DNA of 64,000 bases from Thiovibrio frasassiensis (GTDB lineage Bacteria; Desulfobacterota; Desulfobulbia; Desulfobulbales; Desulfurivibrionaceae), in the NCBI RefSeq assembly GCF_029607905.1, contig NZ_JAPHEH010000001.1:1765530-1829529 (forward strand). The letters run 5' to 3'. Below, piece by piece: positions 1 through 64,000 of this stretch (position 1 is the stretch's first letter; every line of letters starts with the position of its first letter). Below the pieces are notes generated by a model. That model was given only the letters and a program-made list of their open reading frames with translations, was not told the origin of the DNA and did no database searches. Position numbers and translations under genes: made by a program.

Positions 1-1173
1 CCACCAGCCGGTACCCTGGTGAGCGTTCCTCCTGTCGTGAACATCGAGGAGATCACGGTGGTGGACAGCTCGCCCATGCTGAATCATGTCTATTTTGATA
101 CGGGCAAAAGCCGCATCCCCGAGCGATACGTGGCCTTGTCCGGTCCGGAAGCCACTGCGGGTTTTGCCGAGGAGAAACTCAAAGACACCATGGAGAAACA
201 TCACCAGGTCTTGAATGTGATCGGCAAGCGGTTGCTGGCCAAGCCGGAGGCCCGGATAACCCTGGTGGGCTGCAATTCCAATACCGGCGTGGAACGGGGG
301 AAGGTTGGGTTGGCAAAGAGTAGGGCCGAGGCGGTTGCTGCCTACCTCAAGGGGATCTGGGGCATTGACCCGTCCCGGATGGAAATCAAGGCGCGGAATC
401 TTCCTCTGGTGCCCAGCTCCAGCCGGGTGCCGGAAGGTATTGTGGAAAATCAACGGGTGGAGATCCTCGCCAGTGATCCCGCCATCCTGGACACCATCAA
501 GAGTAGTTACGTGCAGGAGCAAAGCGACACCAAGGAACTTCGGCTCACCCCCTCTCTGCAGGCCGAGGTCGGAATCGAGCATTGGCAGCTCAAGCTGCTG
601 GGTGCGGAGAAGGTCCTCGGTACCCAAGAAGGAACGGGGGATCTGCCGGCAGAGGTGGTCTTTGCCTTGGCACCGCTGGGGCTGCACAACCTTGCCCAAC
701 TGGGCCAGCTCAGGGCGGATTTGTCAGTGAAAGATAAGGAGGGTAATACCTTCAGCACCACCACCCCGATCGCCATCAATTTTCTCCGGCGGGAGGAGCG
801 CAGTGCGCAGAAAACCGGGAATAAGGTGATCGAAAAATATGGTCTGATCCTCTTTGATTTCGACCGGGCGGAGGTGAAGGATCGCAATCAGGTCATCGTC
901 AACCGGGTGCTTGCCAGGGTGGCAGAGCTCAAGGGGGTTGCCATGGATATCGCCGGGCACACCGACAGCATCGGCAAGGAAAAATACAATATCGACCTGT
1001 CCGGCCGGCGGGCAAAGGCGGTGTATGATACCACGCTCAAGAGTGGGATCGCCGCTGCCGCCCAGATAAATCATGTGGGCAACGGGCCCAACAACCCACC
1101 CTATGACAACAGCCTGCCCGAGGGGAGATCGCTCAACCGGACAGTAATCATCAATCTTCAGTATACGGAGTAG
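1..1173 (+). CDS. OmpA-family protein, C-terminal part (cut by window edge)
   Basis: The reading frame is open from base 1, so the gene begins upstream and only its last ~390 residues are visible. Two OmpA-like segments can be seen. The first lies about residues 25-150 of the visible part (VYFDTG, then an NSNTG...SRAEAVAAYL stretch). The second is at the C terminus, with ILFDFD, AGHTDSIG and LSGRRAKAV typical of the peptidoglycan-binding OmpA/MotB fold. The middle part looks like a beta-sandwich linker. OmpA domains bind diaminopimelate-type peptidoglycan, so the protein probably sits in the outer membrane or periplasm and ties the envelope to the wall. The GTG at position 19 is unlikely to be the true start because the frame continues past it without a stop. 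Confidence 0.8.
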   Translation, partial: PPAGTLVSVPPVVNIEEITVVDSSPMLNHVYFDTGKSRIPERYVALSGPEATAGFAEEKLKDTMEKHHQVLNVIGKRLLAKPEARITLVGCNSNTGVERGKVGLAKSRAEAVAAYLKGIWGIDPSRMEIKARNLPLVPSSSRVPEGIVENQRVEILASDPAILDTIKSSYVQEQSDTKELRLTPSLQAEVGIEHWQLKLLGAEKVLGTQEGTGDLPAEVVFALAPLGLHNLAQLGQLRADLSVKDKEGNTFSTTTPIAINFLRREERSAQKTGNKVIEKYGLILFDFDRAEVKDRNQVIVNRVLARVAELKGVAMDIAGHTDSIGKEKYNIDLSGRRAKAVYDTTLKSGIAAAAQINHVGNGPNNPPYDNSLPEGRSLNRTVIINLQYTE

Positions 1174-1239
1174 CCTTCCGGCAGCATTTTCCGGGTGGCT
1201 ACCGGCAAGCGGCTCTCCGCCGTGCGCTGGGGGGGCCGA

Positions 1240-1269
1240 GCACGGTCATGGCCTGGGGCATGACCGTGC
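1240..1269. terminator. Hairpin between convergent genes
   Basis: An 11-bp perfect inverted repeat (GCACGGTCATG and its complement) with an 8-base loop lies between the converging OmpA-type gene and acyl-CoA synthetase gene. There is no T run on either side, so it is a weak terminator candidate or simply a stable 3' hairpin. Confidence 0.35.
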
Positions 1270-1384
1270 CTGCTGCCGGTTTGGTCGCGGTCTTTCTTCG
1301 GAGCTGCACATGGCCATGGGGCTTGGGAAATTGTAAGGAGCCGTTCTCCGCTTATCCCGGCCGTTCCATTCGTCACAGCATGAT

Positions 1385-3100
1385 TTATTGTTTTTCGTTT
1401 CTCTCCTCTTGCAGCCTGGCCACGGCAAGCTCTCGCATCTTGTACTTCTGGAGCTTGCCGGTGACGGTCATGGGGAACTCCTCCACCAACCAGATATAGC
1501 GCGGGATCTTGTAATGGGCGATCTTGCCCCGGCAGAAGCTGCGGATCTCCTCTTCGCCGAGCGTTTCTCCGCTCCGGGGTTTGAGCCAGGCCATGATCTC
1601 CTCGCCGTAATAATCGTCCGGCACTCCGAATACAGCAACCCCGGCGACTTTAGGGTGGGTGAAGAGGTAATCCTCGATCTCTCGGGGGTAGATGTTCTCC
1701 CCGCCCCGGATAATCATCTCCTTGAGTCTGCCGGTGATCTGTAAGTATCCGTCCTTGTCCATCCTGCCCAGGTCGCCGGAGTGGAGCCAGCCCTCCTGAT
1801 CAATGGCCTTGTCCGTCGCTGTCGGGTCGTGATAATACCCCGCCATGATATGGTAGCCGCGAAAGCAGATTTCTCCCACCTCACCCAAGGGCAGGGTGTG
1901 GCCGAAGGTGAGATCCACCACCTTCACCTCCTGGTGGGGGAGATTTCTGCCCACCGTGTTGATCCGCCGTTCCAGACTGTCTTCCCGGGTGGTAAGGTGG
2001 GTCAGGGGCGAGGCTTCGGTCTCGCCATAGCCGATGAGGATCTCGTGGCAGTGCAGGTCACGCATCACCCGCTGCATGAGGGCGGGCGGGCAAGGGGCCC
2101 CGGCCATGATCCCGGTGCGCAGGCTGGAGAGATCCAGTTTGCCAAAGCTGGGATGCTCCAGTTCGGCAATGAACATGGTGGGTACCCCGTGGATGGCGGT
2201 GCATTGCTCCGCCGCCACCGCCTCTAGGACCTGGCCGGGGTCGAAATGCTCACAGGCGATGACAAGGCAGCCGCCCACCGAGAGGCAGAGCAGGTTGGCC
2301 AGCACCATGCCGAAGCAGTGGTAAAAGGGCACCGGCACGCAGAGCCGGTCCTGTTCGGTAAAATGCATGGCCAGGGCGGAGAAATAGGCATTGTTGAGGA
2401 TGTTGCGGTGGCTCAGGACCACGGCCTTGGGAAAGCCGGTGGTGCCGGAGGTGTATTGGATGTTGATGGGTTCGTGCTGATCGAGGGAGGCGGTGCGTGC
2501 GGCCAGCTCTGTTTCGCTTATTGCCGTTGCATTGTCCAGAATTTCTCGCCAGAGGGTGAAGCCCGGGGCCGGCCGGTCGATATGCAGCGGGTCTCCCGGA
2601 TTGTAGAGCACCACCCGGCGGAGAAAGGGAAAGGCCTTGCTGGCCAAGGCATTGGGCGGGCAGTTTTCAAGTTCGGGGACCAGCTCGCTCAACATGGCGA
2701 CGTAATTGCTGCTTTTGAAGGAGGGGATCAGGAAGAGTCCTTGCACCTCCGAGCGTTGCAGGGCAAAGGCCAGTTCTTTGCAGCGGTAGGCGGGGTTGAT
2801 GTTTACCAGGATGGCGCCGATCTGTGCGGTGGCAAGCTGCACCAGAAGCCACTCGATGTTGTTGGTGGACCAGATGCCGATCCGCTCCCCCTTTTTAAAG
2901 CCAGCTCCCATCAGCCCCCGTGCCAGTTGTTTGATTCCCTCGCTGAGCTCCCGGTAAGTTAAGCGCCTCCCTTGGGTGCGGGAAACCACCGCCTCCTGGG
3001 CGGGAAAGCGGGCCGCGATTTCGGTGAAGCGGGCCGGGATCGTCTGTTCCAGCAGGGGCGGGGTACCATCGGTGCGGAAGTAGCTGAGATTATCGCCCAT
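1385..3100 (-). CDS. AMP-forming acyl-CoA synthetase
   Basis: 571 residues, the usual length for the ANL (acyl-CoA synthetase) superfamily. The phosphate-binding loop TSGTTGFPK is at about 217-225. GYGETEASP, SGDLGRMDKDGY and the hinge GRLKEMIIRGGENIYPREIE follow, and the C-terminal catalytic lysine sits in TVTGKLQKYKMRE. The enzyme activates a carboxylic acid with ATP and CoA in the cytoplasm. The start is preceded by AAGGAAG. It is the last gene of a minus-strand operon after a 2-oxoacid:ferredoxin oxidoreductase. This suggests it joins free branched-chain, aromatic or short-chain acids to the acyl-CoA made or used by that enzyme. The substrate cannot be read from sequence alone. Confidence 0.85.
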   Translation of the reverse strand: MGDNLSYFRTDGTPPLLEQTIPARFTEIAARFPAQEAVVSRTQGRRLTYRELSEGIKQLARGLMGAGFKKGERIGIWSTNNIEWLLVQLATAQIGAILVNINPAYRCKELAFALQRSEVQGLFLIPSFKSSNYVAMLSELVPELENCPPNALASKAFPFLRRVVLYNPGDPLHIDRPAPGFTLWREILDNATAISETELAARTASLDQHEPINIQYTSGTTGFPKAVVLSHRNILNNAYFSALAMHFTEQDRLCVPVPFYHCFGMVLANLLCLSVGGCLVIACEHFDPGQVLEAVAAEQCTAIHGVPTMFIAELEHPSFGKLDLSSLRTGIMAGAPCPPALMQRVMRDLHCHEILIGYGETEASPLTHLTTREDSLERRINTVGRNLPHQEVKVVDLTFGHTLPLGEVGEICFRGYHIMAGYYHDPTATDKAIDQEGWLHSGDLGRMDKDGYLQITGRLKEMIIRGGENIYPREIEDYLFTHPKVAGVAVFGVPDDYYGEEIMAWLKPRSGETLGEEEIRSFCRGKIAHYKIPRYIWLVEEFPMTVTGKLQKYKMRELAVARLQEERNEKQ

Positions 3101-3124
3101 GATCTTCCTTGCGCAGAGGGTGGT

Positions 3125-4039
3125 TTATAACACTTCCTGCCAATAGCGGTCTACCCGGGCCTGAATCTCCGCGATCAATCCCCTGTTTTCCCGAGGGGCG
3201 AAGAGATGGTGGAACCGGCCCTGCGCCTTGAGGTATTCTCGCACCGGCAGCCTGGGGTGCGGGATCTTGGTGTGGGTCACCTTTCCGTCCACATACTCCT
3301 TGAGCGGCCAGATGCCGGTTTGCACGGCGAGCTTGCCGATCTCCACCGTAGCGCTTGGTTCATACTCCCAGCCGGTGGGGCAGGGAGACAGGGCCAAGAT
3401 CAACCGGGGGCCGGACAGCTTTCCGGCAGCTTCAATCTTTCTGGCAAGGTCCAGGGGCTCGGCTGCCACCACGGTGGCCACATAGCTTGGACGGTGCGCC
3501 GCCCAGATCGCAAAGAGATCCTTCTTGTAGCCGGGGTAGCCCAGAGATCCCTTGCTGGTGGCGGTGCGGGCCGCGTGCGGGGTGGCGGCGGAAAACTGCT
3601 GGCCGGTGTTGCCGTACCCTTCGTTATCGTAACAGAGGTAAAGGAAATCCAGCTCGCGGTCCATGGCTCCGGATGTGGCGGAAAGCCCCATGCCGTATGC
3701 AGAGCCGTCGCCGGTGAGCACCACCACCTCTAGGTCTTCCTCTTGGCTTAATCTCCCCTTCTTTTTCAGAATATCGAGCCCGTCCCGCACCCCTTGAGCG
3801 CCGGCGGGGGCACAGGCCATGGCGGTATAGAGCCAGGAGCCGCGAAAAGGGGTGCAGGGGTAGACGGAGAGCAGGGTCATGCAGCCGGCGGCATTGACGA
3901 TCACGCATTTTTCGCCCAGGATATCGTAGACCTCGTGCAGGGTGGCGAGGCCGCCGCACCCCGCGCACATGGGGGTGCCGGTGCCGAGGATGTGGTAGGC
4001 GGGCAGATCTTTGAGTCGCTGGTAGGTCGTCTCGCTCAT
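3125..4039 (-). CDS. 2-oxoacid:ferredoxin oxidoreductase, beta (TPP) subunit
   Basis: 304 residues, matching separate beta subunits of the pyruvate/2-oxoisovalerate oxidoreductase family. The iron-sulfur-associated CAGCGG is at 25-30, and the thiamine-diphosphate/Mg motif GDGSAYGMG at 110-118 is followed by DNEGYGNTGQQFS. The subunit binds thiamine diphosphate and the proximal cluster. The start ATG overlaps the stop of the alpha gene (ATGA) and follows GGAGGGGG, so translation is coupled. In this operon the substrate may be a branched-chain or aromatic 2-oxoacid rather than pyruvate, because an amino-acid dehydrogenase and an acyl-CoA synthetase flank it. That is an inference. Confidence 0.88.
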   Translation of the reverse strand: MSETTYQRLKDLPAYHILGTGTPMCAGCGGLATLHEVYDILGEKCVIVNAAGCMTLLSVYPCTPFRGSWLYTAMACAPAGAQGVRDGLDILKKKGRLSQEEDLEVVVLTGDGSAYGMGLSATSGAMDRELDFLYLCYDNEGYGNTGQQFSAATPHAARTATSKGSLGYPGYKKDLFAIWAAHRPSYVATVVAAEPLDLARKIEAAGKLSGPRLILALSPCPTGWEYEPSATVEIGKLAVQTGIWPLKEYVDGKVTHTKIPHPRLPVREYLKAQGRFHHLFAPRENRGLIAEIQARVDRYWQEVL

Positions 4040-5283
4040 GCTCCCCCTCCCCGATTGGTTTTGGCGGCCCGGGCCACGCTCTGCATCTTGCGCAAGGCGC
4101 GCAGCTCCTCATCGGTATAGAGCAGCTGCGGGGCTGGGCACACTCCGGTCGCCACTCCCCGTTGCACCACCTTGTGGATCTCAAAAAATTCTTCGTTGCT
4201 GATATTCCTGCCGCCCAACCCCCCGACAAAACCGGCGAGAATGGGGGGCGCCCCTGGGATCCCATACAGAGCGGAAGAGAGCTCCGTCAGCAGGATGCCG
4301 CCCTTGCCCAGGGAAAGGTTCTGGTCTATCACCGCTACGCCCTTTTTTCCTGCCAGAGCGGTACGTAAGGCCGAAACCGGGAAGGGCCGGAGCAACCGGG
4401 GGCGCACCAACCCCACCTTTGCCCCGGCCTCGCGCAGCCGGTCCACCGCCTCCTTCCCCTTGGTGGCAAAGGAGCCGATCATCACAAAGACGATCTCGGC
4501 ATCCTCGCTCCGGTAACACTCCAGCGTGGTGTACTGCCTGCCGAACAGCTCTCCAAACTCCAGCCCCAGCTCCTCATAGACCGCCAGCCCTTGCAGGGAG
4601 GCAAGATGCGCCTCATAACGGAAATAGGAGTAGGCCGAGCCCTCCAGTACCGCCACCCCTTCGCTCAAGGACTCGCCACCCCGGAAGCGGATCGAACCGG
4701 CGCTGAAGGGAGGGAGAAAGCGGTCCACTTCAGCCTGGCTGGGGATCTGCACCGGTTCCCGGGTAAAGGAGAGGTAGAAGCCGTCCAGGTTGACCAGGAC
4801 CGGCAGCCGTATCAGGGGATGTTCCGCCAGCCGGTAGGCGATGAGCATGTTGTCCAGTACCTCCTGGCAGGTGGCGCAATGGAGCTGGAGAAAGCCGCAA
4901 TCCCGCATGGCCAGCACGTCGTTATGGTCGGGTTCCAGGGTGATGGGCGAGGAGATCCCCCGGGAGACATTGACCAGGACCAGGGGCACCCGCCAGCCGG
5001 CCACGGTGTAGAGCATCTCCGTGGCATAGAGCAATCCTTGGCTTGAGGTGGCGGTGAAGACCCTGACCCCGGTCACCGCTGCAGCCCCGGCGGCGGTGAG
5101 CATGGAATGCTCGGACTCCATGGTGACCATCCGGCATTCCAACGCATCATTGTCGATCCAGTTTCCGATGGTTTCGATGATCTCGGTCTGGGGAGTGATG
5201 GGAAAGGCGGGCAGATAGTCGATGCGGGCCAGCCGCGCTCCCCAGGCCGCAGCCCCGTTGCCGGTGAGCAGTTTGCGGTTCAT
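4036..5283 (-). CDS. 2-oxoacid:ferredoxin oxidoreductase, alpha subunit
   Basis: I place the start at 5283 (MNRKLLTGNGAAAWGARLA), giving 415 residues as usual for the family and an ATGA overlap with the upstream gamma-delta gene. Longer frames reach into that gene. It shows the family pattern: AFPITPQTEIIE near the N terminus, the E...EHSMLTAAGAAAVTG segment, TSSQGL, and a C-terminal transketolase-type domain with GLVRPRLLRPFP and AVIDQNLSLGKGG. It contributes to the thiamine-diphosphate active site and CoA binding in the cytoplasmic complex with the beta and gamma-delta chains. Function follows from family and operon; substrate is not determined. Confidence 0.88.
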   Translation of the reverse strand: MNRKLLTGNGAAAWGARLARIDYLPAFPITPQTEIIETIGNWIDNDALECRMVTMESEHSMLTAAGAAAVTGVRVFTATSSQGLLYATEMLYTVAGWRVPLVLVNVSRGISSPITLEPDHNDVLAMRDCGFLQLHCATCQEVLDNMLIAYRLAEHPLIRLPVLVNLDGFYLSFTREPVQIPSQAEVDRFLPPFSAGSIRFRGGESLSEGVAVLEGSAYSYFRYEAHLASLQGLAVYEELGLEFGELFGRQYTTLECYRSEDAEIVFVMIGSFATKGKEAVDRLREAGAKVGLVRPRLLRPFPVSALRTALAGKKGVAVIDQNLSLGKGGILLTELSSALYGIPGAPPILAGFVGGLGGRNISNEEFFEIHKVVQRGVATGVCPAPQLLYTDEELRALRKMQSVARAAKTNRGGGA

Positions 5284-6197
5284 GGTGACTCCCCCTGTGC
5301 AGCGGCTTCTTCTTCTGGTATGGCCGTAATGGCATGGGTCGGGCACTGGGCCAGGCAGACCATGCATCCCTTGCAGTGGGCATAATCGATGTGCGGCCGC
5401 CGTGCTGCATCCACCTGGATGGCGCCTTCCGGGCAGAAGGTGGAACAGATCCACCAACAGCGGTTGCAGCGGGAGGTGTCGATCAGTGGGTGTTCGCTGC
5501 GCCAGAGTCCGGTTTGCGTTAGTTCGCTGGTGGCTGGGGCATGGATGGCCGGGGCGCTCAACAGGGGCGCATCGCAGGGGAGGGTCAGCCAATTAGGCGG
5601 GGTGTACTCTGTGGCGGAAACCGGCCCACCCTCGTGCGCCGCTCCGCGATGCTCGACCAGGGCATTGTAGGCAGCGCGGGCAATGGTACAATTGGCTTCG
5701 ACCAGCACCGAACCCAGGGGAGCGAGCTCCTCCTGTACCGCCTCGACAAGCAGATCTATATTCAACTCTTCAAGCAGGGCCGCGGCACCACCGGCGCAAG
5801 CCGCGCCACGAAAACGCAGTTCGGAGTCGGTTAAGACCGGCAGGGTGAAGACCTGGCCTTGCAGGTTGAGGCGTTCCTTCCAAAGTGCCGCTTTTTCGTT
5901 GCTGTGGATGAGGAAGACCGTCTGCTCCCCGGCGCCGACAAGCACGCCTGCGCCGGGGATGGCCGGGAGATGATCGTCGGCGACAATGATCAGGTCGGGA
6001 CGGGTGATGATGCCGCGTTCGAAGATGGGGGTTTTGCTTGCGCGGACATAGGCAAAGATCGGCGCGCCCCGGCGTTCCGCGCCGTAACGCGGCGCATCCT
6101 GCACCTCAAAGCCGGCGAGAAAAAAGGTAGAGCCGAGGATGCGGCCGGCGGTCTTCATCCCCTGGCCGCCGCGGCCGTGAAAGCGGATGCGATACAT
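5280..6197 (-). CDS. 2-oxoacid:ferredoxin oxidoreductase, fused gamma-delta subunit
   Basis: The start at 6197 (MYRIRFHGRGGQG) has a very strong AAAGGAGG site. Residues 1-~185 are the gamma domain (GRGGQG, QDAPRYGAERRGAP). The C terminus is a ferredoxin-like delta domain with two four-cysteine clusters: CNRCWWICSTFCP and CKGCMVCLAQCP. The first has CxxCxxxC rather than the standard CxxCxxC spacing, a small deviation worth noting. The gamma and delta chains are separate genes in many anaerobes and fused here. The domain passes electrons from the thiamine centre to ferredoxin. The gene overlaps the alpha gene by 4 bp. Confidence 0.88.
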   Translation of the reverse strand: MYRIRFHGRGGQGMKTAGRILGSTFFLAGFEVQDAPRYGAERRGAPIFAYVRASKTPIFERGIITRPDLIIVADDHLPAIPGAGVLVGAGEQTVFLIHSNEKAALWKERLNLQGQVFTLPVLTDSELRFRGAACAGGAAALLEELNIDLLVEAVQEELAPLGSVLVEANCTIARAAYNALVEHRGAAHEGGPVSATEYTPPNWLTLPCDAPLLSAPAIHAPATSELTQTGLWRSEHPLIDTSRCNRCWWICSTFCPEGAIQVDAARRPHIDYAHCKGCMVCLAQCPTHAITAIPEEEAAAQGESP

Positions 6198-6244
6198 GGG
6201 CGCCTCCTTTCTGCCTGAAAAATGGTCGTGCTGCTGAATCCCTG

Positions 6245-7357
6245 CTAGAAAATCCCCCACCGTTTAAAGGTCATGGCCCGCTCAACCCGGCGGGTGGCCA
6301 GATTGATGGCGGCCTGTCGGGGCAGGATTCCATCCTGGTTGGCTTCCACCAGGACCTGCTGGGTGTTGTCGCGGATTTTTTCGGCAATGGTGCGGAAGGC
6401 CTCGGTTTGGCTGGAGCCGTGATACTCCATGGCCGCACAGATTACCCCGCCGGCATTGGCGATGAAATCCGGCAGGCAGAGAACGCCTTTGCTGTGGAGA
6501 TACTGTTCCGCCCCGAGGGTCAGGGGGATATTGGCCCCCTGGGCCACCAGTTTGGTGCGCAAGCGGTGGACGTTGTCTTCATGCAAGACATCGGGCCGGG
6601 CAGCCGGCACCCAGATCTCGCACTCCAGATCGATGGCCGCATCCCGGTCTGCTTTGTTGCCGGTGGGATAATCAAGAACCGAGCCGCCTTGATTCTTGAT
6701 GCGGATCAACTCCTCAACCTTGATTCCGGCCGGATCATGGAGGGTGCCGCGCGAATCGGAAGCGCCCACCAGGGTCACCCCCCGTTCCGCAAGAAAGCGG
6801 GCGGTATGCTTGCCCACCGCTCCGAAGCCTTGCACCACCAAGCGGGCGCCGGTGAGGGCAAAATCGCAATAGGGAATGGCCATCGCCACCGCCTGGCTTA
6901 AACCCCAGCCGGTGGCGCCGAGGTGGTCCAGGGGGATGCCGCCTACCTCGCAGGGCAAGCCGACCGAGCGGCCGATCTCATCCTTGACCCAGGCCATGCA
7001 CTCTTCGTTGGTCCCCATGTCCGGTCCGAAGATATAATCCTCTTCCCGGCGCAGGGCGAAGGCAAAGGCGCGGATCAGCTCTTCCTTGTCGGCCGGAGCC
7101 ATCTTCGGGTCGCCATAGAGCACGGATTTGCCGCCGCCGTGCGGCAGACCTGCGGCCGCGTTCTTCAGCGTCATGGCCCGGGCCAGGCGGGCGCACTCGG
7201 CGGTGCTTACGTCTTCGGCCATGCGCAAGCCGCCGATGGCGGGACCGCAGGCCACGTTGTCCACCACCAGCACGCCTTGTAGACCGAGTTGGGGCTGGGA
7301 GACATGAATCACCTTGGCCGGGCCCAGCGTATCCCCGAGAGCAAAAATATCTTCCAT
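6245..7357 (-). CDS. Glu/Leu/Phe/Val dehydrogenase family protein
   Basis: 370 residues, nearer to leucine/valine/phenylalanine dehydrogenases (~360) than to typical hexameric glutamate dehydrogenase (410-450). It has the substrate-site motif PHGGGKSVLYGDP with the catalytic lysine region, the FGPDMGT segment and the NAD(P)-binding VQGFGAVGKHTA. It catalyses reversible oxidative deamination of an amino acid to a 2-oxoacid in the cytoplasm. It is the first gene of the operon (start with AGAAAGAGG), directly ahead of the 2-oxoacid:ferredoxin oxidoreductase. That supports a route amino acid - 2-oxoacid - acyl-CoA - acid, or the reverse reductive synthesis. Which amino acid is used is not known. 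Confidence 0.85.
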   Translation of the reverse strand: MEDIFALGDTLGPAKVIHVSQPQLGLQGVLVVDNVACGPAIGGLRMAEDVSTAECARLARAMTLKNAAAGLPHGGGKSVLYGDPKMAPADKEELIRAFAFALRREEDYIFGPDMGTNEECMAWVKDEIGRSVGLPCEVGGIPLDHLGATGWGLSQAVAMAIPYCDFALTGARLVVQGFGAVGKHTARFLAERGVTLVGASDSRGTLHDPAGIKVEELIRIKNQGGSVLDYPTGNKADRDAAIDLECEIWVPAARPDVLHEDNVHRLRTKLVAQGANIPLTLGAEQYLHSKGVLCLPDFIANAGGVICAAMEYHGSSQTEAFRTIAEKIRDNTQQVLVEANQDGILPRQAAINLATRRVERAMTFKRWGIF

Positions 7358-7619
7358 GCCTCTTTCTCCTTAAATGATGCCGGATTACGGTATTTTGCCG
7401 GCAGCGCCCATGTCCGAAAGCAAAGTCTCTTTTCTTTCAGTACAGCACAAGGGGGGAAGCATTGTCAAATCCAATCATCGGCCGCTAAGACCCACCTGTT
7501 TTTGCTTTGAGACGGGGGGATATTTTGATAGGATAAATCGTTTGCATCGGGCGGATGATGCGAGGTGAAAGCAGGCGAAGCGCGGCTTACGTTTTACGAA
7601 AAGCTATATCGGGGGGATC

Positions 7620-8231
7620 ATGGCGGACGGCAGTGAAAAACGGGAAGCCCATCGGGCTCTGTTGGGGACCAAGGTCAGCTGGACCGCGGACAATCTCCAT
7701 TGGCAGGAGGACAACTCTCAGGATGTCAGCTCCACCGGGATGATGCTCCGCACCGCGCAGCAGATCGAGCCGGGGACCATGCTCACGCTTGCCTTCAAGC
7801 TGCCCAATCGGAAATTCCTTGAGCCCATTACGGCCGAGGCCGAGGTGATGCGGGCGGTCCGCCGTCAGGAACGGCAGATCGGGGTGGGCTTACGCTTTAT
7901 CGTCCTCCGGTCCCATGACTCCCGAGTGGTGCAGGAGTTCGTTTGCCGGATCATCGGGTTGCCCCTGGACGATGTTATCGATTCGCTGGGGGATGCCGAG
8001 GATGACGGCTATTCGTATCAGATGGATCGTCTGCTTTGCGAGGCGGACGAGAGGAATGCGCGCCTTGCCGATCAGCAGCTGATCAAGGATAATGCCCGAC
8101 TCCGGAAGGATTCGTTCCGTACCTGGCGCGAACGGGGCAAAAGAATCGCCCTGCTCGCGCTGTTTATCTTCCTCGCCTTCAAGGTGAAGGAGTCACTGGT
8201 GGGGCTGAATATTCTGCTGCCTGGGCGTTGA
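7620..8231 (+). CDS. PilZ-domain protein with C-terminal membrane helix
   Basis: 203 residues, start after GGGGGGA. The N-terminal ~110 residues look like a PilZ domain: an early RxxxR-like stretch (KREAHR), DVSSTGMML matching the PilZ D/NxSxxG motif, and GVGLRFIVL. PilZ domains bind cyclic di-GMP. A polar coiled region follows, then one hydrophobic segment near the C terminus (IALLALFIFLAFKV) that would anchor it to the inner membrane. It is separated by only 3 bp from the downstream Mut7-C gene, so the two are probably co-transcribed, though no functional link is evident. Confidence 0.75.
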   Translation: MADGSEKREAHRALLGTKVSWTADNLHWQEDNSQDVSSTGMMLRTAQQIEPGTMLTLAFKLPNRKFLEPITAEAEVMRAVRRQERQIGVGLRFIVLRSHDSRVVQEFVCRIIGLPLDDVIDSLGDAEDDGYSYQMDRLLCEADERNARLADQQLIKDNARLRKDSFRTWRERGKRIALLALFIFLAFKVKESLVGLNILLPGR

Positions 8232-8234
8232 GCG

Positions 8235-8981
8235 ATGATCATCACCTTTTGGGGAAACCTGAAAGCGCTGGTGCGGCCGCAATTTCGTACCCTGGAGAGC
8301 ATTCACTACGAACTCACCCGGGCGGCTTCGCTCAAGGATATTGTCGAGGCCCTGGGAGTTCCCCATACCGAGGTGGGGCGGTTGACCGTTGCTGGGAAGG
8401 AGATCTCTTTTGCTGCTCCCGGCGCCAATAATGACAGGTTGGACGTGTACCCTCTCTGCCCCCCGGTGGATGTCTCGATCCCAACCCTGCTTCGGCCAGT
8501 ACCCTTGCCCTCCGTCGCCTTTGCGGTGGATATGAATGTCGGCAAGCTTGCCACCCTCCTGCGCATGGCAGGGTTTGACACCTTTTACCATAATGATATC
8601 GCTGATCCCGATCTGGTCGCGCTTGCCCTGCGGGAACAGCGCATCCTGCTCAGCAAGGATACCGATCTTTTAAAACGCAAAGAGGTGGTCTTCGGCTATC
8701 TTGTGCGGGAAATCTATCCGGAAGATCAGTTGGCTGAGGTTGTGCATCTTTTCGGCCTTAAAGATCAATTAAAGCCGTTGAGCCGATGCTTGCGCTGCAA
8801 CGGGATGTTGCAGCCCGTGGCGAAGCAGCAGATCATTGCGCAACTGGAACCACTCACCAAGAAATATTATGATTCATTCCGCCAGTGCCAGGGGTGCAGC
8901 AAGATCTATTGGCCCGGAAGCCATCGGGACAGGATGCTGCTGGGGCTAAAGAAGTACGCTGATTATCACGATCCCGCCTGA
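8235..8981 (+). CDS. Mut7-C RNase-like protein with N-terminal ubiquitin-like domain
   Basis: 248 residues. The first ~90 form the Mut7-C-associated ubiquitin-like domain. From about residue 97 the PIN-like Mut7-C domain begins (FAVDMNVGKLATLLRMAGFD, then ILLSKDTDLLKR), with the acidic residues expected of the nuclease fold. A zinc-ribbon-like part follows (CLRCNGML ... CQGCSKIYWPG). Family knowledge suggests RNA binding or cleavage; the bacterial members are uncharacterised. It overlaps almost directly with the PilZ gene. Confidence 0.82.
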   Translation: MIITFWGNLKALVRPQFRTLESIHYELTRAASLKDIVEALGVPHTEVGRLTVAGKEISFAAPGANNDRLDVYPLCPPVDVSIPTLLRPVPLPSVAFAVDMNVGKLATLLRMAGFDTFYHNDIADPDLVALALREQRILLSKDTDLLKRKEVVFGYLVREIYPEDQLAEVVHLFGLKDQLKPLSRCLRCNGMLQPVAKQQIIAQLEPLTKKYYDSFRQCQGCSKIYWPGSHRDRMLLGLKKYADYHDPA

Positions 8982-9126
8982 CTGCAATGGTTGCCAGTAT
9001 TGCCCAGCGAATTGGTGCCACCTGATTGATAATTCGTAATTAAGTGTGGTGCCTCCCCGCAAGTTGAAGTATGGTGCTCCCCCTCATCCTGTTGTCTGCC
9101 CGAAGTTCCTTGTGAAAAAATGGAGA

Positions 9127-9807
9127 ATGATACGTTTGATTGAAAATCGCAACGTGGCTATAAGCCCTAAGGATTTCGGAGCCGATACCCCAATTGGTCC
9201 GCAAGAGACCTTCGTCAAAGGCGTGTACTCTTTAGTGGATGAAGCAATTGCCTGCGAACTGGATCGGCTGCGCCGCGAAGAGGGAATCGTGCCAAGTTGT
9301 CAACCGGGCTGCTGTCACTGTTGCCGGTATCATATCCTGACAAACAGTGCCGAGGCCCACACCCTGGCGCAATACATCCGGCGGGAATTTTCCGCCGAAC
9401 AGCTCAACGACCTGCGATTGCGTACTCTGCAATGGCATGCCTGGGATAATTCCAGGCCGGGCAGGCATCCGGCCTCCACCATGGTCGTAGCGGGTGATCT
9501 TTCCCTCTACGAGCATTCCTGCCCCCTTGATGTGAATGGCGTATGCTGCGTTTACCCCGTGCGACCGGTGGTGTGCCGGGCGCATTTCGTCTCTTCGCCG
9601 CCCCGCTTCTGCTTCACCGCAAACGATCCGGAATCCGCGGAAGACGCGCCGCAGGTGCTCAATTCCGTTGTCGAGGCGGTAAGTCCGTTTTCCCTGGTCA
9701 TCCGGGAGCAGATCGAGGCTACAGGCCAGGATTTTTCCCGCTCGCAGATGCTTCTCCCGCAGTGGCTGGCGATTGAGATGGGCTGGGATTTTCCCATATC
9801 AGCCTAA
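9127..9807 (+). CDS. YkgJ-family cysteine-cluster protein
   Basis: The frame is open back to 9046. I favour the ATG at 9127 because the upstream part has no family features, but no clear ribosome site decides it. The protein has the YkgJ pattern CQPGCCHCCRY near residue 60, then SCPLDVNGVCCVYPVRPVVCRAHF, with conserved cysteines thought to bind zinc or an iron-sulfur cluster. The role of the family is unknown. It converges with the next gene, only 5 bp separating the two stops. Confidence 0.75.
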   Translation: MIRLIENRNVAISPKDFGADTPIGPQETFVKGVYSLVDEAIACELDRLRREEGIVPSCQPGCCHCCRYHILTNSAEAHTLAQYIRREFSAEQLNDLRLRTLQWHAWDNSRPGRHPASTMVVAGDLSLYEHSCPLDVNGVCCVYPVRPVVCRAHFVSSPPRFCFTANDPESAEDAPQVLNSVVEAVSPFSLVIREQIEATGQDFSRSQMLLPQWLAIEMGWDFPISA

Positions 9808-9812
9808 GTTGC

Positions 9813-10301
9813 TCAGCTGAACTTTGCCAAGGCCTTCTTGGCCGAAGCGCGTAATTCTTCCCATGCCTTATCGACCCCCTGCTTGGTGATCTTCCAGGCG
9901 TCTTCGCTTGCCGTCGCAAGTCCATGGGCGTTTTTCGTCAGGGACTCAATCTTCTGCTCAAGCTTATGGATTTCGGCGAGCGCCTCTGCCTTGCCGGCGC
10001 CCATGGTTTTCTGCGATTTCTTTTTCAGGTCTGTCAGCTTGTCGGTGAGGGTTTTCAGCTCTCCCTTTATTTTTTTGAGATAGAGATTCTTGGTCTGTTC
10101 GTATTTCTTTTCAAGTCCCTTTGCCGGCAAACAAGCATCCCGCCAAGCACAGGATAATTGATTGCAGTAATCCTTTGCCGTTTCAAAACAGGGGAAATTC
10201 CCTTCCTTGCTCTGAATGGCGCGGATCAAATCCACCTTCTTCATCTTGCTGGCCTGGATGCCCATTTGTTTCGCTTTTTCTTTGATTTCCGTCATGTTCA
10301 T
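9813..10301 (-). CDS. Small SAP/Rho-N-like protein with coiled coil
   Basis: Translation from the ATG at 10301, seven bases after GGAGG, gives 162 residues; the frame is open far upstream but that part is not coding-like. Residues 1-30 (MTEIKEKAKQMGI...KKVDLIRAIQ) match the short helix-extended-helix of Rho N-terminal/SAP motifs, which bind nucleic acid. A small Cys region follows (NFPCFETAKDYC...CAWRDACLP), then ~90 residues of lysine-rich coiled coil. Similar short proteins occur in many Desulfobacterota and Geobacter relatives; no function is established. Confidence 0.72.
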   Translation of the reverse strand: MNMTEIKEKAKQMGIQASKMKKVDLIRAIQSKEGNFPCFETAKDYCNQLSCAWRDACLPAKGLEKKYEQTKNLYLKKIKGELKTLTDKLTDLKKKSQKTMGAGKAEALAEIHKLEQKIESLTKNAHGLATASEDAWKITKQGVDKAWEELRASAKKALAKFS

Positions 10302-10604
10302 TGTCGTTCCTCCATAAAAAAAAGAGTTGTCTCTCCTGAAATTATAATCCGACATTGTTAGGTGGAATGTCAAGTGGAGCTTTTTTCGGAAAAATGGGGG
10401 GATACCGCAGATGGGCTCTGTTGGGTATGGCTGCGCGGGAGGGGTGGAAAAAAAATCATTTGCCCCTTGTGTTTCACCCGCCACCTGGATGTATAATTTA
10501 AACATGGGGAGTGGCCATGATCGTAAAAAAGGACTGAGCACTCCGCCCTTATCGAAAGTGACGCTGCCAGAAGGTGAATCGTACATAACTAGGAGAGAAA
10601 CCTC
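10302..10604. other. Divergent intergenic region
   Basis: About 300 bases between two diverging genes with no convincing coding frame. A TATAAT hexamer at 10492-10497 on the plus strand could be the -10 element of the BCAM0308-type gene, but the -35 match is poor. Confidence 0.4.
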
Positions 10605-11090
10605 ATGGACAAAGGCCAATATGGAAGAAGGGACAGGTTGATTCAGGAAAAGCGGCATGACACCTATCATGAGCGGCGCAAGTTGCCCGAGCCCACAATG
10701 TGCAGCGAATGCAATGCCGTGTTTTTGGAAGGCCGCTGGGCGTGGTGGGAACCGGCGGTCAACGCCCATGCCATCGTCTGCCCAGCCTGTCAGCGGATCA
10801 AGGATAATTTCCCGGCCGGCACTCTGGAAATCCGGGGCACATTTTTCGCAACCCACCGCGAGGAGATCACCAACCTGATCCGCAACCTTGATGAGCAGGA
10901 GAAAAAAGCGCATCCCATGGAGCGGCTCATGGCTATTTCCGAGGAAAAGGACTGCACCCTCATAACGACAACCGGCATCCATCTGGCCCGGCGGATTGGC
11001 GAGGCCTTGCACAGCGCCTACCAGGGCGAACTCGATTTCACCTATGGGGACGGGGAAAAAAGTATCCGCCTGAACTGGGTTCGGGAATAA
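10605..11090 (+). CDS. BCAM0308-family protein
   Basis: 161 residues with a good AGGAGAG site eight bases before ATG. The basic N terminus (DRLIQEKRHDTYHERRK) is followed by a treble-clef/zinc-ribbon pair CSECNAVFLEGRW ... CPACQRIKDNFPAGTLEIRG. That is the hallmark of the BCAM0308 family, distantly like the Nmd3 zinc-binding region. The C-terminal part (TTTGIHLARRIGEALHSAYQGEL) matches the family's alpha-beta domain. No biochemical role is known. Confidence 0.78.
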   Translation: MDKGQYGRRDRLIQEKRHDTYHERRKLPEPTMCSECNAVFLEGRWAWWEPAVNAHAIVCPACQRIKDNFPAGTLEIRGTFFATHREEITNLIRNLDEQEKKAHPMERLMAISEEKDCTLITTTGIHLARRIGEALHSAYQGELDFTYGDGEKSIRLNWVRE

Positions 11091-11094
11091 GCGG

Positions 11095-11164
11095 AAGGTG
11101 TTTCGTTAAAATGACTCGGGAGACACCTGTCTGATTGTTTTGGATGCGGGAGGTGTTTCCCGAG
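11095..11164 (+). promoter_or_regulatory. Leader with two mutually exclusive hairpins before adenine deaminase
   Basis: The 9-mer AGGTGTTTC occurs twice, at 11096-11104 and 11151-11159. Both copies can pair with GAGACACCT at 11120-11128 (one G-U pair). The downstream pairing is longer: CTCGGGAGACACCT (11115-11128) with AGGTGTTTCCCGAG (11151-11164), 14 pairs. Only one of the two hairpins can form at a time. The stronger one ends 41 bases before the adenine deaminase start. It does not resemble a purine riboswitch aptamer and has no T run. It could instead be the 3' end of the upstream gene or a protein-binding site. Confidence 0.45.
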
Positions 11165-11205
11165 ATGCCAGCTTTATCTCTCCGGTGCCATTTTCAGGAG
11201 CAGTG

Positions 11206-12828
11206 ATGAAAAAGATATCCGGAATTATTGTTGATCCCGTGGCCCGCCGACAATTTCCTGGCACCTTGATCATCGATCAGGGTCGGGTGTTTGATATTCT
11301 CCCCGACTCTGGGGTAAGCGGCCCCTTCATCCTGCCGGGGCTGATCGATTCCCATATCCATATCGAAAGCTCCATGCTGACTCCGGCCGCCTTTGGAGCA
11401 AAAGCGGTGTGCCACGGCACTGTGGCGGTGGTGGCCGACCCCCATGAGATCGCCAATGTCCTCGGTGTTGCCGGGATCGATTTTATGATCGGAAGCGGCA
11501 AACAGGTGCCATTGAAGTTTTATTTCGGCGCTCCCTCCTGCGTGCCGGCCACCGGTTTTGAAAACAGTGGTGCCACCCTTAATGCCCGGGAGGTGGAAGC
11601 ATTGCTCCGGCGGGACGATATCTTCTTTCTCGCCGAGATGATGAATTTCCCCGGGGTCATCGGTAGGGACCCGGAGGTCATGGCCAAACTTGCTGCCGCC
11701 GCGAAGATGGGGAAAAGGGTGGACGGCCACGCCCCGGGCTTGCGTGGGGCAGAGCTGGCAGCCTACGTGCAGGCGGGGATCTCCACCGACCATGAATCGG
11801 GCACTCTGGACGAGTGTTACGAGAAGTTGGCGCTGGGGATGCAGATTATGCTGCGTCAAGGCTCAAGCGCCCGTGATTTTGAGGTGTTGCATCCGCTCAT
11901 CAGCAGCCATCCCGGACAATGCATGCTCTGCAGTGATGATTTGAAACCGGCGGACCTGGCCCGCGGCCACATCAACCTGCTGGTCAAACAGGCTCTCAGC
12001 CTGGGCCATGATCTCTTTGATATCCTGCAATGCGCCTGCGTCAATCCGGTGCGTCATTACCAGCTCGAGGTCGGGCTGCTGCAAAAGGGAGATCCCGCCG
12101 ATTTCATCATGGTTGACGATTTGGCGCAGATGCAGGTCCGCAGTACCTGGATCGGCGGCGAGCTGGTCAGCGAGAAAGGGAAAGCACTTTTTGAGGTTGC
12201 CCGGCCTCGGGCGATCAACCAGTTCAACGCTGCCCCGCTTACGGCCGAGCAACTGCAGGTGAAGGTGAGGGGCTCGCAGATAAAAGTGATTGCGGTGTCG
12301 GACGGACAGCTTGTCACCGGTGCCGGGTCTCACCCCGTACCGGCAAACAGCGTTATGGTTGAGGCGAATCCGGAGACGGACCTTTTGAAGATCCTGGTCC
12401 AGAACCGCTATGCGCCGGCGCCTCCGGCCATCGCTTTTGTCCGCGGCTTTGGTCTCAAGCGCGGGGCCATGGCCTCCTCCATCGCCCACGATTCCCACAA
12501 TCTCATTGCTGTTGGCACCAACGACACGGACCTGGCCCGGGCCGTGAACCTGCTTGAAGAAAGCAGCGGCGGGATCTGTTTCGTTTGCGGGGATGAGGAG
12601 AAACGGATGGCGCTGCCGGTGGCTGGTCTCATGGGGCTGGGCAGCTGTGAAGAGATGGCGCAAAGCTACAGGGCAATTGAGCAGCGGGTCAAGGAGAACG
12701 GCTGCCAGCTGCAGACGCCCTTTATGACCATGGCTTTTTTGGCCCTGCCCGTGATTCCAACGCTTAAAATCACCGATCTGGGCCTTTTTGACGTGGAGAA
12801 ATTCGTTCTGACCGATCTCTTTGTTTAG
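11206..12828 (+). CDS. ade: Adenine deaminase
   Basis: The start at 11206 follows AGGAG; 540 residues, normal for the amidohydrolase-type Ade family. The metal-binding motif DSHIHIESSML is at about 45-55. HGTVAVVADPHEIANV, HAPGLRG, STDHESGTLDE and CSDDLKPADL follow, supplying the histidines and aspartates of the dinuclear site. The C-terminal half carries the family's IAHDSHNLIAVG. The enzyme converts adenine to hypoxanthine and ammonia in purine salvage. It is monocistronic with a structured leader. Confidence 0.93.
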   Translation: MKKISGIIVDPVARRQFPGTLIIDQGRVFDILPDSGVSGPFILPGLIDSHIHIESSMLTPAAFGAKAVCHGTVAVVADPHEIANVLGVAGIDFMIGSGKQVPLKFYFGAPSCVPATGFENSGATLNAREVEALLRRDDIFFLAEMMNFPGVIGRDPEVMAKLAAAAKMGKRVDGHAPGLRGAELAAYVQAGISTDHESGTLDECYEKLALGMQIMLRQGSSARDFEVLHPLISSHPGQCMLCSDDLKPADLARGHINLLVKQALSLGHDLFDILQCACVNPVRHYQLEVGLLQKGDPADFIMVDDLAQMQVRSTWIGGELVSEKGKALFEVARPRAINQFNAAPLTAEQLQVKVRGSQIKVIAVSDGQLVTGAGSHPVPANSVMVEANPETDLLKILVQNRYAPAPPAIAFVRGFGLKRGAMASSIAHDSHNLIAVGTNDTDLARAVNLLEESSGGICFVCGDEEKRMALPVAGLMGLGSCEEMAQSYRAIEQRVKENGCQLQTPFMTMAFLALPVIPTLKITDLGLFDVEKFVLTDLFV

Positions 12829-12901
12829 GGGGGGATGCGCGGGGAACGCTTTTTCTGGGGACGATTTCTCCAGACGACCCGTTTAGGAAGGAAGGTCAAT
12901 T

Positions 12902-13138
12902 TCAGGGGAAGCGGCGGCTTTTCTTTGCCCCTTCCCCTGAAAATTTGTCGCGGACCAAGCGCATGGCAAAAATGGAGACAAAGTCCTTCACCACCGCTCC
13001 TGTCCAAAGTTCGTGATAGGTGTGCAGCAAAAACGGTCTGATAATTTCCGGCTCCACCTGCAGTTGCCTGGCCAGATCGCCGACAATGCGCTCCTGGATT
13101 TTTGCGTCAGGATCTTGCGTGCTATTTTGCTTGTCCAT
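12902..13138 (-). CDS. Small three-helix protein, DUF3562-like, at end of GAK cluster
   Basis: I start at the ATG at 13138 because it has AAGGGG five bases upstream; an in-frame ATG at 13156 has no such site. 78 residues. The core (IQERIVGDLARQLQ ... YHELWTGAVVKDFVSIFAMRLVRDKF) resembles the DUF3562 pattern of helices ending in a conserved V-x-RR/R-L-VR segment. Function unknown. It begins just after the CofD-like gene and is likely its co-transcribed neighbour. The last codons lie in a hairpin (around 12898-12943) whose stem includes GGGGAAG. Confidence 0.55.
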   Translation of the reverse strand: MDKQNSTQDPDAKIQERIVGDLARQLQVEPEIIRPFLLHTYHELWTGAVVKDFVSIFAMRLVRDKFSGEGAKKSRRFP

Positions 13139-13163
13139 CCTTTCCCCTTCGGCCATGATTTGC

Positions 13164-14357
13164 TTACGAGAGCGAGAGCAGCAGGGGAACCAGCAGCTTG
13201 GGCTCACAGTAAGGGGTACTTTCCTCACTGACCAGCGGACAGTCAAGCAACTGAATTCCCATGTCCATAAGCCTGTTTGGATCGACTTCCCCGGAGTAGC
13301 CACCATTTTTTGAGTCAACCAGGACACAGTTCAGGACCTGATGGGTGGGAATTTTGGGATTGTTTTTCTTCAGATAGCGCAGCAGGGTTTCGATTTGCTC
13401 CATGAGACTCAGGCCAACAGTCTCCGGGTCTTGGCCCATGCTGGGAATATATATTTTCGGGCAGACGTTTTTTTGAATAGCCTCGGTTACTCCCTCCGGC
13501 AACAGGCTGGCAATAACGCTGGAGTAAAAGCTGCCCATGGGGTAGCAGATCAGTTGGGCGGAGTTGATCAGCTTGGTGAGCTTGTTGCGGACCCTTGGCC
13601 AAACTTCGCCCTTGGAGGTGGGTGAGGTGGTCATGGTCAGAAAAAGGTGGCGGATCTTGTTCTGCAGGGGAGGGACCTCCTTGCCGGTCAGCAGGTGCTG
13701 TCCCACCACAACCTGGCCGTTGTCAAGTAGCGCCCCTAGGTGGAGATACCGGTTGAGTACCGGTCGGACCGTGCCCCTGGCCTCAACCAGTTTCGAAAAG
13801 AGGAAAATCACCGAATCAAGGTGGTGACCGTTGTCCAGATACCCGGCGGTGAGCACCAGATTGCCGATACTGGCCCCGAGCAGGTTAAAGCCTTGCGGCA
13901 TGCGGGCAAGGAAGATCTTCAGGTATTGGCGGACAATCTTGCGCAAGGGATCGGGGATGGCCGATACCAACCGATGCCGACCCGCCGCCATGGTTTGCAG
14001 CTCCGCGAGAAGCGTTTCGTTTTTCGCCTCCGTCGGAAAACGGTAGACAAAGAGCCGATACATTTCCGGGTTGCCCTGCACGCTCTGATCGGCCAGGTCC
14101 ATGAGCCGAGCTCGGATGTCGCCGATGGAGGGCATGGAAAACGCTTGCCTGAGGGTGGCTGAGCTGCCGCCGGAGTCGACTGCGGTCATGATGTGGCAGG
14201 AGTTGTGGGTGTAGTGGATCAGTTCCCGGCTCACCCCGCGCAGGGCACTGCCGCCGCTGAAGAAGAGCAGGCGCGGTCCCAGCTCCGGGGTGCGTCGGTA
14301 AAGTTCCACCCTGACCGGGTCGGGCAGGGTTATCTCTCTTTCTACCTTGATTTTCAT
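13164..14357 (-). CDS. GAK-system CofD-like protein
   Basis: 397 residues. The GGSALRGVSRELI segment near residue 35, HIMTAVDSGGSSATLRQAF and GASIGNLVLTAGYL match the CofD/YvcK family (2-phospho-L-lactate transferase fold), which binds a nucleotide-linked substrate. LICYPMGSFYSSVIASLLPEG and IPSMGQDPE follow later. The sequence fits the CofD-related family described only in GAK clusters rather than YvcK or true CofD. Its neighbours are the HprK-related kinase and ATP-grasp enzyme of the same system. The reaction is not known; transfer of a phosphoryl-linked group is a plausible guess from fold only. Confidence 0.82.
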   Translation of the reverse strand: MKIKVEREITLPDPVRVELYRRTPELGPRLLFFSGGSALRGVSRELIHYTHNSCHIMTAVDSGGSSATLRQAFSMPSIGDIRARLMDLADQSVQGNPEMYRLFVYRFPTEAKNETLLAELQTMAAGRHRLVSAIPDPLRKIVRQYLKIFLARMPQGFNLLGASIGNLVLTAGYLDNGHHLDSVIFLFSKLVEARGTVRPVLNRYLHLGALLDNGQVVVGQHLLTGKEVPPLQNKIRHLFLTMTTSPTSKGEVWPRVRNKLTKLINSAQLICYPMGSFYSSVIASLLPEGVTEAIQKNVCPKIYIPSMGQDPETVGLSLMEQIETLLRYLKKNNPKIPTHQVLNCVLVDSKNGGYSGEVDPNRLMDMGIQLLDCPLVSEESTPYCEPKLLVPLLLSLS

Positions 14358-14379
14358 CCGGTGAACTCAGGTCCAGCCT

Positions 14380-15468
14380 TCAGTGGTCGCTGGCTTCGCT
14401 CAGGATACCGAGACAGGCATCACAGGCCCGGTCGAAATCGACTCCGCCACTGACTTCAAATACCCGCGTTTTTTCGAGGCGGTTCAGATACGCTTCTTCG
14501 GAATGGTCTATCTCCTCACCATCTTCCGGCAGGAAAAAAAGGCCGGTGGATTTCATGAAGGCGGGCAAGAGATCCCGTCGCTGGCGGATGTCCACCTCAC
14601 GAACCACCGTGGTCGCCTGGCCTCGCTGCCAGTTAAGGATCACCAACCCTTCCATGGGTGCGGCCAGGGCGAATCGACCAAGGCCAAAGCAGTGGTCGAG
14701 GAAGACATCGTACTTATGCTCCAGGCTCCAAAGCTCTTCCGGGCTGAGGTTGCGGAAACGTTCCCGCTCCTGCGGCGCAATCACTTCGATCAGGTCCGGG
14801 TTATTGAGTGCCGTGCCGGGGTTGATGCGAGGAAGTTTGGCCACCCCGTACATGAAAAGTCCCGGGCCATCCTCCCGGATCATCACCCGGTCATTGCTGA
14901 TAAAGTCCGTCCCCCGGCTCATCAGGTGCAAGGCCAGAGTGGATTTGCCCATGCCTGAAAAACCGGCCAGGGCAAGGCCCCGGCCATGCAGGACAACACC
15001 GGCGGCATGGCCCAGCAGGCAACCCTGGCGGAGCTTCCAGCTGATGAAGCGATTGTTGATGAAGTTGATCACCTGGTTGGTGTTGGCCAGACAGGGTCCG
15101 ACGGCCAGGCTGTCGTCGCCGCCGAAGGCGAAGACCATGCCGGTGAGGCGTTTGCGCACCAGGCGGCCGTCGGCCAGATCGACAAACTCCTCCTTGATCT
15201 TGCTCTTGCCCGGGTCCGGCTCCTTGCTCATGAAGATATGCGGGAGCTCAGGCGGCGGGGCTTCATGGGCGGTGAGCAGCATGTCCACCGTGGTGTCCTC
15301 CGAGAGAAAATCACTGAAGTATTCGCGCAGGTTGTAGGCCAGTTCGGGTGAATTGGTCTGCACCCCGATCCGGCAGTCATCAAAAGCGAGAATCAACTGG
15401 GCAACAGAAGGAAAAGCAGCGCGGATGCGCCGTACCAGTTGTTGGCGGTTCATGAGCATCGTGTTCAT
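14380..15468 (-). CDS. HprK-related kinase B of GAK system
   Basis: 362 residues. The Walker A motif is GFSGMGKSTLAL at about 169-180, just after GCLLGHAAGVVLHGRGLALA. ISNDRVMI supplies the acidic residue that follows the P-loop in HPr kinase. There is no HPr target in view and the N-terminal ~150 residues differ from HprK, in line with the HprK-related B family. It overlaps the ATP-grasp gene by 4 bp (ATGA), so the pair is translationally coupled. The kinase presumably phosphorylates a small molecule or protein made by the cluster. Confidence 0.82.
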   Translation of the reverse strand: MNTMLMNRQQLVRRIRAAFPSVAQLILAFDDCRIGVQTNSPELAYNLREYFSDFLSEDTTVDMLLTAHEAPPPELPHIFMSKEPDPGKSKIKEEFVDLADGRLVRKRLTGMVFAFGGDDSLAVGPCLANTNQVINFINNRFISWKLRQGCLLGHAAGVVLHGRGLALAGFSGMGKSTLALHLMSRGTDFISNDRVMIREDGPGLFMYGVAKLPRINPGTALNNPDLIEVIAPQERERFRNLSPEELWSLEHKYDVFLDHCFGLGRFALAAPMEGLVILNWQRGQATTVVREVDIRQRRDLLPAFMKSTGLFFLPEDGEEIDHSEEAYLNRLEKTRVFEVSGGVDFDRACDACLGILSEASDH

Positions 15469-16340
15469 GCCATTATCCTCCCGCAGACATAGTCCGCATA
15501 ATGTCGGGCCGCATTGATGCCGCAGGCCTCTTGAATGCCGCGGAAACCCCCGAAGGCGGAGACCTCGAACACCATCGGTCCGTCGGCTGTTTCCACCACA
15601 TCGACGCAGGTGAAATCCAGGCCAAAGGGGGCCTGGGCCTTGTGGGCCAGAGCGATGATCTCTTGCGACGGTTCGTGGGGCTGATACTTGCCCCCGGAGG
15701 CGGTGGTGGTGTTCCAGGCATCGTTGCGGACGGTGCGGGCGTAGGTGGTGAGGTATTGACCACCCAGGAATACCACGCCGAGGTCGCGGCCATTCAGTTC
15801 GATCTTTTTTTGGATGTACATGATCCGATGTTCGGCTTTATGTCGTTCGATAATTGCTCGGGCCTCAGGGCCGGGCTGCAATACGAACATTCCCCGTGCC
15901 TTGGTGGAGTAAAGCGGCTTGAAGACCGCTTCGCCATAGGTCGTAACTGCGTCCAAGGCTGCATCGACATCCTCGGTGATGGTCAGCGGCGGCATGGGAA
16001 TTCCGGTGAGCTGCAGGGTGATGGTGCAGGAGAGCCGGTCCAGCACCCGGATAATGCTCATGGGTTTGGAAAAGATCGGCATTCCCTGTTCGGCGAGAAA
16101 GCGGAAAACCTCCAAGCGGTCGAGCAGGTCTGGTGAGTAGCTCCTGCCGATTTTTTTGATGATCAGGCCGTCCAGAGAGTTGAGTTCAACCTCGCCGAAC
16201 ATGGCCCGGCCCGAGGGGAGGTCAAGTCGTACCGAGCTCGGGTCCACCAGTAAGCGGAAGCCGGTGCGTTCCGCCACCGAATCGGCGAGTTTCTCCGATG
16301 ACCAGCCGCCAGGAATGCCAATTACGCCAATTTTTTTCAA
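15465..16340 (-). CDS. GAK-system ATP-grasp enzyme
   Basis: I choose the TTG at 16340 as start: it has AGAGGGG five bases upstream, avoids overlap with the preceding gene and begins right at the conserved KKIGVIGIPGGWSSEKLAD. This gives 291 residues. The ATP-grasp core includes the lysine-containing AVFKPLYSTKARGMFVL, then YIQKKIEL...DLGVVFLGG and FTCVDVVE...VFEVSAFGGF for Mg-ATP binding. ATP-grasp enzymes join a carboxylate to an amine or thiol through an acyl-phosphate, so the system probably ligates a small molecule or peptide tail. Substrate unknown. Confidence 0.82.
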   Translation of the reverse strand: MKKIGVIGIPGGWSSEKLADSVAERTGFRLLVDPSSVRLDLPSGRAMFGEVELNSLDGLIIKKIGRSYSPDLLDRLEVFRFLAEQGMPIFSKPMSIIRVLDRLSCTITLQLTGIPMPPLTITEDVDAALDAVTTYGEAVFKPLYSTKARGMFVLQPGPEARAIIERHKAEHRIMYIQKKIELNGRDLGVVFLGGQYLTTYARTVRNDAWNTTTASGGKYQPHEPSQEIIALAHKAQAPFGLDFTCVDVVETADGPMVFEVSAFGGFRGIQEACGINAARHYADYVCGRIMA

Positions 16341-16363
16341 GGAAACCCCTCTTTTTAAAAATA

Positions 16364-18013
16364 TCAGTAGTACATGATGCCCGAAGGCAGAGAAAAGGTC
16401 TGCCATGGTTTGTCCTGATGCGCCAGAACCTTTTCCAGGAGAAAATGGGAGCGCAGGAACATCTCGTTGGCAAAATCGTTGTTCAGCTCAAAACGGGTGG
16501 AGGTGTAAAATGAGCGGGCCAGGGCAAGAGCCATACGCAACTCGAAGGTTTCATCGCCCTGCTCAACGGCGAAGTTCTTTGCCATCTGGTACATGCCCTT
16601 GGTGAACCAGTTGAGTCTTTCGCGCAGGTGCTCCTGAAATACCGGTTGTCTGAAGTTAGAGGCAATAAACACCGAAACATCCTGGATGTAGTCTGCCTCG
16701 CGGGAGCGGTAGAGATCGATAAACTGGATGCGCTCGCGCTCGGCATTGTAAATGATATTGTTGACATTAAAATCGCCGTGAATGAAGACGGAGAAGGGGG
16801 CTGCCAGTTCCTCTTCGATCTTGCGGCACTTTGCCAGCAGCTCGTCGGTGGCCATGACCTCCGAGGAACCGATGTCCTGGCTGGCCCGATGGAAGTCGGG
16901 ATGCACACTGAGCACGCTGTGCATTCTGGCCATGATTTGCGGGATGAAGTTGGCCTTGATCGGGGTCGTTTTTTTGGTCCGGGTCCATATCTCCAGAACG
17001 GTGGCGTGCAGCAGCATGCAGACGGTGTGCAGTTCGTCGGGGTCACCCTTGAGGATAATGGCTTCGAGGGTTCGTCCGGGGAGAAACTCCACCAGCAGGG
17101 AGGCGGTCTCCTCCGATTCCTGATAGCTGAACAGCCTGGGGGTCAGGTCGGGGAAGATCTCGTTCCACCGCTCCAGGTTCTTCTTCTCGGTCAGAATCTT
17201 TTCCCGATTGCCCTCCTTGAAGATGCTGCTCTGCGTCTGAGGGGCGAGAAAGGGCAGGCCGCCATTCCCCTGAACCTTACTGATGCGGCAGCCGGAGCGG
17301 CTACCCAGGATGGAGGAAAACTCCACCTCGGCAAGGCTGGTGCGCAGTCCCGATTTGCTGAGGGTTTCCTCAAGGGCCTGGAACTGTTCGATTTTGATCT
17401 TCTCGCCCAGGATGGAAAGGAGCAGTGCCTCGCCGATATTGAGCAACGAATCGCCCATCCGCTCCAGGTACCGGAAGATGAACAGCACCGTGATCAGGTT
17501 TTCAATCTCCTTGCCCCTCCGCAGCTCCTCCATGATCTTGTCAAAGTTTTCCTTGTAGATGACATCGATCTGGTTCTCGGCCCGGCAAATGGCAAGGGCC
17601 TGGCCCATGTCCCCCTTTTCGAGGACCGGGATGACCACCTGCAGGTGTTCGGCAAGAATATCGAAAATCTGCTGATAATCGAAGTGCTGGAGAATCGCAT
17701 GTTTGTTGAGGTAGTGGAGTTGATCCGCAGCGCTGACGCAGAAGTCGCCGATGCGTTCCAGGTTGACGCAGATGGTGTGGGTTGCCTGAATGCGGTCCCT
17801 CTCCCGTTGGCTGATGGTCTTGGCCTCGCCCAAGGTGGTGAAGCAACGGTTTTCGATCACCGTTTTCAGGTTGTCGATGTAGTCGTCCCGGCTGTTGATC
17901 TGCTGGAAAGCGGCTGCATCGCCGTTTTGCAGGAAATCGAGGGTGTCGTCGAGCTGACGGGCAACCTCAACAACCATAAAACTGAGATTTTCTTTGAGTG
18001 CGGCGGTCAGCAT
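16364..18013 (-). CDS. PhoU-like and APH-kinase fusion protein in GAK cluster
   Basis: 549 residues with two parts. Residues 1-~215 carry two PhoU-type three-helix repeats with their metal-binding signatures (DYIDNLK, NLERIGDF, ENQIDVIY, YLERMGDSLLNIGE). Residues ~240-549 look like an aminoglycoside-phosphotransferase/choline-kinase fold: FIHGDFNVNNIIYNAE matches the HGDxxxxN catalytic loop and FIDLYRSREADYIQDV the magnesium loop. PhoU modules sense or relay phosphate status through Pst and PhoR. An APH-like kinase phosphorylates small molecules. The fusion, in a GAK cluster beside pst-phoU-phoB, suggests phosphate-dependent control. That is inference. Confidence 0.75.
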   Translation of the reverse strand: MLTAALKENLSFMVVEVARQLDDTLDFLQNGDAAAFQQINSRDDYIDNLKTVIENRCFTTLGEAKTISQRERDRIQATHTICVNLERIGDFCVSAADQLHYLNKHAILQHFDYQQIFDILAEHLQVVIPVLEKGDMGQALAICRAENQIDVIYKENFDKIMEELRRGKEIENLITVLFIFRYLERMGDSLLNIGEALLLSILGEKIKIEQFQALEETLSKSGLRTSLAEVEFSSILGSRSGCRISKVQGNGGLPFLAPQTQSSIFKEGNREKILTEKKNLERWNEIFPDLTPRLFSYQESEETASLLVEFLPGRTLEAIILKGDPDELHTVCMLLHATVLEIWTRTKKTTPIKANFIPQIMARMHSVLSVHPDFHRASQDIGSSEVMATDELLAKCRKIEEELAAPFSVFIHGDFNVNNIIYNAERERIQFIDLYRSREADYIQDVSVFIASNFRQPVFQEHLRERLNWFTKGMYQMAKNFAVEQGDETFELRMALALARSFYTSTRFELNNDFANEMFLRSHFLLEKVLAHQDKPWQTFSLPSGIMYY

Positions 18014-18026
18014 GGTTCAGGTGCCA

Positions 18027-18299
18027 TCATGACTCGATGCTCATGGTGGAGGAGCGCTGGTCTTTGATGACAGGCTTGATCTCCGACCATGATAATTTGA
18101 TGGAAAGTTTGTTGATCCCATCCTTCTTCTTTGCCTGGACCGAAAATTTCATCAGATCATCCACCCGCATAACCATCTTCTCGCCGTTGGACTTGAGGAT
18201 GATGCGCCCCTTTTCGATGGAGTCGGTCAAGGAGACGAGATAGGTCTTGATGGAATCTGCGTCCTGCAGTGATTCGTAATCAAATTTTTTCGTGGACAT
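18027..18299 (-). CDS. Amphi-Trp domain protein
   Basis: 90 residues from the second of two nearby ATGs; the first (18305) directly abuts the GAGGT site while 18299 has six-base spacing. The C-terminal part SVQAKKKDGINKLSIKLSW matches the amphi-Trp domain, named for an alternating amphipathic strand ending in LSW. Earlier in the protein are IEKGRIILKSNGEKMVMRV. The domain is a recurrent partner in GAK clusters; function unknown. It lies 13 bp upstream of the PhoU-kinase fusion gene. Confidence 0.78.
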   Translation of the reverse strand: MSTKKFDYESLQDADSIKTYLVSLTDSIEKGRIILKSNGEKMVMRVDDLMKFSVQAKKKDGINKLSIKLSWSEIKPVIKDQRSSTMSIES

Positions 18300-18363
18300 G
18301 CTCATACCTCGAATGATTTAGTGGTCCGGTAAAATTCTCAACAGTTACAAGTACAAGCGCAGG

Positions 18364-19530
18364 TCAACCCGCCAATCTCGCCCTGTATTCTTGCATCACG
18401 TCGCGTTTGTCCATGTGGGCCACCACCAGTTTTTTGCGGATGGCCAGGTCGCTCCAGGGTGGCTGCACCCCGATCTCCCGGTTAACCTTGAGGTGGTTTC
18501 GCTCGTGGGGCGGCCGGGTCTTCTCGCTCATGTGGGTGTCATCCCCCATGAAAACCAGCAGCCGCTTCTGTGACAGACTAGCCTCACGATTCTTCCGGTT
18601 GAGCACGGTGATGAGAAAATCAGTGTACTCCCAGGACTGCGGGTTCCAGACCTCATAGCCATCCACGTCATAGTCGGCCAGGAGAATGGGCCAAAACTGC
18701 TCCGGATGGGGGATAACCACTCCTGCCCCCAGACCGCGGGCTTCCTCGATGATCTCCGAGGTGCGATAGAAAAATTTGGGGGAAAAATTCCGCTTGACGA
18801 TCTCCTTGACCGCCTTCAGAAAGGCTTGGGCACGGTTGATGGCCGTATCACCGTATTCCGGGCGCAGGGTGTTGAAGAAGTCGCGCAGCAGTTTGTTCTT
18901 GATGCTGTCCTGCGGCACCTGATCCAGGTGCTGCTCCAGCAATTTATTGAGCTTTTTCACATAGATGCGGACAAATCCGACCAGCTCCGCATCGGCTCCG
19001 GTTTCTCCGGCGGCCTCATCGAGCCGCTCTTCCACCGGGTTGATGATGGTGTGGATAAAGTCAAAAAGCTGGGAAGAGCGGTAATTCCGGGTATGGGCCA
19101 GCTGCGCCTTGAGAACCCCGGCCCGCTCAAGCCTGCTCGTTTCGAGGTGAAGCAGCAACTGCACCTTGCGGTTGAATCCCCGGGAGTAGCAGTCCACCTC
19201 GACCCCGCTGTAATCACCGTAGCTCATTAAAATATTGTGCTGGGTAGGGATGATCAGCTCATCCTTCCGGTTTGGGAAGGTGGCGCTGATACGTTGCTCA
19301 ATCAGCTCCATGGGTACGAATTCGGGATGCCAATGGAGGGCCATGATCCCCTGCTGCCGGGGATAGACCGTTTCCGGGGTCAGAACCTGCCGGATCTGTT
19401 CGGGGGTCAGTTCGGTCGATGTAATGGCAAAAAACCGCTGCTCATCGCTCTCGGTGATCTCTTCCGGAATCAAATCCGGCAGGTCGTGGGGAACCATTTC
19501 CGATCTATGTTTTGGCTTGACCAGTTTCAT
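18364..19530 (-). CDS. Unknown protein of GAK cluster
   Basis: I use the ATG at 19530 (MKLVKPKHRS); the frame runs back to 19608 but only through a TTG without a ribosome site. 388 residues, soluble-looking, no signal peptide or membrane span. Visible features: DLPDLIPEEITESDEQRFFAI, a histidine-bearing IMALHWHPEFVPMELIEQ, a conserved-looking NILMSYGDYSGVEVDC, and a C-terminal GDDTHMSEKTRPPHERNH. The H-x-H and H-x-E style residues could bind metal, but I cannot assign a fold. Its position inside the cluster implies a shared role. I do not recognise the family. Confidence 0.7.
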   Translation of the reverse strand: MKLVKPKHRSEMVPHDLPDLIPEEITESDEQRFFAITSTELTPEQIRQVLTPETVYPRQQGIMALHWHPEFVPMELIEQRISATFPNRKDELIIPTQHNILMSYGDYSGVEVDCYSRGFNRKVQLLLHLETSRLERAGVLKAQLAHTRNYRSSQLFDFIHTIINPVEERLDEAAGETGADAELVGFVRIYVKKLNKLLEQHLDQVPQDSIKNKLLRDFFNTLRPEYGDTAINRAQAFLKAVKEIVKRNFSPKFFYRTSEIIEEARGLGAGVVIPHPEQFWPILLADYDVDGYEVWNPQSWEYTDFLITVLNRKNREASLSQKRLLVFMGDDTHMSEKTRPPHERNHLKVNREIGVQPPWSDLAIRKKLVVAHMDKRDVMQEYRARLAG

Positions 19531-19635
19531 GGATGATGCCTGCTCCGTGGCTTGGGCTGTACCGAAACCGCAAAAAAAATCCACGGCGCCGGCTGGTATC
19601 ACCTGCAAAATTATACCAAAGACCCGTTATTGGAA

Positions 19636-20184
19636 TTATTTGTGCTGATCATGGCAGAGTTTCTTCATGGCCTTGAGCTCGGCGTATTTTTCCTGCATGG
19701 CCACAAGGTCACTATTCTCGCAGGTCACGTTGAGCTGGACACAGAGCTTGGCGTATTGGTCATAGTGCTCGTCGCCGTGGCCCGGGTAAGCCACCATGAG
19801 CTCCGAATCGGCAATGAACAAATCGATCTCACCTTTCTCGGGCATGATGCCCTGCTTGAGTGCATCGCCCATGGACTTAAAACACTTGTCCATCCGCTTC
19901 TTCACCGTTTTGTACTTGGGCTTGCAGTCGGGTTCCGTCTCTTCGCAGGATCCCTCGCCGCAACCTGTCCCGGCCACGACAGTCTTCACCTTGGCCTTCA
20001 TGTGGACCTGGTCGCCCTCTCGCTTCAGTTCAAGCTTCATCTTTTTGAAGTCATCGAAGGCAAGGTCAAATTCCTTTAACTCATCCATGTTGCCGTGTTC
20101 GATCTCTTGGGCCAGGGCGCGAAGGAAATCTGCAGCATTTTTGGAGGACATCACTTTCTCGAATTTCAGCTCTTTGCCGGACAT
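19636..20184 (-). CDS. GAK-system XXXCH-domain protein
   Basis: 182 residues; start after AAGGGG. The C terminus ends KKLCHDQHK, which fits the XXXCH domain named after a conserved CH near the end. A middle Cys pair (GCGEGSC) sits in a linker. The N-terminal segment FLRALAQEIEHG...FDDFKKMKLELKREGDQVHMKAKVK resembles the amphi-Trp-like half seen in these proteins. Such proteins are short, charged and of unknown role, and might be the substrate or carrier of the system. It is the first gene of the cluster, with PhoB-box-like repeats upstream. Confidence 0.8.
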   Translation of the reverse strand: MSGKELKFEKVMSSKNAADFLRALAQEIEHGNMDELKEFDLAFDDFKKMKLELKREGDQVHMKAKVKTVVAGTGCGEGSCEETEPDCKPKYKTVKKRMDKCFKSMGDALKQGIMPEKGEIDLFIADSELMVAYPGHGDEHYDQYAKLCVQLNVTCENSDLVAMQEKYAELKAMKKLCHDQHK

Positions 20185-20755
20185 GATTTGTTCCCCTTAT
20201 TGTGAGTGGATGATGGCGAGGCGCTTAATGCGCTGAATTTTCTAGGATACTATCCGGCTGATGCGAGGAATCGGTTAGGTGTGCGTTAGTTTTTCGTTGA
20301 GAAGGAGAGGATAAGCGGAAGGACAGGAATAGGGGATGAGCATTAAAAAGGGGGCAGCAAGGCACGACTTTTTGAGAAAAAACTTTGGGGCCAGAATGAA
20401 GAGGATTTCTTATGGCAGATACACAAAAAATAACCTGCGCGAGAACCACCTTTGGCCATAATTTTCAACAGAGCTCAGGGTCGTGAAGATGTGCAACCCC
20501 TTGGGTGGGCGCGGGTTAGCATGGACAAAAATACAGAGCGTATTAGCGTAAAATCAGAGCTCGAAAGAAATCTTTCTGGTTTTTCTGGTCAGCTGTCTGT
20601 GGAGAGAAGAGGACGGTCTTTCGGCTTGGCAGGGCAGGTCTATCAAGATGAGGCGACGGGAGGTACCTCTGGATATGGTTGGACGGATTCAACAAAAAGA
20701 AATTGCCGCAGCCGTCACCCGGAAGCAACAGCCCTGAATTGCCTTTAGGGTCACT
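20185..20755. other. Intergenic region between GAK cluster and phoB
   Basis: 570 bases, noticeably less coding-like than the rest. Besides the 11-bp-spaced repeats at 20272-20300 it holds a perfect 11-base palindrome GGATACTATCC at 20245-20255, which also contains TAGTAT (minus strand), a possible -10. A plus-strand frame at 20452-20748 has no family features and I do not consider it a gene. Confidence 0.5.
20272..20300 (-). promoter_or_regulatory. PhoB-box-like repeats upstream of GAK cluster
   Basis: On the plus strand CGGTTAG, GCGTTAG and TCGTTGA start at 20272, 20283 and 20294, exactly 11 bp apart with 4-base spacers. In the direction of GAK transcription these read TCAACGA, CTAACGC, CTAACCG. 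The inner edge lies 88 bp from the first GAK start codon, the same distance as the equivalent repeats from the pstS start. PhoB boxes are 7-bp repeats with 11-bp period. The assignment is inference from pattern and context. Confidence 0.5.
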
Positions 20756-21457
20756 TTACCCTTGCATCCGGTAGCCGATGCCGCGCACGGTTTCGATGTA
20801 TTTGCCTGCCTCGCCCAGTTTTTTTCTCAGTCCGAAGACCTGCACGTCCACGGCCCGGGGAGTGATGACATAGTCATAGCCTCTGACCCCGTCGATGATC
20901 TGCTGGCGGTTGAAGACCCAGCCCGGCCGTCTGGCCAGGAGTTCCAAGATGGAAAATTCGGTAACCGTCAGGGCGATGGCCTCCTCCCCCACCAGAACCT
21001 CATAGCGGTTAGGATCGATGGTGATTCCGTGGATGGCAAGGGGGCCGTTTTTCTTGGCTCCCCCACTCTCCTCGCTCAGGCCTTCCTTGCGGCGCAGGGC
21101 AGCCTTGATCCGGGAGATGAGGATCTTCGGGCTGAAGGGCTTGGTGATATAATCGTCCGCCCCGAGATCGAGGCCCGCGGCCATGTCGTTTTCTTCGCTT
21201 TTGGCGGTCAGCATGACAATGGGCAGGTTCTTGGTCTTCGGGTCCTTGCGTACCAGCTTGCAGACCTCAAAGCCGCTCAAGCCCGGGAGCATGAGGTCCA
21301 GCACGATCAGCTCCGGCTTTTCCCGCTTGATGACGCTGAGTGCCTGTTCGCCGTTGTCGGCATAGACCACGTGGAATCCGGCCTTGGCCAGGTTGTAGCC
21401 CACCAGCTGCTGGATGTTTTCATCGTCTTCCACGACAAGGATGGTTTCTCTCGCCAT
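20756..21457 (-). CDS. phoB: Phosphate regulon response regulator PhoB
   Basis: 233 residues, normal length. The receiver domain has the acidic pair VVEDDENI, the phospho-acceptor in LIVLDLMLPGLSG and the conserved lysine in DYITKPFS. The C-terminal OmpR-type winged helix contains LTVTEFSILELLARRPGWVFNRQQI and ...DVQVFGLRKKLGEAGKYIETVRGIGYRM. It is the last gene of the pst-phoU-phoB run, 28 bp after phoU. Phosphorylated PhoB would activate the phosphate-starvation genes. Its usual partner PhoR is not adjacent; a PhoR-type kinase lies at 39260-41068. Confidence 0.9.
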   Translation of the reverse strand: MARETILVVEDDENIQQLVGYNLAKAGFHVVYADNGEQALSVIKREKPELIVLDLMLPGLSGFEVCKLVRKDPKTKNLPIVMLTAKSEENDMAAGLDLGADDYITKPFSPKILISRIKAALRRKEGLSEESGGAKKNGPLAIHGITIDPNRYEVLVGEEAIALTVTEFSILELLARRPGWVFNRQQIIDGVRGYDYVITPRAVDVQVFGLRKKLGEAGKYIETVRGIGYRMQG

Positions 21458-21485
21458 TATCTCTCTCCTGACAGTTCGCGTGGGG

Positions 21486-22169
21486 CTATCGTGTTATATG
21501 ATGGCGGACAATCTTGCCCTGCGCCATATAAATAATGTCTTCGCAGATATTGGTGCAGTGATCGGCGATGCGTTCGAGGCTTCTGGCCACGCTGATCAGC
21601 TTGGCCAGATAGACGTGCTGGCTGGGATCGCGCATGATGATCTCCTCCATCTGGGTGCGGATCGCGCCTTTTTCCCGATCCACCTCGTCATCCTCCAGGC
21701 AGACCCGGTAGGCGAGATCGGTGTCTTCGTTGACAAAGGCATCCATGGTATTGTGAAACATCCAGACGGTTTTTTCAAACATGGCGTTGAACATCTCCGG
21801 AATCTGCATGGCGTCTGAGGCAAACTTGACCGGATCGATGGCATGGAGCAGGAGCACCTTGTCGGCGATCTTGGCCGCCAGGTCGCCGATGCGTTCCAGG
21901 TCGTTGTTGATTTTGAGCACCGTGACGATGAAGCGCAGGTCTCCGGCCACGGGTTGATGCAGGGCGAGGAGACGCAGGCAATCCTCCTCAACATTGATCT
22001 CGAAGGTGTCGATTTCATCCTTGTCCCGTTCAATAACCTCACGGGCCATATCGGGATCTTTTCCCCACAGCGCTTTGACGGATTTCTGCATGTTTTCCTG
22101 CACCGCCGTGCCGAGATAGACGATCTGATTCTTAAGTTTTTCGATTTCTGTCTGAATATTTTTAGCCAT
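21486..22169 (-). CDS. phoU: Phosphate signalling protein PhoU
   Basis: 227 residues with two three-helix PhoU repeats: the first carries ERDKDEIDTFE and NDLERIGDLAAKIAD, the second EDDEVDREKGAI and RSLERIADHCTNICEDI, matching the E/DxxxD metal-binding signatures. PhoU links the Pst transporter to PhoR and holds PhoB inactive when phosphate is plentiful. It lies between pstB and phoB in the same direction; the 196-base gap before it contains no gene. Confidence 0.93.
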   Translation of the reverse strand: MAKNIQTEIEKLKNQIVYLGTAVQENMQKSVKALWGKDPDMAREVIERDKDEIDTFEINVEEDCLRLLALHQPVAGDLRFIVTVLKINNDLERIGDLAAKIADKVLLLHAIDPVKFASDAMQIPEMFNAMFEKTVWMFHNTMDAFVNEDTDLAYRVCLEDDEVDREKGAIRTQMEEIIMRDPSQHVYLAKLISVARSLERIADHCTNICEDIIYMAQGKIVRHHITR

Positions 22170-22365
22170 GAAGTTTCTCCTTATTATTCCTTGATGTGGC
22201 CTCAGGCCGTCACTTTGTTTCCGCGCTTTTCGTAACCGTAGTGCCGCAGATGCGCGAAAGAGGCCTGTCCGCCATACACCCTGTTATGCGGACCATGCCG
22301 ATGACAGCTAAGCGAGCACAGCGAGACTGCGAAGCAGATGCGGTGCTACTGGATGGTTCAGTGGT

Positions 22366-23154
22366 TCAACCGAACCGGCCGGTGATATAATCCTCGGTTT
22401 CTTTTTTCTCGGGCATGGTGAACAGGGTCTGGGTCGGCCCGTATTCGATGAGCTCCCCGAGATACATGTATGCCGTGTAGTCGGAGATCCGCGCCGCCTG
22501 CTGCATGTTGTGGGTGACGATGATAATGGTGTATTCCCCCCGCAATTCGCGGATGAGATCCTCGATCCGGGAGGTGGAGCGCGGGTCCAGGGCCGAGCAG
22601 GGCTCATCCATGAGAATGATCTCCGGGCTTACGGCAATGGCCCTGGCGATGCAAAGCCGCTGCATCTGGCCGCCGGAAAGGCCCATGGCAGACTGGTGCA
22701 GCCGGTCCTTGACCTCGTCCCAGAGGGCCGCTTTTTTCAGGCATTTTTCCGCAGCCTCGTCGAGCAGGGTGCGGTCCTGAATGCCGGCGATCCGCAAGCC
22801 GTAAACGATGTTCTCGTAAATGGACTTGGGGAAGGGGTTCCATTTCTGGAAGACCATCCCGACCTTGCGCCGCAGCTCGATCACATCAAGGGAGGGATCG
22901 TTGATGTTTTCCCCGTTGATTTTGATGGATCCCTCAAGATGCAAGCCGTCGACCAGATCGTTCATCCGGTTGATGCAGCGGATCAGGGTGGATTTGCCGC
23001 AGCCGGAGGGGCCGATCAGGGCGGTGACCTGCTGGCCTGGAATCCCGAAGCTCAGATCCTTGAGCGCCTGGCTCGTGCCATAATAGAGGTTCAGGTTTTC
23101 GACCTCGACCTGGGGATTGTCGATACGGATTATGGCGGTGTCATTTGTTTGCAT
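22366..23154 (-). CDS. pstB: Phosphate ABC transporter ATP-binding protein
   Basis: 262 residues, standard PstB size. Walker [10 protein letters not shown], signature LSGGQMQRL and Walker [14 protein letters not shown] are all intact, followed by the switch histidine in ITHNMQQA-like VTHNMQQA. It drives phosphate import with ATP at the inner membrane together with PstA and PstC. It follows pstA by 12 bp. Confidence 0.95.
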
Positions 23155-23166
23155 TGTTTCTCCTTA

Positions 23167-24759
23167 TCACACATCAACCACGGAGTGGCGTTGTCGCATT
23201 TTGTTGCGCAGATAGATGGCCGTGCTGGTCATGGCCAACACGATCAGGATCAGCAGCAGGGTGGTGACATACACCATGGGCTTGGCCGCTTCCACGTTGG
23301 GGGACTGGAAGCCGATGTCGTAGATGTGAAATCCCAAATGCATGAATTTCCGGTCCAGATGCAGATAGGGAAATACTCCGTCCAGGGGCAGAGCCGGGGC
23401 GAGTTTGACCACCCCGGTGATCATCAGGGGTGCAACCTCGCCGGCGGCCCGGGCCATGGCCAGGATAAAGCCGGTGAGGATGCCGGGCGAGGCCATGGGC
23501 AGCAAAATTCGGGTCAGGGTCTGGAGTTTGGTGGCGGCCAGGGCCTGAGAACCTTCCCGGATGCCGGGGGGAATCGAGCCCAAGGCCTCTTCCGTCGCGA
23601 CGATAACCACCGGCACGGTGAGCAGCCCCAGGGTGAGGCTGGTCCAGAGGATGCCGCCGGTGCCGAAAGTCGGGGTGGGCAGCCGTTCGGGGAAAAACAG
23701 CTGGTCAATGCCGCCGCCGATCCCGTAGATGAAAAAACCCAGGCCGAAGATGCCGTAAACGATGGAGGGGATGCCGGCCAGGTTGTTGACGGCGATGCGG
23801 ACCATCTTCACCAGCCAGCCCTCCCTGGCGTATTCGCGCAGATAGATACCGGCCAGCACCCCCAGCGGAAAGGAGAGGATACTCATGAGAAAGATCAGCA
23901 TGATGGTGCCGAAGATCGCCGGAAACAAACCGCCCTCGGTGTTTGACTCCCGCGGGTCGTCGAAGAAGAGTTCCCGCAGCCGCTCCAGGTAATAGGTGCA
24001 TTTGGCGAGAAACGACATGGAGTTTGGCTGGTAGCTGCGGACAATGTTCACCAGGGCGATGGTCTGTGGCCGACCATTGGCATCGGTGAAGATCGCCTGG
24101 TTGGTGGAAAGGGCCCTGGCTTTATCGCTGAGAATGGAGACCAGTTCCTCAAACTCGGTTTTGAGTCCGTGCTTTTCGCCTTTCAGGGCGGCCAGGGCCG
24201 GGGTGTTTTCTTCCTTGTTATAGCGGGCCTTGGCCAACCGGTGGTCAATCAGTTCTACCCGCCGGTTGAGGTTGGCTATTTTCTTGCCCAGGAGGTTGAC
24301 CTCTTTCTTCCGAGAATCCAGGGCAGCAATGGTTTGTCCCAAACTGTTCGAACCTGTGGCGGGGGGCGCGATGCCGTGGACTTCGAATTCGCTGAGGTAT
24401 CCGTAAAAATTGCCGAATTCCAACCGTTCCAGGACATAGATATTTTCCGGATAGCTGAGGCTGGTAATCTCGCTGGAATCAACCCATTTGAAGTCAAGGC
24501 CGTACAGGTCCCTGTTGCCGATCTTGAACTGAAGCCGCTTCTTTTCCGTGTGGGGAATGATTTCTTCCTGGACAATCTCTCCGAGGAGATGGCGGCCGTC
24601 GCTCAACGTTGCCAGGGCGACTTTTTTCGGCCAGAAAACCGCAAGGCCGTTGGCCAGCACCACATAGAAGAGCAGCAGGGTCAAGAAAAGGATCAGGGAA
24701 AGGGCAAGGCCAGTGGCCCAGACAAATGGCTCTCCCTGCCGCCAGAATTTTTTGTTCAT
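23167..24759 (-). CDS. pstA: Phosphate ABC transporter permease PstA, long form
   Basis: 530 residues, almost twice the E. coli protein (about 300). The first ~240 residues hold one membrane helix (LALSLILFLTLLLFYVVLANGL) and a large periplasmic region with a coiled segment. The C-terminal permease domain has the usual five-six helices and the EAA-type loop EEALGSIPPGIREGSQALAATKLQT that contacts PstB. Long PstA proteins of this kind are known from Pseudomonas and other proteobacteria. Co-transcribed with pstC (18 bp gap) and pstB. Confidence 0.92.
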   Translation of the reverse strand: MNKKFWRQGEPFVWATGLALSLILFLTLLLFYVVLANGLAVFWPKKVALATLSDGRHLLGEIVQEEIIPHTEKKRLQFKIGNRDLYGLDFKWVDSSEITSLSYPENIYVLERLEFGNFYGYLSEFEVHGIAPPATGSNSLGQTIAALDSRKKEVNLLGKKIANLNRRVELIDHRLAKARYNKEENTPALAALKGEKHGLKTEFEELVSILSDKARALSTNQAIFTDANGRPQTIALVNIVRSYQPNSMSFLAKCTYYLERLRELFFDDPRESNTEGGLFPAIFGTIMLIFLMSILSFPLGVLAGIYLREYAREGWLVKMVRIAVNNLAGIPSIVYGIFGLGFFIYGIGGGIDQLFFPERLPTPTFGTGGILWTSLTLGLLTVPVVIVATEEALGSIPPGIREGSQALAATKLQTLTRILLPMASPGILTGFILAMARAAGEVAPLMITGVVKLAPALPLDGVFPYLHLDRKFMHLGFHIYDIGFQSPNVEAAKPMVYVTTLLLILIVLAMTSTAIYLRNKMRQRHSVVDV

Positions 24760-24777
24760 GGTCTTTGCTCCAAAATA

Positions 24778-27000
24778 TTAATAGCGGCCGTATTTTTTAC
24801 GGAGTCGTTCGCGGATAAGCTCCGCCCCGGTGTTTACCAGAAAGGTCAGGGCGAAAAGCATGGAGGCGCAGAGGAAAAGCACCCGGTACAGGGTGCCGCC
24901 CATGGGCGCTTCCGGGATTTCCACCGCAATGTTGGCGGAGAGCGTCCGCATGCCGTTGAAGATGGACCAGTCCAGAATGGGCGTGTTGCCGGTGGCCATG
25001 AGCACAATCATGGTTTCCCCCACCGCCCGGCCAAAGCCGATCATGATTGCGGCAAAGATCCCGGGGCTGGCCGAGGGCAGCACCACCCGCCAGATCGTCT
25101 GCCAGCGGCTGGCCCCCAAGGCCAGGGAGGCGGCGGTCAGGCTGGGGGGGATGTTGGAAATGGCGTCCTCGGTGATGGAAAAGATAATGGGGATTACGGC
25201 GATGCCGAGGCCGAAGGCAATGATGATGCAGTTGCGCTGGTCATAGCGCATACCCAAATCGTTATACAGCCATTGCTTGAAGTTGCCGGCAAAGAGCAGC
25301 GGCTCAACGGTGGGGGCGATCCCCATGGCCAGGGCTGTTGCCAGGAGGATGACCGGCGCCAACATCAGAAATTCATACCCGTTGCAGAAGTTCTGTAGGG
25401 TCGGGGTTTTGTAAAAAGGTCTGAGTGCGGCCATGATTCCCACGAAGATCAGGGGCAGGAGAATCACGGTCAGGATCACCGAGAGGATGGCTTTTTCCAC
25501 GATGGGCGCCAGCCAGAGGGCGATGAGGAAGCCGATGACCACCGAGGGGATCGAGGCCATGATCTCCACCACCGGCTTGACGGTCTTTTTGAAGGTGGCG
25601 GTGCTGAACTGGCTGGTGTAGACCGCACCGAAGATGGCGAGCGGCACGGCAAAGATCATGGCGTACAAGGTTCCCTTGATGGTGCCGAAAAGCAACGGCA
25701 CCAAGCTGAATTTTGCTTCAAAATCATCGGAGCCGGATGAGGATTGCCAGACATATTCCGGCTTGTCGTAGCTTTCGTACCAAACCTTGCCGAACAGGGT
25801 TTTCAGGCTGATCTCCGGGTGGGGGGCATCGATTTGCCAAACGGTAAGGGAGTTGTCCGGCCCGAGGCCGATCAGGCCGTTGCCCTGGCCGGAAATGCCC
25901 ACCATAAGCATGGGGGGGGCAAGGTCCAGCAGATGGTTTTCGCTGGTCATATGGTCAAAATGGGTTTTGCCGTCGGCTCCGACGCTGACCAGGGACTTGG
26001 AGCGGCGGCTTGGGATGATGCGTTCCACTGGCGATTGATGTCCGGTCAGGGTATGGGTTTTGCGGAGTCTTTGTGTCCGGTCCTTTCCTGTCCCGGTCCA
26101 GATCTGACTCCAGGTGACCAGGCCGCCTTCGGCGTCGCCCACGGCCACGGAGATATCGCCAAAGACCATGGCCAGGGCGGTGACGGCCTTATTGTCCGGC
26201 ACGGCCACCACATTGTCGGTGCGGGTGGCGGTTGCATTTTCCCGGAGGTCCCAGCGCAAGAGGCTGCCGGTGTCGGTGCCGGCAAACAGGGTGGCGCCTT
26301 TTTCATCGACGGTGAAGGCGGTGATCTTGCCCGGCATCTCCTCCGCGATGAGAAAAGAAAAATTCTCTTTCGTTTCATTGTCCAGCAAATCGGTGGTGAC
26401 AACTTCCTGATCTATCTGGAATCGGTTGTCGGCCAGAAGGGCCACTTCAGTCAGGCGTCCTTCGTGGACGCGGATCGCTACGCTCTTGACCTGAGCCGGA
26501 TAGGTTCGGGCCGGATACTCTCCGAGCTGGCTGATCTCGGGCTGGATGGTTCTTTGCCCGTTTGCGGCATAGAGCGAGCGGAAATCGACCCTTGAAACGC
26601 TTACGCTGTTGTCCTCCCAAAGGAGGGCAAAAATGTTGTTCTTGGTGTCCTCGATGGAAAGCACCTTCGCCGTACGGGTTGAGGCGGGAAGGGTGCTAAA
26701 AGTTTTTCCGGAGGCGAGGTCGTAAAAGGAAAACATGCCGGTATCGTTAAGGGTGAATCCCACCTCCTGGGTATTGTCCATGCCCACGGCAAGAACCGGG
26801 GCGAGGGCTGAGCCGACTTGGAGGCGGTGCGTAATCTTGGCGCTGGCCGGCTGGAAAAGCGGCAGGGTCACCCGGACGATCAGAACCAGAATGGCGATGA
26901 CGCTGGCAATGACCAGCAACCCGCCAAGGGTGATGGCTCGCGTGGCAAGACGGTCTTGCCTGCGGACTTTTTTGATGAACTGTTTGTCGAGCTTCTGCAT
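24778..27000 (-). CDS. pstC: Phosphate ABC transporter permease PstC, long form with extracytoplasmic domain
   Basis: 740 residues against ~320 in E. coli. After an N-terminal membrane helix (GGLLVIASVIAILVLIVRVTLPL), residues ~50-410 look like a beta-propeller-type repeat region: GVGMDNTQEVGF-like strands, TGHQSPVERII and repeated AVGDAEGGLVTW/LVSVGADGKTHF blocks. The permease domain follows, with the EAA loop EDAISNIPPSLTAASLALGASRWQT. Long PstC proteins occur in Pseudomonas and other genera. The extra domain's purpose is unproven; it may sense or dock PstS. Confidence 0.9.
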   Translation of the reverse strand: MQKLDKQFIKKVRRQDRLATRAITLGGLLVIASVIAILVLIVRVTLPLFQPASAKITHRLQVGSALAPVLAVGMDNTQEVGFTLNDTGMFSFYDLASGKTFSTLPASTRTAKVLSIEDTKNNIFALLWEDNSVSVSRVDFRSLYAANGQRTIQPEISQLGEYPARTYPAQVKSVAIRVHEGRLTEVALLADNRFQIDQEVVTTDLLDNETKENFSFLIAEEMPGKITAFTVDEKGATLFAGTDTGSLLRWDLRENATATRTDNVVAVPDNKAVTALAMVFGDISVAVGDAEGGLVTWSQIWTGTGKDRTQRLRKTHTLTGHQSPVERIIPSRRSKSLVSVGADGKTHFDHMTSENHLLDLAPPMLMVGISGQGNGLIGLGPDNSLTVWQIDAPHPEISLKTLFGKVWYESYDKPEYVWQSSSGSDDFEAKFSLVPLLFGTIKGTLYAMIFAVPLAIFGAVYTSQFSTATFKKTVKPVVEIMASIPSVVIGFLIALWLAPIVEKAILSVILTVILLPLIFVGIMAALRPFYKTPTLQNFCNGYEFLMLAPVILLATALAMGIAPTVEPLLFAGNFKQWLYNDLGMRYDQRNCIIIAFGLGIAVIPIIFSITEDAISNIPPSLTAASLALGASRWQTIWRVVLPSASPGIFAAIMIGFGRAVGETMIVLMATGNTPILDWSIFNGMRTLSANIAVEIPEAPMGGTLYRVLFLCASMLFALTFLVNTGAELIRERLRKKYGRY

Positions 27001-27062
27001 GGGGTGGTCCTTGAAGTCCTGGGGGCGTGCCGCGGGAAGGTTCTACCGAGAAGCCCCCGGGA

Positions 27063-27127
27063 AGGCGCCAGCTTGCAAGCTTGGCCTTGCCGGGGGTGGG
27101 AGGTAAACTGTCCCGGCCAAGGCCGGG
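27063..27127. repeat. Palindromes between pstS and pstC
   Basis: Two inverted repeats lie in the pstS-pstC gap: AGCTTGCAAGCT inside a longer imperfect dyad (27063-27089) and CCCGGCC/GGCCGGG at 27112-27127. Such intercistronic hairpins often protect the upstream message, here pstS, which is needed in excess over the membrane subunits. Neither has a T run. Confidence 0.45.
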
Positions 27128-27133
27128 GAGGAG

Positions 27134-28132
27134 TTACTTGAGCTTTGCCAGCTCTTTTTCGAGGACACTGTCGGGCAGGGGCAGGAATCCGTCTTTTATC
27201 ACGATCTCCTGGCCGGCCTTGGAAAGGATATACTTGAGGAACTCGGCGGTCTGGGTGGGCAAAGGCTTGTTCGGCGCTTTGGCCACATAGATGAACAGAG
27301 TCCTGGAGAGCGGATAACTGCCGCTCAAGACGTTCTCGTAATTGGCCTCCTGGGCTTTTTCCCCGGTTTTCTTGCTCAGGGCGATGGCCTTAACCCCGGA
27401 GGTCTTATAGCCGATGCCGGAGTAGCCGATGCCGTTGCGATCCTCGGTGATCCCCATGACCACCGAAGCGGAGCCGGGCTGTTCCTTGACGGTATCCTTA
27501 TAGTCGCCTTTGAACAGGGCATGTTCCTTGAAATATCCGTAGGTGCCGGAGGCGGAGTTACGGCCGTAGATGCTGATCGGCGACTGCTGCCAAGGGCCGG
27601 TAAGGCCAAGCTGCCCCCAGGTGGTGATCTCTTCGGCCATCCCGCCCTTGCGGTTTTTGGAGAAGACCGCATCAACCTGTTGCAGGCTCATTTCCTTGAT
27701 CGGGTTGTCCTTATTGACAAAGACCGCCAAGGAGTCGAAGGCCACGCCGATCTTGGTCGGAGCGTAGCCGTATTTCTTGGTGAAGGCATCAATCTCTTCG
27801 GACTTCATGGGCCGGGACATGGGGCCGAGCTGGGAGGTGCCGGAAATGAGGGCCGGGGGAGCAGTGCTTGAGCCCTTGCCTTCGATCTGGATGCGGACAT
27901 TGGGATATTCCTTGCGGAAGCCTTCTGCCCAATAGGTCATCAGATTGTTCAAGGTGTCTGAACCGATACTGTCGAGATTGCCGGAAACCCCGCTTACTTT
28001 TTTATAGACCGGGGTTTTCGGATCCACGGTAATGGGATTGGCAAAAGCGGCTGTGGCGGCTACTGCGACCAGACAGCCTGCCAGGGCAGCCTTGGTAAGT
28101 GATCTGGTCAAAAAACCTTTTTGCATCGTCAT
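27134..28132 (-). CDS. pstS: Phosphate-binding protein PstS
   Basis: 332 residues; start ATG after AAGGAG. The signal peptide spans about residues 1-31 (AALAGCLVAVAATAAFA). The phosphate-binding pattern includes LDSIGSDTLNNLMTYWAEGF, EGKGSSTAPPALISG and YGRNSASGTYGYFKE, placing it in the PstS family that uses SGT-type loops. It captures phosphate in the periplasm for PstCAB. It is the first gene of the pst-pho run and has PhoB-box-like repeats 88 bp upstream of its start. Confidence 0.95.
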   Translation of the reverse strand: MTMQKGFLTRSLTKAALAGCLVAVAATAAFANPITVDPKTPVYKKVSGVSGNLDSIGSDTLNNLMTYWAEGFRKEYPNVRIQIEGKGSSTAPPALISGTSQLGPMSRPMKSEEIDAFTKKYGYAPTKIGVAFDSLAVFVNKDNPIKEMSLQQVDAVFSKNRKGGMAEEITTWGQLGLTGPWQQSPISIYGRNSASGTYGYFKEHALFKGDYKDTVKEQPGSASVVMGITEDRNGIGYSGIGYKTSGVKAIALSKKTGEKAQEANYENVLSGSYPLSRTLFIYVAKAPNKPLPTQTAEFLKYILSKAGQEIVIKDGFLPLPDSVLEKELAKLK

Positions 28133-28203
28133 GTTTGTCTCTCCTTAAAGTGAAGTTACAGATGGCTTATGCCTGTTTGTGACATGCTCGGTGAATCTGT
28201 CCC

Positions 28204-28248
28204 ACAATATGCCGCCCAATTGTTAGTTTTTTATTAGGGTTTTATTAG
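28204..28248 (-). promoter_or_regulatory. PhoB boxes and -10 of the pstS promoter
   Basis: On the plus strand TTGTTAG, TTATTAG and TTATTAG begin at 28220, 28231 and 28242, an exact 11-bp period with T-rich spacers. In the pstS direction they read CTAATAA, CTAATAA, CTAACAA. Ten bases further downstream on the minus strand is TATTGT (28209-28204), the spacing expected between the last box and a PhoB-dependent -10. Strong candidate by pattern, position and known regulation of pstS in other bacteria. Confidence 0.72.
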
Positions 28249-28297
28249 GAGATGAACAGAAGATGATTCTTGGCAAAGCCGAGTTTTCAGCACTTTT

Positions 28298-28351
28298 TCT
28301 CTAATCTTCTTTTAACCCGCTTTTAATCAAATGATGATTCCCCTCTAATAT
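28298..28351 (+). promoter_or_regulatory. PhoB-box-like repeats and -10 of the porin promoter
   Basis: Facing the other way, TCTCTAA, CTTTTAA and CTTTTAA start at 28298, 28309 and 28320, again 11 bp apart; a degenerate copy (ATGATGA) follows at 28331. TAATAT at 28346-28351 could be the -10. The array lies 118-170 bp before the porin start, so pstS and the porin may be a divergent pair controlled by PhoB. Confidence 0.6.
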
Positions 28352-28468
28352 TTCCCCGTTAGGCTCTCCGTAACATTTGGATGCGGCGATGGTTGGACTT
28401 TTGTTTCCTTCCATTTCCCTATGTTAGGGAACAATCTTTATAAACAGTACGGAGAAAGGAGAAACACC

Positions 28469-29725
28469 ATGAGGAAGGTATTATCAGCGGCAGCAGCACT
28501 GGGCGTTTGTCTTGCCCTGCCCGCGGCGGCAATGGCGGGCGCAGGCGTAACCGATGAGCAGATCTTGAAGGATTTGGAGTACCTGCGTAACAAGGTCGCC
28601 GCTCAACAGGAGCACATCGAGGCTCTGGAAGGCAAGCAGGATTCGAAAGGCAAGGTTGCCCTGGCCAATGAGTTTATCGATCAGTTGACCCTCAAAGGCG
28701 ACCTGCGGGTGCGGTATGAGAAGCGCGATAAGGATTATAAAGATGGGCAGGGCAGCGATGCTTCCCGTGACCGTTGGCGGACCCGTTTTCGCCTGGGCGG
28801 CATTTGGGACAACAAGGCCGAGAACTGGCAGGTCGGCGCCGGGCTGGCCACTGGCAGTGATGATCCGACCAGCACCAACGACACCTGGAGCGAATCCAAA
28901 ACATTTGAAACCGGCGATATCCGTCTGGATTACGCCTATGCCAAGCACAAGTGGAACGATTTTGCCTTCACCCTTGGCCAGGCTGAAAACCCCTACAAGA
29001 GTTCCTGGGTTTTCTGGGACGGCGATGTGCGTCTCTCCGGTCTGACCGCTCAGTACGGTCAGAAGGATGGCATCTTCGCCACCCTGGGCGGCTACGGCGC
29101 CAAGCTGGTGAACGACGACAACACCGCCACCCTGGTGGCCGGGCAGGCCGGGTACAAGGGCAAGGTAGGTAGTGCCAAGTATACCCTGGCCGCGGGCTAC
29201 CAGACCTACAGCAAATCCCTGATCAACGAAGGCAACGCTGCTTTTGAACTGGATAGGGTCGATGAGGACAAGTATGAACTCAACATCGGCGACCTGTACG
29301 GCGATGTCTCCTTCCCGGTCGGCGATGTCAAGCTCAAGCTTTACGGTCAGATCTGGCAGAACTTCGGCGCGGACGGAGAGATCGGCGAGAGTCAGGCCGA
29401 GGATTTTACCAAGAAGCCGGGCGATGCCGACATGGGCTGGGTATTCGGCGCCGATGCCAAATATAACTCCTTCAAGCTCGGCTACGCCTATTCGGTGGTC
29501 GAGGCCGATTCGCTCTTCGGCTACCTTTCCGACTCCGATTTCGGCGACGGCCTGAATGCCTCCAAGACCAACAAGAAGGGGCACCGGGTACAGCTTGGCT
29601 ACGATATCAGCAAGAATTGGGGCACAAGCCTTACCTGGTTGAGCTTTGAGCCCAACGAGGAGAGTGTCAACTATACGGTTGACCAGGTGGATATCTATCA
29701 GTTCGACGTAAGCTATAAGTTCTAA
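28469..29725 (+). CDS. Outer-membrane porin, probably phosphate-regulated
   Basis: Start at 28469 after AAAGGAG; 418 residues. A clear signal peptide (ALGVCLALPAAAMA) is followed by a short coiled coil (ILKDLEYLRNKVAAQQEHIEALEGK), then a barrel of alternating strands from LTLKGDLRVRYEKRD, rich in aromatic residues and glycine. It ends YQFDVSYKF with the C-terminal phenylalanine needed for outer-membrane insertion. This plan is shared with putative porins of Desulfobacterota. The divergent position and 11-bp repeats suggest a phosphate or anion porin, as OprP in Pseudomonas, but no selectivity motif proves this. Confidence 0.82.
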   Translation: MRKVLSAAAALGVCLALPAAAMAGAGVTDEQILKDLEYLRNKVAAQQEHIEALEGKQDSKGKVALANEFIDQLTLKGDLRVRYEKRDKDYKDGQGSDASRDRWRTRFRLGGIWDNKAENWQVGAGLATGSDDPTSTNDTWSESKTFETGDIRLDYAYAKHKWNDFAFTLGQAENPYKSSWVFWDGDVRLSGLTAQYGQKDGIFATLGGYGAKLVNDDNTATLVAGQAGYKGKVGSAKYTLAAGYQTYSKSLINEGNAAFELDRVDEDKYELNIGDLYGDVSFPVGDVKLKLYGQIWQNFGADGEIGESQAEDFTKKPGDADMGWVFGADAKYNSFKLGYAYSVVEADSLFGYLSDSDFGDGLNASKTNKKGHRVQLGYDISKNWGTSLTWLSFEPNEESVNYTVDQVDIYQFDVSYKF

Positions 29726-29757
29726 AGGGATTCTGCTCCTCCCCGAAGCGGTGTAAC

Positions 29758-29789
29758 CCGCCCTGCCTCTCCTCCCAGGGGCAGGGCGG
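29758..29789 (+). terminator. Hairpin after porin gene
   Basis: A 10-bp GC-rich stem (CCGCCCTGCC/GGCAGGGCGG) with a 12-base loop begins 32 bases after the porin stop. The tail is only weakly T-rich (TCTTA), so it may act with the stronger hairpin further on. Confidence 0.5.
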
Positions 29790-29865
29790 TCTTACCCCGA
29801 AAATAACGGAGCTGTATCGGAAAACGAAAGACTCTGCAGTACCTGTATCACATCTCATCTCCTTG

Positions 29866-29904
29866 GCCCCCCTGTCGATGCTCTGGCAGGGGGGCGCTTT
29901 TTTT
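29866..29904 (+). terminator. Rho-independent terminator
   Basis: GCCCCCCTG at 29866-29874 pairs with CAGGGGGGC at 29887-29895, followed two bases later by a run of seven T. A typical intrinsic terminator for the porin transcript. Confidence 0.8.
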
Positions 29905-30006
29905 GAAGCGGAAAATAATCTCCCTGTAATCATCTCCTAATAAATGGGCGGTAGTGTGTCCGCGAGAGAGCCAAGATCCCCACAACCGCATATGGAGGTT
30001 ATCGCC

Positions 30007-30249
30007 ATGTCCTGCAAACATCTTCTTCGCTACAGTCACAGCCGGCAAATCTGGTCCGTTGCCAGCTGTTCCGCCAAAAACAGTCCCTACGTTCCCAGTT
30101 TGCAAGAGCTGGAACGGTATTGCCAGTGCGGGAACCACATTGTTTGCCCCGCCTATCTTTTTTCTTTCGATGCGGGGTGTCTGGGAACCGCAAGGTCACT
30201 GCCGTCCGGGACCGGCAGCAGACAAAGCAATCGACAAAAAAGTGCATAA
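30007..30249 (+). CDS. Small Cys-containing protein upstream of MCP gene
   Basis: 80 residues from ATG 30007, seven bases after GGAGGT; two upstream in-frame starts lack such a site. Conserved-looking features: MSCKHLLRYS, VASCSAKNSPYVPSLQELERYCQ and CGNHIVCPAYLF. This matches a recurrent short pattern (Cys, then Y-x-PS-x-x-E-L-x-x-YC, then CP) seen in small proteins next to signalling genes in delta-type bacteria. It may bind metal through its five or six cysteines. Function not known. It lies 30 bp before the MCP gene and may lead that operon. Confidence 0.6.
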   Translation: MSCKHLLRYSHSRQIWSVASCSAKNSPYVPSLQELERYCQCGNHIVCPAYLFSFDAGCLGTARSLPSGTGSRQSNRQKSA

Positions 30250-30279
30250 CATAACCATTCAGCATAGGGGGGAGACATC

Positions 30280-31851
30280 GTGCGCTGGAATTTGAAAAAT
30301 AAACTTGGTTTTTTCTTTGTCTTTATCATGTTGGCGGCCGGTGCCGGGATGAGCGTATTGTATATGATATCGGTAAGCACCCAGGAACAGCTCATCTCCG
30401 GAGCGAGCCAGGCCAATGAGGATATCCAGATTTCCGGAGAGGATGGCATCGACAATGTCCTCTTGGTCCGTGAGCTGCAAGCCTCTCTTTTGAACCAAAT
30501 GCTGCAGTGGAAAAATTTTCTGGTGCGCGGCCAGTTTCAGGACATGCGGAAAAAGTATGAGCTGGAGCTGGAAAAAGGGGATACCCGGATCTCCGCCATG
30601 CTGGGCGCAGCCCAACGAGCGTTTGCCAACGATGCGGCAAGCCTGGAACAGATAGGGAAGATCGCCGCGGAGTATGACGGATTCAAGCGGCAGATGGGTA
30701 CCGCCCGGGGGATGATGGAGTTCCATGACACCTATTCCGAAGGGATCCGGGCTGCGGATCAGTACACCGGCGACAAGGGGTCTGAGGCCATCACCATGAC
30801 CCGCGCTCTTGCTGAGCAGATTGCCAAACAGACCGGGGTGCGGACCGGCGAGGCCATTGTTGCGGTACGGACCGATCATAATTCCTTGTTCCGGCAGGCG
30901 AAAACCCGCTCTGCCCTGGTGACCATCGGTTCCGGCCTGGGGGTGCTCGTCGTGCTTGTCTTTATCTTGTGGTACCTGAGCCGCAAGGTTATTCAACCCA
31001 TGATGCAGATCAAGGAAAGATTGCAGGGTGTGGTGGAACAGGTCTATGAGGAATCGACCCTGCTTTCCGCTTCCAGTCTGAGTCTGGCGGAAGGGGCTGG
31101 GCGTCAGGCCGCAGGGGTGGAAGAGACGGGCGCTTCCATCGAACAGCTCCTCGGGCAGACCCAGGCAAACAATGAAAGTGCCCGGTATGCCGGCGAGCTT
31201 TCCAAGGGCATGCAAGAGGTAGTACGGGAAGGCGGGGCGCAGATGACCAGAATGTTGCAGGCCATGCAGGAGATGGAAGGCCAATCTTCCGAGGTCATGA
31301 AGATCATCAAAAATATCAACGATATCGCTTTTCAGACCAACCTGCTGGCGCTTAATGCGGCGGTGGAGGCGGCCCGGGCTGGCGAGGCCGGCGCAGGTTT
31401 TGGCGTGGTTGCCGATGAAATCCGCAGGCTGGCTCATAATGTGGCCTCTTCTGCCAAGGAAACCGGCGACATCATCCAGAATAATATCGAGAAGGTAAAA
31501 CAAGGCAGCATTCTCTGCGAACGGTTGGACAAGGCGTTTGTCGAGATTCACCAAGGTATTGCCAAGGTGGACGAGCAGGTGCAGAACATCGCCCAGGCCA
31601 GTGACGAACAGGTCCTCGGCATCAGGCAAGTAAGCGCGGCCATGGGCGAAATTGATACGGTGAGTCTGGCTGCTTCCGCCGAGGCGGAAGAGGCGGCCCG
31701 GACTGCGGCCGAATTGAAAACGCAGGCGGTGGAGCTCCGGTTCATCTCGGGATCGCTGATTACCCTGATCAACGGAGAGAAGGAAGCGGAGGAGGAAGAT
31801 GGGTTGGTTGATGAATCCAGGCAACTCCTTCCCCGGCTGGTAGCGGCATGA
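30280..31851 (+). CDS. Methyl-accepting chemotaxis protein
   Basis: 523 residues from GTG after GGGGGGAG. One N-terminal membrane helix (FFFVFIMLAAGAGMSVLYMI), a mostly helical periplasmic region to ~205, and a second helix (ALVTIGSGLGVLVVLVFILW). The cytoplasmic signalling hairpin tip reads IAFQTNLLALNAAVEAARAGEAGAGFGVVADEIRRLA, the classic CheA/CheW contact region. No obvious HAMP domain and no C-terminal CheR-tethering pentapeptide are seen. The stop overlaps the next start (ATGA). With c-di-GMP and receiver genes downstream it may signal outside flagellar chemotaxis. Confidence 0.88.
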   Translation: MRWNLKNKLGFFFVFIMLAAGAGMSVLYMISVSTQEQLISGASQANEDIQISGEDGIDNVLLVRELQASLLNQMLQWKNFLVRGQFQDMRKKYELELEKGDTRISAMLGAAQRAFANDAASLEQIGKIAAEYDGFKRQMGTARGMMEFHDTYSEGIRAADQYTGDKGSEAITMTRALAEQIAKQTGVRTGEAIVAVRTDHNSLFRQAKTRSALVTIGSGLGVLVVLVFILWYLSRKVIQPMMQIKERLQGVVEQVYEESTLLSASSLSLAEGAGRQAAGVEETGASIEQLLGQTQANNESARYAGELSKGMQEVVREGGAQMTRMLQAMQEMEGQSSEVMKIIKNINDIAFQTNLLALNAAVEAARAGEAGAGFGVVADEIRRLAHNVASSAKETGDIIQNNIEKVKQGSILCERLDKAFVEIHQGIAKVDEQVQNIAQASDEQVLGIRQVSAAMGEIDTVSLAASAEAEEAARTAAELKTQAVELRFISGSLITLINGEKEAEEEDGLVDESRQLLPRLVAA

Positions 31852-33728
31852 GTCATTCGGCGGAGATCGTTATGCTGGAAAAAGAGACAGGAGCGAAGGG
31901 ATCTCAGCCGAGCAGGATCTCGCGGGGCGAGATCCTGGATCTCCTTGATAATAACGGACTCACCGCCTGGTTTCAGCCGGTCTTTTCCAGGCGCACCGGG
32001 GAGATCTTCGGGTATGAGGCCTTGGCCAGGCTGCGGAAACCACGGACTCCTTCTCTCGATATCGGGGAACTTTTTCAACGGGCTCAGGCCGAAGGTATTA
32101 TTTCAAGCCTCGACATGGTCTGCCGGGAAAATTCTTTCTGCCGTGCGGGGGAGCTGGGGTTTGCCGAAAAAAACGCCTACCTCTATGTGAATATCTGTCC
32201 GGCCACCCTTATGCATCCCGATCACCGAGGGGGGGCAACAGATCGGCTGGCCGACGAATGCGGCATCCCCAAGGAGCGGATTATTCTGGAGATTACCGAG
32301 CAGGAGGCGATCCGCAACTATGACCTTTTTAAAAAATCGGTGGAGTACTACCGGAGAAGGGGATACAAGATTGCCATCGATGATTTTGGCGTCGGTTACG
32401 GCGGCTTGAAGATGCTTTCGGTCATCGAGCCGGATTATCTGAAGGTCGATCGGCATTTCATCACCAATATCGACAAGGATCCCTTCAAGCATAATCTGGT
32501 GGACGCCATTGCCACGGTGTGCCACAAGCTCGGCATCACCGTCATTGCGGAGGGGATTGAGCGTCAGGAAGAGCTCGAAACCATTGCAAAGTTTGATATC
32601 GATTTGCTCCAAGGCTATTTGCTGGAACACCCCGGTCCGGATCTTTCCCGGCAACGCTTCACTCCTGTCGTGGTGCGGGATGATAGCGGCTATTGCCCGG
32701 AAGCTCCCGGGGAAGCCTGCACCATCGGCGCCACGGTCAAATACATCGAGCCGCTTTTTCCGCAGCAATCCCTGATGACCGCCCACCAGCGTTTCATGGA
32801 TGATGTCAAACTGCAGGGCATCCCGGTCGTCGATGACCAACGGGTGTTGGGCATGTTGAACCGGATGCACTTTCTGGAAAAACAGATGGTCGGGCCCCAT
32901 GGGTACGGCTTTGCCCTCTCCGCCCACCGGGCGGTCAAGGACGTTTTGGGGGATGATTTCCTCCTGGTTGAGGCGGCAACGCCCATGGAGGAGGTGGTGC
33001 GGCGGATCAAGGCCCGCCGCGGCAGGCATCTCTATGACGATATCTGCGTGGCCAGAAATGGAAAATACTTGGGAACAGTAGCGATCAATGCTCTGCTCGA
33101 GGCCATCACCCAGAAAAGCATCCAGTTGGCCAAGGGGGCAAACCCTCTGTCCGGGCTGCCGGGCAACGAGTTTATTCAGCGCACCGTGGCCACCTTTTTG
33201 CAGCGCAAAGTTCATTTTGACGTCTGTTATATCGATATCGACGATTTCAAGCCCTACAATGATTATTACGGCTTTGAAAAGGGGGACATGGTGATTCGGG
33301 AGATCGGTCGTCTCATTGTCGATATCGTCCAACCCGGGGTCAACGATCGTTTTCGTTTTGTCGGTCATATCGGAGGAGATGATTTCATCGTTATCACCCG
33401 GCCCCATGCCTCGCAGCAGATTTGTCAGCAGATCATCGATGGTCTGCAGGGGCTTTTGCCGGAGTTCCATGGCGCGCAGGAGTGTAGCGAGGGGCATTAT
33501 TATGCCCGTGATCGTCAGGGGGAACATCGCAGGTTTGCCTTGCTTTCCCTTTCCATCGGCATCGTCAGCACCGAGGAGTGCCCGGTAAATTCCTATGCGG
33601 AGCTGGCCTTTCTTGCCTCCGGGGTCAAGCGGGCTGCCAAGCAGGAAACGGGGTCGGCCATTGTCCGCAACCGGCGGGAGGAAGTCCGCTCGGAGTTGGT
33701 TCTGGAGGAAGGCGGTCAAGCCGCATGA
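31848..33728 (+). CDS. EAL-CBS-GGDEF cyclic-di-GMP protein
   Basis: 626 residues. The EAL domain comes first (GYEALARLR, LYVNICPATL, ILEITEQEAI, IAIDDFGVGYGG, LKVDRHFI), with the catalytic acidic residues present, so phosphodiesterase activity is likely. A CBS-like pair follows (~residues 300-430, VKYIEPLFP ... DDICVARNGKYLGTV). A GGDEF domain is at the end with IGGDDFIVI, a conservative variant (GGDDF). This EAL-CBS-GGDEF order is a known arrangement. The protein makes or breaks c-di-GMP, perhaps gated by nucleotide binding at CBS. It is translationally coupled to the MCP gene. Confidence 0.85.
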   Translation: MSHSAEIVMLEKETGAKGSQPSRISRGEILDLLDNNGLTAWFQPVFSRRTGEIFGYEALARLRKPRTPSLDIGELFQRAQAEGIISSLDMVCRENSFCRAGELGFAEKNAYLYVNICPATLMHPDHRGGATDRLADECGIPKERIILEITEQEAIRNYDLFKKSVEYYRRRGYKIAIDDFGVGYGGLKMLSVIEPDYLKVDRHFITNIDKDPFKHNLVDAIATVCHKLGITVIAEGIERQEELETIAKFDIDLLQGYLLEHPGPDLSRQRFTPVVVRDDSGYCPEAPGEACTIGATVKYIEPLFPQQSLMTAHQRFMDDVKLQGIPVVDDQRVLGMLNRMHFLEKQMVGPHGYGFALSAHRAVKDVLGDDFLLVEAATPMEEVVRRIKARRGRHLYDDICVARNGKYLGTVAINALLEAITQKSIQLAKGANPLSGLPGNEFIQRTVATFLQRKVHFDVCYIDIDDFKPYNDYYGFEKGDMVIREIGRLIVDIVQPGVNDRFRFVGHIGGDDFIVITRPHASQQICQQIIDGLQGLLPEFHGAQECSEGHYYARDRQGEHRRFALLSLSIGIVSTEECPVNSYAELAFLASGVKRAAKQETGSAIVRNRREEVRSELVLEEGGQAA

Positions 33729-33759
33729 GCGTAAAAAACATAAGATGAGGGCGTCCAGA

Positions 33760-34194
33760 ATGTACGCATTGCAATATCGCGAGAGTAAGATTCAGCAGGA
33801 ACCCGGCTTGGTCCTCGTTGTCGAGGATGATGAGGATATCGCTTATTTGCTTTGTTATGCCTTGCGAAAAAACAAGGTGCCCGTTGCCGTCGCCCATGAC
33901 GGGATGACGGCCATTACCATTGTTGAACAGATGCGACCTTCTCTCGTTTTGCTTGATGTCATGCTGCCCCGTCTGGACGGGCATGAGGTGTGCCGGCTGA
34001 TCCGCTCCCACCCGGACCGGGAGCTGGCCGGAACCCCGGTGGTCATGCTCTCCGCGCTGGGCGCGCCCGAGGATATAGAAAAGGGGCTGGGGCTGGGCGC
34101 CAATGCCTATTTCAGCAAGCCCTATTCGGTGAAAGATGTGGTTGCGGCCACCATGGAGTGGTTGGGAGCCGGCGAGGGGGAAGCAGGGGAGTAG
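33760..34194 (+). CDS. Single-domain response regulator (CheY-like)
   Basis: 144 residues from ATG 33760, eight bases after GAGGG; the frame is open further upstream but overlaps the previous gene. The receiver motifs are intact: VVEDDEDI, phospho-acceptor D in LVLLDVMLPRLDG, T/S in VVMLSALGA and lysine in YFSKPYSV. No output domain. As third gene after an MCP and a c-di-GMP protein it likely takes phosphate from a CheA-type kinase encoded elsewhere. Confidence 0.85.
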   Translation: MYALQYRESKIQQEPGLVLVVEDDEDIAYLLCYALRKNKVPVAVAHDGMTAITIVEQMRPSLVLLDVMLPRLDGHEVCRLIRSHPDRELAGTPVVMLSALGAPEDIEKGLGLGANAYFSKPYSVKDVVAATMEWLGAGEGEAGE

Positions 34195-34204
34195 GGTAGA
34201 AAAC

Positions 34205-34242
34205 AGGCTCAAGATGAGGGGGGCCCCTTTCACCTTGAGCCT
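34205..34242. terminator. Bidirectional terminator between convergent genes
   Basis: AGGCTCAAG (34205-34213) pairs with CTTGAGCCT (34234-34242), with further pairing inside (TGA/TCA, GGGG/CCCC). The response-regulator gene ends before it on the plus strand and the Lgt-like gene ends after it on the minus strand; a TTTT tract follows on the minus strand. Confidence 0.65.
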
Positions 34243-34250
34243 GGCCTTAT

Positions 34251-35306
34251 TCAGATCTTTTCCTCACGCACATGGAAGGTGAGCCTGGCGCCGGTCACCG
34301 AGCTGAAGCCCGTATAGATGAAGAGCAGCAGCCAGAGGGCTTGAAAAAAGAGGAGGGCGGCCGGACTCCAGAGCGAGGCGAGCCCGGCATTCAGATCGGT
34401 CCGGCTGCCTGCGCCGCTGTTGGCATACAGGGCCAGCAGCGTGCAGTAGCCCATGCCCCACAGAGCCATTTGCTGGTAGGCGGAAAATTTACCCTCACCC
34501 CGGTAGTCGGCGCGGAAATATTCGGAAAGTATCCGCCAGCCGAGGGCGAAGAGGGCTGCGAGCAGAAAGGCACTGCGGAAGTATCCCTCCAGAAAGAGAT
34601 ACATGGCCGCCAGGCCGATGGTCACCGAAAGCAATGAGGTGATGGCCTGGATCGGCACCACCCCGACCCCGGCCAGGCCCGAGGCGTAGGCAATCTTCTT
34701 GGTGGGTCCATGGAAGGTTGCGGCAAATGGCGTGAAGAACCGGCGTGTTCTCGGCCCCAGCTCGGACAAGGGCTTGCCGTAGCAGCAGCCGAAACTGAGA
34801 CAGGCAAGCCGGCCGATCCCCTCACCCAACAGATAGGCAGCCGATAGGGCCGCCATCACCGGGATAAGGGCGAGCGGCGGTGCGGCCCAGGCCGGGGCCA
34901 GGGAATTATAGACAGCCACTGCCGGCGGCATGCTGAGAAGACCGATGATGGCGGCGCCGCCCACGGTGAAGGTGTTTTGTTTCTTCTCCACCGCCACGGC
35001 AAGCAGCTTGGCCGCAGCCACCGAGCACCCCATCACTCCGAGAATCAGGGCAAGGATCGCCCACATGGGTATGCTCAGGGCGCCCAGGAGCAGAAAGAAG
35101 GCCATCGCCCCGAAAAGGGAACCGCTGGCCAGCAGCGCCCCGTAATAGGTGAGGTTGGTGCCGTGCCAGCAGCCGTCCGCCTCACCCTTTTTGGTCGGGA
35201 TCGCGGCGATGATCTGCCATTTTTCCCGGGGCAACACGGTGTAGGCCCACAGCAGCAGGGGAAGCAGCGTCAGGCCCAGGATCAGGATGAAAAGGGAGTT
35301 GCTCAT
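34251..35306 (-). CDS. Lgt-like integral membrane protein
   Basis: 351 residues with about eight hydrophobic helices. A segment EGIGRLACLSFGCCYGKP resembles the GR-x-GC...GCCxG signature of prolipoprotein diacylglyceryl transferase, and SEYFRADYRG resembles the family's ExxR motif. The N-terminal insert (WQIIAAIPTKKGEADGCWHGTNLTYYG) is not typical of Lgt. True Lgt transfers diacylglycerol to lipoprotein cysteines; this divergent member may act on another lipid acceptor. It follows the phosphatidylserine decarboxylase-like gene on the same strand by 137 bp. Confidence 0.7.
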   Translation of the reverse strand: MSNSLFILILGLTLLPLLLWAYTVLPREKWQIIAAIPTKKGEADGCWHGTNLTYYGALLASGSLFGAMAFFLLLGALSIPMWAILALILGVMGCSVAAAKLLAVAVEKKQNTFTVGGAAIIGLLSMPPAVAVYNSLAPAWAAPPLALIPVMAALSAAYLLGEGIGRLACLSFGCCYGKPLSELGPRTRRFFTPFAATFHGPTKKIAYASGLAGVGVVPIQAITSLLSVTIGLAAMYLFLEGYFRSAFLLAALFALGWRILSEYFRADYRGEGKFSAYQQMALWGMGYCTLLALYANSGAGSRTDLNAGLASLWSPAALLFFQALWLLLFIYTGFSSVTGARLTFHVREEKI

Positions 35307-35374
35307 CTCGTTGCTCCTTGGTTGGAGTTTGTCTCAGTCTCGTCCGATTAAAGGATTGCAGAATGCAGAAAAGT

Positions 35375-35413
35375 CCCCTCTCCCCTCTGCGGGAGAGGGA
35401 TAGGGTGAGGGGG
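35375..35413. repeat. REP-like palindromic element
   Basis: CCCTCTCCC (35376-35384) pairs with GGGAGAGGG (35391-35399), followed by ATAGGGTGAGGG. This resembles the short intergenic GGGAGAGGG-TAGGGTGAGGG motif scattered in many proteobacterial genomes. A related but imperfect copy (CCCTCCC/GGGAGAGGG) is at 41247-41267. Confidence 0.45.
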
Positions 35414-35443
35414 AAGGTGCCGGCGTTGATGCCATTGGCAATT

Positions 35444-36508
35444 TCACCCACCCCCCTGCCCCCTCCCGTCAGCAGTGTCAACGGCGAGGGAGGGGGAGCC
35501 AATGGGCTCCTGATTTTTCGCCATGGCGAGGAGCGAGCGCGCCTGGACCTCGATCTCTACCAGGGGCTGGCCGAAGCCGAGGCTGAAGCGGCTCTGCACC
35601 CCGGGCTGTCTCCCTTTTTCCAGGAGATCCCCGGCAAAACGGATCCGGTCTTTTTCAAAGAGCAGGATGTCGGTGCTGCTTCCGGGGCGGTACAGGCTCT
35701 TGGGCTGTCCTTTGCGGAGAAACATGCCGGGGTGGATCCGTAGCGGGCGGTCATACCCCGTATCGCTATAGCATTGCACGATGTCGCCGATCATCATCGC
35801 CACCACCTCCACCATGGCCACACAGCCAACGCCGGTGCCGCCGGCCACATCGGTGTCGATGATGGTGACCACCCGTTTGTTTTTGGAGTAGGGGGTGATC
35901 ACTTCCACCACCGCGCCGGGATTGCAGGAGTGATAGACGCCGCCCAGAGAGTAGTGGTCCACCACCAGGCCGGAGACCGGGCTGTGGTTGTAATGGTATT
36001 TGTCCGGAGTCAGCCGGAAGAGTGCGTAGTCTCCATGGGCAAAGCGCTCAAGCCAGCGGGGGTGCTCAGTGCCCAGCAGCTCCTCAAAGGAGAAAAACTT
36101 ATCCTTGAGAAAAAGCGGCGAGTCCGGGGCCAGAGCTCCCAGGGTGACACGGGCGTCGGCGGGGGAAACCACCGCCGTTTCATTGTGCGGCATGGGCCGG
36201 CACTGCCAATAGCGGATCTGCCGCTCGAAGATCTTGCGCGGGGTGGTGAAATATTCGGGTGGGTCCAGGCATTCCCCAAGATCGACGCCGCAGCGTGCCA
36301 GGAACCGTGCGTTGCCGCGGATGCGCTCCGCCAGGGCCAGATCGAAATGGTAGAGGCCAAGCAGGCTCGACATCCGGGCCGAGGTAGCCAGGCGAAAGAG
36401 GAAGGGGGCTTTCTCCCGCGCCCGGGAATAGAGGAAGCGCACAATCCGGTCGCCGAAGAGTTTCTCGGTCATGACCGTGCCGTGCAGCCGCTCGACATAT
36501 TGATGCAT
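35444..36508 (-). CDS. Phosphatidylserine decarboxylase-like protein
   Basis: 354 residues. FRLTPDKYHYNHSPVSG matches the H-x-H-x-P-type substrate motif of PSD enzymes and RPGSSTDILLFE the GSS/T self-cleavage site whose serine becomes the pyruvoyl group. VSPADARV and DTDVAGGTGVGCVAMVEV complete the family pattern. PSD converts phosphatidylserine to phosphatidylethanolamine at the inner membrane. It is longer than the short bacterial Psd (~215-290) because of an N-terminal ~90 residues. It lies 9 bp after the 799-residue protein gene, so they are an operon. Related decarboxylases act on other substrates, so identity is by family. Confidence 0.8.
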   Translation of the reverse strand: MHQYVERLHGTVMTEKLFGDRIVRFLYSRAREKAPFLFRLATSARMSSLLGLYHFDLALAERIRGNARFLARCGVDLGECLDPPEYFTTPRKIFERQIRYWQCRPMPHNETAVVSPADARVTLGALAPDSPLFLKDKFFSFEELLGTEHPRWLERFAHGDYALFRLTPDKYHYNHSPVSGLVVDHYSLGGVYHSCNPGAVVEVITPYSKNKRVVTIIDTDVAGGTGVGCVAMVEVVAMMIGDIVQCYSDTGYDRPLRIHPGMFLRKGQPKSLYRPGSSTDILLFEKDRIRFAGDLLEKGRQPGVQSRFSLGFGQPLVEIEVQARSLLAMAKNQEPIGSPSLAVDTADGRGQGGG

Positions 36509-36517
36509 GCTGTTCTC

Positions 36518-38917
36518 CTAAAGGGTCAGTTTCTGCCGCTTGCTGTCAAGATCCTCGGCAATGATCATGAGTTGGAGCAGTTGGGTCGCGGTGGTCTGGG
36601 AGAGAGAATCACTCAGGAGTTCTTCCTGGGTCCGGCGGAGGAAGGGCTCGACGTCCTGGCTGCCAAGGATACACTGCACTTCGCCCCGCACCTCCAGGGC
36701 AAGGGGGACCTCGCCGGCCCCCATGGTTTTGATATCCTCGACGACATGCTGCCAGCCCTCCTTGATCTGCTCCTGCCGCAGCTCCTCCCGGTAATAGCGC
36801 TCCGCCGCCAGATTGAAATCCCTGGCCGGCATCTCGAAAGGGGAATCGGCCCCCTCGCTGGCGAGAATCCCCTTGGTCAGCCTCCCCAAGGCCCCATGGC
36901 GGTCGGGTTCGCGCAACCGCAGCTCAAGGTCGGCGAGCAGTTCGCTGAAGCCGAAACCCTCCACCAGTTCTGCTCCCTCATTGCGAATAAACTGCAGCAG
37001 GGCGAGGCGGTAGTCTTGATGCAGTACCCTTTGGTAACCGCTGTAGCGGCGGCTGCTCCGGGTGTTCTTGGTTCTTTTCAGGATGTTCCGCAGAAAACGG
37101 TTGGGCGTTTCCTTGCGCACGAAAAAGGTGGGGATGCCGATGGCCGTGCCGAACAGAATCTGGCGGCGCTCGCTTTCGACAAAGGGGGTGTCGGGGATAT
37201 GCTGATGGCTGCAGGTGCCATTGGCAATGAGCTTGAAGGCCAGGGCGTTGAGCAGCATCTGCAGGTCGGTGGCCCGGCCCAGATCGCCATCAAATTGCTC
37301 GAAAAGGGAATATTGGCGTGCCTCGAAGCCGGAAAAACCCATGACCTCGAATTCGCGCAGTTTGTAAGGCAGGTACACCGACATCCTTTTGTCAAAGATA
37401 CCGAGCATGTCCAGGTCTTCCTTGAGGCGGCGGTCATTGTGGAGTCGGCCGTCCTGGCTACCGCTTTGTTCCGTGGAAAGCAAGGCCACGGGGTAATCGA
37501 TGAGTCGGAAATCGGGGACGAAATCCCCCTTGCAGCGACAGGCCCCGCCGATGATCTGATCGAGACGCTGCGGCCCGAAGGGCGTAAGCGCCTGCCCGCA
37601 GAACTTGTTGCGGGCCTTTTTCCGCCAGCGCCGCCAGAGCATGCGCAGGTGGGTATAGTCCAGTTGGTGCGGGAGAAAGCCCAGGGCCTGTTCGGGATGA
37701 AAATCCTCGAAGCCGAGCCGGTAGGGGGCGGCGCTGTATGTGGAGACAAAGAGGGGCAGGAAATGCTCCATGATCTTGGCCACCAGGTCGCCCAGGTATT
37801 TTTCGTGGCGGACGGTGAACCCGGAGCCGGGGTCGCGCAGCAATCGGCTCAATTTCAGGCTGCCCATGCTGACATGGGTGCCGTTGTTGGCCAGACTGAT
37901 GTTGGAGGTCTGGGGCATCATCACCAGGTTGGTGGTGATGATGCCTGCCTCGCGCATCTTCATCACCGCGTTGAGATGGCTGCGGCTCAAGACCTGATGG
38001 CAGAGGATCATATACTGGTGCTTGGCCTCGCCTTCGTCCCAGCCGGAAAGGCAGGGGCTCATGAAGAGCTTGCGGTAGAAAGCGTCGGAGATGCATTCGT
38101 TCAAGGCCCGCTGCCGTACCGGCGGATGCGGGGAGAAAAAGAGGGTCGCCTTCTGCCCCCGCCGGAGAAGTTCGAATTTTTCGTTGGCATACATGATCAG
38201 CAGCTGGGTAAAGAGGAAGCGCTTGGCGGTTTCCCGGGCCAGCGCATTGCCATAGCCGGTGTGGGCATGCATGGCGGTGACATGAAAGGAAAAGGTTTCC
38301 GGCGAGGTGTTGTCGCTCAACAGGTGGGTGAGCATCCGGCTCCCGGTTTTCCGCACCGTTTCATGGCTGCCCGCTTCGCCGAGGAGATCGGCCAGGGCCA
38401 ATTTGAGCAGATAACTGATGGGTATGTGCAGCAGTCTTTCCCCGCCCTCCTCCACAAAGAAACGGGCGGCGTCGCTGCGCTCGCCGCCCCCTGGGTTCTG
38501 CTTGTCTGCCTTGAGGTCGGCGGCCAGGATATTCATGGCGTGTGGGTGCAGGCTGGCGAGAGGGAAACGGACCCAACTGTTTTCCCAGACCTGTCCGAGG
38601 TTGTCGTCGAGGTAGCGCTCCAGATTCCGCCGGGCCCGGGGTGAGGTTTCGCCGCGGTCGGCCCGCTTGATGATGTTGGCGTAGTAGCTCGATTGCTCGA
38701 TGGCCCGGGGCAGATCCACATCCTCGCGGCGGCCGGTCACTGCGACCTGCAGTTCGTTTTCGCAGCCGGTGGTGGCATCGGACCCGTAAAAAGGCAGGCT
38801 TTCCGGGCGATGGGCGTCCAAAGCGAGCAGGGCGATACACTCGCGTTCCGTGGGTCTTTGGTCTTGCCCCACCCCGGCAAGCGACAGCGAAAGGTCTGCG
38901 AAAGAAAGTCTGCTCAC
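36518..38917 (-). CDS. Large unknown protein in lipid operon
   Basis: 799 residues, no signal peptide or clear membrane segment, and I do not recognise a domain. It is rich in His, Arg and Trp: HPHAMNILAADL, FHVTAMHAHTGYGNALARETAKR, ITTNLVMMPQTSNISLANNGTHVSMGSLKL, FLPHQLDYTHLRMLWRRWRKK and CSHQHIPDTPFV. NELQVAVTGRREDVDLPRAI lies near the N terminus. Repeated histidines hint at a metal enzyme. A PSD-like gene follows 9 bp later and an Lgt-like gene after that, so a membrane-lipid role is plausible. PhoB-box-like repeats lie 70-110 bp upstream. Function unknown. Confidence 0.78.
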   Translation of the reverse strand: MSRLSFADLSLSLAGVGQDQRPTERECIALLALDAHRPESLPFYGSDATTGCENELQVAVTGRREDVDLPRAIEQSSYYANIIKRADRGETSPRARRNLERYLDDNLGQVWENSWVRFPLASLHPHAMNILAADLKADKQNPGGGERSDAARFFVEEGGERLLHIPISYLLKLALADLLGEAGSHETVRKTGSRMLTHLLSDNTSPETFSFHVTAMHAHTGYGNALARETAKRFLFTQLLIMYANEKFELLRRGQKATLFFSPHPPVRQRALNECISDAFYRKLFMSPCLSGWDEGEAKHQYMILCHQVLSRSHLNAVMKMREAGIITTNLVMMPQTSNISLANNGTHVSMGSLKLSRLLRDPGSGFTVRHEKYLGDLVAKIMEHFLPLFVSTYSAAPYRLGFEDFHPEQALGFLPHQLDYTHLRMLWRRWRKKARNKFCGQALTPFGPQRLDQIIGGACRCKGDFVPDFRLIDYPVALLSTEQSGSQDGRLHNDRRLKEDLDMLGIFDKRMSVYLPYKLREFEVMGFSGFEARQYSLFEQFDGDLGRATDLQMLLNALAFKLIANGTCSHQHIPDTPFVESERRQILFGTAIGIPTFFVRKETPNRFLRNILKRTKNTRSSRRYSGYQRVLHQDYRLALLQFIRNEGAELVEGFGFSELLADLELRLREPDRHGALGRLTKGILASEGADSPFEMPARDFNLAAERYYREELRQEQIKEGWQHVVEDIKTMGAGEVPLALEVRGEVQCILGSQDVEPFLRRTQEELLSDSLSQTTATQLLQLMIIAEDLDSKRQKLTL

Positions 38918-38986
38918 CGTTGCACCCCTTGGTTGAGTCTTTGCACTCTGGCATTATCCTCTTTTCCGAATAACCATAAGGGGTTT

Positions 38987-39026
38987 CCGTCAGAGGAATG
39001 TTAGATTTGCAATAGGGTTTGATTCG
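38987..39026 (-). promoter_or_regulatory. PhoB-box-like repeats upstream of the 799-residue protein gene
   Basis: On the plus strand CCGTCAG, ATGTTAG, GCAATAG and TGATTCG start at 38987, 38998, 39009 and 39020, all 11 bp apart. In gene orientation they read CGAATCA, CTATTGC, CTAACAT, CTGACGG; the last two are close to the E. coli CTGTCAT unit. TTATGG seven bases further on could be the -10. Weaker than the pstS array. Confidence 0.42.
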
Positions 39027-39087
39027 GAAGGGAGGGGCGGATAGGGAGGAAATGATCGGGGCGGGAGCGGAAATGGGCAGACGGTCT

Positions 39088-39282
39088 TCAGGACTTGGCC
39101 TGGTCGAGGAAGAACCGCACCCAGCATTCCCAGGCCATGGTCTCCAGGGTGCAGTCGCTGGGGCAGGGATGCTGCAAAGCCGCATGGGGGCAAAGCCCGC
39201 ACCGGGTGGTGCAGATGTGTTTGGCGGCCTTTTCCAGGGCGGTGTAGAGGGTGGAGGTGTCAGGCGGGGGTGCTGTTTTCAT
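39088..39282 (-). CDS. Small Cys-rich protein after phoR
   Basis: 64 residues; an AAGGAG site lies upstream of the ATG, which is inside the last codons of the PhoR-type kinase gene (23-bp overlap). Seven cysteines: CTTRCGLCPHA and CPSDCTLETMAWECW. The pattern could bind zinc or an iron-sulfur cluster. Family not recognised. Co-transcription with phoR suggests a link to phosphate sensing, but nothing in the sequence proves it. Confidence 0.55.
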   Translation of the reverse strand: MKTAPPPDTSTLYTALEKAAKHICTTRCGLCPHAALQHPCPSDCTLETMAWECWVRFFLDQAKS

Positions 39283-41068
39283 GGCCTTTCTCCTTGCGCA
39301 ACTGGATGGTAAAGGTCGTGCCCTTGCCGACTTCGCTTATGACATCCACCTCGCCGCCATGGGCCTGGACAATGTGTTTGACGATGGCCAGCCCGAGGCC
39401 GGTGCCGCCGACCTTGCGGTTGCGGGCGGCATCGCTCCGGTAGAAGCGCTCGAAGAGACGGGGCAGGTGCTGGGCTGCAACCCCGGCACCGAAATCCTGA
39501 ACCTCAATGGCGATGGTCTCACCTTCGCGTTCTTGGGCCCGGACCAACACCCTGCTGCCTTCGTCGCTGTACTTGATAGCATTGACGATGAGGTTGGTCA
39601 CTGCCTGTTCCAGCAGGGGGCTGTTGAGTTTGGCGGTGAGATTATCCGCGGCATTCAGTTCGATACTGATTTTTTTTTCGGCGGCCTTGAGACTACAGGT
39701 CTCAATGGCCCTGCGCAACGGGGTGACGATCTTTTCCTCCGCCAGCAGCAGCTCGGTCTGTTCATCTTCCTGTTCCAGCCGGGAGAGGGCGAGGAGATCT
39801 TCGATGATGGCGTGCAGCCGTTTTGACTGTTTGGCGATGATTTCCACAAATCGCCGGGCGTCCTTCGGGCTCTCCAGCGCCCCGTCCAGCAGGGTTTCGG
39901 CAAACCCTTCGATGGAGGTGATCGGGGTTTTCAGTTCATGGGAAACATTGGCCACGAAGTCGCGGCGCATGTTTTCCAAGCGCCGGAGGTTGGTGACATC
40001 ATTGATAACGATGATCGCGCCGCTGGTCATCTCCGCGGCGTCCTGGAAGCGGGTGCCGTGGGCGTAAAAGTATTTTTCCTGCCCATCCCGATCGGTCAGG
40101 TCGATTTCCCCTTCGATGGGGGTGGCGGAGGCAAGGGCCTGACTGACAAACTGTTGCAGGGCCAGATTGCGTACCGCCACCAGGGCCTTTTTGCCCCGCA
40201 GCTTCTCCGGAGGGATGTTCAACAGGTTTGCTCCGGCCTGGTTGATGTCAAGGATCCTCTCCTCGGTGTCCACCGTAATGACCCCCTCAACCATGCTGGA
40301 AAAGACCGCCTCCAGCTGGCTGTGTTGCCGGGCAATGGTTTTGATCCGTCCGTCGAGCTGATCGGCCATGGCATTCATGGCTCTGGCCAGGCTCGCCACC
40401 TCTTCAGCCCCTTCTTCCCGCAGTTTGCCGGTAAAAGCGCCGTTGGCAAAACGTTCGGCCCCTAAACGCATCTCTTCCAGCGGCCTGCTGATCCGGCGGG
40501 AGATGAACCAGGCGACCAGGGCCACGAGCAGGGCGACAATCAGGCATCCCCAGGCAATTTTTAAAAAGATTTCCTTGAGTGCGCTGTTAATGAAGGTGAC
40601 CGGGAGGGCGGTGCGCAGGATCCCTTTGCTTTTTCCCTCTTGCATTAAGGGGATCGCGACGTACATCATGTTTTCCTGGAGGGTATGGCTGAAGCGCAGG
40701 GAGGGGGTGAGTTTGCCATCAAGGGCGGCCATGATCTCCGGCCGGTCCCCGTGGTTTTCCATCCGGCCCGGATCTTCATCCGAGTCGGCGAGAACCACGC
40801 CATCGGGGGTGGTCACGGTCAATCGGGTGCCGGAATCTTTTCCGGCGGTTGTGAAGAAGGATTGCAGTCCGGGCAGGTCGTTTTTCACCAGCAGGGTAAG
40901 AACATATTCCTGGCTCAGACGGGCGCGGGCCTCAAGGTCGACAGCGGTCTGGGAGAGCTGAAAGACGCGCAGCGAGTAAGCCCCATAGCCGGCGGCGACC
41001 AGAAGGGCGACAATGGTGATAAGGAGCTGGCTTGGGTACAGCTGCCAGATAAGGCGTTTATGGCGCAT
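39260..41068 (-). CDS. phoR: PhoR-type sensor histidine kinase
   Basis: I start at ATG 41068 (MRHKRLIWQLY) after AGGGA; a TTG 42 bases further upstream has no site. 602 residues. Two membrane helices (ITIVALLVAAGYGAYSLRVF; IAWGCLIVALLVALVAWFI) flank a periplasmic sensor. HAMP, a PAS domain (EAVFSSMVEGVITVDTEERI) and HisKA with the phospho-histidine in VSHELKTPITSIEGF follow. HATPase has NLIVNAIKYS and GTGLGLAIVKHIV. It matches PhoR architecture, though long periplasmic regions are also seen in other kinases. PhoB is 18 kb away; PhoB-box-like repeats upstream support the assignment. Confidence 0.8.
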   Translation of the reverse strand: MRHKRLIWQLYPSQLLITIVALLVAAGYGAYSLRVFQLSQTAVDLEARARLSQEYVLTLLVKNDLPGLQSFFTTAGKDSGTRLTVTTPDGVVLADSDEDPGRMENHGDRPEIMAALDGKLTPSLRFSHTLQENMMYVAIPLMQEGKSKGILRTALPVTFINSALKEIFLKIAWGCLIVALLVALVAWFISRRISRPLEEMRLGAERFANGAFTGKLREEGAEEVASLARAMNAMADQLDGRIKTIARQHSQLEAVFSSMVEGVITVDTEERILDINQAGANLLNIPPEKLRGKKALVAVRNLALQQFVSQALASATPIEGEIDLTDRDGQEKYFYAHGTRFQDAAEMTSGAIIVINDVTNLRRLENMRRDFVANVSHELKTPITSIEGFAETLLDGALESPKDARRFVEIIAKQSKRLHAIIEDLLALSRLEQEDEQTELLLAEEKIVTPLRRAIETCSLKAAEKKISIELNAADNLTAKLNSPLLEQAVTNLIVNAIKYSDEGSRVLVRAQEREGETIAIEVQDFGAGVAAQHLPRLFERFYRSDAARNRKVGGTGLGLAIVKHIVQAHGGEVDVISEVGKGTTFTIQLRKEKGHENSTPA

Positions 41069-41125
41069 ACGAATCCCTGGGGCGGTTGGAGTGAATAGGG
41101 GTAACTCCAACAGAATAGCACGGGA

Positions 41126-41154
41126 TTGTTAGAATGCGATCAGGATATTGTAAG
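41126..41154 (-). promoter_or_regulatory. PhoB-box-like repeats upstream of phoR
   Basis: TTGTTAG, CGATCAG and TTGTAAG start at 41126, 41137 and 41148 on the plus strand, exactly 11 bp apart. In the phoR direction they read CTTACAA, CTGATCG, CTAACAA. TATTCT eight bases downstream on the minus strand can serve as -10. This would give PhoR autoregulation, as is common for phoBR. Confidence 0.5.
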
Positions 41155-41292
41155 GATATCTCTCTTGGGGAGTAAATATTTCTGCGGCAAGAGTCTTGTG
41201 CGTGCGGATTTACTGGCAGCAGGGCGTGGGGGAAATTAGCGGTTCCCCCTCCCGTGTTGGGAGAGGGAAGCGATGGAAGGAGGCGGATCAAT

Positions 41293-43251
41293 TTATTCGG
41301 AATAAGGTTTCTTCTTTCCTCTTCTGGGAACACCGGCACTCGGGGGTCTGGAGGAGGTCGCCGGTTTGCTCGAGGTTGCAGGCCGAGCCGAGGGATATGG
41401 TTTGGCTGCGCCTGCAGGCCGGGCCGAGGAATACGGTTTGGCGGAGCTGGAAGGCCTGGACGAGCTGGAGGGCTTAAACGATTTCGGCCCCTTGGAGCTG
41501 CGGCCGGGATACCCGCCGGTTGGTTTGCCGGGCCGTCCTTTCGGGGCGTCCAGGGTTTTCACCTCGACGTCCCTGCCGTTGACCTTGAGCCCCTGGAACA
41601 CCTCAATGATTTTTTGGGCGAAGCGGCTGTCCGCTTCGAGCATGGCGGTGTTGTCCAGGATCTCGATTCGGCCGATTTTGATGGAGGCCGAGCCGCTGGC
41701 ATCATTGATCTGGCCGATGAGCCGGGCCGGGTAGAGGCCGTCTTTCTGGCCGATATTGAGGTAAAAGCGGCTGAAATTCACGCGTTCGCCACGGTCTTCC
41801 TGGCGGGCGAGGGCGAATTTGCTGTCCGGGCGGTCCGGCTTGGCGTATCGGCTGTCCGGGCGGTCCGATCGGGCGAATCTGCTTTCCGAACGGTTGTAGC
41901 CTTCATCGCGGCCGCGGCCTTTGTCCGAAACATTGATGTCCGGGGCATTCTGGTAATGGGCCAAGACGTTGTCGAACTCCTGGGAAACAAAACGCAGGAT
42001 CAGTTCGTCCCGGTCGAGATCGGCCAGGGCCTCGGTGATGGTCTCCATGAAGGGGGCGAGCCGGCTGGTGTTGACCTCGATGTTTTTGATGATCTCGATC
42101 TTGTGGAGGAGCTGTTTTTTGCAGACCTCATGGCCGGATGGAACCTTGCCCAGTTCGAACTGACGTTTCATCTTGCTCTCGATTTCCTTGATGCGGAACT
42201 GTTCGCGCATATGGATGATGGAAATGGAGATGCCGGTCTTGCCGGCCCGTCCGGTACGCCCGCTGCGATGGGTGTAGTTGGCGCTGTCATCGGGCAGGTT
42301 GTAGTTGATCACGTGGGTAAGGTCGGTGACGTCAAGGCCGCGGGCCGCCACATCGGTGGCCACCAGCAGCTGCACCGATTTGCTGCGAAAACGCTGCATC
42401 ACATAATCGCGCTGGCTTTGGGAGAGTTCGCCATGGAGGGGGTCGGCGTTGTAGCCGTCCTTGGAGAGTTTGTCCGCGACATCGTTTACCTCCTGGCGGG
42501 TGCGGCAGAAGATGATGGCGTACATATCCGGGTTCATGTCCACCAGCCGGCGCAGGGCCAGGTAGCGGTCCTTGGCGTGGACCATATAGTACATGTGGCG
42601 GATGTTTTCCGAGCCGGCATTACGGGTGCCCACCGTGATCTCCAGGGGGTTTTTCATGTATTTCCGGGAAATGGAGGCCACGCTTTGGGGCATGGTGGCG
42701 GAAAACAACAGGGTGTGTTTGTCGGCCGGGGTTTGGGCGAGGATGGCGTTCAGCTCGTCTTGAAATCCCATCTGCAGCATCTCGTCGGCTTCGTCCAGCA
42801 CCACCAGGCGAATCTCGGAAAGATCGATCACCTGGCGGCGCATCAAGTCGTGCAGCCGCCCGGGGGTGGCCACGATGATCGGCGCCCCCTGCCGCAAGGA
42901 GCGGATCTGGTTGTCGATGCTGGCACCGCCATAAACGGCGCAGACCCGGATGGCGGGAAGATTTTTGGCAAAGGCATTGAGATCGCGGGCCACCTGCATG
43001 CACAGCTCTCGGGTCGGGCAGAGTACCAGGGCCTGGGTCTTGCGGCTGTCCGGCGAGCAAAGCTGCACCAGGGGGATGCCGAAGGCTGCGGTTTTGCCGG
43101 TGCCGGTCTGGGCCAGGCCGACGATATCCACCGGTTTTTCAAGGAGGAGCGGGATGATCTGCTCCTGAACCGGGGTGGGAGCAGTGAAGCCCAGGGCTTC
43201 GAGGCCGGAGATGATGTCGGGATGGATGCCAAGGTCAGCAAAGGTGGTCAT
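41293..43251 (-). CDS. DEAD-box RNA helicase, CsdA/DeaD type
   Basis: 652 residues from ATG 43251 after AAGGAA. Helicase motifs in order: Q motif region (FTAPTPVQEQIIP), AQTGTGKT, PTRELCMQ, DEAD in LVVLDEADEMLQMGF, SATMP and HRSGRTGRAG. The C-terminal part has a DbpA-like RNA-binding domain (FYLNIGQKDGLYPARLIG ... GRIEILDN), then a basic tail with R-P/K-P repeats such as SSARPAGAAKP. Such helicases remodel RNA during cold growth and ribosome assembly. The leader contains a terminator-like hairpin, so attenuation is possible. Confidence 0.9.
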   Translation of the reverse strand: MTTFADLGIHPDIISGLEALGFTAPTPVQEQIIPLLLEKPVDIVGLAQTGTGKTAAFGIPLVQLCSPDSRKTQALVLCPTRELCMQVARDLNAFAKNLPAIRVCAVYGGASIDNQIRSLRQGAPIIVATPGRLHDLMRRQVIDLSEIRLVVLDEADEMLQMGFQDELNAILAQTPADKHTLLFSATMPQSVASISRKYMKNPLEITVGTRNAGSENIRHMYYMVHAKDRYLALRRLVDMNPDMYAIIFCRTRQEVNDVADKLSKDGYNADPLHGELSQSQRDYVMQRFRSKSVQLLVATDVAARGLDVTDLTHVINYNLPDDSANYTHRSGRTGRAGKTGISISIIHMREQFRIKEIESKMKRQFELGKVPSGHEVCKKQLLHKIEIIKNIEVNTSRLAPFMETITEALADLDRDELILRFVSQEFDNVLAHYQNAPDINVSDKGRGRDEGYNRSESRFARSDRPDSRYAKPDRPDSKFALARQEDRGERVNFSRFYLNIGQKDGLYPARLIGQINDASGSASIKIGRIEILDNTAMLEADSRFAQKIIEVFQGLKVNGRDVEVKTLDAPKGRPGKPTGGYPGRSSKGPKSFKPSSSSRPSSSAKPYSSARPAGAAKPYPSARPATSSKPATSSRPPSAGVPRRGKKKPYSE

Positions 43252-43336
43252 GATGGTGTTCCTTATTGAAGGGCGTGTGGGGGAAGGGTTGCTGTGCAGG
43301 AAAAAAGAAATCCTTGCGGCCCAACGCCCCATAAAC

Positions 43337-43374
43337 AAAAAAACCGCACGCCCTCGGCAGAGGCTTTGTGCGGT
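43337..43374 (-). terminator. Intrinsic terminator or attenuator before DEAD-box gene
   Basis: On the minus strand ACCGCAC ... GTGCGGT forms a stem with an inner GCCTC/GAGGGC stem and a TGCC loop, followed by seven T. It lies 86 bases before the helicase start and 143 bases after arsC, so it may end the arsenic operon or attenuate the helicase leader. GCCTCTGCC occurs again upstream (around 43404), which could compete for pairing. Confidence 0.6.
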
Positions 43375-43516
43375 GCGCTTTTGTTCGTATAGCGATTACA
43401 GGCAGAGGCAACACAATGAATTTCCCTTTTTACCATGATCCGCCAGGGAACGCAAGGAATATATTTAGTTGAATTGGGGGGTCTTTCCTGGTCCCTATGA
43501 CATGGGGGCAGGCAGG

Positions 43517-43957
<441 letters not shown>

Positions 43958-43985
43958 GGGAAAGGATCCTTTGGTGATTTTACGG

Positions 43986-44369
43986 TCAGCAGCAGCCGGC
44001 CACCCTGCAAATCGCTTCCCTGATAAATTCCCGGGGAATGGCCTCATGTACCTGGCCGTGTCTGATGATGCTCCGGCAGGATTCCTCCTGGCCCGTGAGC
44101 TCGCCGCAAGAGCAGCAACTGCTTTTCGAGACCGTCGTCCGGGGGAGGACCGTCTCAATCGGTTTGCCGTTGATGAGAATGAGGTTCGATTGGTCGATCT
44201 GCGCCTCGCTCAGTTTGGTTTCAGTGAACAGGATCTCCACCCCCTTCGCTCTGCATTCGACCTGTAACCGTTGTACTGTTTCCGCGATACCCTGTCCCGT
44301 CTCGGCACAACGATCGCAGGTTTTGCCCTCTTTGTCCAGATGGCACCATTCCACCGTGATTTTTTTCAT
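43986..44369 (-). CDS. DUF2703 protein
   Basis: 127 residues. It begins with KKITVEWCHLDKEGKTCDRC, has ILINGKPIETVLP in the middle and CCSCGELTG near the end, with about ten cysteines. DUF2703 proteins are small, thioredoxin-fold-like and often encoded next to ars genes. A role in arsenic or thiol chemistry is likely from context but not demonstrated. Confidence 0.8.
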   Translation of the reverse strand: MKKITVEWCHLDKEGKTCDRCAETGQGIAETVQRLQVECRAKGVEILFTETKLSEAQIDQSNLILINGKPIETVLPRTTVSKSSCCSCGELTGQEESCRSIIRHGQVHEAIPREFIREAICRVAGCC

Positions 44370-44378
44370 TCTAATCCC

Positions 44379-45464
44379 CTAAATAATCATATTGAAAAGA
44401 TAGCCCACCAGCAGGATGCCGCTGCCGACCACGCCGATAAAGGTGGCGATGAGCGCGGGTTTCAAGACCCTGCGGAGGATGACTATTTCCGGCAGGGAGA
44501 GAGCGACGACGCTCATCATGAAGGCCAGGGCCGTGCCCAGCGCCGCTCCTTTGCCAAGCAGGGCTTGGAGGACCGGCACGATGCCGGCGGCGTTGGCATA
44601 CATGGGGATGCCGATGACCACGGCCATGGGCACCGACCACCAGGCGGATTTGCCCATGATCGAGGCCATGAATCCTTCGGGCACGTAGCCGTGGATCCCC
44701 GCGCCCACCCCAATACCGAGGATGACATAGGGCCAGACCTTCCCCATGATGTCTTGCACAGCTTGGCGTCCATATCGCACCCGTTCCTGGAGATTGCAGG
44801 GCATCACGGTGTCAGTACCGCTGGCCAGCACATGCTTGACCCATTCCTCAACGTAGTGCTCCATGTGGAGCCGACCAATGGTCCAGCCTGCGATAATGGC
44901 AATGGCAAGGCCGGTGGTGAGATAGAGAAGTGCCACCTTCCAGCCCAGCAAGCCATAGAGCAGAACCAGGGCAACCTCGTTGACCATGGGCGCGGCAATG
45001 AGAAAGGAGAAGGTGACGCCCAGCGGGATCCCGGCCGTTACAAAGCCGATGAACAGGGGGACGGCCGAGCAGGAGCAGAATGGGGTGGCGATACCCAGCA
45101 GGGCGGCCAGAACATTGCCCACGGATTCGCGTTTGCCTGCGAGGATTTTTCGGGTTCGTTCCGGAGTGAAGAAGGAACGGAGAATGCCCACTGCGAATAC
45201 CACCAAGGCCAGGAGCATCAGCACCTTGGGCGTGTCATAGAGGAAGAACTGGGTGGCCTTGCCCAATCGGCTGTCCGGGGAGAGATTGAGCAGGGTAAAG
45301 GTGATGAAGTCGGCAAGGGGGGAAAGCTGTTTGTAGACAGTAAACCAGACAACCAGGGAGAAGAGGCCGGTCGCGAGATAGCGTCTGGTGGCACCAGGGG
45401 AAAGCGGCGGCACCTTTGACGGCTTTGGTTGTGGTGCGAGGTTGTTCAATTTGATGGGTTGCAT
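44379..45464 (-). CDS. ArsP-type permease
   Basis: 361 residues with about nine membrane helices. GIATPFCSCSAVPLFIGFVTAG carries the paired cysteines typical of ArsP/DUF318 permeases (trivalent and methyl-arsenical efflux). LIAAPMVNEVALVLL and GIPMYANAAGIVPVLQALL are the inverted-repeat partners. It sits in the inner membrane. As first gene of the ars operon it is preceded by a repeated ATATAGCTA element, a possible ArsR-type operator; no arsR gene is in the window. Confidence 0.83.
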   Translation of the reverse strand: MQPIKLNNLAPQPKPSKVPPLSPGATRRYLATGLFSLVVWFTVYKQLSPLADFITFTLLNLSPDSRLGKATQFFLYDTPKVLMLLALVVFAVGILRSFFTPERTRKILAGKRESVGNVLAALLGIATPFCSCSAVPLFIGFVTAGIPLGVTFSFLIAAPMVNEVALVLLYGLLGWKVALLYLTTGLAIAIIAGWTIGRLHMEHYVEEWVKHVLASGTDTVMPCNLQERVRYGRQAVQDIMGKVWPYVILGIGVGAGIHGYVPEGFMASIMGKSAWWSVPMAVVIGIPMYANAAGIVPVLQALLGKGAALGTALAFMMSVVALSLPEIVILRRVLKPALIATFIGVVGSGILLVGYLFNMII

Positions 45465-45526
45465 GGGCTTGTTTGTCCTTGTCTTGATTCCCCGCTGAAA
45501 AGCGCGGGGGCGCTCCCATAATTATC

Positions 45527-45551
45527 ATATAGCTAAATTACTATATAGCTA
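45527..45551 (-). promoter_or_regulatory. Repeat-type operator before ars operon
   Basis: The 9-mer ATATAGCTA occurs at 45527-45535 and 45543-45551, 16 bp apart, in an AT-rich patch upstream of the ArsP-type gene. Each contains TAGCTA, its own inverse complement. ArsR/SmtB-family repressors bind AT-rich dyads with such content. Binding is not proven. Confidence 0.45.
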
Positions 45552-45682
45552 TGTTTTGTTGTTGTCAATACGGGTCGGGCCAAGAAAAAGGATCTGGCGG
45601 ATTTCTGGCCGGAATTTGGTTGCGGGACTATATGGGGGCGGCGAAGGGGCGAGGGTGTGTCGGCTATCTGTAAAAAGCGGGT

Positions 45683-46315
45683 TCAGCCGGTGAGCAGTTG
45701 ATTGGAAAGTTCATTGGTGTCATCGGCTTTGATGGGGAAATGACTGGCCAAGATAGCGCCCACCGCTTCAATCTGCCGGCACAAGGCAGTGCACCCCTCT
45801 CCTTGCTTTATGCCGGTGGCAATGTCGTTGGCGTAGGTCAGCAGGGTTTCCTGGGAGATTTTCGCATAGATGCCCGTATCTGCCAGAATCCAGACCTTGT
45901 GCTCAAGCAGGGAGATGAAAAAGAGCACCCCGGTGTTGTCGCGGGTGGTGTGGAGTTTTTTTTCGTAAAAGGAGCGGAGTGCCCGTTGGGCGACCCTGGT
46001 TTCCAGCCGGCTTGCAGGGATGAACAGCCGGAGCAGCGGGGGGCAGAGCCGGGTAAGAGCGGTAACGAGCATGGCCCCGCAAAGAGCAAGGGGGAGGAAG
46101 TATCCCAGGCTGTCTCCCAAAAAAAGGTCGGTGATAATGAGCGCGGTCAGACCGCCGATACTGAACCCGGCCAGGAGCCTTGCTTCAGGATAGGTGTCGC
46201 TCTCCGCCACCACCATGGCGACAACTTCGCCGGAGGTTTTTTGCTCCACCCCGGAGATGGTTGCAGCAATCTGCTCTTTTTCCGCCTCTGTAAAAAAAGT
46301 CTCTGCTTGGATCAT
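45683..46315 (-). CDS. TPM-domain membrane protein
   Basis: 210 residues. FFTEAEKEQIAATISGVEQKTSGEVVAMVV and DNTGVLFFISLLEHKVWILADTGIYAKIS are the TPM (TLP18.3/Psb32/MOLO-1) domain, interrupted by two membrane helices. Proteins of this group assist photosystem repair in plants; the bacterial role is unclear. It starts directly after the YgcG gene stop. Confidence 0.75.
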   Translation of the reverse strand: MIQAETFFTEAEKEQIAATISGVEQKTSGEVVAMVVAESDTYPEARLLAGFSIGGLTALIITDLFLGDSLGYFLPLALCGAMLVTALTRLCPPLLRLFIPASRLETRVAQRALRSFYEKKLHTTRDNTGVLFFISLLEHKVWILADTGIYAKISQETLLTYANDIATGIKQGEGCTALCRQIEAVGAILASHFPIKADDTNELSNQLLTG

Positions 46316-47218
46316 CTACCAGCCCCCCGAGGCGCCGCCGCCTCCGAAACCACCGCCGCCGAAGCCGCCAAAGCTATCGCCTCCGCCGCCGCCGCCAAAA
46401 CCGCCGCCGCCCAAGTACATCCCCCCCCCCCCGGCATTGGCGAAAAAGAGCGGGAGCAGGAGGCCCAGCAGGGCGCCGCCCGGGATCAGGAGGAGCAGGA
46501 TCAGCCAGCCCAGGGGCGAAGAGATTCCGAGAAAGGCAAAGAGAGGCAGGAGTGCCGCCCCCGCAAGCGCCCCGACCGGCTTGCTCAGCCGCCCGAGAAA
46601 ACCGACCAGGATGGCAAAAAAGATCAGATAGTTGAAGAGCGAGGATTGGCTCCCCTTGCGCGCTCCTCGGCGGGAGCTGCCGGTACCCTTGTATTCGCCT
46701 CGCGTGGCGCTGATGATCGTGGTGATCCCGGCCTCAAAGCCTTGGTCCAGCTGGCCGGACTTAAAACGCGGGGAGATGATCTGGTCAACGATGCGGCCGG
46801 CAAGCAGGTCGGTCAGCACCCCTTCCAGGCCGCGGCCAACCTCGATCCGGATCTTGCGGTCGCCCTTGCTGACCAAAAGCAGCACCCCGTTGTCCTTGCC
46901 CTTCTGGCCGATCTTCCAGGCATCCACCGTGCGGATGCTGAAATCCTCCAGCGAATCGCCTTCAAGCGACGGGATGGTCAGCACCGCGATCTGGGTGGAA
47001 TCGGATTGTTCAAAGGCGAGCAGCATCTGCTCGAGCTTTTGCCGCTCCCCAGGGGAAATCATCCCGGCCAAGTCGGTGACATACCCCTGGTATTGCGGAA
47101 CCTCCAGCGCCTTGGCTGATTTGGGTCCCGCAACAAGGAGGAGGCAGAGGGTCAGCAGACAAAAGAGATAAAACGGTTTGCCGGTCCGGGATGGGGTATG
47201 CTGCTCGCCTTGTGACAT
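46316..47218 (-). CDS. YgcG-family TPM-domain protein with glycine-rich tail
   Basis: 300 residues. Signal peptide or anchor at the N terminus (LFCLLTLCLLLVAGPKSAKA), then the TPM domain (YVTDLAGMISPGERQKLEQML ... STQIAVLTIPSLEGDSLEDFSIR). One or two helices follow, and the tail is built of GGGGFGGGG-like repeats, a hallmark of this family. Located between LemA and a second TPM gene, a common trio at the envelope. Confidence 0.85.
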   Translation of the reverse strand: MSQGEQHTPSRTGKPFYLFCLLTLCLLLVAGPKSAKALEVPQYQGYVTDLAGMISPGERQKLEQMLLAFEQSDSTQIAVLTIPSLEGDSLEDFSIRTVDAWKIGQKGKDNGVLLLVSKGDRKIRIEVGRGLEGVLTDLLAGRIVDQIISPRFKSGQLDQGFEAGITTIISATRGEYKGTGSSRRGARKGSQSSLFNYLIFFAILVGFLGRLSKPVGALAGAALLPLFAFLGISSPLGWLILLLLIPGGALLGLLLPLFFANAGGGGMYLGGGGFGGGGGGDSFGGFGGGGFGGGGASGGW

Positions 47219-47221
47219 CGG

Positions 47222-47806
47222 TTAGAACTTGACCTTCGGGGCCGCGGCCGCACCTTCTTCCGCCTTGAATGCTTCGCGGCGGGGCAGATGGAGCAGCAGG
47301 TTGTTGGTCAGGTTGTTGGGGAAGGTGCGGATGGAGGTGTTGAAGATCCGCACCGCCTCGTTGTAACGGACCCGGGCCACGTTGATCCGGTTTTCCGTAC
47401 CTTCGAGCTGGTGTTGAAAATCGAGGAAGTTCTGGTTTGCCTTGAGGTCCGGATAGCGTTCCACCACCACCATCAGGCGGGAAAGGGCGGAGGAAAGCCC
47501 GCTCTGCGCTTCCTGGAATTTGGCAAAGGCCTGGGGGTTGTTCACCACTTCGGCGCCTGCCTGAATGGTGCCGACCTTGGCCCTGGCCTCGGTAACGGCG
47601 GTGAGCGTATCTTTCTCGTGGGCCGCGTAGGCCTTTACCGCTTCAACCAGGTTGGGGATGAGGTCGGCGCGCCGTTGGTAAGAGGCTTCAACATCGCCCC
47701 AGGCGGCGATCACGCCCTCGTCGTTCTGCTGGATGGCATTGTAGCCGCAACCGCTCAAACCGACAGCGAGAAGCACGAAACTGACAAGTACGAGGAATCT
47801 CTGCAT
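47222..47806 (-). CDS. LemA-family protein
   Basis: 194 residues from ATG 47806, after AAGGAGA; longer frames upstream are not coding-like. Lipoprotein-like start: VLLAVGLSGCGYNAIQ. The rest is helical with the LemA pattern RRADLIPNLVEAVKAYAAHE...LTAVTEARAKV and DLKANQNFLDFQHQLEGTENRI. LemA proteins are small envelope-associated helical proteins of unknown role, often next to YgcG/TPM genes, as here. Confidence 0.87.
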   Translation of the reverse strand: MQRFLVLVSFVLLAVGLSGCGYNAIQQNDEGVIAAWGDVEASYQRRADLIPNLVEAVKAYAAHEKDTLTAVTEARAKVGTIQAGAEVVNNPQAFAKFQEAQSGLSSALSRLMVVVERYPDLKANQNFLDFQHQLEGTENRINVARVRYNEAVRIFNTSIRTFPNNLTNNLLLHLPRREAFKAEEGAAAAPKVKF

Positions 47807-47905
47807 GGTGGTTCTCCTTAAAAGGGTATCGGTAAAGTGCAATCCTGCGCCACCTCCGAGTATTTGACGCGGGCAGGCGGAACAGGGGGGATGTCTGGGG
47901 GGCGA

Positions 47906-47981
47906 TGGTGCCCTCGGCACGAATTGAACGTGCGACCTACCGCTTAGGAGGCGGTTGCTCTATCCACTGAGCTACGAGGGC
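47906..47981 (-). tRNA. tRNA-Arg (CCT anticodon)
   Basis: A full cloverleaf on the minus strand: acceptor GCCCTCG/CGAGGGC, D arm with AGCTCAGT, anticodon stem ACCGC/GCGGT with loop CTCCTAA (anticodon CCT), T arm with GTTCAATTC, and an encoded CCA. It reads AGG arginine codons. It is the only RNA gene of standard type in the window. Confidence 0.97.
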
Positions 47982-48017
47982 AGTTACAGTACTTTTTTAA
48001 TCCAAAACAAGGGGAGT

Positions 48018-48045
48018 ACTATACCATCGGCAGGTCAATGCGCAA
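48018..48045 (-). promoter_or_regulatory. Candidate promoter of tRNA-Arg
   Basis: On the minus strand TTGCGC (48045-48040) and TATAGT (48023-48018) are 16 bp apart, about 35 bases before the tRNA 5' end. A reasonable sigma-70 match. Confidence 0.4.
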
Positions 48046-48240
48046 TATCTTTCTTGGCTGGAAGCGCTTGTGGTACGGGCCTTGGCCTTATCCGGACCTG
48101 GGTTGCTCACCTTTCCTGCCTGTGACAACAGAACCGCAGGAAAATCTGTGGAAAAAATTGGTTCCCCTGCCGGGATGTGCTAGAATGACGCAGTATCTAT
48201 CGTTTTTTTGCCGGGAAACAAGTTGTCGGTGAGCGTGCGC

Positions 48241-51200
48241 ATGCGATTGAGAACCATAACGTTTCTGGTCTTTTTCATTATCGGACTGTTTCCCCTTGCC
48301 TCCTCCGTTGTTTTTAACCTCCCCTCGCTTCTCGCAACCCTTGAACAGGCAGTACAAGAGCAACGTCTTGCCCGCTTGCAGGATGAGTTTATTGCTCTGG
48401 GGCGCAAGGTCGAGCAGGGACGGGAAACCCTGCGTGTTTTCGGAATGCTTTCTGAGACCGTGGATCTGGTGGGGTGGCCGGAGCCAGGGATTCCCCTTGA
48501 TCAGCTGCGCACGCGTCTCTCCGATGTGGTCGCTAAACGCTGGTTCAAGAATCGGCCCGAGGTTCTCTCGGTGTCTGTTGTTGATGGGTTGGGACAGGAA
48601 CAGTTCCATGTGAGCCGGCAGGAAAACGGCGAACTCGGACTCAGTTCCGCCATGTCTCAAAACAGTATGGAAGAAGCGATGTCTCGGAAGGCAAGGAGCT
48701 TTTTGCCGGGCACGACCTTTGTCGGCGCCATTCAGGGGGTTGTCAGCCCGGATAAGGAAGGGCGGTTGGAGCAGCTCATCGTCTATTTTGGGGTTCCGGT
48801 GCAGAATGAGGCGTACGGAACCTCGGGAATCGCAGTGCTGGTCCTGGATCTGCGCCGCCTCATCAAGAAATTGGAAAAATATGATCTGGTCAGCCAGGAT
48901 GGCTCCTATCTGGCCACGGCGGTTCATGATCGGCACAGGCGGCATGGCTCCGGGCCGAACCATGCCTTTGTAGAGTTTCCCCAGTTGCGGCAGGCGATGC
49001 ACGATGGAAAGCCGGTTATCCTGAAGGATCTGCACGGCGAGGCCAACGCCTGGTTGCCCCTTATCAGCGAGGCCGAGGGGACGCACAGTCTCTGGGTGGG
49101 GCAACCGGTGGACAGAAGCGTCATCGAGGTCTGGCTGCAACATTTTAAGGAAAATCTTGTCATTATTGTTTCTGTTTTGTTGCTCTTGCTTGTAGGGGTG
49201 GCGGTGGCCATGGCGCATTATGCAAATCTCCTGCAAGGCCAGCTCATGGGCGGCATTGCCTCGATTCTTGGCGGGAGCAAGAAGCCGCAGCTGAACTGGC
49301 GGTGGCCACAAGAGCTTGCCCGGCTCGCCTCGGATCTTGACGCGCTGGCCGAGAACCATCTGGCGGACAAGGCGGCCCGGGTTGGGGCGGAAGAAGAGGT
49401 GCGGCGGGAAAAAGAGTCTGCCCTGGTTACTTTGCGCTCCATTGGCGATGGGGTGATCGCCACCGATAACGGGGGGCTGGTGACCCGGATGAATGTGGTG
49501 GCCGAACAGCTGACCGGCTGGCCTCAGGCCGAAGCCCTTGGCCGGAAGCTCGACGAGGTCTTTGCTATTATTGATGCCGGCACAGGGGAAAAATCCGTCA
49601 ATCCGGTGGCCCGGGTTCTTGCGACCGGCAAGATAGTCGGCTTGGGCAACCATACGGTGCTTATTGCCCGCGATGGCAGGAAATACCAGATTTCGGACAG
49701 TGCCGCTCCTATCCTGGAACAGGATGGAATCTGTCTTGGGGTTGTCCTTGTTTTCCGCGATGTGACCGAGGAGTATGCCCTGCAGGAGGAACTGGCCCAC
49801 GAGCTCACGGTAAAACAGGCCCTGGCCGATCTGGCAGGACAACTGGTGGGGTCGGGGCAAAACGTGGCCGGGATTGCCGGGACAATTCTTGCCGCGGCCC
49901 GGGAGCTTACCGCGAGCCCGCACGGCTTTGTGGGCATTATTGATGCGCAGTCCGGCGTTCTGGTCTGTCATGCCTTTACGGAGATGATGCCCGGCGGAGA
50001 GCAGGGGCGCGAGGAGACCCGGGAACTGGCGTGCTCCCCCGGCCCGGATGGACGGTATCCCGGATTGTGGGGACAGGCGCTCAATAAGAGGCAGGGCTTT
50101 TATGCCAATAATCCGGGTGGCCCTCCTGCGGCATCCCGCTGCCCGGAGGGGCATGTCGCGGTGGAACGGTTCCTTGCCGTGCCGGTGCTCCTCGATGGGC
50201 AACTGGTTGGTGAGATCGCGGTGGCCAATAGTGGGCGGGAATATACGGAAAAGGATCTTGATCTGCTGGGTCGGGTGGCGAGACCTTGCGCCCAGGCCAT
50301 TAAGGGGGTGCGAGTCAGCGAAGAGCGTGAGAGTCTCATGGCGGCTCTGCGGCAGTCCCAGAAGATGGAAGCTGTTGGTACCCTGGCCGGCGGGGTGGCC
50401 CATGATTTCAACAACATGCTCACCCCTATTCTCGGTTACACCGATCTGGTCATGGCCAGGCTGCCACGCGGTGACATCTTGCGCCAGGATCTGGAAGAGG
50501 TGAAGCGGGCGGCGCTGCGGGCAAAAAATCTGGTGCGGCAGATTCTTTCTTTTAGCCGGCAGAAAGGGCCGGAACTTGTCTGTATGGCCTTGCCGCCGAT
50601 GTTGGGTGAGTGCCTGGAGATGTTGCGGTCCACCCTTCCTTCCACCATTGTTTTTCATGAGGATATTGCCAGGGATTGCGGGCAGATTATGGCAGATCCT
50701 ACTCAGATCCAGCAGATTCTTATCAATCTCTGCACCAATGGGGCTCATGCCATGGAAGAAAGTGGGGGTACCCTGAAGGTCACTCTTCGAGAGGTCCAGG
50801 TGGCTCCGGGAGAGACGGTTGCCGGCCAGGATCTCCGGCCCGGAAAATATTTGCGTCTGGCGGTCGGTGACACCGGCTGCGGTATGGACAAGGCCACGCA
50901 GGAGCGGATATTTGAACCGTATTTCACCACCAAGGAGCAGGGCAAGGGTACAGGCATCGGCCTTGCCCTGGTACAAGGTATTGTTAAGGGGCATGGCGGG
51001 TATCTTTCCGTTTCCAGCATGCCGGGGCAAGGAACAACCTTTTCCCTCTATTTCCCGGTTTGTTGTGATGTTGCCGGGCAATCGCCCAGGGCACTGGAGA
51101 CCTCTATCCCCAGGGGTTCCGAAAGGATACTGCTGGTGGATGACGAAGAAAATGTCTTGGGCTTGCTCAAGGAAATGAGCGAATACCTCGGCTACCGGGT

Positions 51201-51492
51201 GACAGCCGTTTCGGACAGTACCGAGGCCGAGGTCCTGTTCCGCACCAGGCCGGATGATTTTGATTTGGTTGTCACCGACCAGACCATGCCCGGCTTGACC
51301 GGTATCGTCCTGGCCCAGAAAATTTTTACCCTGAAACCCAAAATGCCGATCATTATCTGCACGGGGTTCAGCGAGGCATTGAGTGAAGAAAAGGCCAAGG
51401 AAATTGGTTTTGCCGGTTATATCTTGAAGCCGGTGATGATAGGCGACTTTGCCCGGGTTGTTCGCCGGGCGCTTGAGGGAGGGGAGGGATGA
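48241..51492 (+). CDS. Hybrid sensor histidine kinase (PAS, GAF, HK, receiver)
   Basis: 1083 residues from ATG 48241 (GGTGAG seven bases before). Two membrane helices (FLVFFIIGLFPLASSVVF; VIIVSVLLLLLVGVAVAMA) enclose a ~280-residue periplasmic sensor. Then PAS (LRSIGDGVIATDNGGLVTRM) and GAF (AAARELTASPHGFVGIID). HisKA is of the GGVAHDFNNML class and HATPase has GTGIGLALVQGIVKGH. The C-terminal receiver has ILLVDDEENVL and the acceptor VVTDQTMPGLTG. HATPase and receiver cysteines are not special. It overlaps nnrD by 4 bp (ATGA). Signal not known. Confidence 0.88.
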   Translation: MRLRTITFLVFFIIGLFPLASSVVFNLPSLLATLEQAVQEQRLARLQDEFIALGRKVEQGRETLRVFGMLSETVDLVGWPEPGIPLDQLRTRLSDVVAKRWFKNRPEVLSVSVVDGLGQEQFHVSRQENGELGLSSAMSQNSMEEAMSRKARSFLPGTTFVGAIQGVVSPDKEGRLEQLIVYFGVPVQNEAYGTSGIAVLVLDLRRLIKKLEKYDLVSQDGSYLATAVHDRHRRHGSGPNHAFVEFPQLRQAMHDGKPVILKDLHGEANAWLPLISEAEGTHSLWVGQPVDRSVIEVWLQHFKENLVIIVSVLLLLLVGVAVAMAHYANLLQGQLMGGIASILGGSKKPQLNWRWPQELARLASDLDALAENHLADKAARVGAEEEVRREKESALVTLRSIGDGVIATDNGGLVTRMNVVAEQLTGWPQAEALGRKLDEVFAIIDAGTGEKSVNPVARVLATGKIVGLGNHTVLIARDGRKYQISDSAAPILEQDGICLGVVLVFRDVTEEYALQEELAHELTVKQALADLAGQLVGSGQNVAGIAGTILAAARELTASPHGFVGIIDAQSGVLVCHAFTEMMPGGEQGREETRELACSPGPDGRYPGLWGQALNKRQGFYANNPGGPPAASRCPEGHVAVERFLAVPVLLDGQLVGEIAVANSGREYTEKDLDLLGRVARPCAQAIKGVRVSEERESLMAALRQSQKMEAVGTLAGGVAHDFNNMLTPILGYTDLVMARLPRGDILRQDLEEVKRAALRAKNLVRQILSFSRQKGPELVCMALPPMLGECLEMLRSTLPSTIVFHEDIARDCGQIMADPTQIQQILINLCTNGAHAMEESGGTLKVTLREVQVAPGETVAGQDLRPGKYLRLAVGDTGCGMDKATQERIFEPYFTTKEQGKGTGIGLALVQGIVKGHGGYLSVSSMPGQGTTFSLYFPVCCDVAGQSPRALETSIPRGSERILLVDDEENVLGLLKEMSEYLGYRVTAVSDSTEAEVLFRTRPDDFDLVVTDQTMPGLTGIVLAQKIFTLKPKMPIIICTGFSEALSEEKAKEIGFAGYILKPVMIGDFARVVRRALEGGEG

Positions 51493-53045
51493 AGATTGCC
51501 ACTGCGGAACAGATGCTGCTCTGCGACAGATTGACCAGCGCGGAATATGGTATTTCAGGGTTGGAATTGATGGAAAATGCCGGACGCGGGACGGTGGCGG
51601 CGATGAGCCGCCATTTTGGCTCGCTGGTCGAACGCAAGGTCCTCATTTTTGTCGGGCCCGGCAATAACGGGGGCGATGGCTTGGTGATCGCCCGTCTGCT
51701 GCTGGCGCAGGGTGCCCAGCCCCAGGTGGTGAGTCTGGTGGCTCTCGAAAAAATGCAGGGGGATGCGGCGAGAAATCTTGAGCGGGTCAAGCAGCTGGCC
51801 ATGCCGCTCTATACCTGCCTTGCAGAAGAGGAGTTGTCCTGGGTGGAACGGCTGGTGGCGGAGAGCGATTTTCTGGTCGATGCTCTTTTCGGCACGGGAT
51901 TGCGCAGTAGGGTCTCCGGGGTTTTTGCCGCGGTGATCAAATGCCTCAATGCCAGCCCGGTGCCGGTGGTGGCGGTGGATATTCCCTCCGGGCTTGCCAG
52001 CGACACCGGCATTCCCCAGGGCACCAGTGTTCGGGCGCACCTTACCTGCACCTACGGCTTGCCCAAGTTTGCCCAGGTTGAGCCGCCGGGCAAGGAGTAT
52101 GTCGGGGAGCTTGAGGTGATTGATATCGGCATTCCGGTCGAGGTTGTCGAGCGGATCGGGGTTGCGGTTGAATGGCTGGATCATTCTTGGGTCAAGGGCT
52201 TGATTCCGGCCCGCGGCCTTGCTGCCCATAAGGGAACCTTCGGCCATCTCCTGGCCCTGGCAGGCTCGCTGGGCAAGGGAGGCGCGGCAGTGCTCTGCGG
52301 CTTGGGCGGCCTGCGGTCCGGGGCAGGGCTGGTGACCATCGCTACGCCAAAGGCGCTCAATGGGTTGGTGCAGGGGGCATTACCCGAGGCCATGACCGAA
52401 GTGCTCTCCTTTTCGCAGCACTGTCTTTCCGAGCCCGATTATGAGCAGCTATTGGCAGCGTGCCATGGTAAGGGGGCGGTGGCCGTTGGCCCCGGTCTGG
52501 GAACCGCGGAAGAAACCGGCCAGGTGGTGCGCAAGCTCTATCGGGAATTGCGGCAGCCCATGGTGGTCGATGCAGACGGCCTCAACCTGCTGGCCGGCGA
52601 GGTTGCCGTGCTCGCCGCCGGGCCCAGGGTCTTGACCCCCCATCCCGGAGAAATGTCGCGGCTGGCCGGGATTTCAACCCTGGAAATCCAGGGCAAGCGG
52701 CGGGAGGTGGCTGCGGATTTTGCCAAACGGCATGGCGTAGTCCTGCTTCTGAAGGGGGCTTCCACGGTCATTGCCGCCCCGGATGGGAGGGTGGCCATAA
52801 ACTCCACCGGCAATCCGGGCATGGCTGCGGGCGGCATGGGGGATGTCCTCACCGGTCTCATCGGCGGTCTGCTGGCCCAAGGCGTACCCCCTTGGGAGGC
52901 TGCCTGTCTGGGGGCCTATGTCCATGGTCTGGCCGCAGATCGGATTGTCAGGGCAGGGCGGCCGTTTGGTTTTCTGGCCAGTGAGTTGGCTGCGGAGATT
53001 CCCGGGGCCTTTCAGGAGGTTCTGCAATCCGGTGGTGCAGTATAG
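51489..53045 (+). CDS. nnrD: Bifunctional NAD(P)H-hydrate repair enzyme
   Basis: 518 residues. The N-terminal ~215 residues are the epimerase (YjeF_N) domain: ENAGRG, VGPGNNGGDGLVIARLL, FGTGL and VAVDIPSGLASDTG. The C-terminal dehydratase (carbohydrate-kinase-like) domain has VGPGLGTAEE, LTPHPGEMSRL, LLKGASTVIA and NPGMAAGGMGDVLTG. Together they convert damaged NADHX/NADPHX back to NAD(P)H with ADP or ATP. The start overlaps the hybrid kinase stop. Confidence 0.93.
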   Translation: MKIATAEQMLLCDRLTSAEYGISGLELMENAGRGTVAAMSRHFGSLVERKVLIFVGPGNNGGDGLVIARLLLAQGAQPQVVSLVALEKMQGDAARNLERVKQLAMPLYTCLAEEELSWVERLVAESDFLVDALFGTGLRSRVSGVFAAVIKCLNASPVPVVAVDIPSGLASDTGIPQGTSVRAHLTCTYGLPKFAQVEPPGKEYVGELEVIDIGIPVEVVERIGVAVEWLDHSWVKGLIPARGLAAHKGTFGHLLALAGSLGKGGAAVLCGLGGLRSGAGLVTIATPKALNGLVQGALPEAMTEVLSFSQHCLSEPDYEQLLAACHGKGAVAVGPGLGTAEETGQVVRKLYRELRQPMVVDADGLNLLAGEVAVLAAGPRVLTPHPGEMSRLAGISTLEIQGKRREVAADFAKRHGVVLLLKGASTVIAAPDGRVAINSTGNPGMAAGGMGDVLTGLIGGLLAQGVPPWEAACLGAYVHGLAADRIVRAGRPFGFLASELAAEIPGAFQEVLQSGGAV

Positions 53046-53155
53046 GATGGAGCTGGCAACGATATCTCTTGCAAGGGTTTTTTTTGCGCAGGTATCAGGC
53101 GGTGTTGGCTATAGCGTTGTGACGAGTTCAATAACCCCAGAACGGGAGAAAGCGG

Positions 53156-53608
53156 ATGCGGATTGCTAAAGAGATTATGGCGAAAAAGGTTGTTTCGGTA
53201 AAGGCGGATCTGCCGGTGGAGAAACTGGCGGGCATTCTCTGGTCCCATCGTATCAACGGGGCGCCGGTGGTTGACGACGACGGGCAGTTGATCGGGGTGG
53301 TGACGGAAAGTGATCTGGTGGATCAGAACAAGAAGTTCCATATTCCCACCGCCATCTCTATCCTGGACTCGGTGATCTTTCTGGACCGCGCCAAGACAGT
53401 GGAGAAGGAGATCAGCAAGATGACCGGTGCCACGGTGGGGGATATCTGTTCCCGGGAACCGGTGACCATCCGGGAGGATACCCCGCTGGATGAGATCGCC
53501 ACCATCATGTCCGAGAAAAAGGTGCATACCCTGCCGGTGCTCAAAAACGGCACTCTGGTCGGCGTGGTGGGTAAGGCGGATATCATCCGGACCCTGGCCC
53601 GGGGGTAA
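53156..53608 (+). CDS. CBS-pair protein
   Basis: 150 residues with two CBS motifs. The first is IMAKKVVSVKADLPVEKLAGIL...GAPVVDDDGQLIGVVTESDLV; the second is VGDICSREPVTIREDTPLDEIATIM...VHTLPVLKNGTLVGVVGKADII. CBS pairs bind adenine nucleotides and act as energy sensors. No catalytic domain. It converges with the pabB-pabC gene, stops 1 bp apart. Confidence 0.85.
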   Translation: MRIAKEIMAKKVVSVKADLPVEKLAGILWSHRINGAPVVDDDGQLIGVVTESDLVDQNKKFHIPTAISILDSVIFLDRAKTVEKEISKMTGATVGDICSREPVTIREDTPLDEIATIMSEKKVHTLPVLKNGTLVGVVGKADIIRTLARG

Positions 53609-53609
53609 T

Positions 53610-55496
53610 TCAGGCCAAGCGTACCTGGACCAGGCCGCGCACCGAGTTGCCCACGAAAATTGCCTCTGCCTGCTCAAGATCACGGCGGCTCAGGATGGAT
53701 TCCCGTACCGCCAGCGGTGCGTGTGCAAGCAGATATCGGCGGAAAACCCCGGGCAGAAGCCCGCACTCCATGGGGGGAGTCAAGAGTGTGTCTTGTCGCT
53801 GGATAAAGATATTGGTGATGCTTCCCTCCGTCACCTCTCCCCTGGTGTTTGTAAAAAGCACCTCATAAAAATCTCCGGCCAAGGCCCGTTGCCGTTCGGT
53901 GTCATACAACTCCCGCAGGGTGGTTTTGTGAAAGAGCCAGGGAGATCCGGGGTCGGTGGCGTGGGAGGAGAAGGTAACCCGTGGTAATTGGGATTGTTCC
54001 ATCTGCGGTCTCGGCCAGGTGAGGGTGGTCGGGGCTGGGCAGGGGCTGGCGCTCAGCGCAATCTCGCCGCTTTTTGCCAGGGTCAGCCGCACCCGCATGG
54101 GAGAGGCGGCAAAATCCAAGGTCAGCCTTTCGAGCCGGGTCAGGATCTCCTGCTTGTTGCAGGAATATTGGAAATAGGCGGCGGAAGCGGCCAGCCGCTC
54201 AAGGTGTTCGGGGAGGAGCCAGTAGCCGGAGCCCGGTTGCCAGAGGAGTGTTTCAATAAGGCTGAACGTTGGGGCCGGGTCGCTCAGAAAACGCCCCTTG
54301 AGCAGGCATTCCCGCCATTCCTGTTCCGGGTCGGAATCATGGATGATCCCGGAACCGATGCCCATTTCCCCTGTGGACCCGTTGAGCTCGATGGTCCGGA
54401 TGGGCACATTGAAGGTTGCGTCCCCGGAGGGGGCGATAAAGCCGATGGCTCCGGTGTAAACGCCGCGCGGCCAGTTTTCCAGTTCGTGGATGATCTCCAT
54501 GGTCCGGATCTTGGGGGCGCCGGTGACGGAGCCGCACGGGAACAGGGCACGGAACAAGGTCTCGATTGTTGTCTCTTTGGGCAGATGACCGGTGATGGTG
54601 GAGGTCATCTGGTGCAGGGTCTCGTAGGTTTCGATGTCGAAAAGGGATTGGGTTCTCACTGTTCCCGGGGTACAGACGCGGCCCAGGTCATTGCGCAGCA
54701 GATCGACGATCATCACGTTTTCGCTGCGATTTTTCTCGTCACCTTGTAAAAACTCCATCAGCCGTGCGTCTTCGGCGAGATACGGGCCGCGTTGCATGGT
54801 CCCCTTCATGGGGCGGACCAGGCAGTGCTCACCGCTTCGCTTGAAAAACAGCTCCGGGGAAAACGAGAGGATGTGTTGGGCGCCGGAGTGGAGATAAGCG
54901 CCGAAGGAAACACTCTGGTTGCGGCGCAACGCCTGATACAATCCTTCTGGAGCGCCGTCGAAGTCAAAGAGCAGCTTCAGGGTAAAGTTGACCTGGTAGG
55001 TGTCGCCGCTCTCGATATACCCCTTGATTTTGGCAAGGGCTGCGGTGTAGTCGGCTTGTGAGAGGTTGGGGCGCAAATCGGCGAGACGGTAGGATGTGGA
55101 GATCTCCGGCAACGGCGGCGTGGGCCAGGAACCGCTGAGCAACGCCCCTGTTTCGTGCGAGAAAATCAAGGGGGCGCGGAATACGCCCAAATGTGCCAAG
55201 GGTTTCTCTTGATCGGGCTGGATGCGTTTGGCCAGTGAGGGTTCGAGCAGATAGCCGAATTCATATCCCAGCCAACCGGCCAGATAGAAACCCTCCGCCA
55301 GAAACTCTTCCGCCTGCTGGAAAAATCGGGCAGGATCGTCATGGGGTTGGCAGACAAGATGTGCCACCGGTCTGTGGAAAAAATAGGTGTGGGCTTCCTC
55401 CGCGGTTACCCTGCTGGTCTCAAGGAAAACGCAGTCTTCTCTGGCCGCTGTGGCCATGATTCGGGCTAAGGTCTCGTCTGGGAGTGGGCAAGGCAT
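53610..55496 (-). CDS. pabB: Aminodeoxychorismate synthase I and lyase fusion (PabB-PabC)
   Basis: 628 residues. The N-terminal ~360 are the chorismate-binding domain with YQVNFTLKLLF, SFSPELFF, MKGTMQRG, ENVMIVDLLRNDLGRV and GSVTGAPKIRTMEIIHELE. The C-terminal ~240 are a PLP-dependent lyase with EVLFTNTRGEVTEGSITNIFI and LLPGVFRRYLL. The fusion makes 4-aminobenzoate from chorismate for folate; the glutaminase PabA would be encoded elsewhere. The start ATG is preceded by no strong site. Confidence 0.9.
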   Translation of the reverse strand: MPCPLPDETLARIMATAAREDCVFLETSRVTAEEAHTYFFHRPVAHLVCQPHDDPARFFQQAEEFLAEGFYLAGWLGYEFGYLLEPSLAKRIQPDQEKPLAHLGVFRAPLIFSHETGALLSGSWPTPPLPEISTSYRLADLRPNLSQADYTAALAKIKGYIESGDTYQVNFTLKLLFDFDGAPEGLYQALRRNQSVSFGAYLHSGAQHILSFSPELFFKRSGEHCLVRPMKGTMQRGPYLAEDARLMEFLQGDEKNRSENVMIVDLLRNDLGRVCTPGTVRTQSLFDIETYETLHQMTSTITGHLPKETTIETLFRALFPCGSVTGAPKIRTMEIIHELENWPRGVYTGAIGFIAPSGDATFNVPIRTIELNGSTGEMGIGSGIIHDSDPEQEWRECLLKGRFLSDPAPTFSLIETLLWQPGSGYWLLPEHLERLAASAAYFQYSCNKQEILTRLERLTLDFAASPMRVRLTLAKSGEIALSASPCPAPTTLTWPRPQMEQSQLPRVTFSSHATDPGSPWLFHKTTLRELYDTERQRALAGDFYEVLFTNTRGEVTEGSITNIFIQRQDTLLTPPMECGLLPGVFRRYLLAHAPLAVRESILSRRDLEQAEAIFVGNSVRGLVQVRLA

Positions 55497-55673
55497 GCAG
55501 TTGTTTTCGCGATGTTTTTGCTAATTGTGAAGAGGGTGGCCATCTGGGAAGTATCCTTATGTGAAACTTACTCCTTTACCGATTCGTGGGAAGTTAAGCA
55601 AGGTAAAAAAAAGAGGCATGGCCAGGGAGTTGCGGCTTTCTTTGTGATTTTTTGGCAACAGGCGCACTTCGTC

Positions 55674-55719
55674 TTGCGGGAACAATAGGAATATTTTATA
55701 AAAACAGATACCGGGTATC
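55674..55719 (+). promoter_or_regulatory. Promoter with operator-like palindrome before CBS-ACT gene
   Basis: TTGCGG (55674-55679) and TATAAA (55697-55702) are 17 bp apart, a good sigma-70 spacing. The perfect palindrome GATACCGGGTATC at 55707-55719 (13 bases, centred on one G) overlaps the expected start of transcription, where a repressor would block. The gene start is at 55799. Confidence 0.5.
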
Positions 55720-55798
55720 GACCGGCATGTTTCTAATGTGGACAAGAATTGCTCTTTGCGGAGCTTGGTTAGACAATTTCTATGGAGGGTTGTACGTT

Positions 55799-56485
55799 AT
55801 GCTGATTAAAGACTGGATGGCAAAAGACGTCCTGACCGTGGATGAGAATACATCTCTGATGCGTGCCACCAGGATTCTGAAGGAAAACAGTATCCGTCGT
55901 CTGCCGGTTGTTTCCCATGGGAAATTGATCGGAATCGTAACGGATCGGGATGTGAAAGACGCCTCGCCTTCCAAGACAACCTCCTTGGATATTCATGAGC
56001 TTTATTATCTGCTCTCGGAAATGAAGGTAAAGGACGTGATGACCTCCAATCCGCTTACCCTGCGCGAGGATGAGACCTTGGAAAAGGCGGCGCTGGTCAT
56101 GCTGGAGGACAAGATCTCCGGGCTGCCCGTTGTAGACGAGCTGGGGCATCTCGTCGGGCTGCTGAGCGAAACCGATGTTCTGCGGGGCTTTATTCACAGC
56201 ACCGGCATCAAGGACGGTGCCATTCAATTTGTTTTTGACCTGCCGGATGCTCCCGGTTCCGTGACCAAGGTTATCGAGAGCCTGCGTAAATTCGATGTCA
56301 GGGTCATCAGTATCCTCACCTCGTTTGAGGATGCCCCGGAAGGGAAAAAACGGGTGGCCATCCGCGTGATGATCAGTGATGCCGGGCAAGAAGAGGCGAT
56401 GGCCAAGGAGTTGCGTGAGACCTTTACCGTGGTCTACCATGGCAAGGACGAATTGAAAAATATGCCGCGGAAACGGGCTGTTTGA
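55799..56485 (+). CDS. CBS-CBS-ACT domain protein
   Basis: 228 residues from ATG 55799, nine bases after GGAGGG. CBS pair: MAKDVLTVDENTSLMRATRIL...RRLPVVSHGKLIGIVTDRDV and VMTSNPLTLREDETLEKAALVML...GLPVVDELGHLVGLLSETDV. An ACT-like domain (FDLPDAPGSVTKVIESLRKFDVRVISILTSF) follows. This AcuB-like arrangement senses adenine nucleotides and a small effector. It lies next to a CBS-only gene of similar origin; the partner is unknown. Confidence 0.85.
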   Translation: MLIKDWMAKDVLTVDENTSLMRATRILKENSIRRLPVVSHGKLIGIVTDRDVKDASPSKTTSLDIHELYYLLSEMKVKDVMTSNPLTLREDETLEKAALVMLEDKISGLPVVDELGHLVGLLSETDVLRGFIHSTGIKDGAIQFVFDLPDAPGSVTKVIESLRKFDVRVISILTSFEDAPEGKKRVAIRVMISDAGQEEAMAKELRETFTVVYHGKDELKNMPRKRAV

Positions 56486-56567
56486 TCATTCAGGAATAGG
56501 GAGTCGAACCTGGCTGGCATGCTGTGTCGCCGCCAGATTGTGCAAGAATAAAACAAGGCGTATTGTA

Positions 56568-56606
56568 AGCCGTGTTCCGTGGGTTGCCCGGAATACGGCT
56601 TTTTTT
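56568..56606 (+). terminator. Rho-independent terminator
   Basis: AGCCGT-G-TTCCG pairs with CGGAA-T-ACGGCT and is followed by seven T. It ends the CBS-ACT transcript; the stem may also serve the convergent PBP1A gene. Confidence 0.8.
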
Positions 56607-56613
56607 ATGGTTT

Positions 56614-58641
56614 TTATGGGATGGGGAGTTCGCTGGCCGGAGGTGGGGGCGGTTCTTGGGGCCAGGCAGGGATGTCTTCCCTGAAGGCTTCCATGCTGAC
56701 ACCGGCACCGCCTGCGATGCCGGGTTTGCCGGTGGCGTTGTCCAGGGGGAGCATGACAATACCGGGTGGCAGGGGAAAGCCACCGGTCGGAGGATATGTC
56801 GCCTTTGCCTGGTTCATGAAATCAAGCCAGATCGGGGCTGCGGCCAGTCCACCTGTTTCCATGCGTCCCAAGGAAATATTCTGGTCATGTCCTATCCAGA
56901 CGCAGGTTGTCAGGTCCGGGGTGTAGCCGACAAACCATGCATCCACGTTCTGGTCGGTGGTTCCGGTCTTGCCTGCGGCAGGAGCGCCGAAACTGCTGAT
57001 GCCCCTGGCCGTGCCATCGGAAATGACCGCCTCCATGATGTGGGTCATCTGGTAGGCAACCCGAGGATCAAGGGCATCGCTGAAGGACGAATGTTGTTCT
57101 TCCAGGACCTTGCCATGGCTGTCCACAATCTTTTCGATGAAGACGGCCTGGGGCATGCGGCCGCTGTTGGCAAAGGCAGCGTATGCCCTGGTCAGTTCGA
57201 GGGGGGAGACCCCGGAGGTTCCCAGGGCCAGGGAGAGATCCTTCACCAGTGGCGAGCTGATGCCCAATCTCCTGGCCAGGTCAATGGTTTTGGTTGCTCC
57301 GATCTGTTGCAGGATCTTGATGGTGGGAATGTTTCGAGAATGGACCAGCGCATTTCTAAAGGTGGTGGGGCCCTCAAATTTATTGTTGTAATTCTTGGGC
57401 TCCCAATACTGCATCGCGGTGGCGCCGCGAAAGTGAATCGGTTCGTCAACAATCATGGTGGCCGGGGTCATCCCGTTTTCAAGACCGGCGGCGTAAATGA
57501 AGGGCTTGAAGGCGGAACCTGGCTGACGCCTGGCCTGGGTGGCTCGGTTGAATTGGCTTTTGTCAAAATCCGTACCGCCCACCATTGCCCGAACATATCC
57601 GGTCTTCACCTCCATGGAGATTAAGGCGGCCTGGGGCAGGGTGTCGGCGTTTTTGCTCTGGCGGATGGCCCATTTGGCGGTGCCGCGTTTAATGGCCATG
57701 TTGGCCGCTTTCTGCAGGTTCTGGTCGAGGGTGGTGTAGATGCGGAGCCCCCCGGTCAAAAGAGCCTCGCTCCCATATTTGCTTTCGACATAAGCCTTTA
57801 CATATTCGATAAAATAATTGTTCTCCAGCGGGCCTTCCTTGGCCGGATTCCAGAGCAGTGTTTTCTCATACGCTTTTTTTGCGGCGGTTGGGGTGATATA
57901 GCCTTCTTCGGCCATGCGATTCAAGACATAGAGCTGTCTGTTTTTCGCCAGTTTGAAATTGCGAAATGGGGAATAGCGGCTGGGTGCTTGCGGCAACCCG
58001 GCCAGAAGAGCGACTTCAGCCAGATTCAGGTCCTGAACCCGTTTGTCAAAATAGATCTGGGCTGCGGCCTCGACCCCATAGGCGCCGCTGCCGAGATATA
58101 TCTGGTTGAGATAGATATGGAGGATTTCTTCTTTGCTCAGGGCGTTATCGATCCGGTAGGCGAGAATTGCTTCCTTGATTTTGCGGGTATAGGTTTTTTC
58201 CGGGGTGAGCAGGAGCGCCCTGGCAACCTGCTGGGTGATGGTGCTTCCCCCTTGGCCCCGTTCCCCCGAGCGAATATTGTGGATAAGCGCCCGAATGATC
58301 GACCAGGTATCAACCCCGCTGTGTTGGTAAAACCTGGAGTCTTCCGCGGAGACAAAGGCCTGGGGAAGTAATTCCGGCATCGCGGAGAGAGGGACAAGAG
58401 TTCTGTTTTCCTTTGATACATGCGTGATCGGTTGTTGGGCAGAGTCGTAGATGATGGAGGTGGTGGCTGGCTGGTAATGTTTCAGTGAGCCGATTGCCGG
58501 AATATCAAGAGAGATAAAGAGATATAAGGCCGCGCCCAAGCCAATGGTCAGGGTGAGGCCGATGGTGAGCAGGAAGAGGGTGAGCTGGACATGGGTCCAG
58601 GTCCTGGTTGTGGGCTGGGTCTTGTTATGCACGGCAGACAC
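56614..58641 (-). CDS. Penicillin-binding protein 1A
   Basis: 675 residues from a GTG start without an obvious ribosome site. One N-terminal helix (LTLFLLTIGLTLTIGLGAALYLF). The glycosyltransferase (GT51) domain has VSAEDSRFYQHSG and RGQGGSTITQQVAR. The transpeptidase has the serine motif RQPGSAFKPF, HSRNIPT (SxN) and GKTGTTDQNVDAWF (KTGT). The proline-rich end (PQEPPPPPASELP) is typical. It polymerises and cross-links peptidoglycan. A sigma-54 promoter candidate lies upstream on the same strand with a terminator-like hairpin in between. Confidence 0.92.
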   Translation of the reverse strand: MSAVHNKTQPTTRTWTHVQLTLFLLTIGLTLTIGLGAALYLFISLDIPAIGSLKHYQPATTSIIYDSAQQPITHVSKENRTLVPLSAMPELLPQAFVSAEDSRFYQHSGVDTWSIIRALIHNIRSGERGQGGSTITQQVARALLLTPEKTYTRKIKEAILAYRIDNALSKEEILHIYLNQIYLGSGAYGVEAAAQIYFDKRVQDLNLAEVALLAGLPQAPSRYSPFRNFKLAKNRQLYVLNRMAEEGYITPTAAKKAYEKTLLWNPAKEGPLENNYFIEYVKAYVESKYGSEALLTGGLRIYTTLDQNLQKAANMAIKRGTAKWAIRQSKNADTLPQAALISMEVKTGYVRAMVGGTDFDKSQFNRATQARRQPGSAFKPFIYAAGLENGMTPATMIVDEPIHFRGATAMQYWEPKNYNNKFEGPTTFRNALVHSRNIPTIKILQQIGATKTIDLARRLGISSPLVKDLSLALGTSGVSPLELTRAYAAFANSGRMPQAVFIEKIVDSHGKVLEEQHSSFSDALDPRVAYQMTHIMEAVISDGTARGISSFGAPAAGKTGTTDQNVDAWFVGYTPDLTTCVWIGHDQNISLGRMETGGLAAAPIWLDFMNQAKATYPPTGGFPLPPGIVMLPLDNATGKPGIAGGAGVSMEAFREDIPAWPQEPPPPPASELPIP

Positions 58642-58779
58642 TGGAAAATGTATTCTTTATGGAGCGGCAGGGAGCGAAGCCGGTTCCGCTACGTTTTATC
58701 AGCGACAGATAATACAGGGTTCGTCCGGCCAGGTCACTACATTTCTTGGGGTAGGTTCTTTTGGGGGGTGGGCAGGGAA

Positions 58780-58909
58780 AGAACAAAGGCTCCTCGGCCG
58801 CCACCGAGGAGCCTTTGCAAAGAAGGGGCTGATTGAGTCCGCTTTTGCGGAAAGACAGAAGGTCGTTTGTCTTTTTTCTCACATGATCGAAAAATCATGT
58901 TGTCCCTAG
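58780..58909 (-). ncRNA. Candidate small RNA or attenuated leader under sigma-54
   Basis: A perfect 13-bp stem (58785-58797 with 58804-58816, loop 6) is followed on the minus strand by a T-rich tail (TTTGTTCTTT). A sigma-54 promoter is positioned to start transcription about 58909. A short stem CATGAT/ATCATG lies near the 5' end. This gives an RNA of about 130 nt if it stops there; read-through would reach the PBP1A start at 58641. No protein frame is convincing in this span. Confidence 0.42.
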
Positions 58910-58920
58910 TTTTGTATGAA

Positions 58921-58935
58921 GCAATGTGCGTGCCA
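58921..58935 (-). promoter_or_regulatory. Sigma-54 promoter
   Basis: On the minus strand the sequence reads TGGCACG, four bases, then TTGCT, matching the consensus TGGCACG-N4-TTGCW in full, with correct GG-to-GC spacing. It points toward the candidate RNA and PBP1A. A sigma-54 activator gene lies 3 kb away in the window, but no link between the two is shown. Confidence 0.65.
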
Positions 58936-58941
58936 TTGCTC

Positions 58942-59366
58942 TAATCCCTTGGCTTTTGTTGTCGTCTGAACATTTTAATGTGCTGTTATTTTGGCAGGTT
59001 GGATAATGAAAAATAATATATTTTTGGGGTTGTTTGAATTTTTACGTGCGGATAAAGTTGGATGCGCTTGGCTTATTTTGATTCCATGCGCGGAGTATGT
59101 CGGATCATTTTTCTCCATATTGAGATGGCTTCACCGTTTTGACGCGATAGGTTTTTTCACGGAGGCGTCTTGTCTATCGTGGTATTTTTTTGTTCTGTTT
59201 TTGTTTTGATCTTTTTGTTTTATCGAACTATTTTGTTTGCCCATGCTTGCGTGTTTATGTTGTCAAGGAATGGGATATTGCGCCTTTCGGTTTCGTGGTA
59301 ATTAGAAAATGGGCTAAATGTGCACGAAAAAAATACCAAAAATGGGAATATTAAAAGAATAAAAAC
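58942..59366. other. AT-rich gap before small-protein/NrfD operon
   Basis: No gene with recognisable features. A plus-strand frame from ATG 59006 (67 residues, hydrophobic) has no clear ribosome site and is doubtful. The composition is much lower in GC than the flanks. Confidence 0.4.
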
Positions 59367-59395
59367 TTGACAATGGCTTTTTCCATTATGTAATT
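59367..59395 (+). promoter_or_regulatory. Sigma-70 promoter of small-protein/NrfD/MerR operon
   Basis: A perfect TTGACA at 59367-59372 is followed after 16 bases by TGTAAT (59389-59394), with TAATTT as an alternative at 18. Located about 210 bp before the 36-residue gene. Confidence 0.5.
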
Positions 59396-59603
59396 TGAAA
59401 TTAATAGCATTGGACTTGGGTGGTTTCCGTTTAAAGCCTCCCTGGAGTTTTTTTACAGATAATAAAGCGCAAAGGAGGGCCACGGAGAAGGGGAAGATAG
59501 TCTGGTACGTCGCTGGAGTGATTCGTTCGGAGCCGCCATTCCTTTCGGATCAACGATGAACCAAAAGCCTGTGCGATCAGGTCGTTTGATTGAGGAGAAA
59601 AAA

Positions 59604-59714
59604 ATGGAAGGTCTACTGTTTTTACTTTTCTGGATTGGAGGTGCAACACTTCATACCGTATTTGATCTCAAGATCAAACCGTTGATCCAAGCCAATGAGG
59701 AAACATTGCGATGA
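59604..59714 (+). CDS. 36-residue membrane microprotein
   Basis: GAGGAGA lies six bases before ATG; the frame reads one N-terminal hydrophobic helix (GLLFLLFWIGG) and a charged tail with DLKIKPLIQANEE. It is 89 bp before the NrfD-type gene in the same direction and fits a small accessory subunit. I do not recognise the family; too short for confident assignment. Confidence 0.5.
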   Translation: MEGLLFLLFWIGGATLHTVFDLKIKPLIQANEETLR

Positions 59715-59803
59715 AGCTTGCTGGGTTCGATTGGAAGGTAAGGTTTTCGTCATGTAGGATCAGAGATTAAAACGATTCATTTACGCAAAAGGAGTGTTGT
59801 CCC

Positions 59804-60997
59804 ATGAATAATTTTCTAGCTGATGTGTTGCCGCAAGAGGGTGGCTTGGTTGCCAGCCCCTCGCGTTCCTACAATGTAACTATTGCCATCGGCGGCCTGC
59901 TTGCTGCTCTTGGCCTTGCCGCCGGCCTGCATTCCATGTATGCCGGACATGAACATACCTTCGGGGTCACCCGGGATGTTCCCTGGGGATTGCTCATCGC
60001 CACCTATGTTTTTTTCGTGGTCAGTTCAACCGGGTTGTGCCTGGTTTCTTCCATCGGCCATGTTTTTGGCGTTGAGGCATTCAAGCCTATTGCCAAACGT
60101 TCCGTATTCATGGCAATCGTTACCATTGTCGCCGGTTTTTTCGTGATCGGGTTCGAGATCGAAAATCCCTGGCGGATGCCGATCTACAATATGTTATCCC
60201 CGAATCCCACTTCCAATATCTGGTGGATGGGAACGCTGTACGGTGCCTACCTCTTCTTTATGGTGGTTGAGTTTGCCCTTTTGCAGATGGGCAAGCACAA
60301 GACCGCCGGGACTTTGGGTCTCTTGGGGGTCATTTCCGGTATTGCCGCACACAGTAATCTCGGCGCGGTTTTTGGCCTGCTCGGTGGGCGGGAATTTTGG
60401 CATGGCCCGTATATGCCGATTTATTTCATCACCTCTGCCATGATGTCCGGCTGTGCTGCGGTAATCTTCTTTCACTATCTTGGCTACCGTGCCAATGGCT
60501 GGAAAATGAGCGAGAAGCTTGAGTCCTCTCTTGTGGCTACGGCAAAATTAGGGGCAACCCTGATTGCGGTGATCATGTTCTTTACCACCTGGAAGATGAT
60601 CTCCGGGATCAGTGGGCAGCCGCCAGGAAAGTATGAGGCCATGATGGCTTTGGTAAGCGGCCCCTATGCCCTGAATTTCTGGCTTGGCGAGGTGATGCTT
60701 GGCATGGTCATTCCTTTTGCCATGATCCTTGCCGCCCGCGCTAAGAATATGCCCATTCTCTTCTGGGCTTCTGTCTCCGGGATCGTCGGTATCTTCTTCA
60801 TGCGTTACGACCTGGTGGTCGTGGGGCAGATCGTTCCATGGTACCATGAGCTTGGGGTCGTTGATATGCCCCATCTGTTCACCTATACTCCTTCCCTGCA
60901 TGAGATCGTCATCACTGCCGGGGCCATGGGCCTCTGTGTCATGGGCTTTTTTATGGGTGAAAAGCTTTTCAGGGGGCATCTGTCCGAGGATCACTAA
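59804..60997 (+). CDS. NrfD/PsrC-like membrane protein
   Basis: 397 residues, start after AAAGGAG. Nine or ten helices. FGVTRDVPWGLLIATYVFFVVSSTGLCL and RMPIYNMLSPNPTSNIWWMG resemble the NrfD family quinone-interacting subunit of polysulfide, tetrathionate and other complexes, and YNVTIAIGGLLAAL begins the first helix. There is no adjacent iron-sulfur or molybdenum subunit. Such orphan NrfD proteins may transfer electrons to or from menaquinone with a partner elsewhere. It is followed 20 bp later by a MerR-type regulator. Confidence 0.8.
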   Translation: MNNFLADVLPQEGGLVASPSRSYNVTIAIGGLLAALGLAAGLHSMYAGHEHTFGVTRDVPWGLLIATYVFFVVSSTGLCLVSSIGHVFGVEAFKPIAKRSVFMAIVTIVAGFFVIGFEIENPWRMPIYNMLSPNPTSNIWWMGTLYGAYLFFMVVEFALLQMGKHKTAGTLGLLGVISGIAAHSNLGAVFGLLGGREFWHGPYMPIYFITSAMMSGCAAVIFFHYLGYRANGWKMSEKLESSLVATAKLGATLIAVIMFFTTWKMISGISGQPPGKYEAMMALVSGPYALNFWLGEVMLGMVIPFAMILAARAKNMPILFWASVSGIVGIFFMRYDLVVVGQIVPWYHELGVVDMPHLFTYTPSLHEIVITAGAMGLCVMGFFMGEKLFRGHLSEDH

Positions 60998-61017
60998 GCA
61001 CGCAGAGGAGAACGACT

Positions 61018-61464
61018 ATGGTGGCCAAGAAAAAAACGGCCATCCAGCCTTTGCGGCCAGATTTGCCGATTTACCCCATAGGGGTGGCAGCAAAGCTGTT
61101 GGATGTTCATCCGAGAACACTTCGTATCTACGAGGCAGAAGGGCTGGTTCATCCCCAGCATACAGGATCCCGACGGCTCTATTCTTTGAATGATATTAAG
61201 TGGGTGTCGTGTGTGCGGTCCATGATTCACGATCAAGGAATCAGTATTCCTGGGCTGAAAAGGTTGTTGACCCTTGCCCCATGCTGGGAGATTGCAGAAT
61301 GCCCCAGTGAGGTGCACGAAACATGTGAATGTCTTTTTGACAAGGCTGTGCCGCGATCACTGCGTGTCGCGGGCGATGAGGTGGCCGAAAAAAAAGCCAA
61401 GGCGGCCGACCGAGCCAAGAAAAATGCCGGTTCAGGCCGCAAGAAGCAGGTAGGGCGCAGTTGA
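61018..61464 (+). CDS. MerR-family regulator with Cys cluster
   Basis: 148 residues. The winged helix-turn-helix is IYPIGVAAKLLDVHPRTLRIYEAEGLVHPQHTGSRRLYSLNDI. After it, LAPCWEIAECPSEVHETCECL has four cysteines at about 90-110, spaced like a metal or iron-sulfur site. A lysine-rich tail ends the protein. The DNA-binding half resembles the HspR/MerR type. It probably regulates the NrfD operon, which it closes. Confidence 0.8.
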   Translation: MVAKKKTAIQPLRPDLPIYPIGVAAKLLDVHPRTLRIYEAEGLVHPQHTGSRRLYSLNDIKWVSCVRSMIHDQGISIPGLKRLLTLAPCWEIAECPSEVHETCECLFDKAVPRSLRVAGDEVAEKKAKAADRAKKNAGSGRKKQVGRS

Positions 61465-61495
61465 TACAATTGGTAGTCAATAGTTAATAAAAAAA

Positions 61496-61526
61496 GGCCG
61501 AAGAGCGTTCTCTTCGGCCTTTTTTT
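61496..61526 (+). terminator. Rho-independent terminator
   Basis: GGCCGAAGAG and CTCTTCGGCC form a perfect 10-bp stem with a four-base loop, followed by seven T. It ends the NrfD/MerR transcript. Confidence 0.9.
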
Positions 61527-61551
61527 ATGTTTGGATCGCCACGGCGGAGGT

Positions 61552-63957
61552 CTAGTCGAGCTCTTCCTCAAGGGGATTTATCAGGCCATACCGCTCTATC
61601 TTCCGGCGGAGGGTGTCTTTGGATATCTTCAGTTCGCGACAGGTAATCATCCGCCGCCAGTGATTCCGTTCCAGGGCCTGGAGAATCGCCTGTTTTTCAA
61701 CTTCCTCCAGAGGGAGGGGTTTGTGGAGGGGAATGGCGCCGGGCTGATGGTTGTCCTGTGATTTAGGGGCAAAGGGTTCGGGTAGATGTTCCGGTCTGAT
61801 AAGACCTCCGTGGCAAAGGATGAAGGAGTATTCGATGATGTTTTCCAGTTCACGGATGTTGCCGGGGAAGTTGTAGCGCATGAGAATGCTCAAGGCTTCA
61901 TCGGAGATGCCGACGATATCCTTGCCCTGCTGGGTGCCGAATTGTTTGATAAAGTGTTCGGTAAGCATGGGAACGTCTTCCATGCGATCCCGTAAGGGGG
62001 GAAGCATGATTTTTACCACGTTCAGGCGGTAGAAGAGATCTTCCCGGAAGAGCCCTTCCTGAACAAGGGACTGCAAGTTGCGGTTGGTGGCGGCGATGAT
62101 CCGCACATCGGACTTTACCGGTTTGTTGGATCCTAAAGGCTCGTATACCTTTTCTTGGAGAACGCGCAGAAGCTTGACCTGGAGCGAAGCAGGGATGTCG
62201 CCGATTTCGTCGAGAAAAAGAGTGCCTTTTTCGGCGCTGGCAAAGCGACCCGGTCTGTCGTGCTTGGCATCGGTGAAGGCGCCGGCCTTGTAGCCGAAAA
62301 GTTCCGATTCGAGCAGGGTTTCGGGAAGGGCTCCGCAGTTGACCGCCATAAAAGGGCCTTTGTTGCGTCGGCTCGAGGTGTGAATGGCGCGGGCGACCAG
62401 TTCCTTACCGGTGCCTGACTCTCCGAGAACAAGAACATTGCTCTCGCTATGGGCGATTTCCGGCAGGATGCTGAAGATGCGCTGCATGGAAACGCTCTTG
62501 CTGAGGATTTCGCCAAAAGTGTAGCGCCGGGAAAGCTGCTTGCGGAGTTCCGTGACCACGCTGAGGTCCCGGAAGGTTTCCACTCCGCCGATAACGTTGC
62601 CTTCATGGTCAAGGAGTGGTGCGGCACTGATGCTCAAGGGGATCTGTTTGCCATCGATGTTTTTGACAAAGATGGAGCGATTTGTCACGGGCTTGCCGCT
62701 ATAAAGGCTCTGGGCAATGGCGCAGTTGTCGCCGCAGATACTGGAATGGAACACGTCGCTGCACGATTTGCCGATGGCATCCTGGCGTTTCCAGCCGGTG
62801 ATCAATTCGGCCGCCCGGTTGAAGGAGGTGATCTTCCAGCTGCGGTTTACGGTGAATACCCCATCGGCGATACTCTCCAGCACCAGATCCTTGGTCATGA
62901 CTGAGGTCAGGTCGCGGAAGGTTTCCACCCCGCCGATAACGTCGCCATCCGGGTCGGTGAGGGGGGCGGCGCTGATGCTGATCGGGATGGTCTCCCCGTC
63001 CTTGCCCTTGATAAAGATGGAGCGGTTGCCGATGGGCATGCCGCTTTCAACGCTTTGGGCCAGAATGCAGTTGTCGCCGCAGACGCTGGAGTGAAAAATA
63101 GTGTTGCAGGGGTTGCCGAGGACCTCTTCCTTGTGCCAGCCGGTGATGTGTTCGGCCGCCTTGTTGAAGGAGGTCAGGTTCCAGTTTCGGTCCACGGTGA
63201 AAACGCCGTCGGCAATGCTGTCCAGGATGAGATCCTGTTGCAGGCTGGAGGTGACATCCCGGAAGGTCTCGACCCCGCCGATAACCTGACCTTCCGGGTC
63301 CAGAAGCGGTGAGGCGCTGATGCTGATGGGAATGGTCCGGCCATTCTTTCCCTTGATATAGATGGAGCGATTGACGATGGACTTCCCTTCATTAATGCTC
63401 TGGGCCAGGATGCAGTCAGCCCCGCAGATGTTGGAATGAAAGATGTCGCGACACGGGGAGCCGACCACTTCTTGGGATGTCCAGCCGGAAATCTGCTCGG
63501 CCGCCTTGTTAAAGGAGGTGATACGGAAGAGTTTGTCCACGGTGAAGACGCCGTCCGCAATGCTGTCTAGGACCAGCGGATATATCTGGCCAGGATCGTT
63601 GGCATCGCGGAGGGTGACGATTGCCCCGGAGAGTTTGCCGTTTTTGTCGGGAATCGGGATTGCCGTGACCAGGAGAATGACAGATTCATTGCTCTCCGGT
63701 TTGTTCATTACCACGCGCAGTCCGTGCATGGCAAGACCAGAGGCCAGCGGGCCATAAAGGCTGCATAGGGATTCGAACCTGCCGGTGCCGCTGAAAACGT
63801 CCTGGCAGCTCTTGCCGATGGTCTCCCCATGCTTGAGGCCCATAAGTTTTTCGGCGGCCTCGTTGAAGGAGGTGATCTGCCAGGTTTCATTGACGGTGAA
63901 AACCGCTTCCTGCACGGCCGGAGAAGAAGGAGGGGTGTTTTTGGAGTCCATGGTCAT
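61552..63957 (-). CDS. Sigma-54 activator with repeated Cys-PAS domains
   Basis: 801 residues. Four PAS domains occupy ~1-475. The last three are near-copies, each with GSPCRDIFHSNICGADCILAQS-like cysteines (a C, then CGxxC); the first is a degenerate relative. The AAA+ domain has GESGTGKE, ATP-site LFLDEIGDIP and ELFGYKAGAFTDAKHDRPG, where GAFTDA replaces the usual GAFTGA that contacts sigma-54. The Fis-type helix-turn-helix is at the end (ILQALERNHWRRMITCRELKISKDTLRRK). The cysteines suggest a redox or iron-sulfur signal. The target is not shown; the sigma-54 promoter at 58921 is a candidate. Confidence 0.88.
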   Translation of the reverse strand: MTMDSKNTPPSSPAVQEAVFTVNETWQITSFNEAAEKLMGLKHGETIGKSCQDVFSGTGRFESLCSLYGPLASGLAMHGLRVVMNKPESNESVILLVTAIPIPDKNGKLSGAIVTLRDANDPGQIYPLVLDSIADGVFTVDKLFRITSFNKAAEQISGWTSQEVVGSPCRDIFHSNICGADCILAQSINEGKSIVNRSIYIKGKNGRTIPISISASPLLDPEGQVIGGVETFRDVTSSLQQDLILDSIADGVFTVDRNWNLTSFNKAAEHITGWHKEEVLGNPCNTIFHSSVCGDNCILAQSVESGMPIGNRSIFIKGKDGETIPISISAAPLTDPDGDVIGGVETFRDLTSVMTKDLVLESIADGVFTVNRSWKITSFNRAAELITGWKRQDAIGKSCSDVFHSSICGDNCAIAQSLYSGKPVTNRSIFVKNIDGKQIPLSISAAPLLDHEGNVIGGVETFRDLSVVTELRKQLSRRYTFGEILSKSVSMQRIFSILPEIAHSESNVLVLGESGTGKELVARAIHTSSRRNKGPFMAVNCGALPETLLESELFGYKAGAFTDAKHDRPGRFASAEKGTLFLDEIGDIPASLQVKLLRVLQEKVYEPLGSNKPVKSDVRIIAATNRNLQSLVQEGLFREDLFYRLNVVKIMLPPLRDRMEDVPMLTEHFIKQFGTQQGKDIVGISDEALSILMRYNFPGNIRELENIIEYSFILCHGGLIRPEHLPEPFAPKSQDNHQPGAIPLHKPLPLEEVEKQAILQALERNHWRRMITCRELKISKDTLRRKIERYGLINPLEEELD

Positions 63958-64000
63958 GAAATAGTATTTCTATTGAATTTGAGGTGATTATTAAGAATCA

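Follow-up and report, generated by a model that had tools for sequence, protein, structure and literature searches.

A PhoB-box-like repeat array before the GAK gene cluster of Thiovibrio frasassiensis and its relatives

To our knowledge, the GAK system is known solely as a set of curated family models, and no paper on its function was found in the openly licensed literature, which is no proof of absence. When would a cell need such a system? The question is raised by a locus of Thiovibrio frasassiensis at which a GAK cluster lies next to phosphate-uptake genes. In the window, by which we mean the whole stretch of 64,000 nucleotides analyzed here (contig NZ_JAPHEH010000001.1, positions 1,765,530 to 1,829,529), the pst-phoU-phoB genes run on the minus strand from 28132 down to 20756 and are followed, after a gap of 570 bp, by seven GAK-cluster genes. 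An earlier reading of the DNA had proposed that the gap carries PhoB boxes similar to those of pstS. The genes concerned are as follows:

21486..28132, minus strand: phoU, pstB, pstA, pstC and pstS (phoU above cut-off; pstC and pstS by generic Pfam domains)
20756..21457, minus strand: PhoB-family response regulator in linkage with phoU and pst (highest-scoring NCBIfam model PhoB at 235.1 bits, cut-off 296.2)
19636..20184, minus strand: XXXCH-domain protein, first GAK gene (TIGR04358, 90.3 bits, cut-off 40)
18364..19608, minus strand: orf414, conserved GAK neighbour with a PHP-phosphoesterase-like fold in its model
18027..18305, minus strand: amphi-Trp domain protein (TIGR04354, 61.7 bits, cut-off 31)
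16364..18013, minus strand: PhoU-APH fusion (PF01895, PF01636 and PF02958 above cut-off)
15465..16406, minus strand: GAK ATP-grasp enzyme (TIGR04356, 460 bits, cut-off 300)
14380..15468, minus strand: HprK-related kinase B (TIGR04355, 533.4 bits, cut-off 200)
13164..14357, minus strand: GAK CofD-like protein (TIGR04357, 510.5 bits, cut-off 340)

All five NCBIfam models of the GAK system (TIGR04354-TIGR04358), for the ATP-grasp, HprK-related kinase B, CofD-like, amphi-Trp and XXXCH proteins, scored above cut-off in the cluster, which additionally contains orf414 and the PhoU-APH fusion, two proteins that matched none of these models. As displayed, the models do not mention phosphate. The PhoU domain previously noticed inside the cluster is borne out by PF01895 and belongs to the fusion, in which two PhoU repeats are joined to an aminoglycoside-phosphotransferase-like kinase domain. 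The phoB name rests on linkage, since the NCBIfam PhoB score is below its cut-off, and the genes that we take to be pstB and pstA are named from their neighbourhood and from general knowledge.

The sites on which the argument turns are given below:

20272..20300, minus strand: PhoB-box-like array, TCAACGA AAAA CTAACGC ACAC CTAACCG on the gene strand
20261..20267, minus strand: CTCGCAT, a putative and degenerate fourth repeat that keeps the phase of the array
20247..20252, minus strand: putative -10-like hexamer TAGTAT, 8 nt after the fourth repeat
28220..28248, minus strand: PhoB-box array of pstS, the reference site, CTAATAA AACC CTAATAA AAAA CTAACAA on the gene strand

On the plus strand, the array upstream of the XXXCH gene reads as the 7-mers CGGTTAG (20272-20278), GCGTTAG (20283-20289) and TCGTTGA (20294-20300) in an exact 11-bp period. 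The original prediction had named the same three repeats and had compared their period with that of pstS; both hold, as the two arrays share the 11-bp step and the minus gene strand. With units of some 7 bp set 4 bp apart, the array has the direct-repeat form of Pho-regulon promoters.

Specificity was checked over the 2.84-Mb genome by patterns. The three-box pattern CTAAYN6CTAAYN6CTAAY, allowing at most two mismatches, matched nine times in the window, where shuffled sequence led us to expect 0.13, and only one further match was found in the remainder of the genome, which makes ten. Two overlapping matches of the nine precede XXXCH, two lie at pstS and one before the porin gene (28421), and the others fall at 29915 (one), at 38989-39026 (two) and ahead of a histidine kinase gene that we take to be phoR (one). 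The exact two-box form, CTAAY-N6-CTAAY, is confined to the pstS and XXXCH promoters, with two of its three genomic matches falling in the pstS array and the third upstream of XXXCH; 0.11 were expected in the window, where all three lie. When the 200 bp before XXXCH were shuffled 1000 times, one shuffle was equally good. Base composition alone does not make such pairs rare, because the exact two-box control read backward matched 18 times genome-wide (17 for the three-box control). The box is thus shared with the genome's own pstS and scarce elsewhere, as in a Pho regulon, with less specificity when the pattern is relaxed: YTAAY three times with at most two mismatches gave 25 genomic matches, many of them AT-rich, against 97 for its backward control. 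A strict matrix built from the pstS arrays of 13 congeners scored the XXXCH site at 12.5 bits, about eighth in the window, against 41.3 bits for pstS, so the XXXCH array is the weaker of the two; this pstS-only matrix was dropped as too narrow, its spacer letters being specific to pstS.

The position of the array relative to its gene had also been put forward, namely an equal distance of 88 bp at both promoters. The figure itself is right (20272 to 20184 and 28220 to 28132), but it is not conserved across the genus, in which the first box stands 114-146 nt from the ATG in the six GAK promoters; the spacing being variable, we rejected the equal distance as evidence and regard it as coincidence. 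The distance to the putative -10 is more informative. Counting the degenerate fourth box, the repeats end just upstream of TAGTAT and replace a -35, as at pstS, where CATATT/CATAGT likewise stands 8 nt after the last box. The fourth-box phase reads CTCGCAT in the window, CTATCCT in genome G003 and TTAACCA in G014. Measured from the first box, a TAnnnT hexamer stands at offset 48 in four genomes (G000, G003, G014 and G009), at offset 49 in one (G010) and at offset 60 in G015, whose GAK promoter has five boxes. For pstS, arrays were present at all 14 pst-type pstS loci examined in congeners, with the hexamer CATATT/CATAGT at offset 37 in 13 of them by pattern and in G011 alike by eye. The longer -10 spacing, which the prediction had listed as a caveat, is 48-49 against 37, and the difference to the putative -10 is one 11-bp turn; the caveat therefore resolves into an array of four repeats, the last of which is weak in the window. 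Since further TAnnnT hexamers occur near each of the six GAK promoters (in the window, one lies 3 nt beyond TAGTAT) and choosing offset 48 is partly a choice, it is the common offset and not the motif that counts as evidence.

Compared with pstS-type promoters of the Pho regulon, the GAK promoter is alike in its 11-bp-step repeats just before the -10, in having no good -35 and, within the same genome, in the repeat core. It differs in having one more (degenerate) repeat before the -10 and weaker boxes, and in fronting an operon of unknown function. Near the expected start of the XXXCH transcript, a short hairpin (GCGC-loop-GCGC, 20220-20234) appears to be kept in several congeners and is a possible 5'-UTR element.

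We consider it highly probable (roughly 0.9) that the array is a PhoB operator before the GAK operon's own promoter, and that PhoB controls the operon. In low phosphate, phosphorylated PhoB, encoded 0.6 kb upstream, would bind the direct repeats with their 11-bp step; with the last repeat 8 nt from the -10 and no good -35, RNA polymerase would be recruited as at pstS, and XXXCH, the PHP-like orf414, amphi-Trp, PhoU-APH, ATP-grasp, HprK-related kinase B and CofD-like genes would be switched on. What is read from the DNA is the repeats, their rarity, conservation and spacing, and their likeness to pstS in the window genome and several others; PhoB binding, activation and a single transcript of seven genes are what we infer. 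Because the array is built as at phosphate-uptake genes and is kept in relatives, the GAK system is very probably on when phosphate is short.

Conservation within the genus was followed in 17 genomes, six of which, the window's included, had an XXXCH match of at least 92 bits; the promoter in the window was compared with those of the five congener loci (L047-L051). The array was present in 6/6 of these promoters, with 0-2 mismatches among 15 core letters, and for none of them did more than 1 of 1000 shuffles match as well; the flanks above it had diverged, and other periods gave 5-7 mismatches. When every position of the five congener loci was scanned on both strands (74,847 bp), the three-box pattern with at most two mismatches matched nine times, and all nine matches fall at the five XXXCH promoters. 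An array kept in five congeners amid diverged promoters supports the PhoB-box reading.

The same loci bear on a different account, in which read-through transcripts of the pst-phoU-phoB operon would be the sole source of phosphate regulation for GAK, the array being a relic without function. The genes share a strand, the gap is 570 bp, and neither a terminator nor a pair of sigma-70 hexamers was found in it on the gene strand, so that read-through from phoB could also occur. Among the congeners, pstC, pstA, pstB, phoU and phoB precede GAK at L049 and a phoB does so at L047, the phoB distances being some 2.3 and 3.8 kb. Yet the arrays are also kept at L048, L050 and L051 (a short contig), where the DNA read contained no pst gene and no clear phoB (for L048 it covered just about 4 kb upstream of XXXCH, and L050 had two weak PhoB-family matches of 26 and 40 bits). 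They recur in distant genomes as well, and a relic would not be expected to retain its spacing to the -10. We therefore regard read-through as the sole route to be very unlikely and keep to an operator of the operon's own.

Beyond the genus, the boxes were scored with a generic matrix set by hand after the genus arrays had been seen; consequently the genus is no independent test of it, whereas the other families are. In a first set, arrays (shuffle p ≤0.01) were found at 17 of 28 clusters with at least four GAK genes, including 11 of 22 outside the genus. By contrast, none of 12 scored XXXCH genes outside GAK clusters had an array at p ≤0.01, which rules out the XXXCH gene alone as the signal (loci L065, L120 and L122-L125 were left unscored, their matches to the window protein being too weak or absent). 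Arrays were likewise absent from all seven promoters of split or partial GAK gene sets.

A second set was drawn from GTDB genomes by orf414 homology and comprised the best 80 of 207 relatives, a choice by which it leans to close relatives; the congeners of L047-L051 recur in it as five of the 80 loci, and the exclusion of L172, which had too little upstream DNA, left 79 promoters. As labelled, with the binning taken as given, they are mostly of Desulfobacterota type, with some from Zixibacteria, Phycisphaerae, Nitrospinota and others. A three-box score of at least 14 bits was reached by 18 of 79 promoters at period 11 and by 0-4 at each of nine other periods; on the same promoters the opposite strand gave 8 and a mirrored matrix 5, and 13 of 192 control genes (gap of at least 150 bp, same loci) reached this score. 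Paired cores, defined as TNAC or TAAT, stood at period 11 in 41 of 79 promoters against 3-12 of 79 at eleven other periods. The control genes, which include unmasked genes (apparently pstS), had them in 30 of 192 cases (Fisher p 2.5e-9), a value that is somewhat flattering because the paired core was chosen after earlier looks; a sounder control is given by the contrast among periods. These counts do not depend on our Desulfovibrio-type class (32 loci, mixed titles), a descriptive split that was compiled by record title and by the look of the promoters. With all six promoters of the genus and 41/79 of the wider set, the array is conserved before orthologous operons as in a Pho regulon, and its presence in other families with a sharp peak at period 11 supports PhoB boxes outside the genus. 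Chance similarity in an AT-rich gap might be suspected from the looser patterns, which match AT-rich places elsewhere, and from the mere 12.5 bits of the strict pstS matrix; in view of a footprint in every genus promoter and the period-11 peak over 79 promoters, it is scarcely credible.

The array is not universal. The other 38 of the 79 promoters had no paired core at period 11, and about half of the set lacks a recognisable array. Paired cores accompanied 29 of 46 loci with CofD and 12 of 33 without it, some of the latter being cut contigs, and several GAK variants without a CofD gene had no array at their promoters.

Two variants of the cluster deserve mention. Loci L206, L209, L221 and L234, which have no CofD gene, share an upstream motif containing GTAGCATG in place of PhoB-like arrays, perhaps the site of another regulator. 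At L196 (Delta proteobacterium NaphS2), the gene order is rearranged, with the CofD-like gene between PhoU-APH and ATP-grasp.

The promoters of pstS and GAK were also set side by side within single genomes. We sought pstS in 25 genomes and found it in 23, which gave 30 pstS upstream regions to set against GAK. Arrays of one kind stood at both in 7 of 23 genomes (L167, L170, L171, L181, L184 of Desulfatibacillum alkenivorans, L196 of NaphS2, and L198). The remaining 16 had no clear likeness: three of them were loosely alike (L187, L220 and L223, with GTCAC repeats at pstS and TTCAC/GTGAC/GTAAC repeats at GAK) and 13 gave no clear match. The pstS copy retrieved for this comparison is possibly not the one under regulation, and the DNA compared reached to the profile match, not to the start codon. 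In addition, PstA, PstC or PhoU was encoded in 8 of 80 GAK loci, six of which had PstA or PstC. At a density of 26 above-threshold pstS per 101 Mb or so, about 0.3 would be expected in the 1.31 Mb of these loci, a rough expectation that compares different genes.

OmpR-family regulators bind direct repeats, and the 11-bp step is common to the family. The repeats could accordingly be bound by another OmpR/PhoB-family regulator with a similar site, to which the sub-threshold PhoB score of the regulator gene would lend itself. We consider this unlikely: in the genome the exact two-box pattern is limited to GAK and pstS, the looser matches in the window lie before the phoR-like kinase gene and the porin beside pstS, and seven other genomes repeat the pairing of pstS and GAK. 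PhoB is thus the regulator that we favour.

Compared with the E. coli PhoB-box consensus CTGTCAT, as given in a passage of PMC3333781, the GAK array has the repeat core CTAAY. In Desulfovibrio vulgaris, PhoB shifted AGGTTACAGCATAGTTAC in a gel and failed on a substituted site, according to the relevant passage of PMC6456213; this sequence is GTTAC-N6-GTTAC, period 11, the same step as in the GAK array. Its reverse complement, GTAAC-N6-GTAAC, has the TAAC core in common with the GAK array, whereas the D. vulgaris box GTNAC differs in its first letter from CTAAY. Passages of PMC3333781 describe that box as a 6-bp repeat with a 4-bp spacer and list pst, PhoU and HD/EAL genes among the PhoB targets. 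The main-text passages of both papers (PMC3333781; PMC6456213) name no GAK gene or operon, and the terms ATP-grasp, HPr and CofD are absent from the main text of a phosphate study on D. alaskensis (PMC5193443).

What the operon might do was approached through two of its proteins. The model of orf414, which had no Pfam or NCBIfam match, has a mean pLDDT of 84.9, and its predicted fold resembles 3o0f (BAD_1165) and 9etk (RNase AM), with Foldseek E of 1.1e-5 to 2.5e-5, probability 1.00, 14-17% identity and a TM-score of 0.35-0.38 by query length. We take both structures to be PHP proteins, the former a metal-dependent phosphoesterase; orf414 has invariant His/Asp residues that might serve as metal ligands. 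The XXXCH model (mean pLDDT 78.8, pTM 0.48) combines an amphi-Trp-like domain, scored at 25.5 bits against a cut-off of 31 in the N-terminus, with a C-terminal four-helix bundle. The latter resembles cytochrome c' (Foldseek probability 1.00, profile E 0.0022), but the Foldseek E is merely 2.6e-3, with none at 0.001 or better, and the heme motif CxxCH is incomplete, the first cysteine being absent (KKLCH).

With its kinase, phosphoesterase and ligase folds, GAK may be a phosphate-starvation module that manages phosphoryl groups in phosphate shortage, in which the two kinases and the ligase would probably have the XXXCH and amphi-Trp proteins as substrates or partners. A bolder version, to which we give rather less than even chances, is that GAK is a widespread phosphate-starvation machine, in which small amphi-Trp/XXXCH adaptors are acted on by PhoU-fused and HprK-like kinases, a CofD-like transferase, an ATP-grasp ligase and a PHP-like phosphoesterase, XXXCH being a cytochrome c' fold that has lost its heme. 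If true, phosphate would be stored, spared or sensed by GAK in a new way. In either case, a predicted and conserved PhoB operator tells when this function-unknown system would be needed, and thereby makes the question testable; it would also enlarge the Pho regulon known from sulfate reducers and related bacteria.

Further arrays occur in the window outside the GAK promoter:

28301-28327, plus strand: CTAAT/TTAAC/TTAAT array, some 94 bp upstream of the porin gene (28421, plus strand), which diverges from pstS
29915-29943, plus strand: array before a small ORF, beyond which lie the genes of a chemotaxis receptor (30280-31851) and of an EAL-GGDEF protein (31848-33728)
38987-39026, minus strand: array upstream of an ORF of 799 aa (36518-38917) that had no Pfam match
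41126-41154, minus strand: array preceding the presumed phoR, a histidine kinase gene (39260-41110), about 11 kb from pstS

The porin is probably phosphate-controlled, and the chemotaxis receptor and EAL-GGDEF genes that follow the array at 29915 may be so too.
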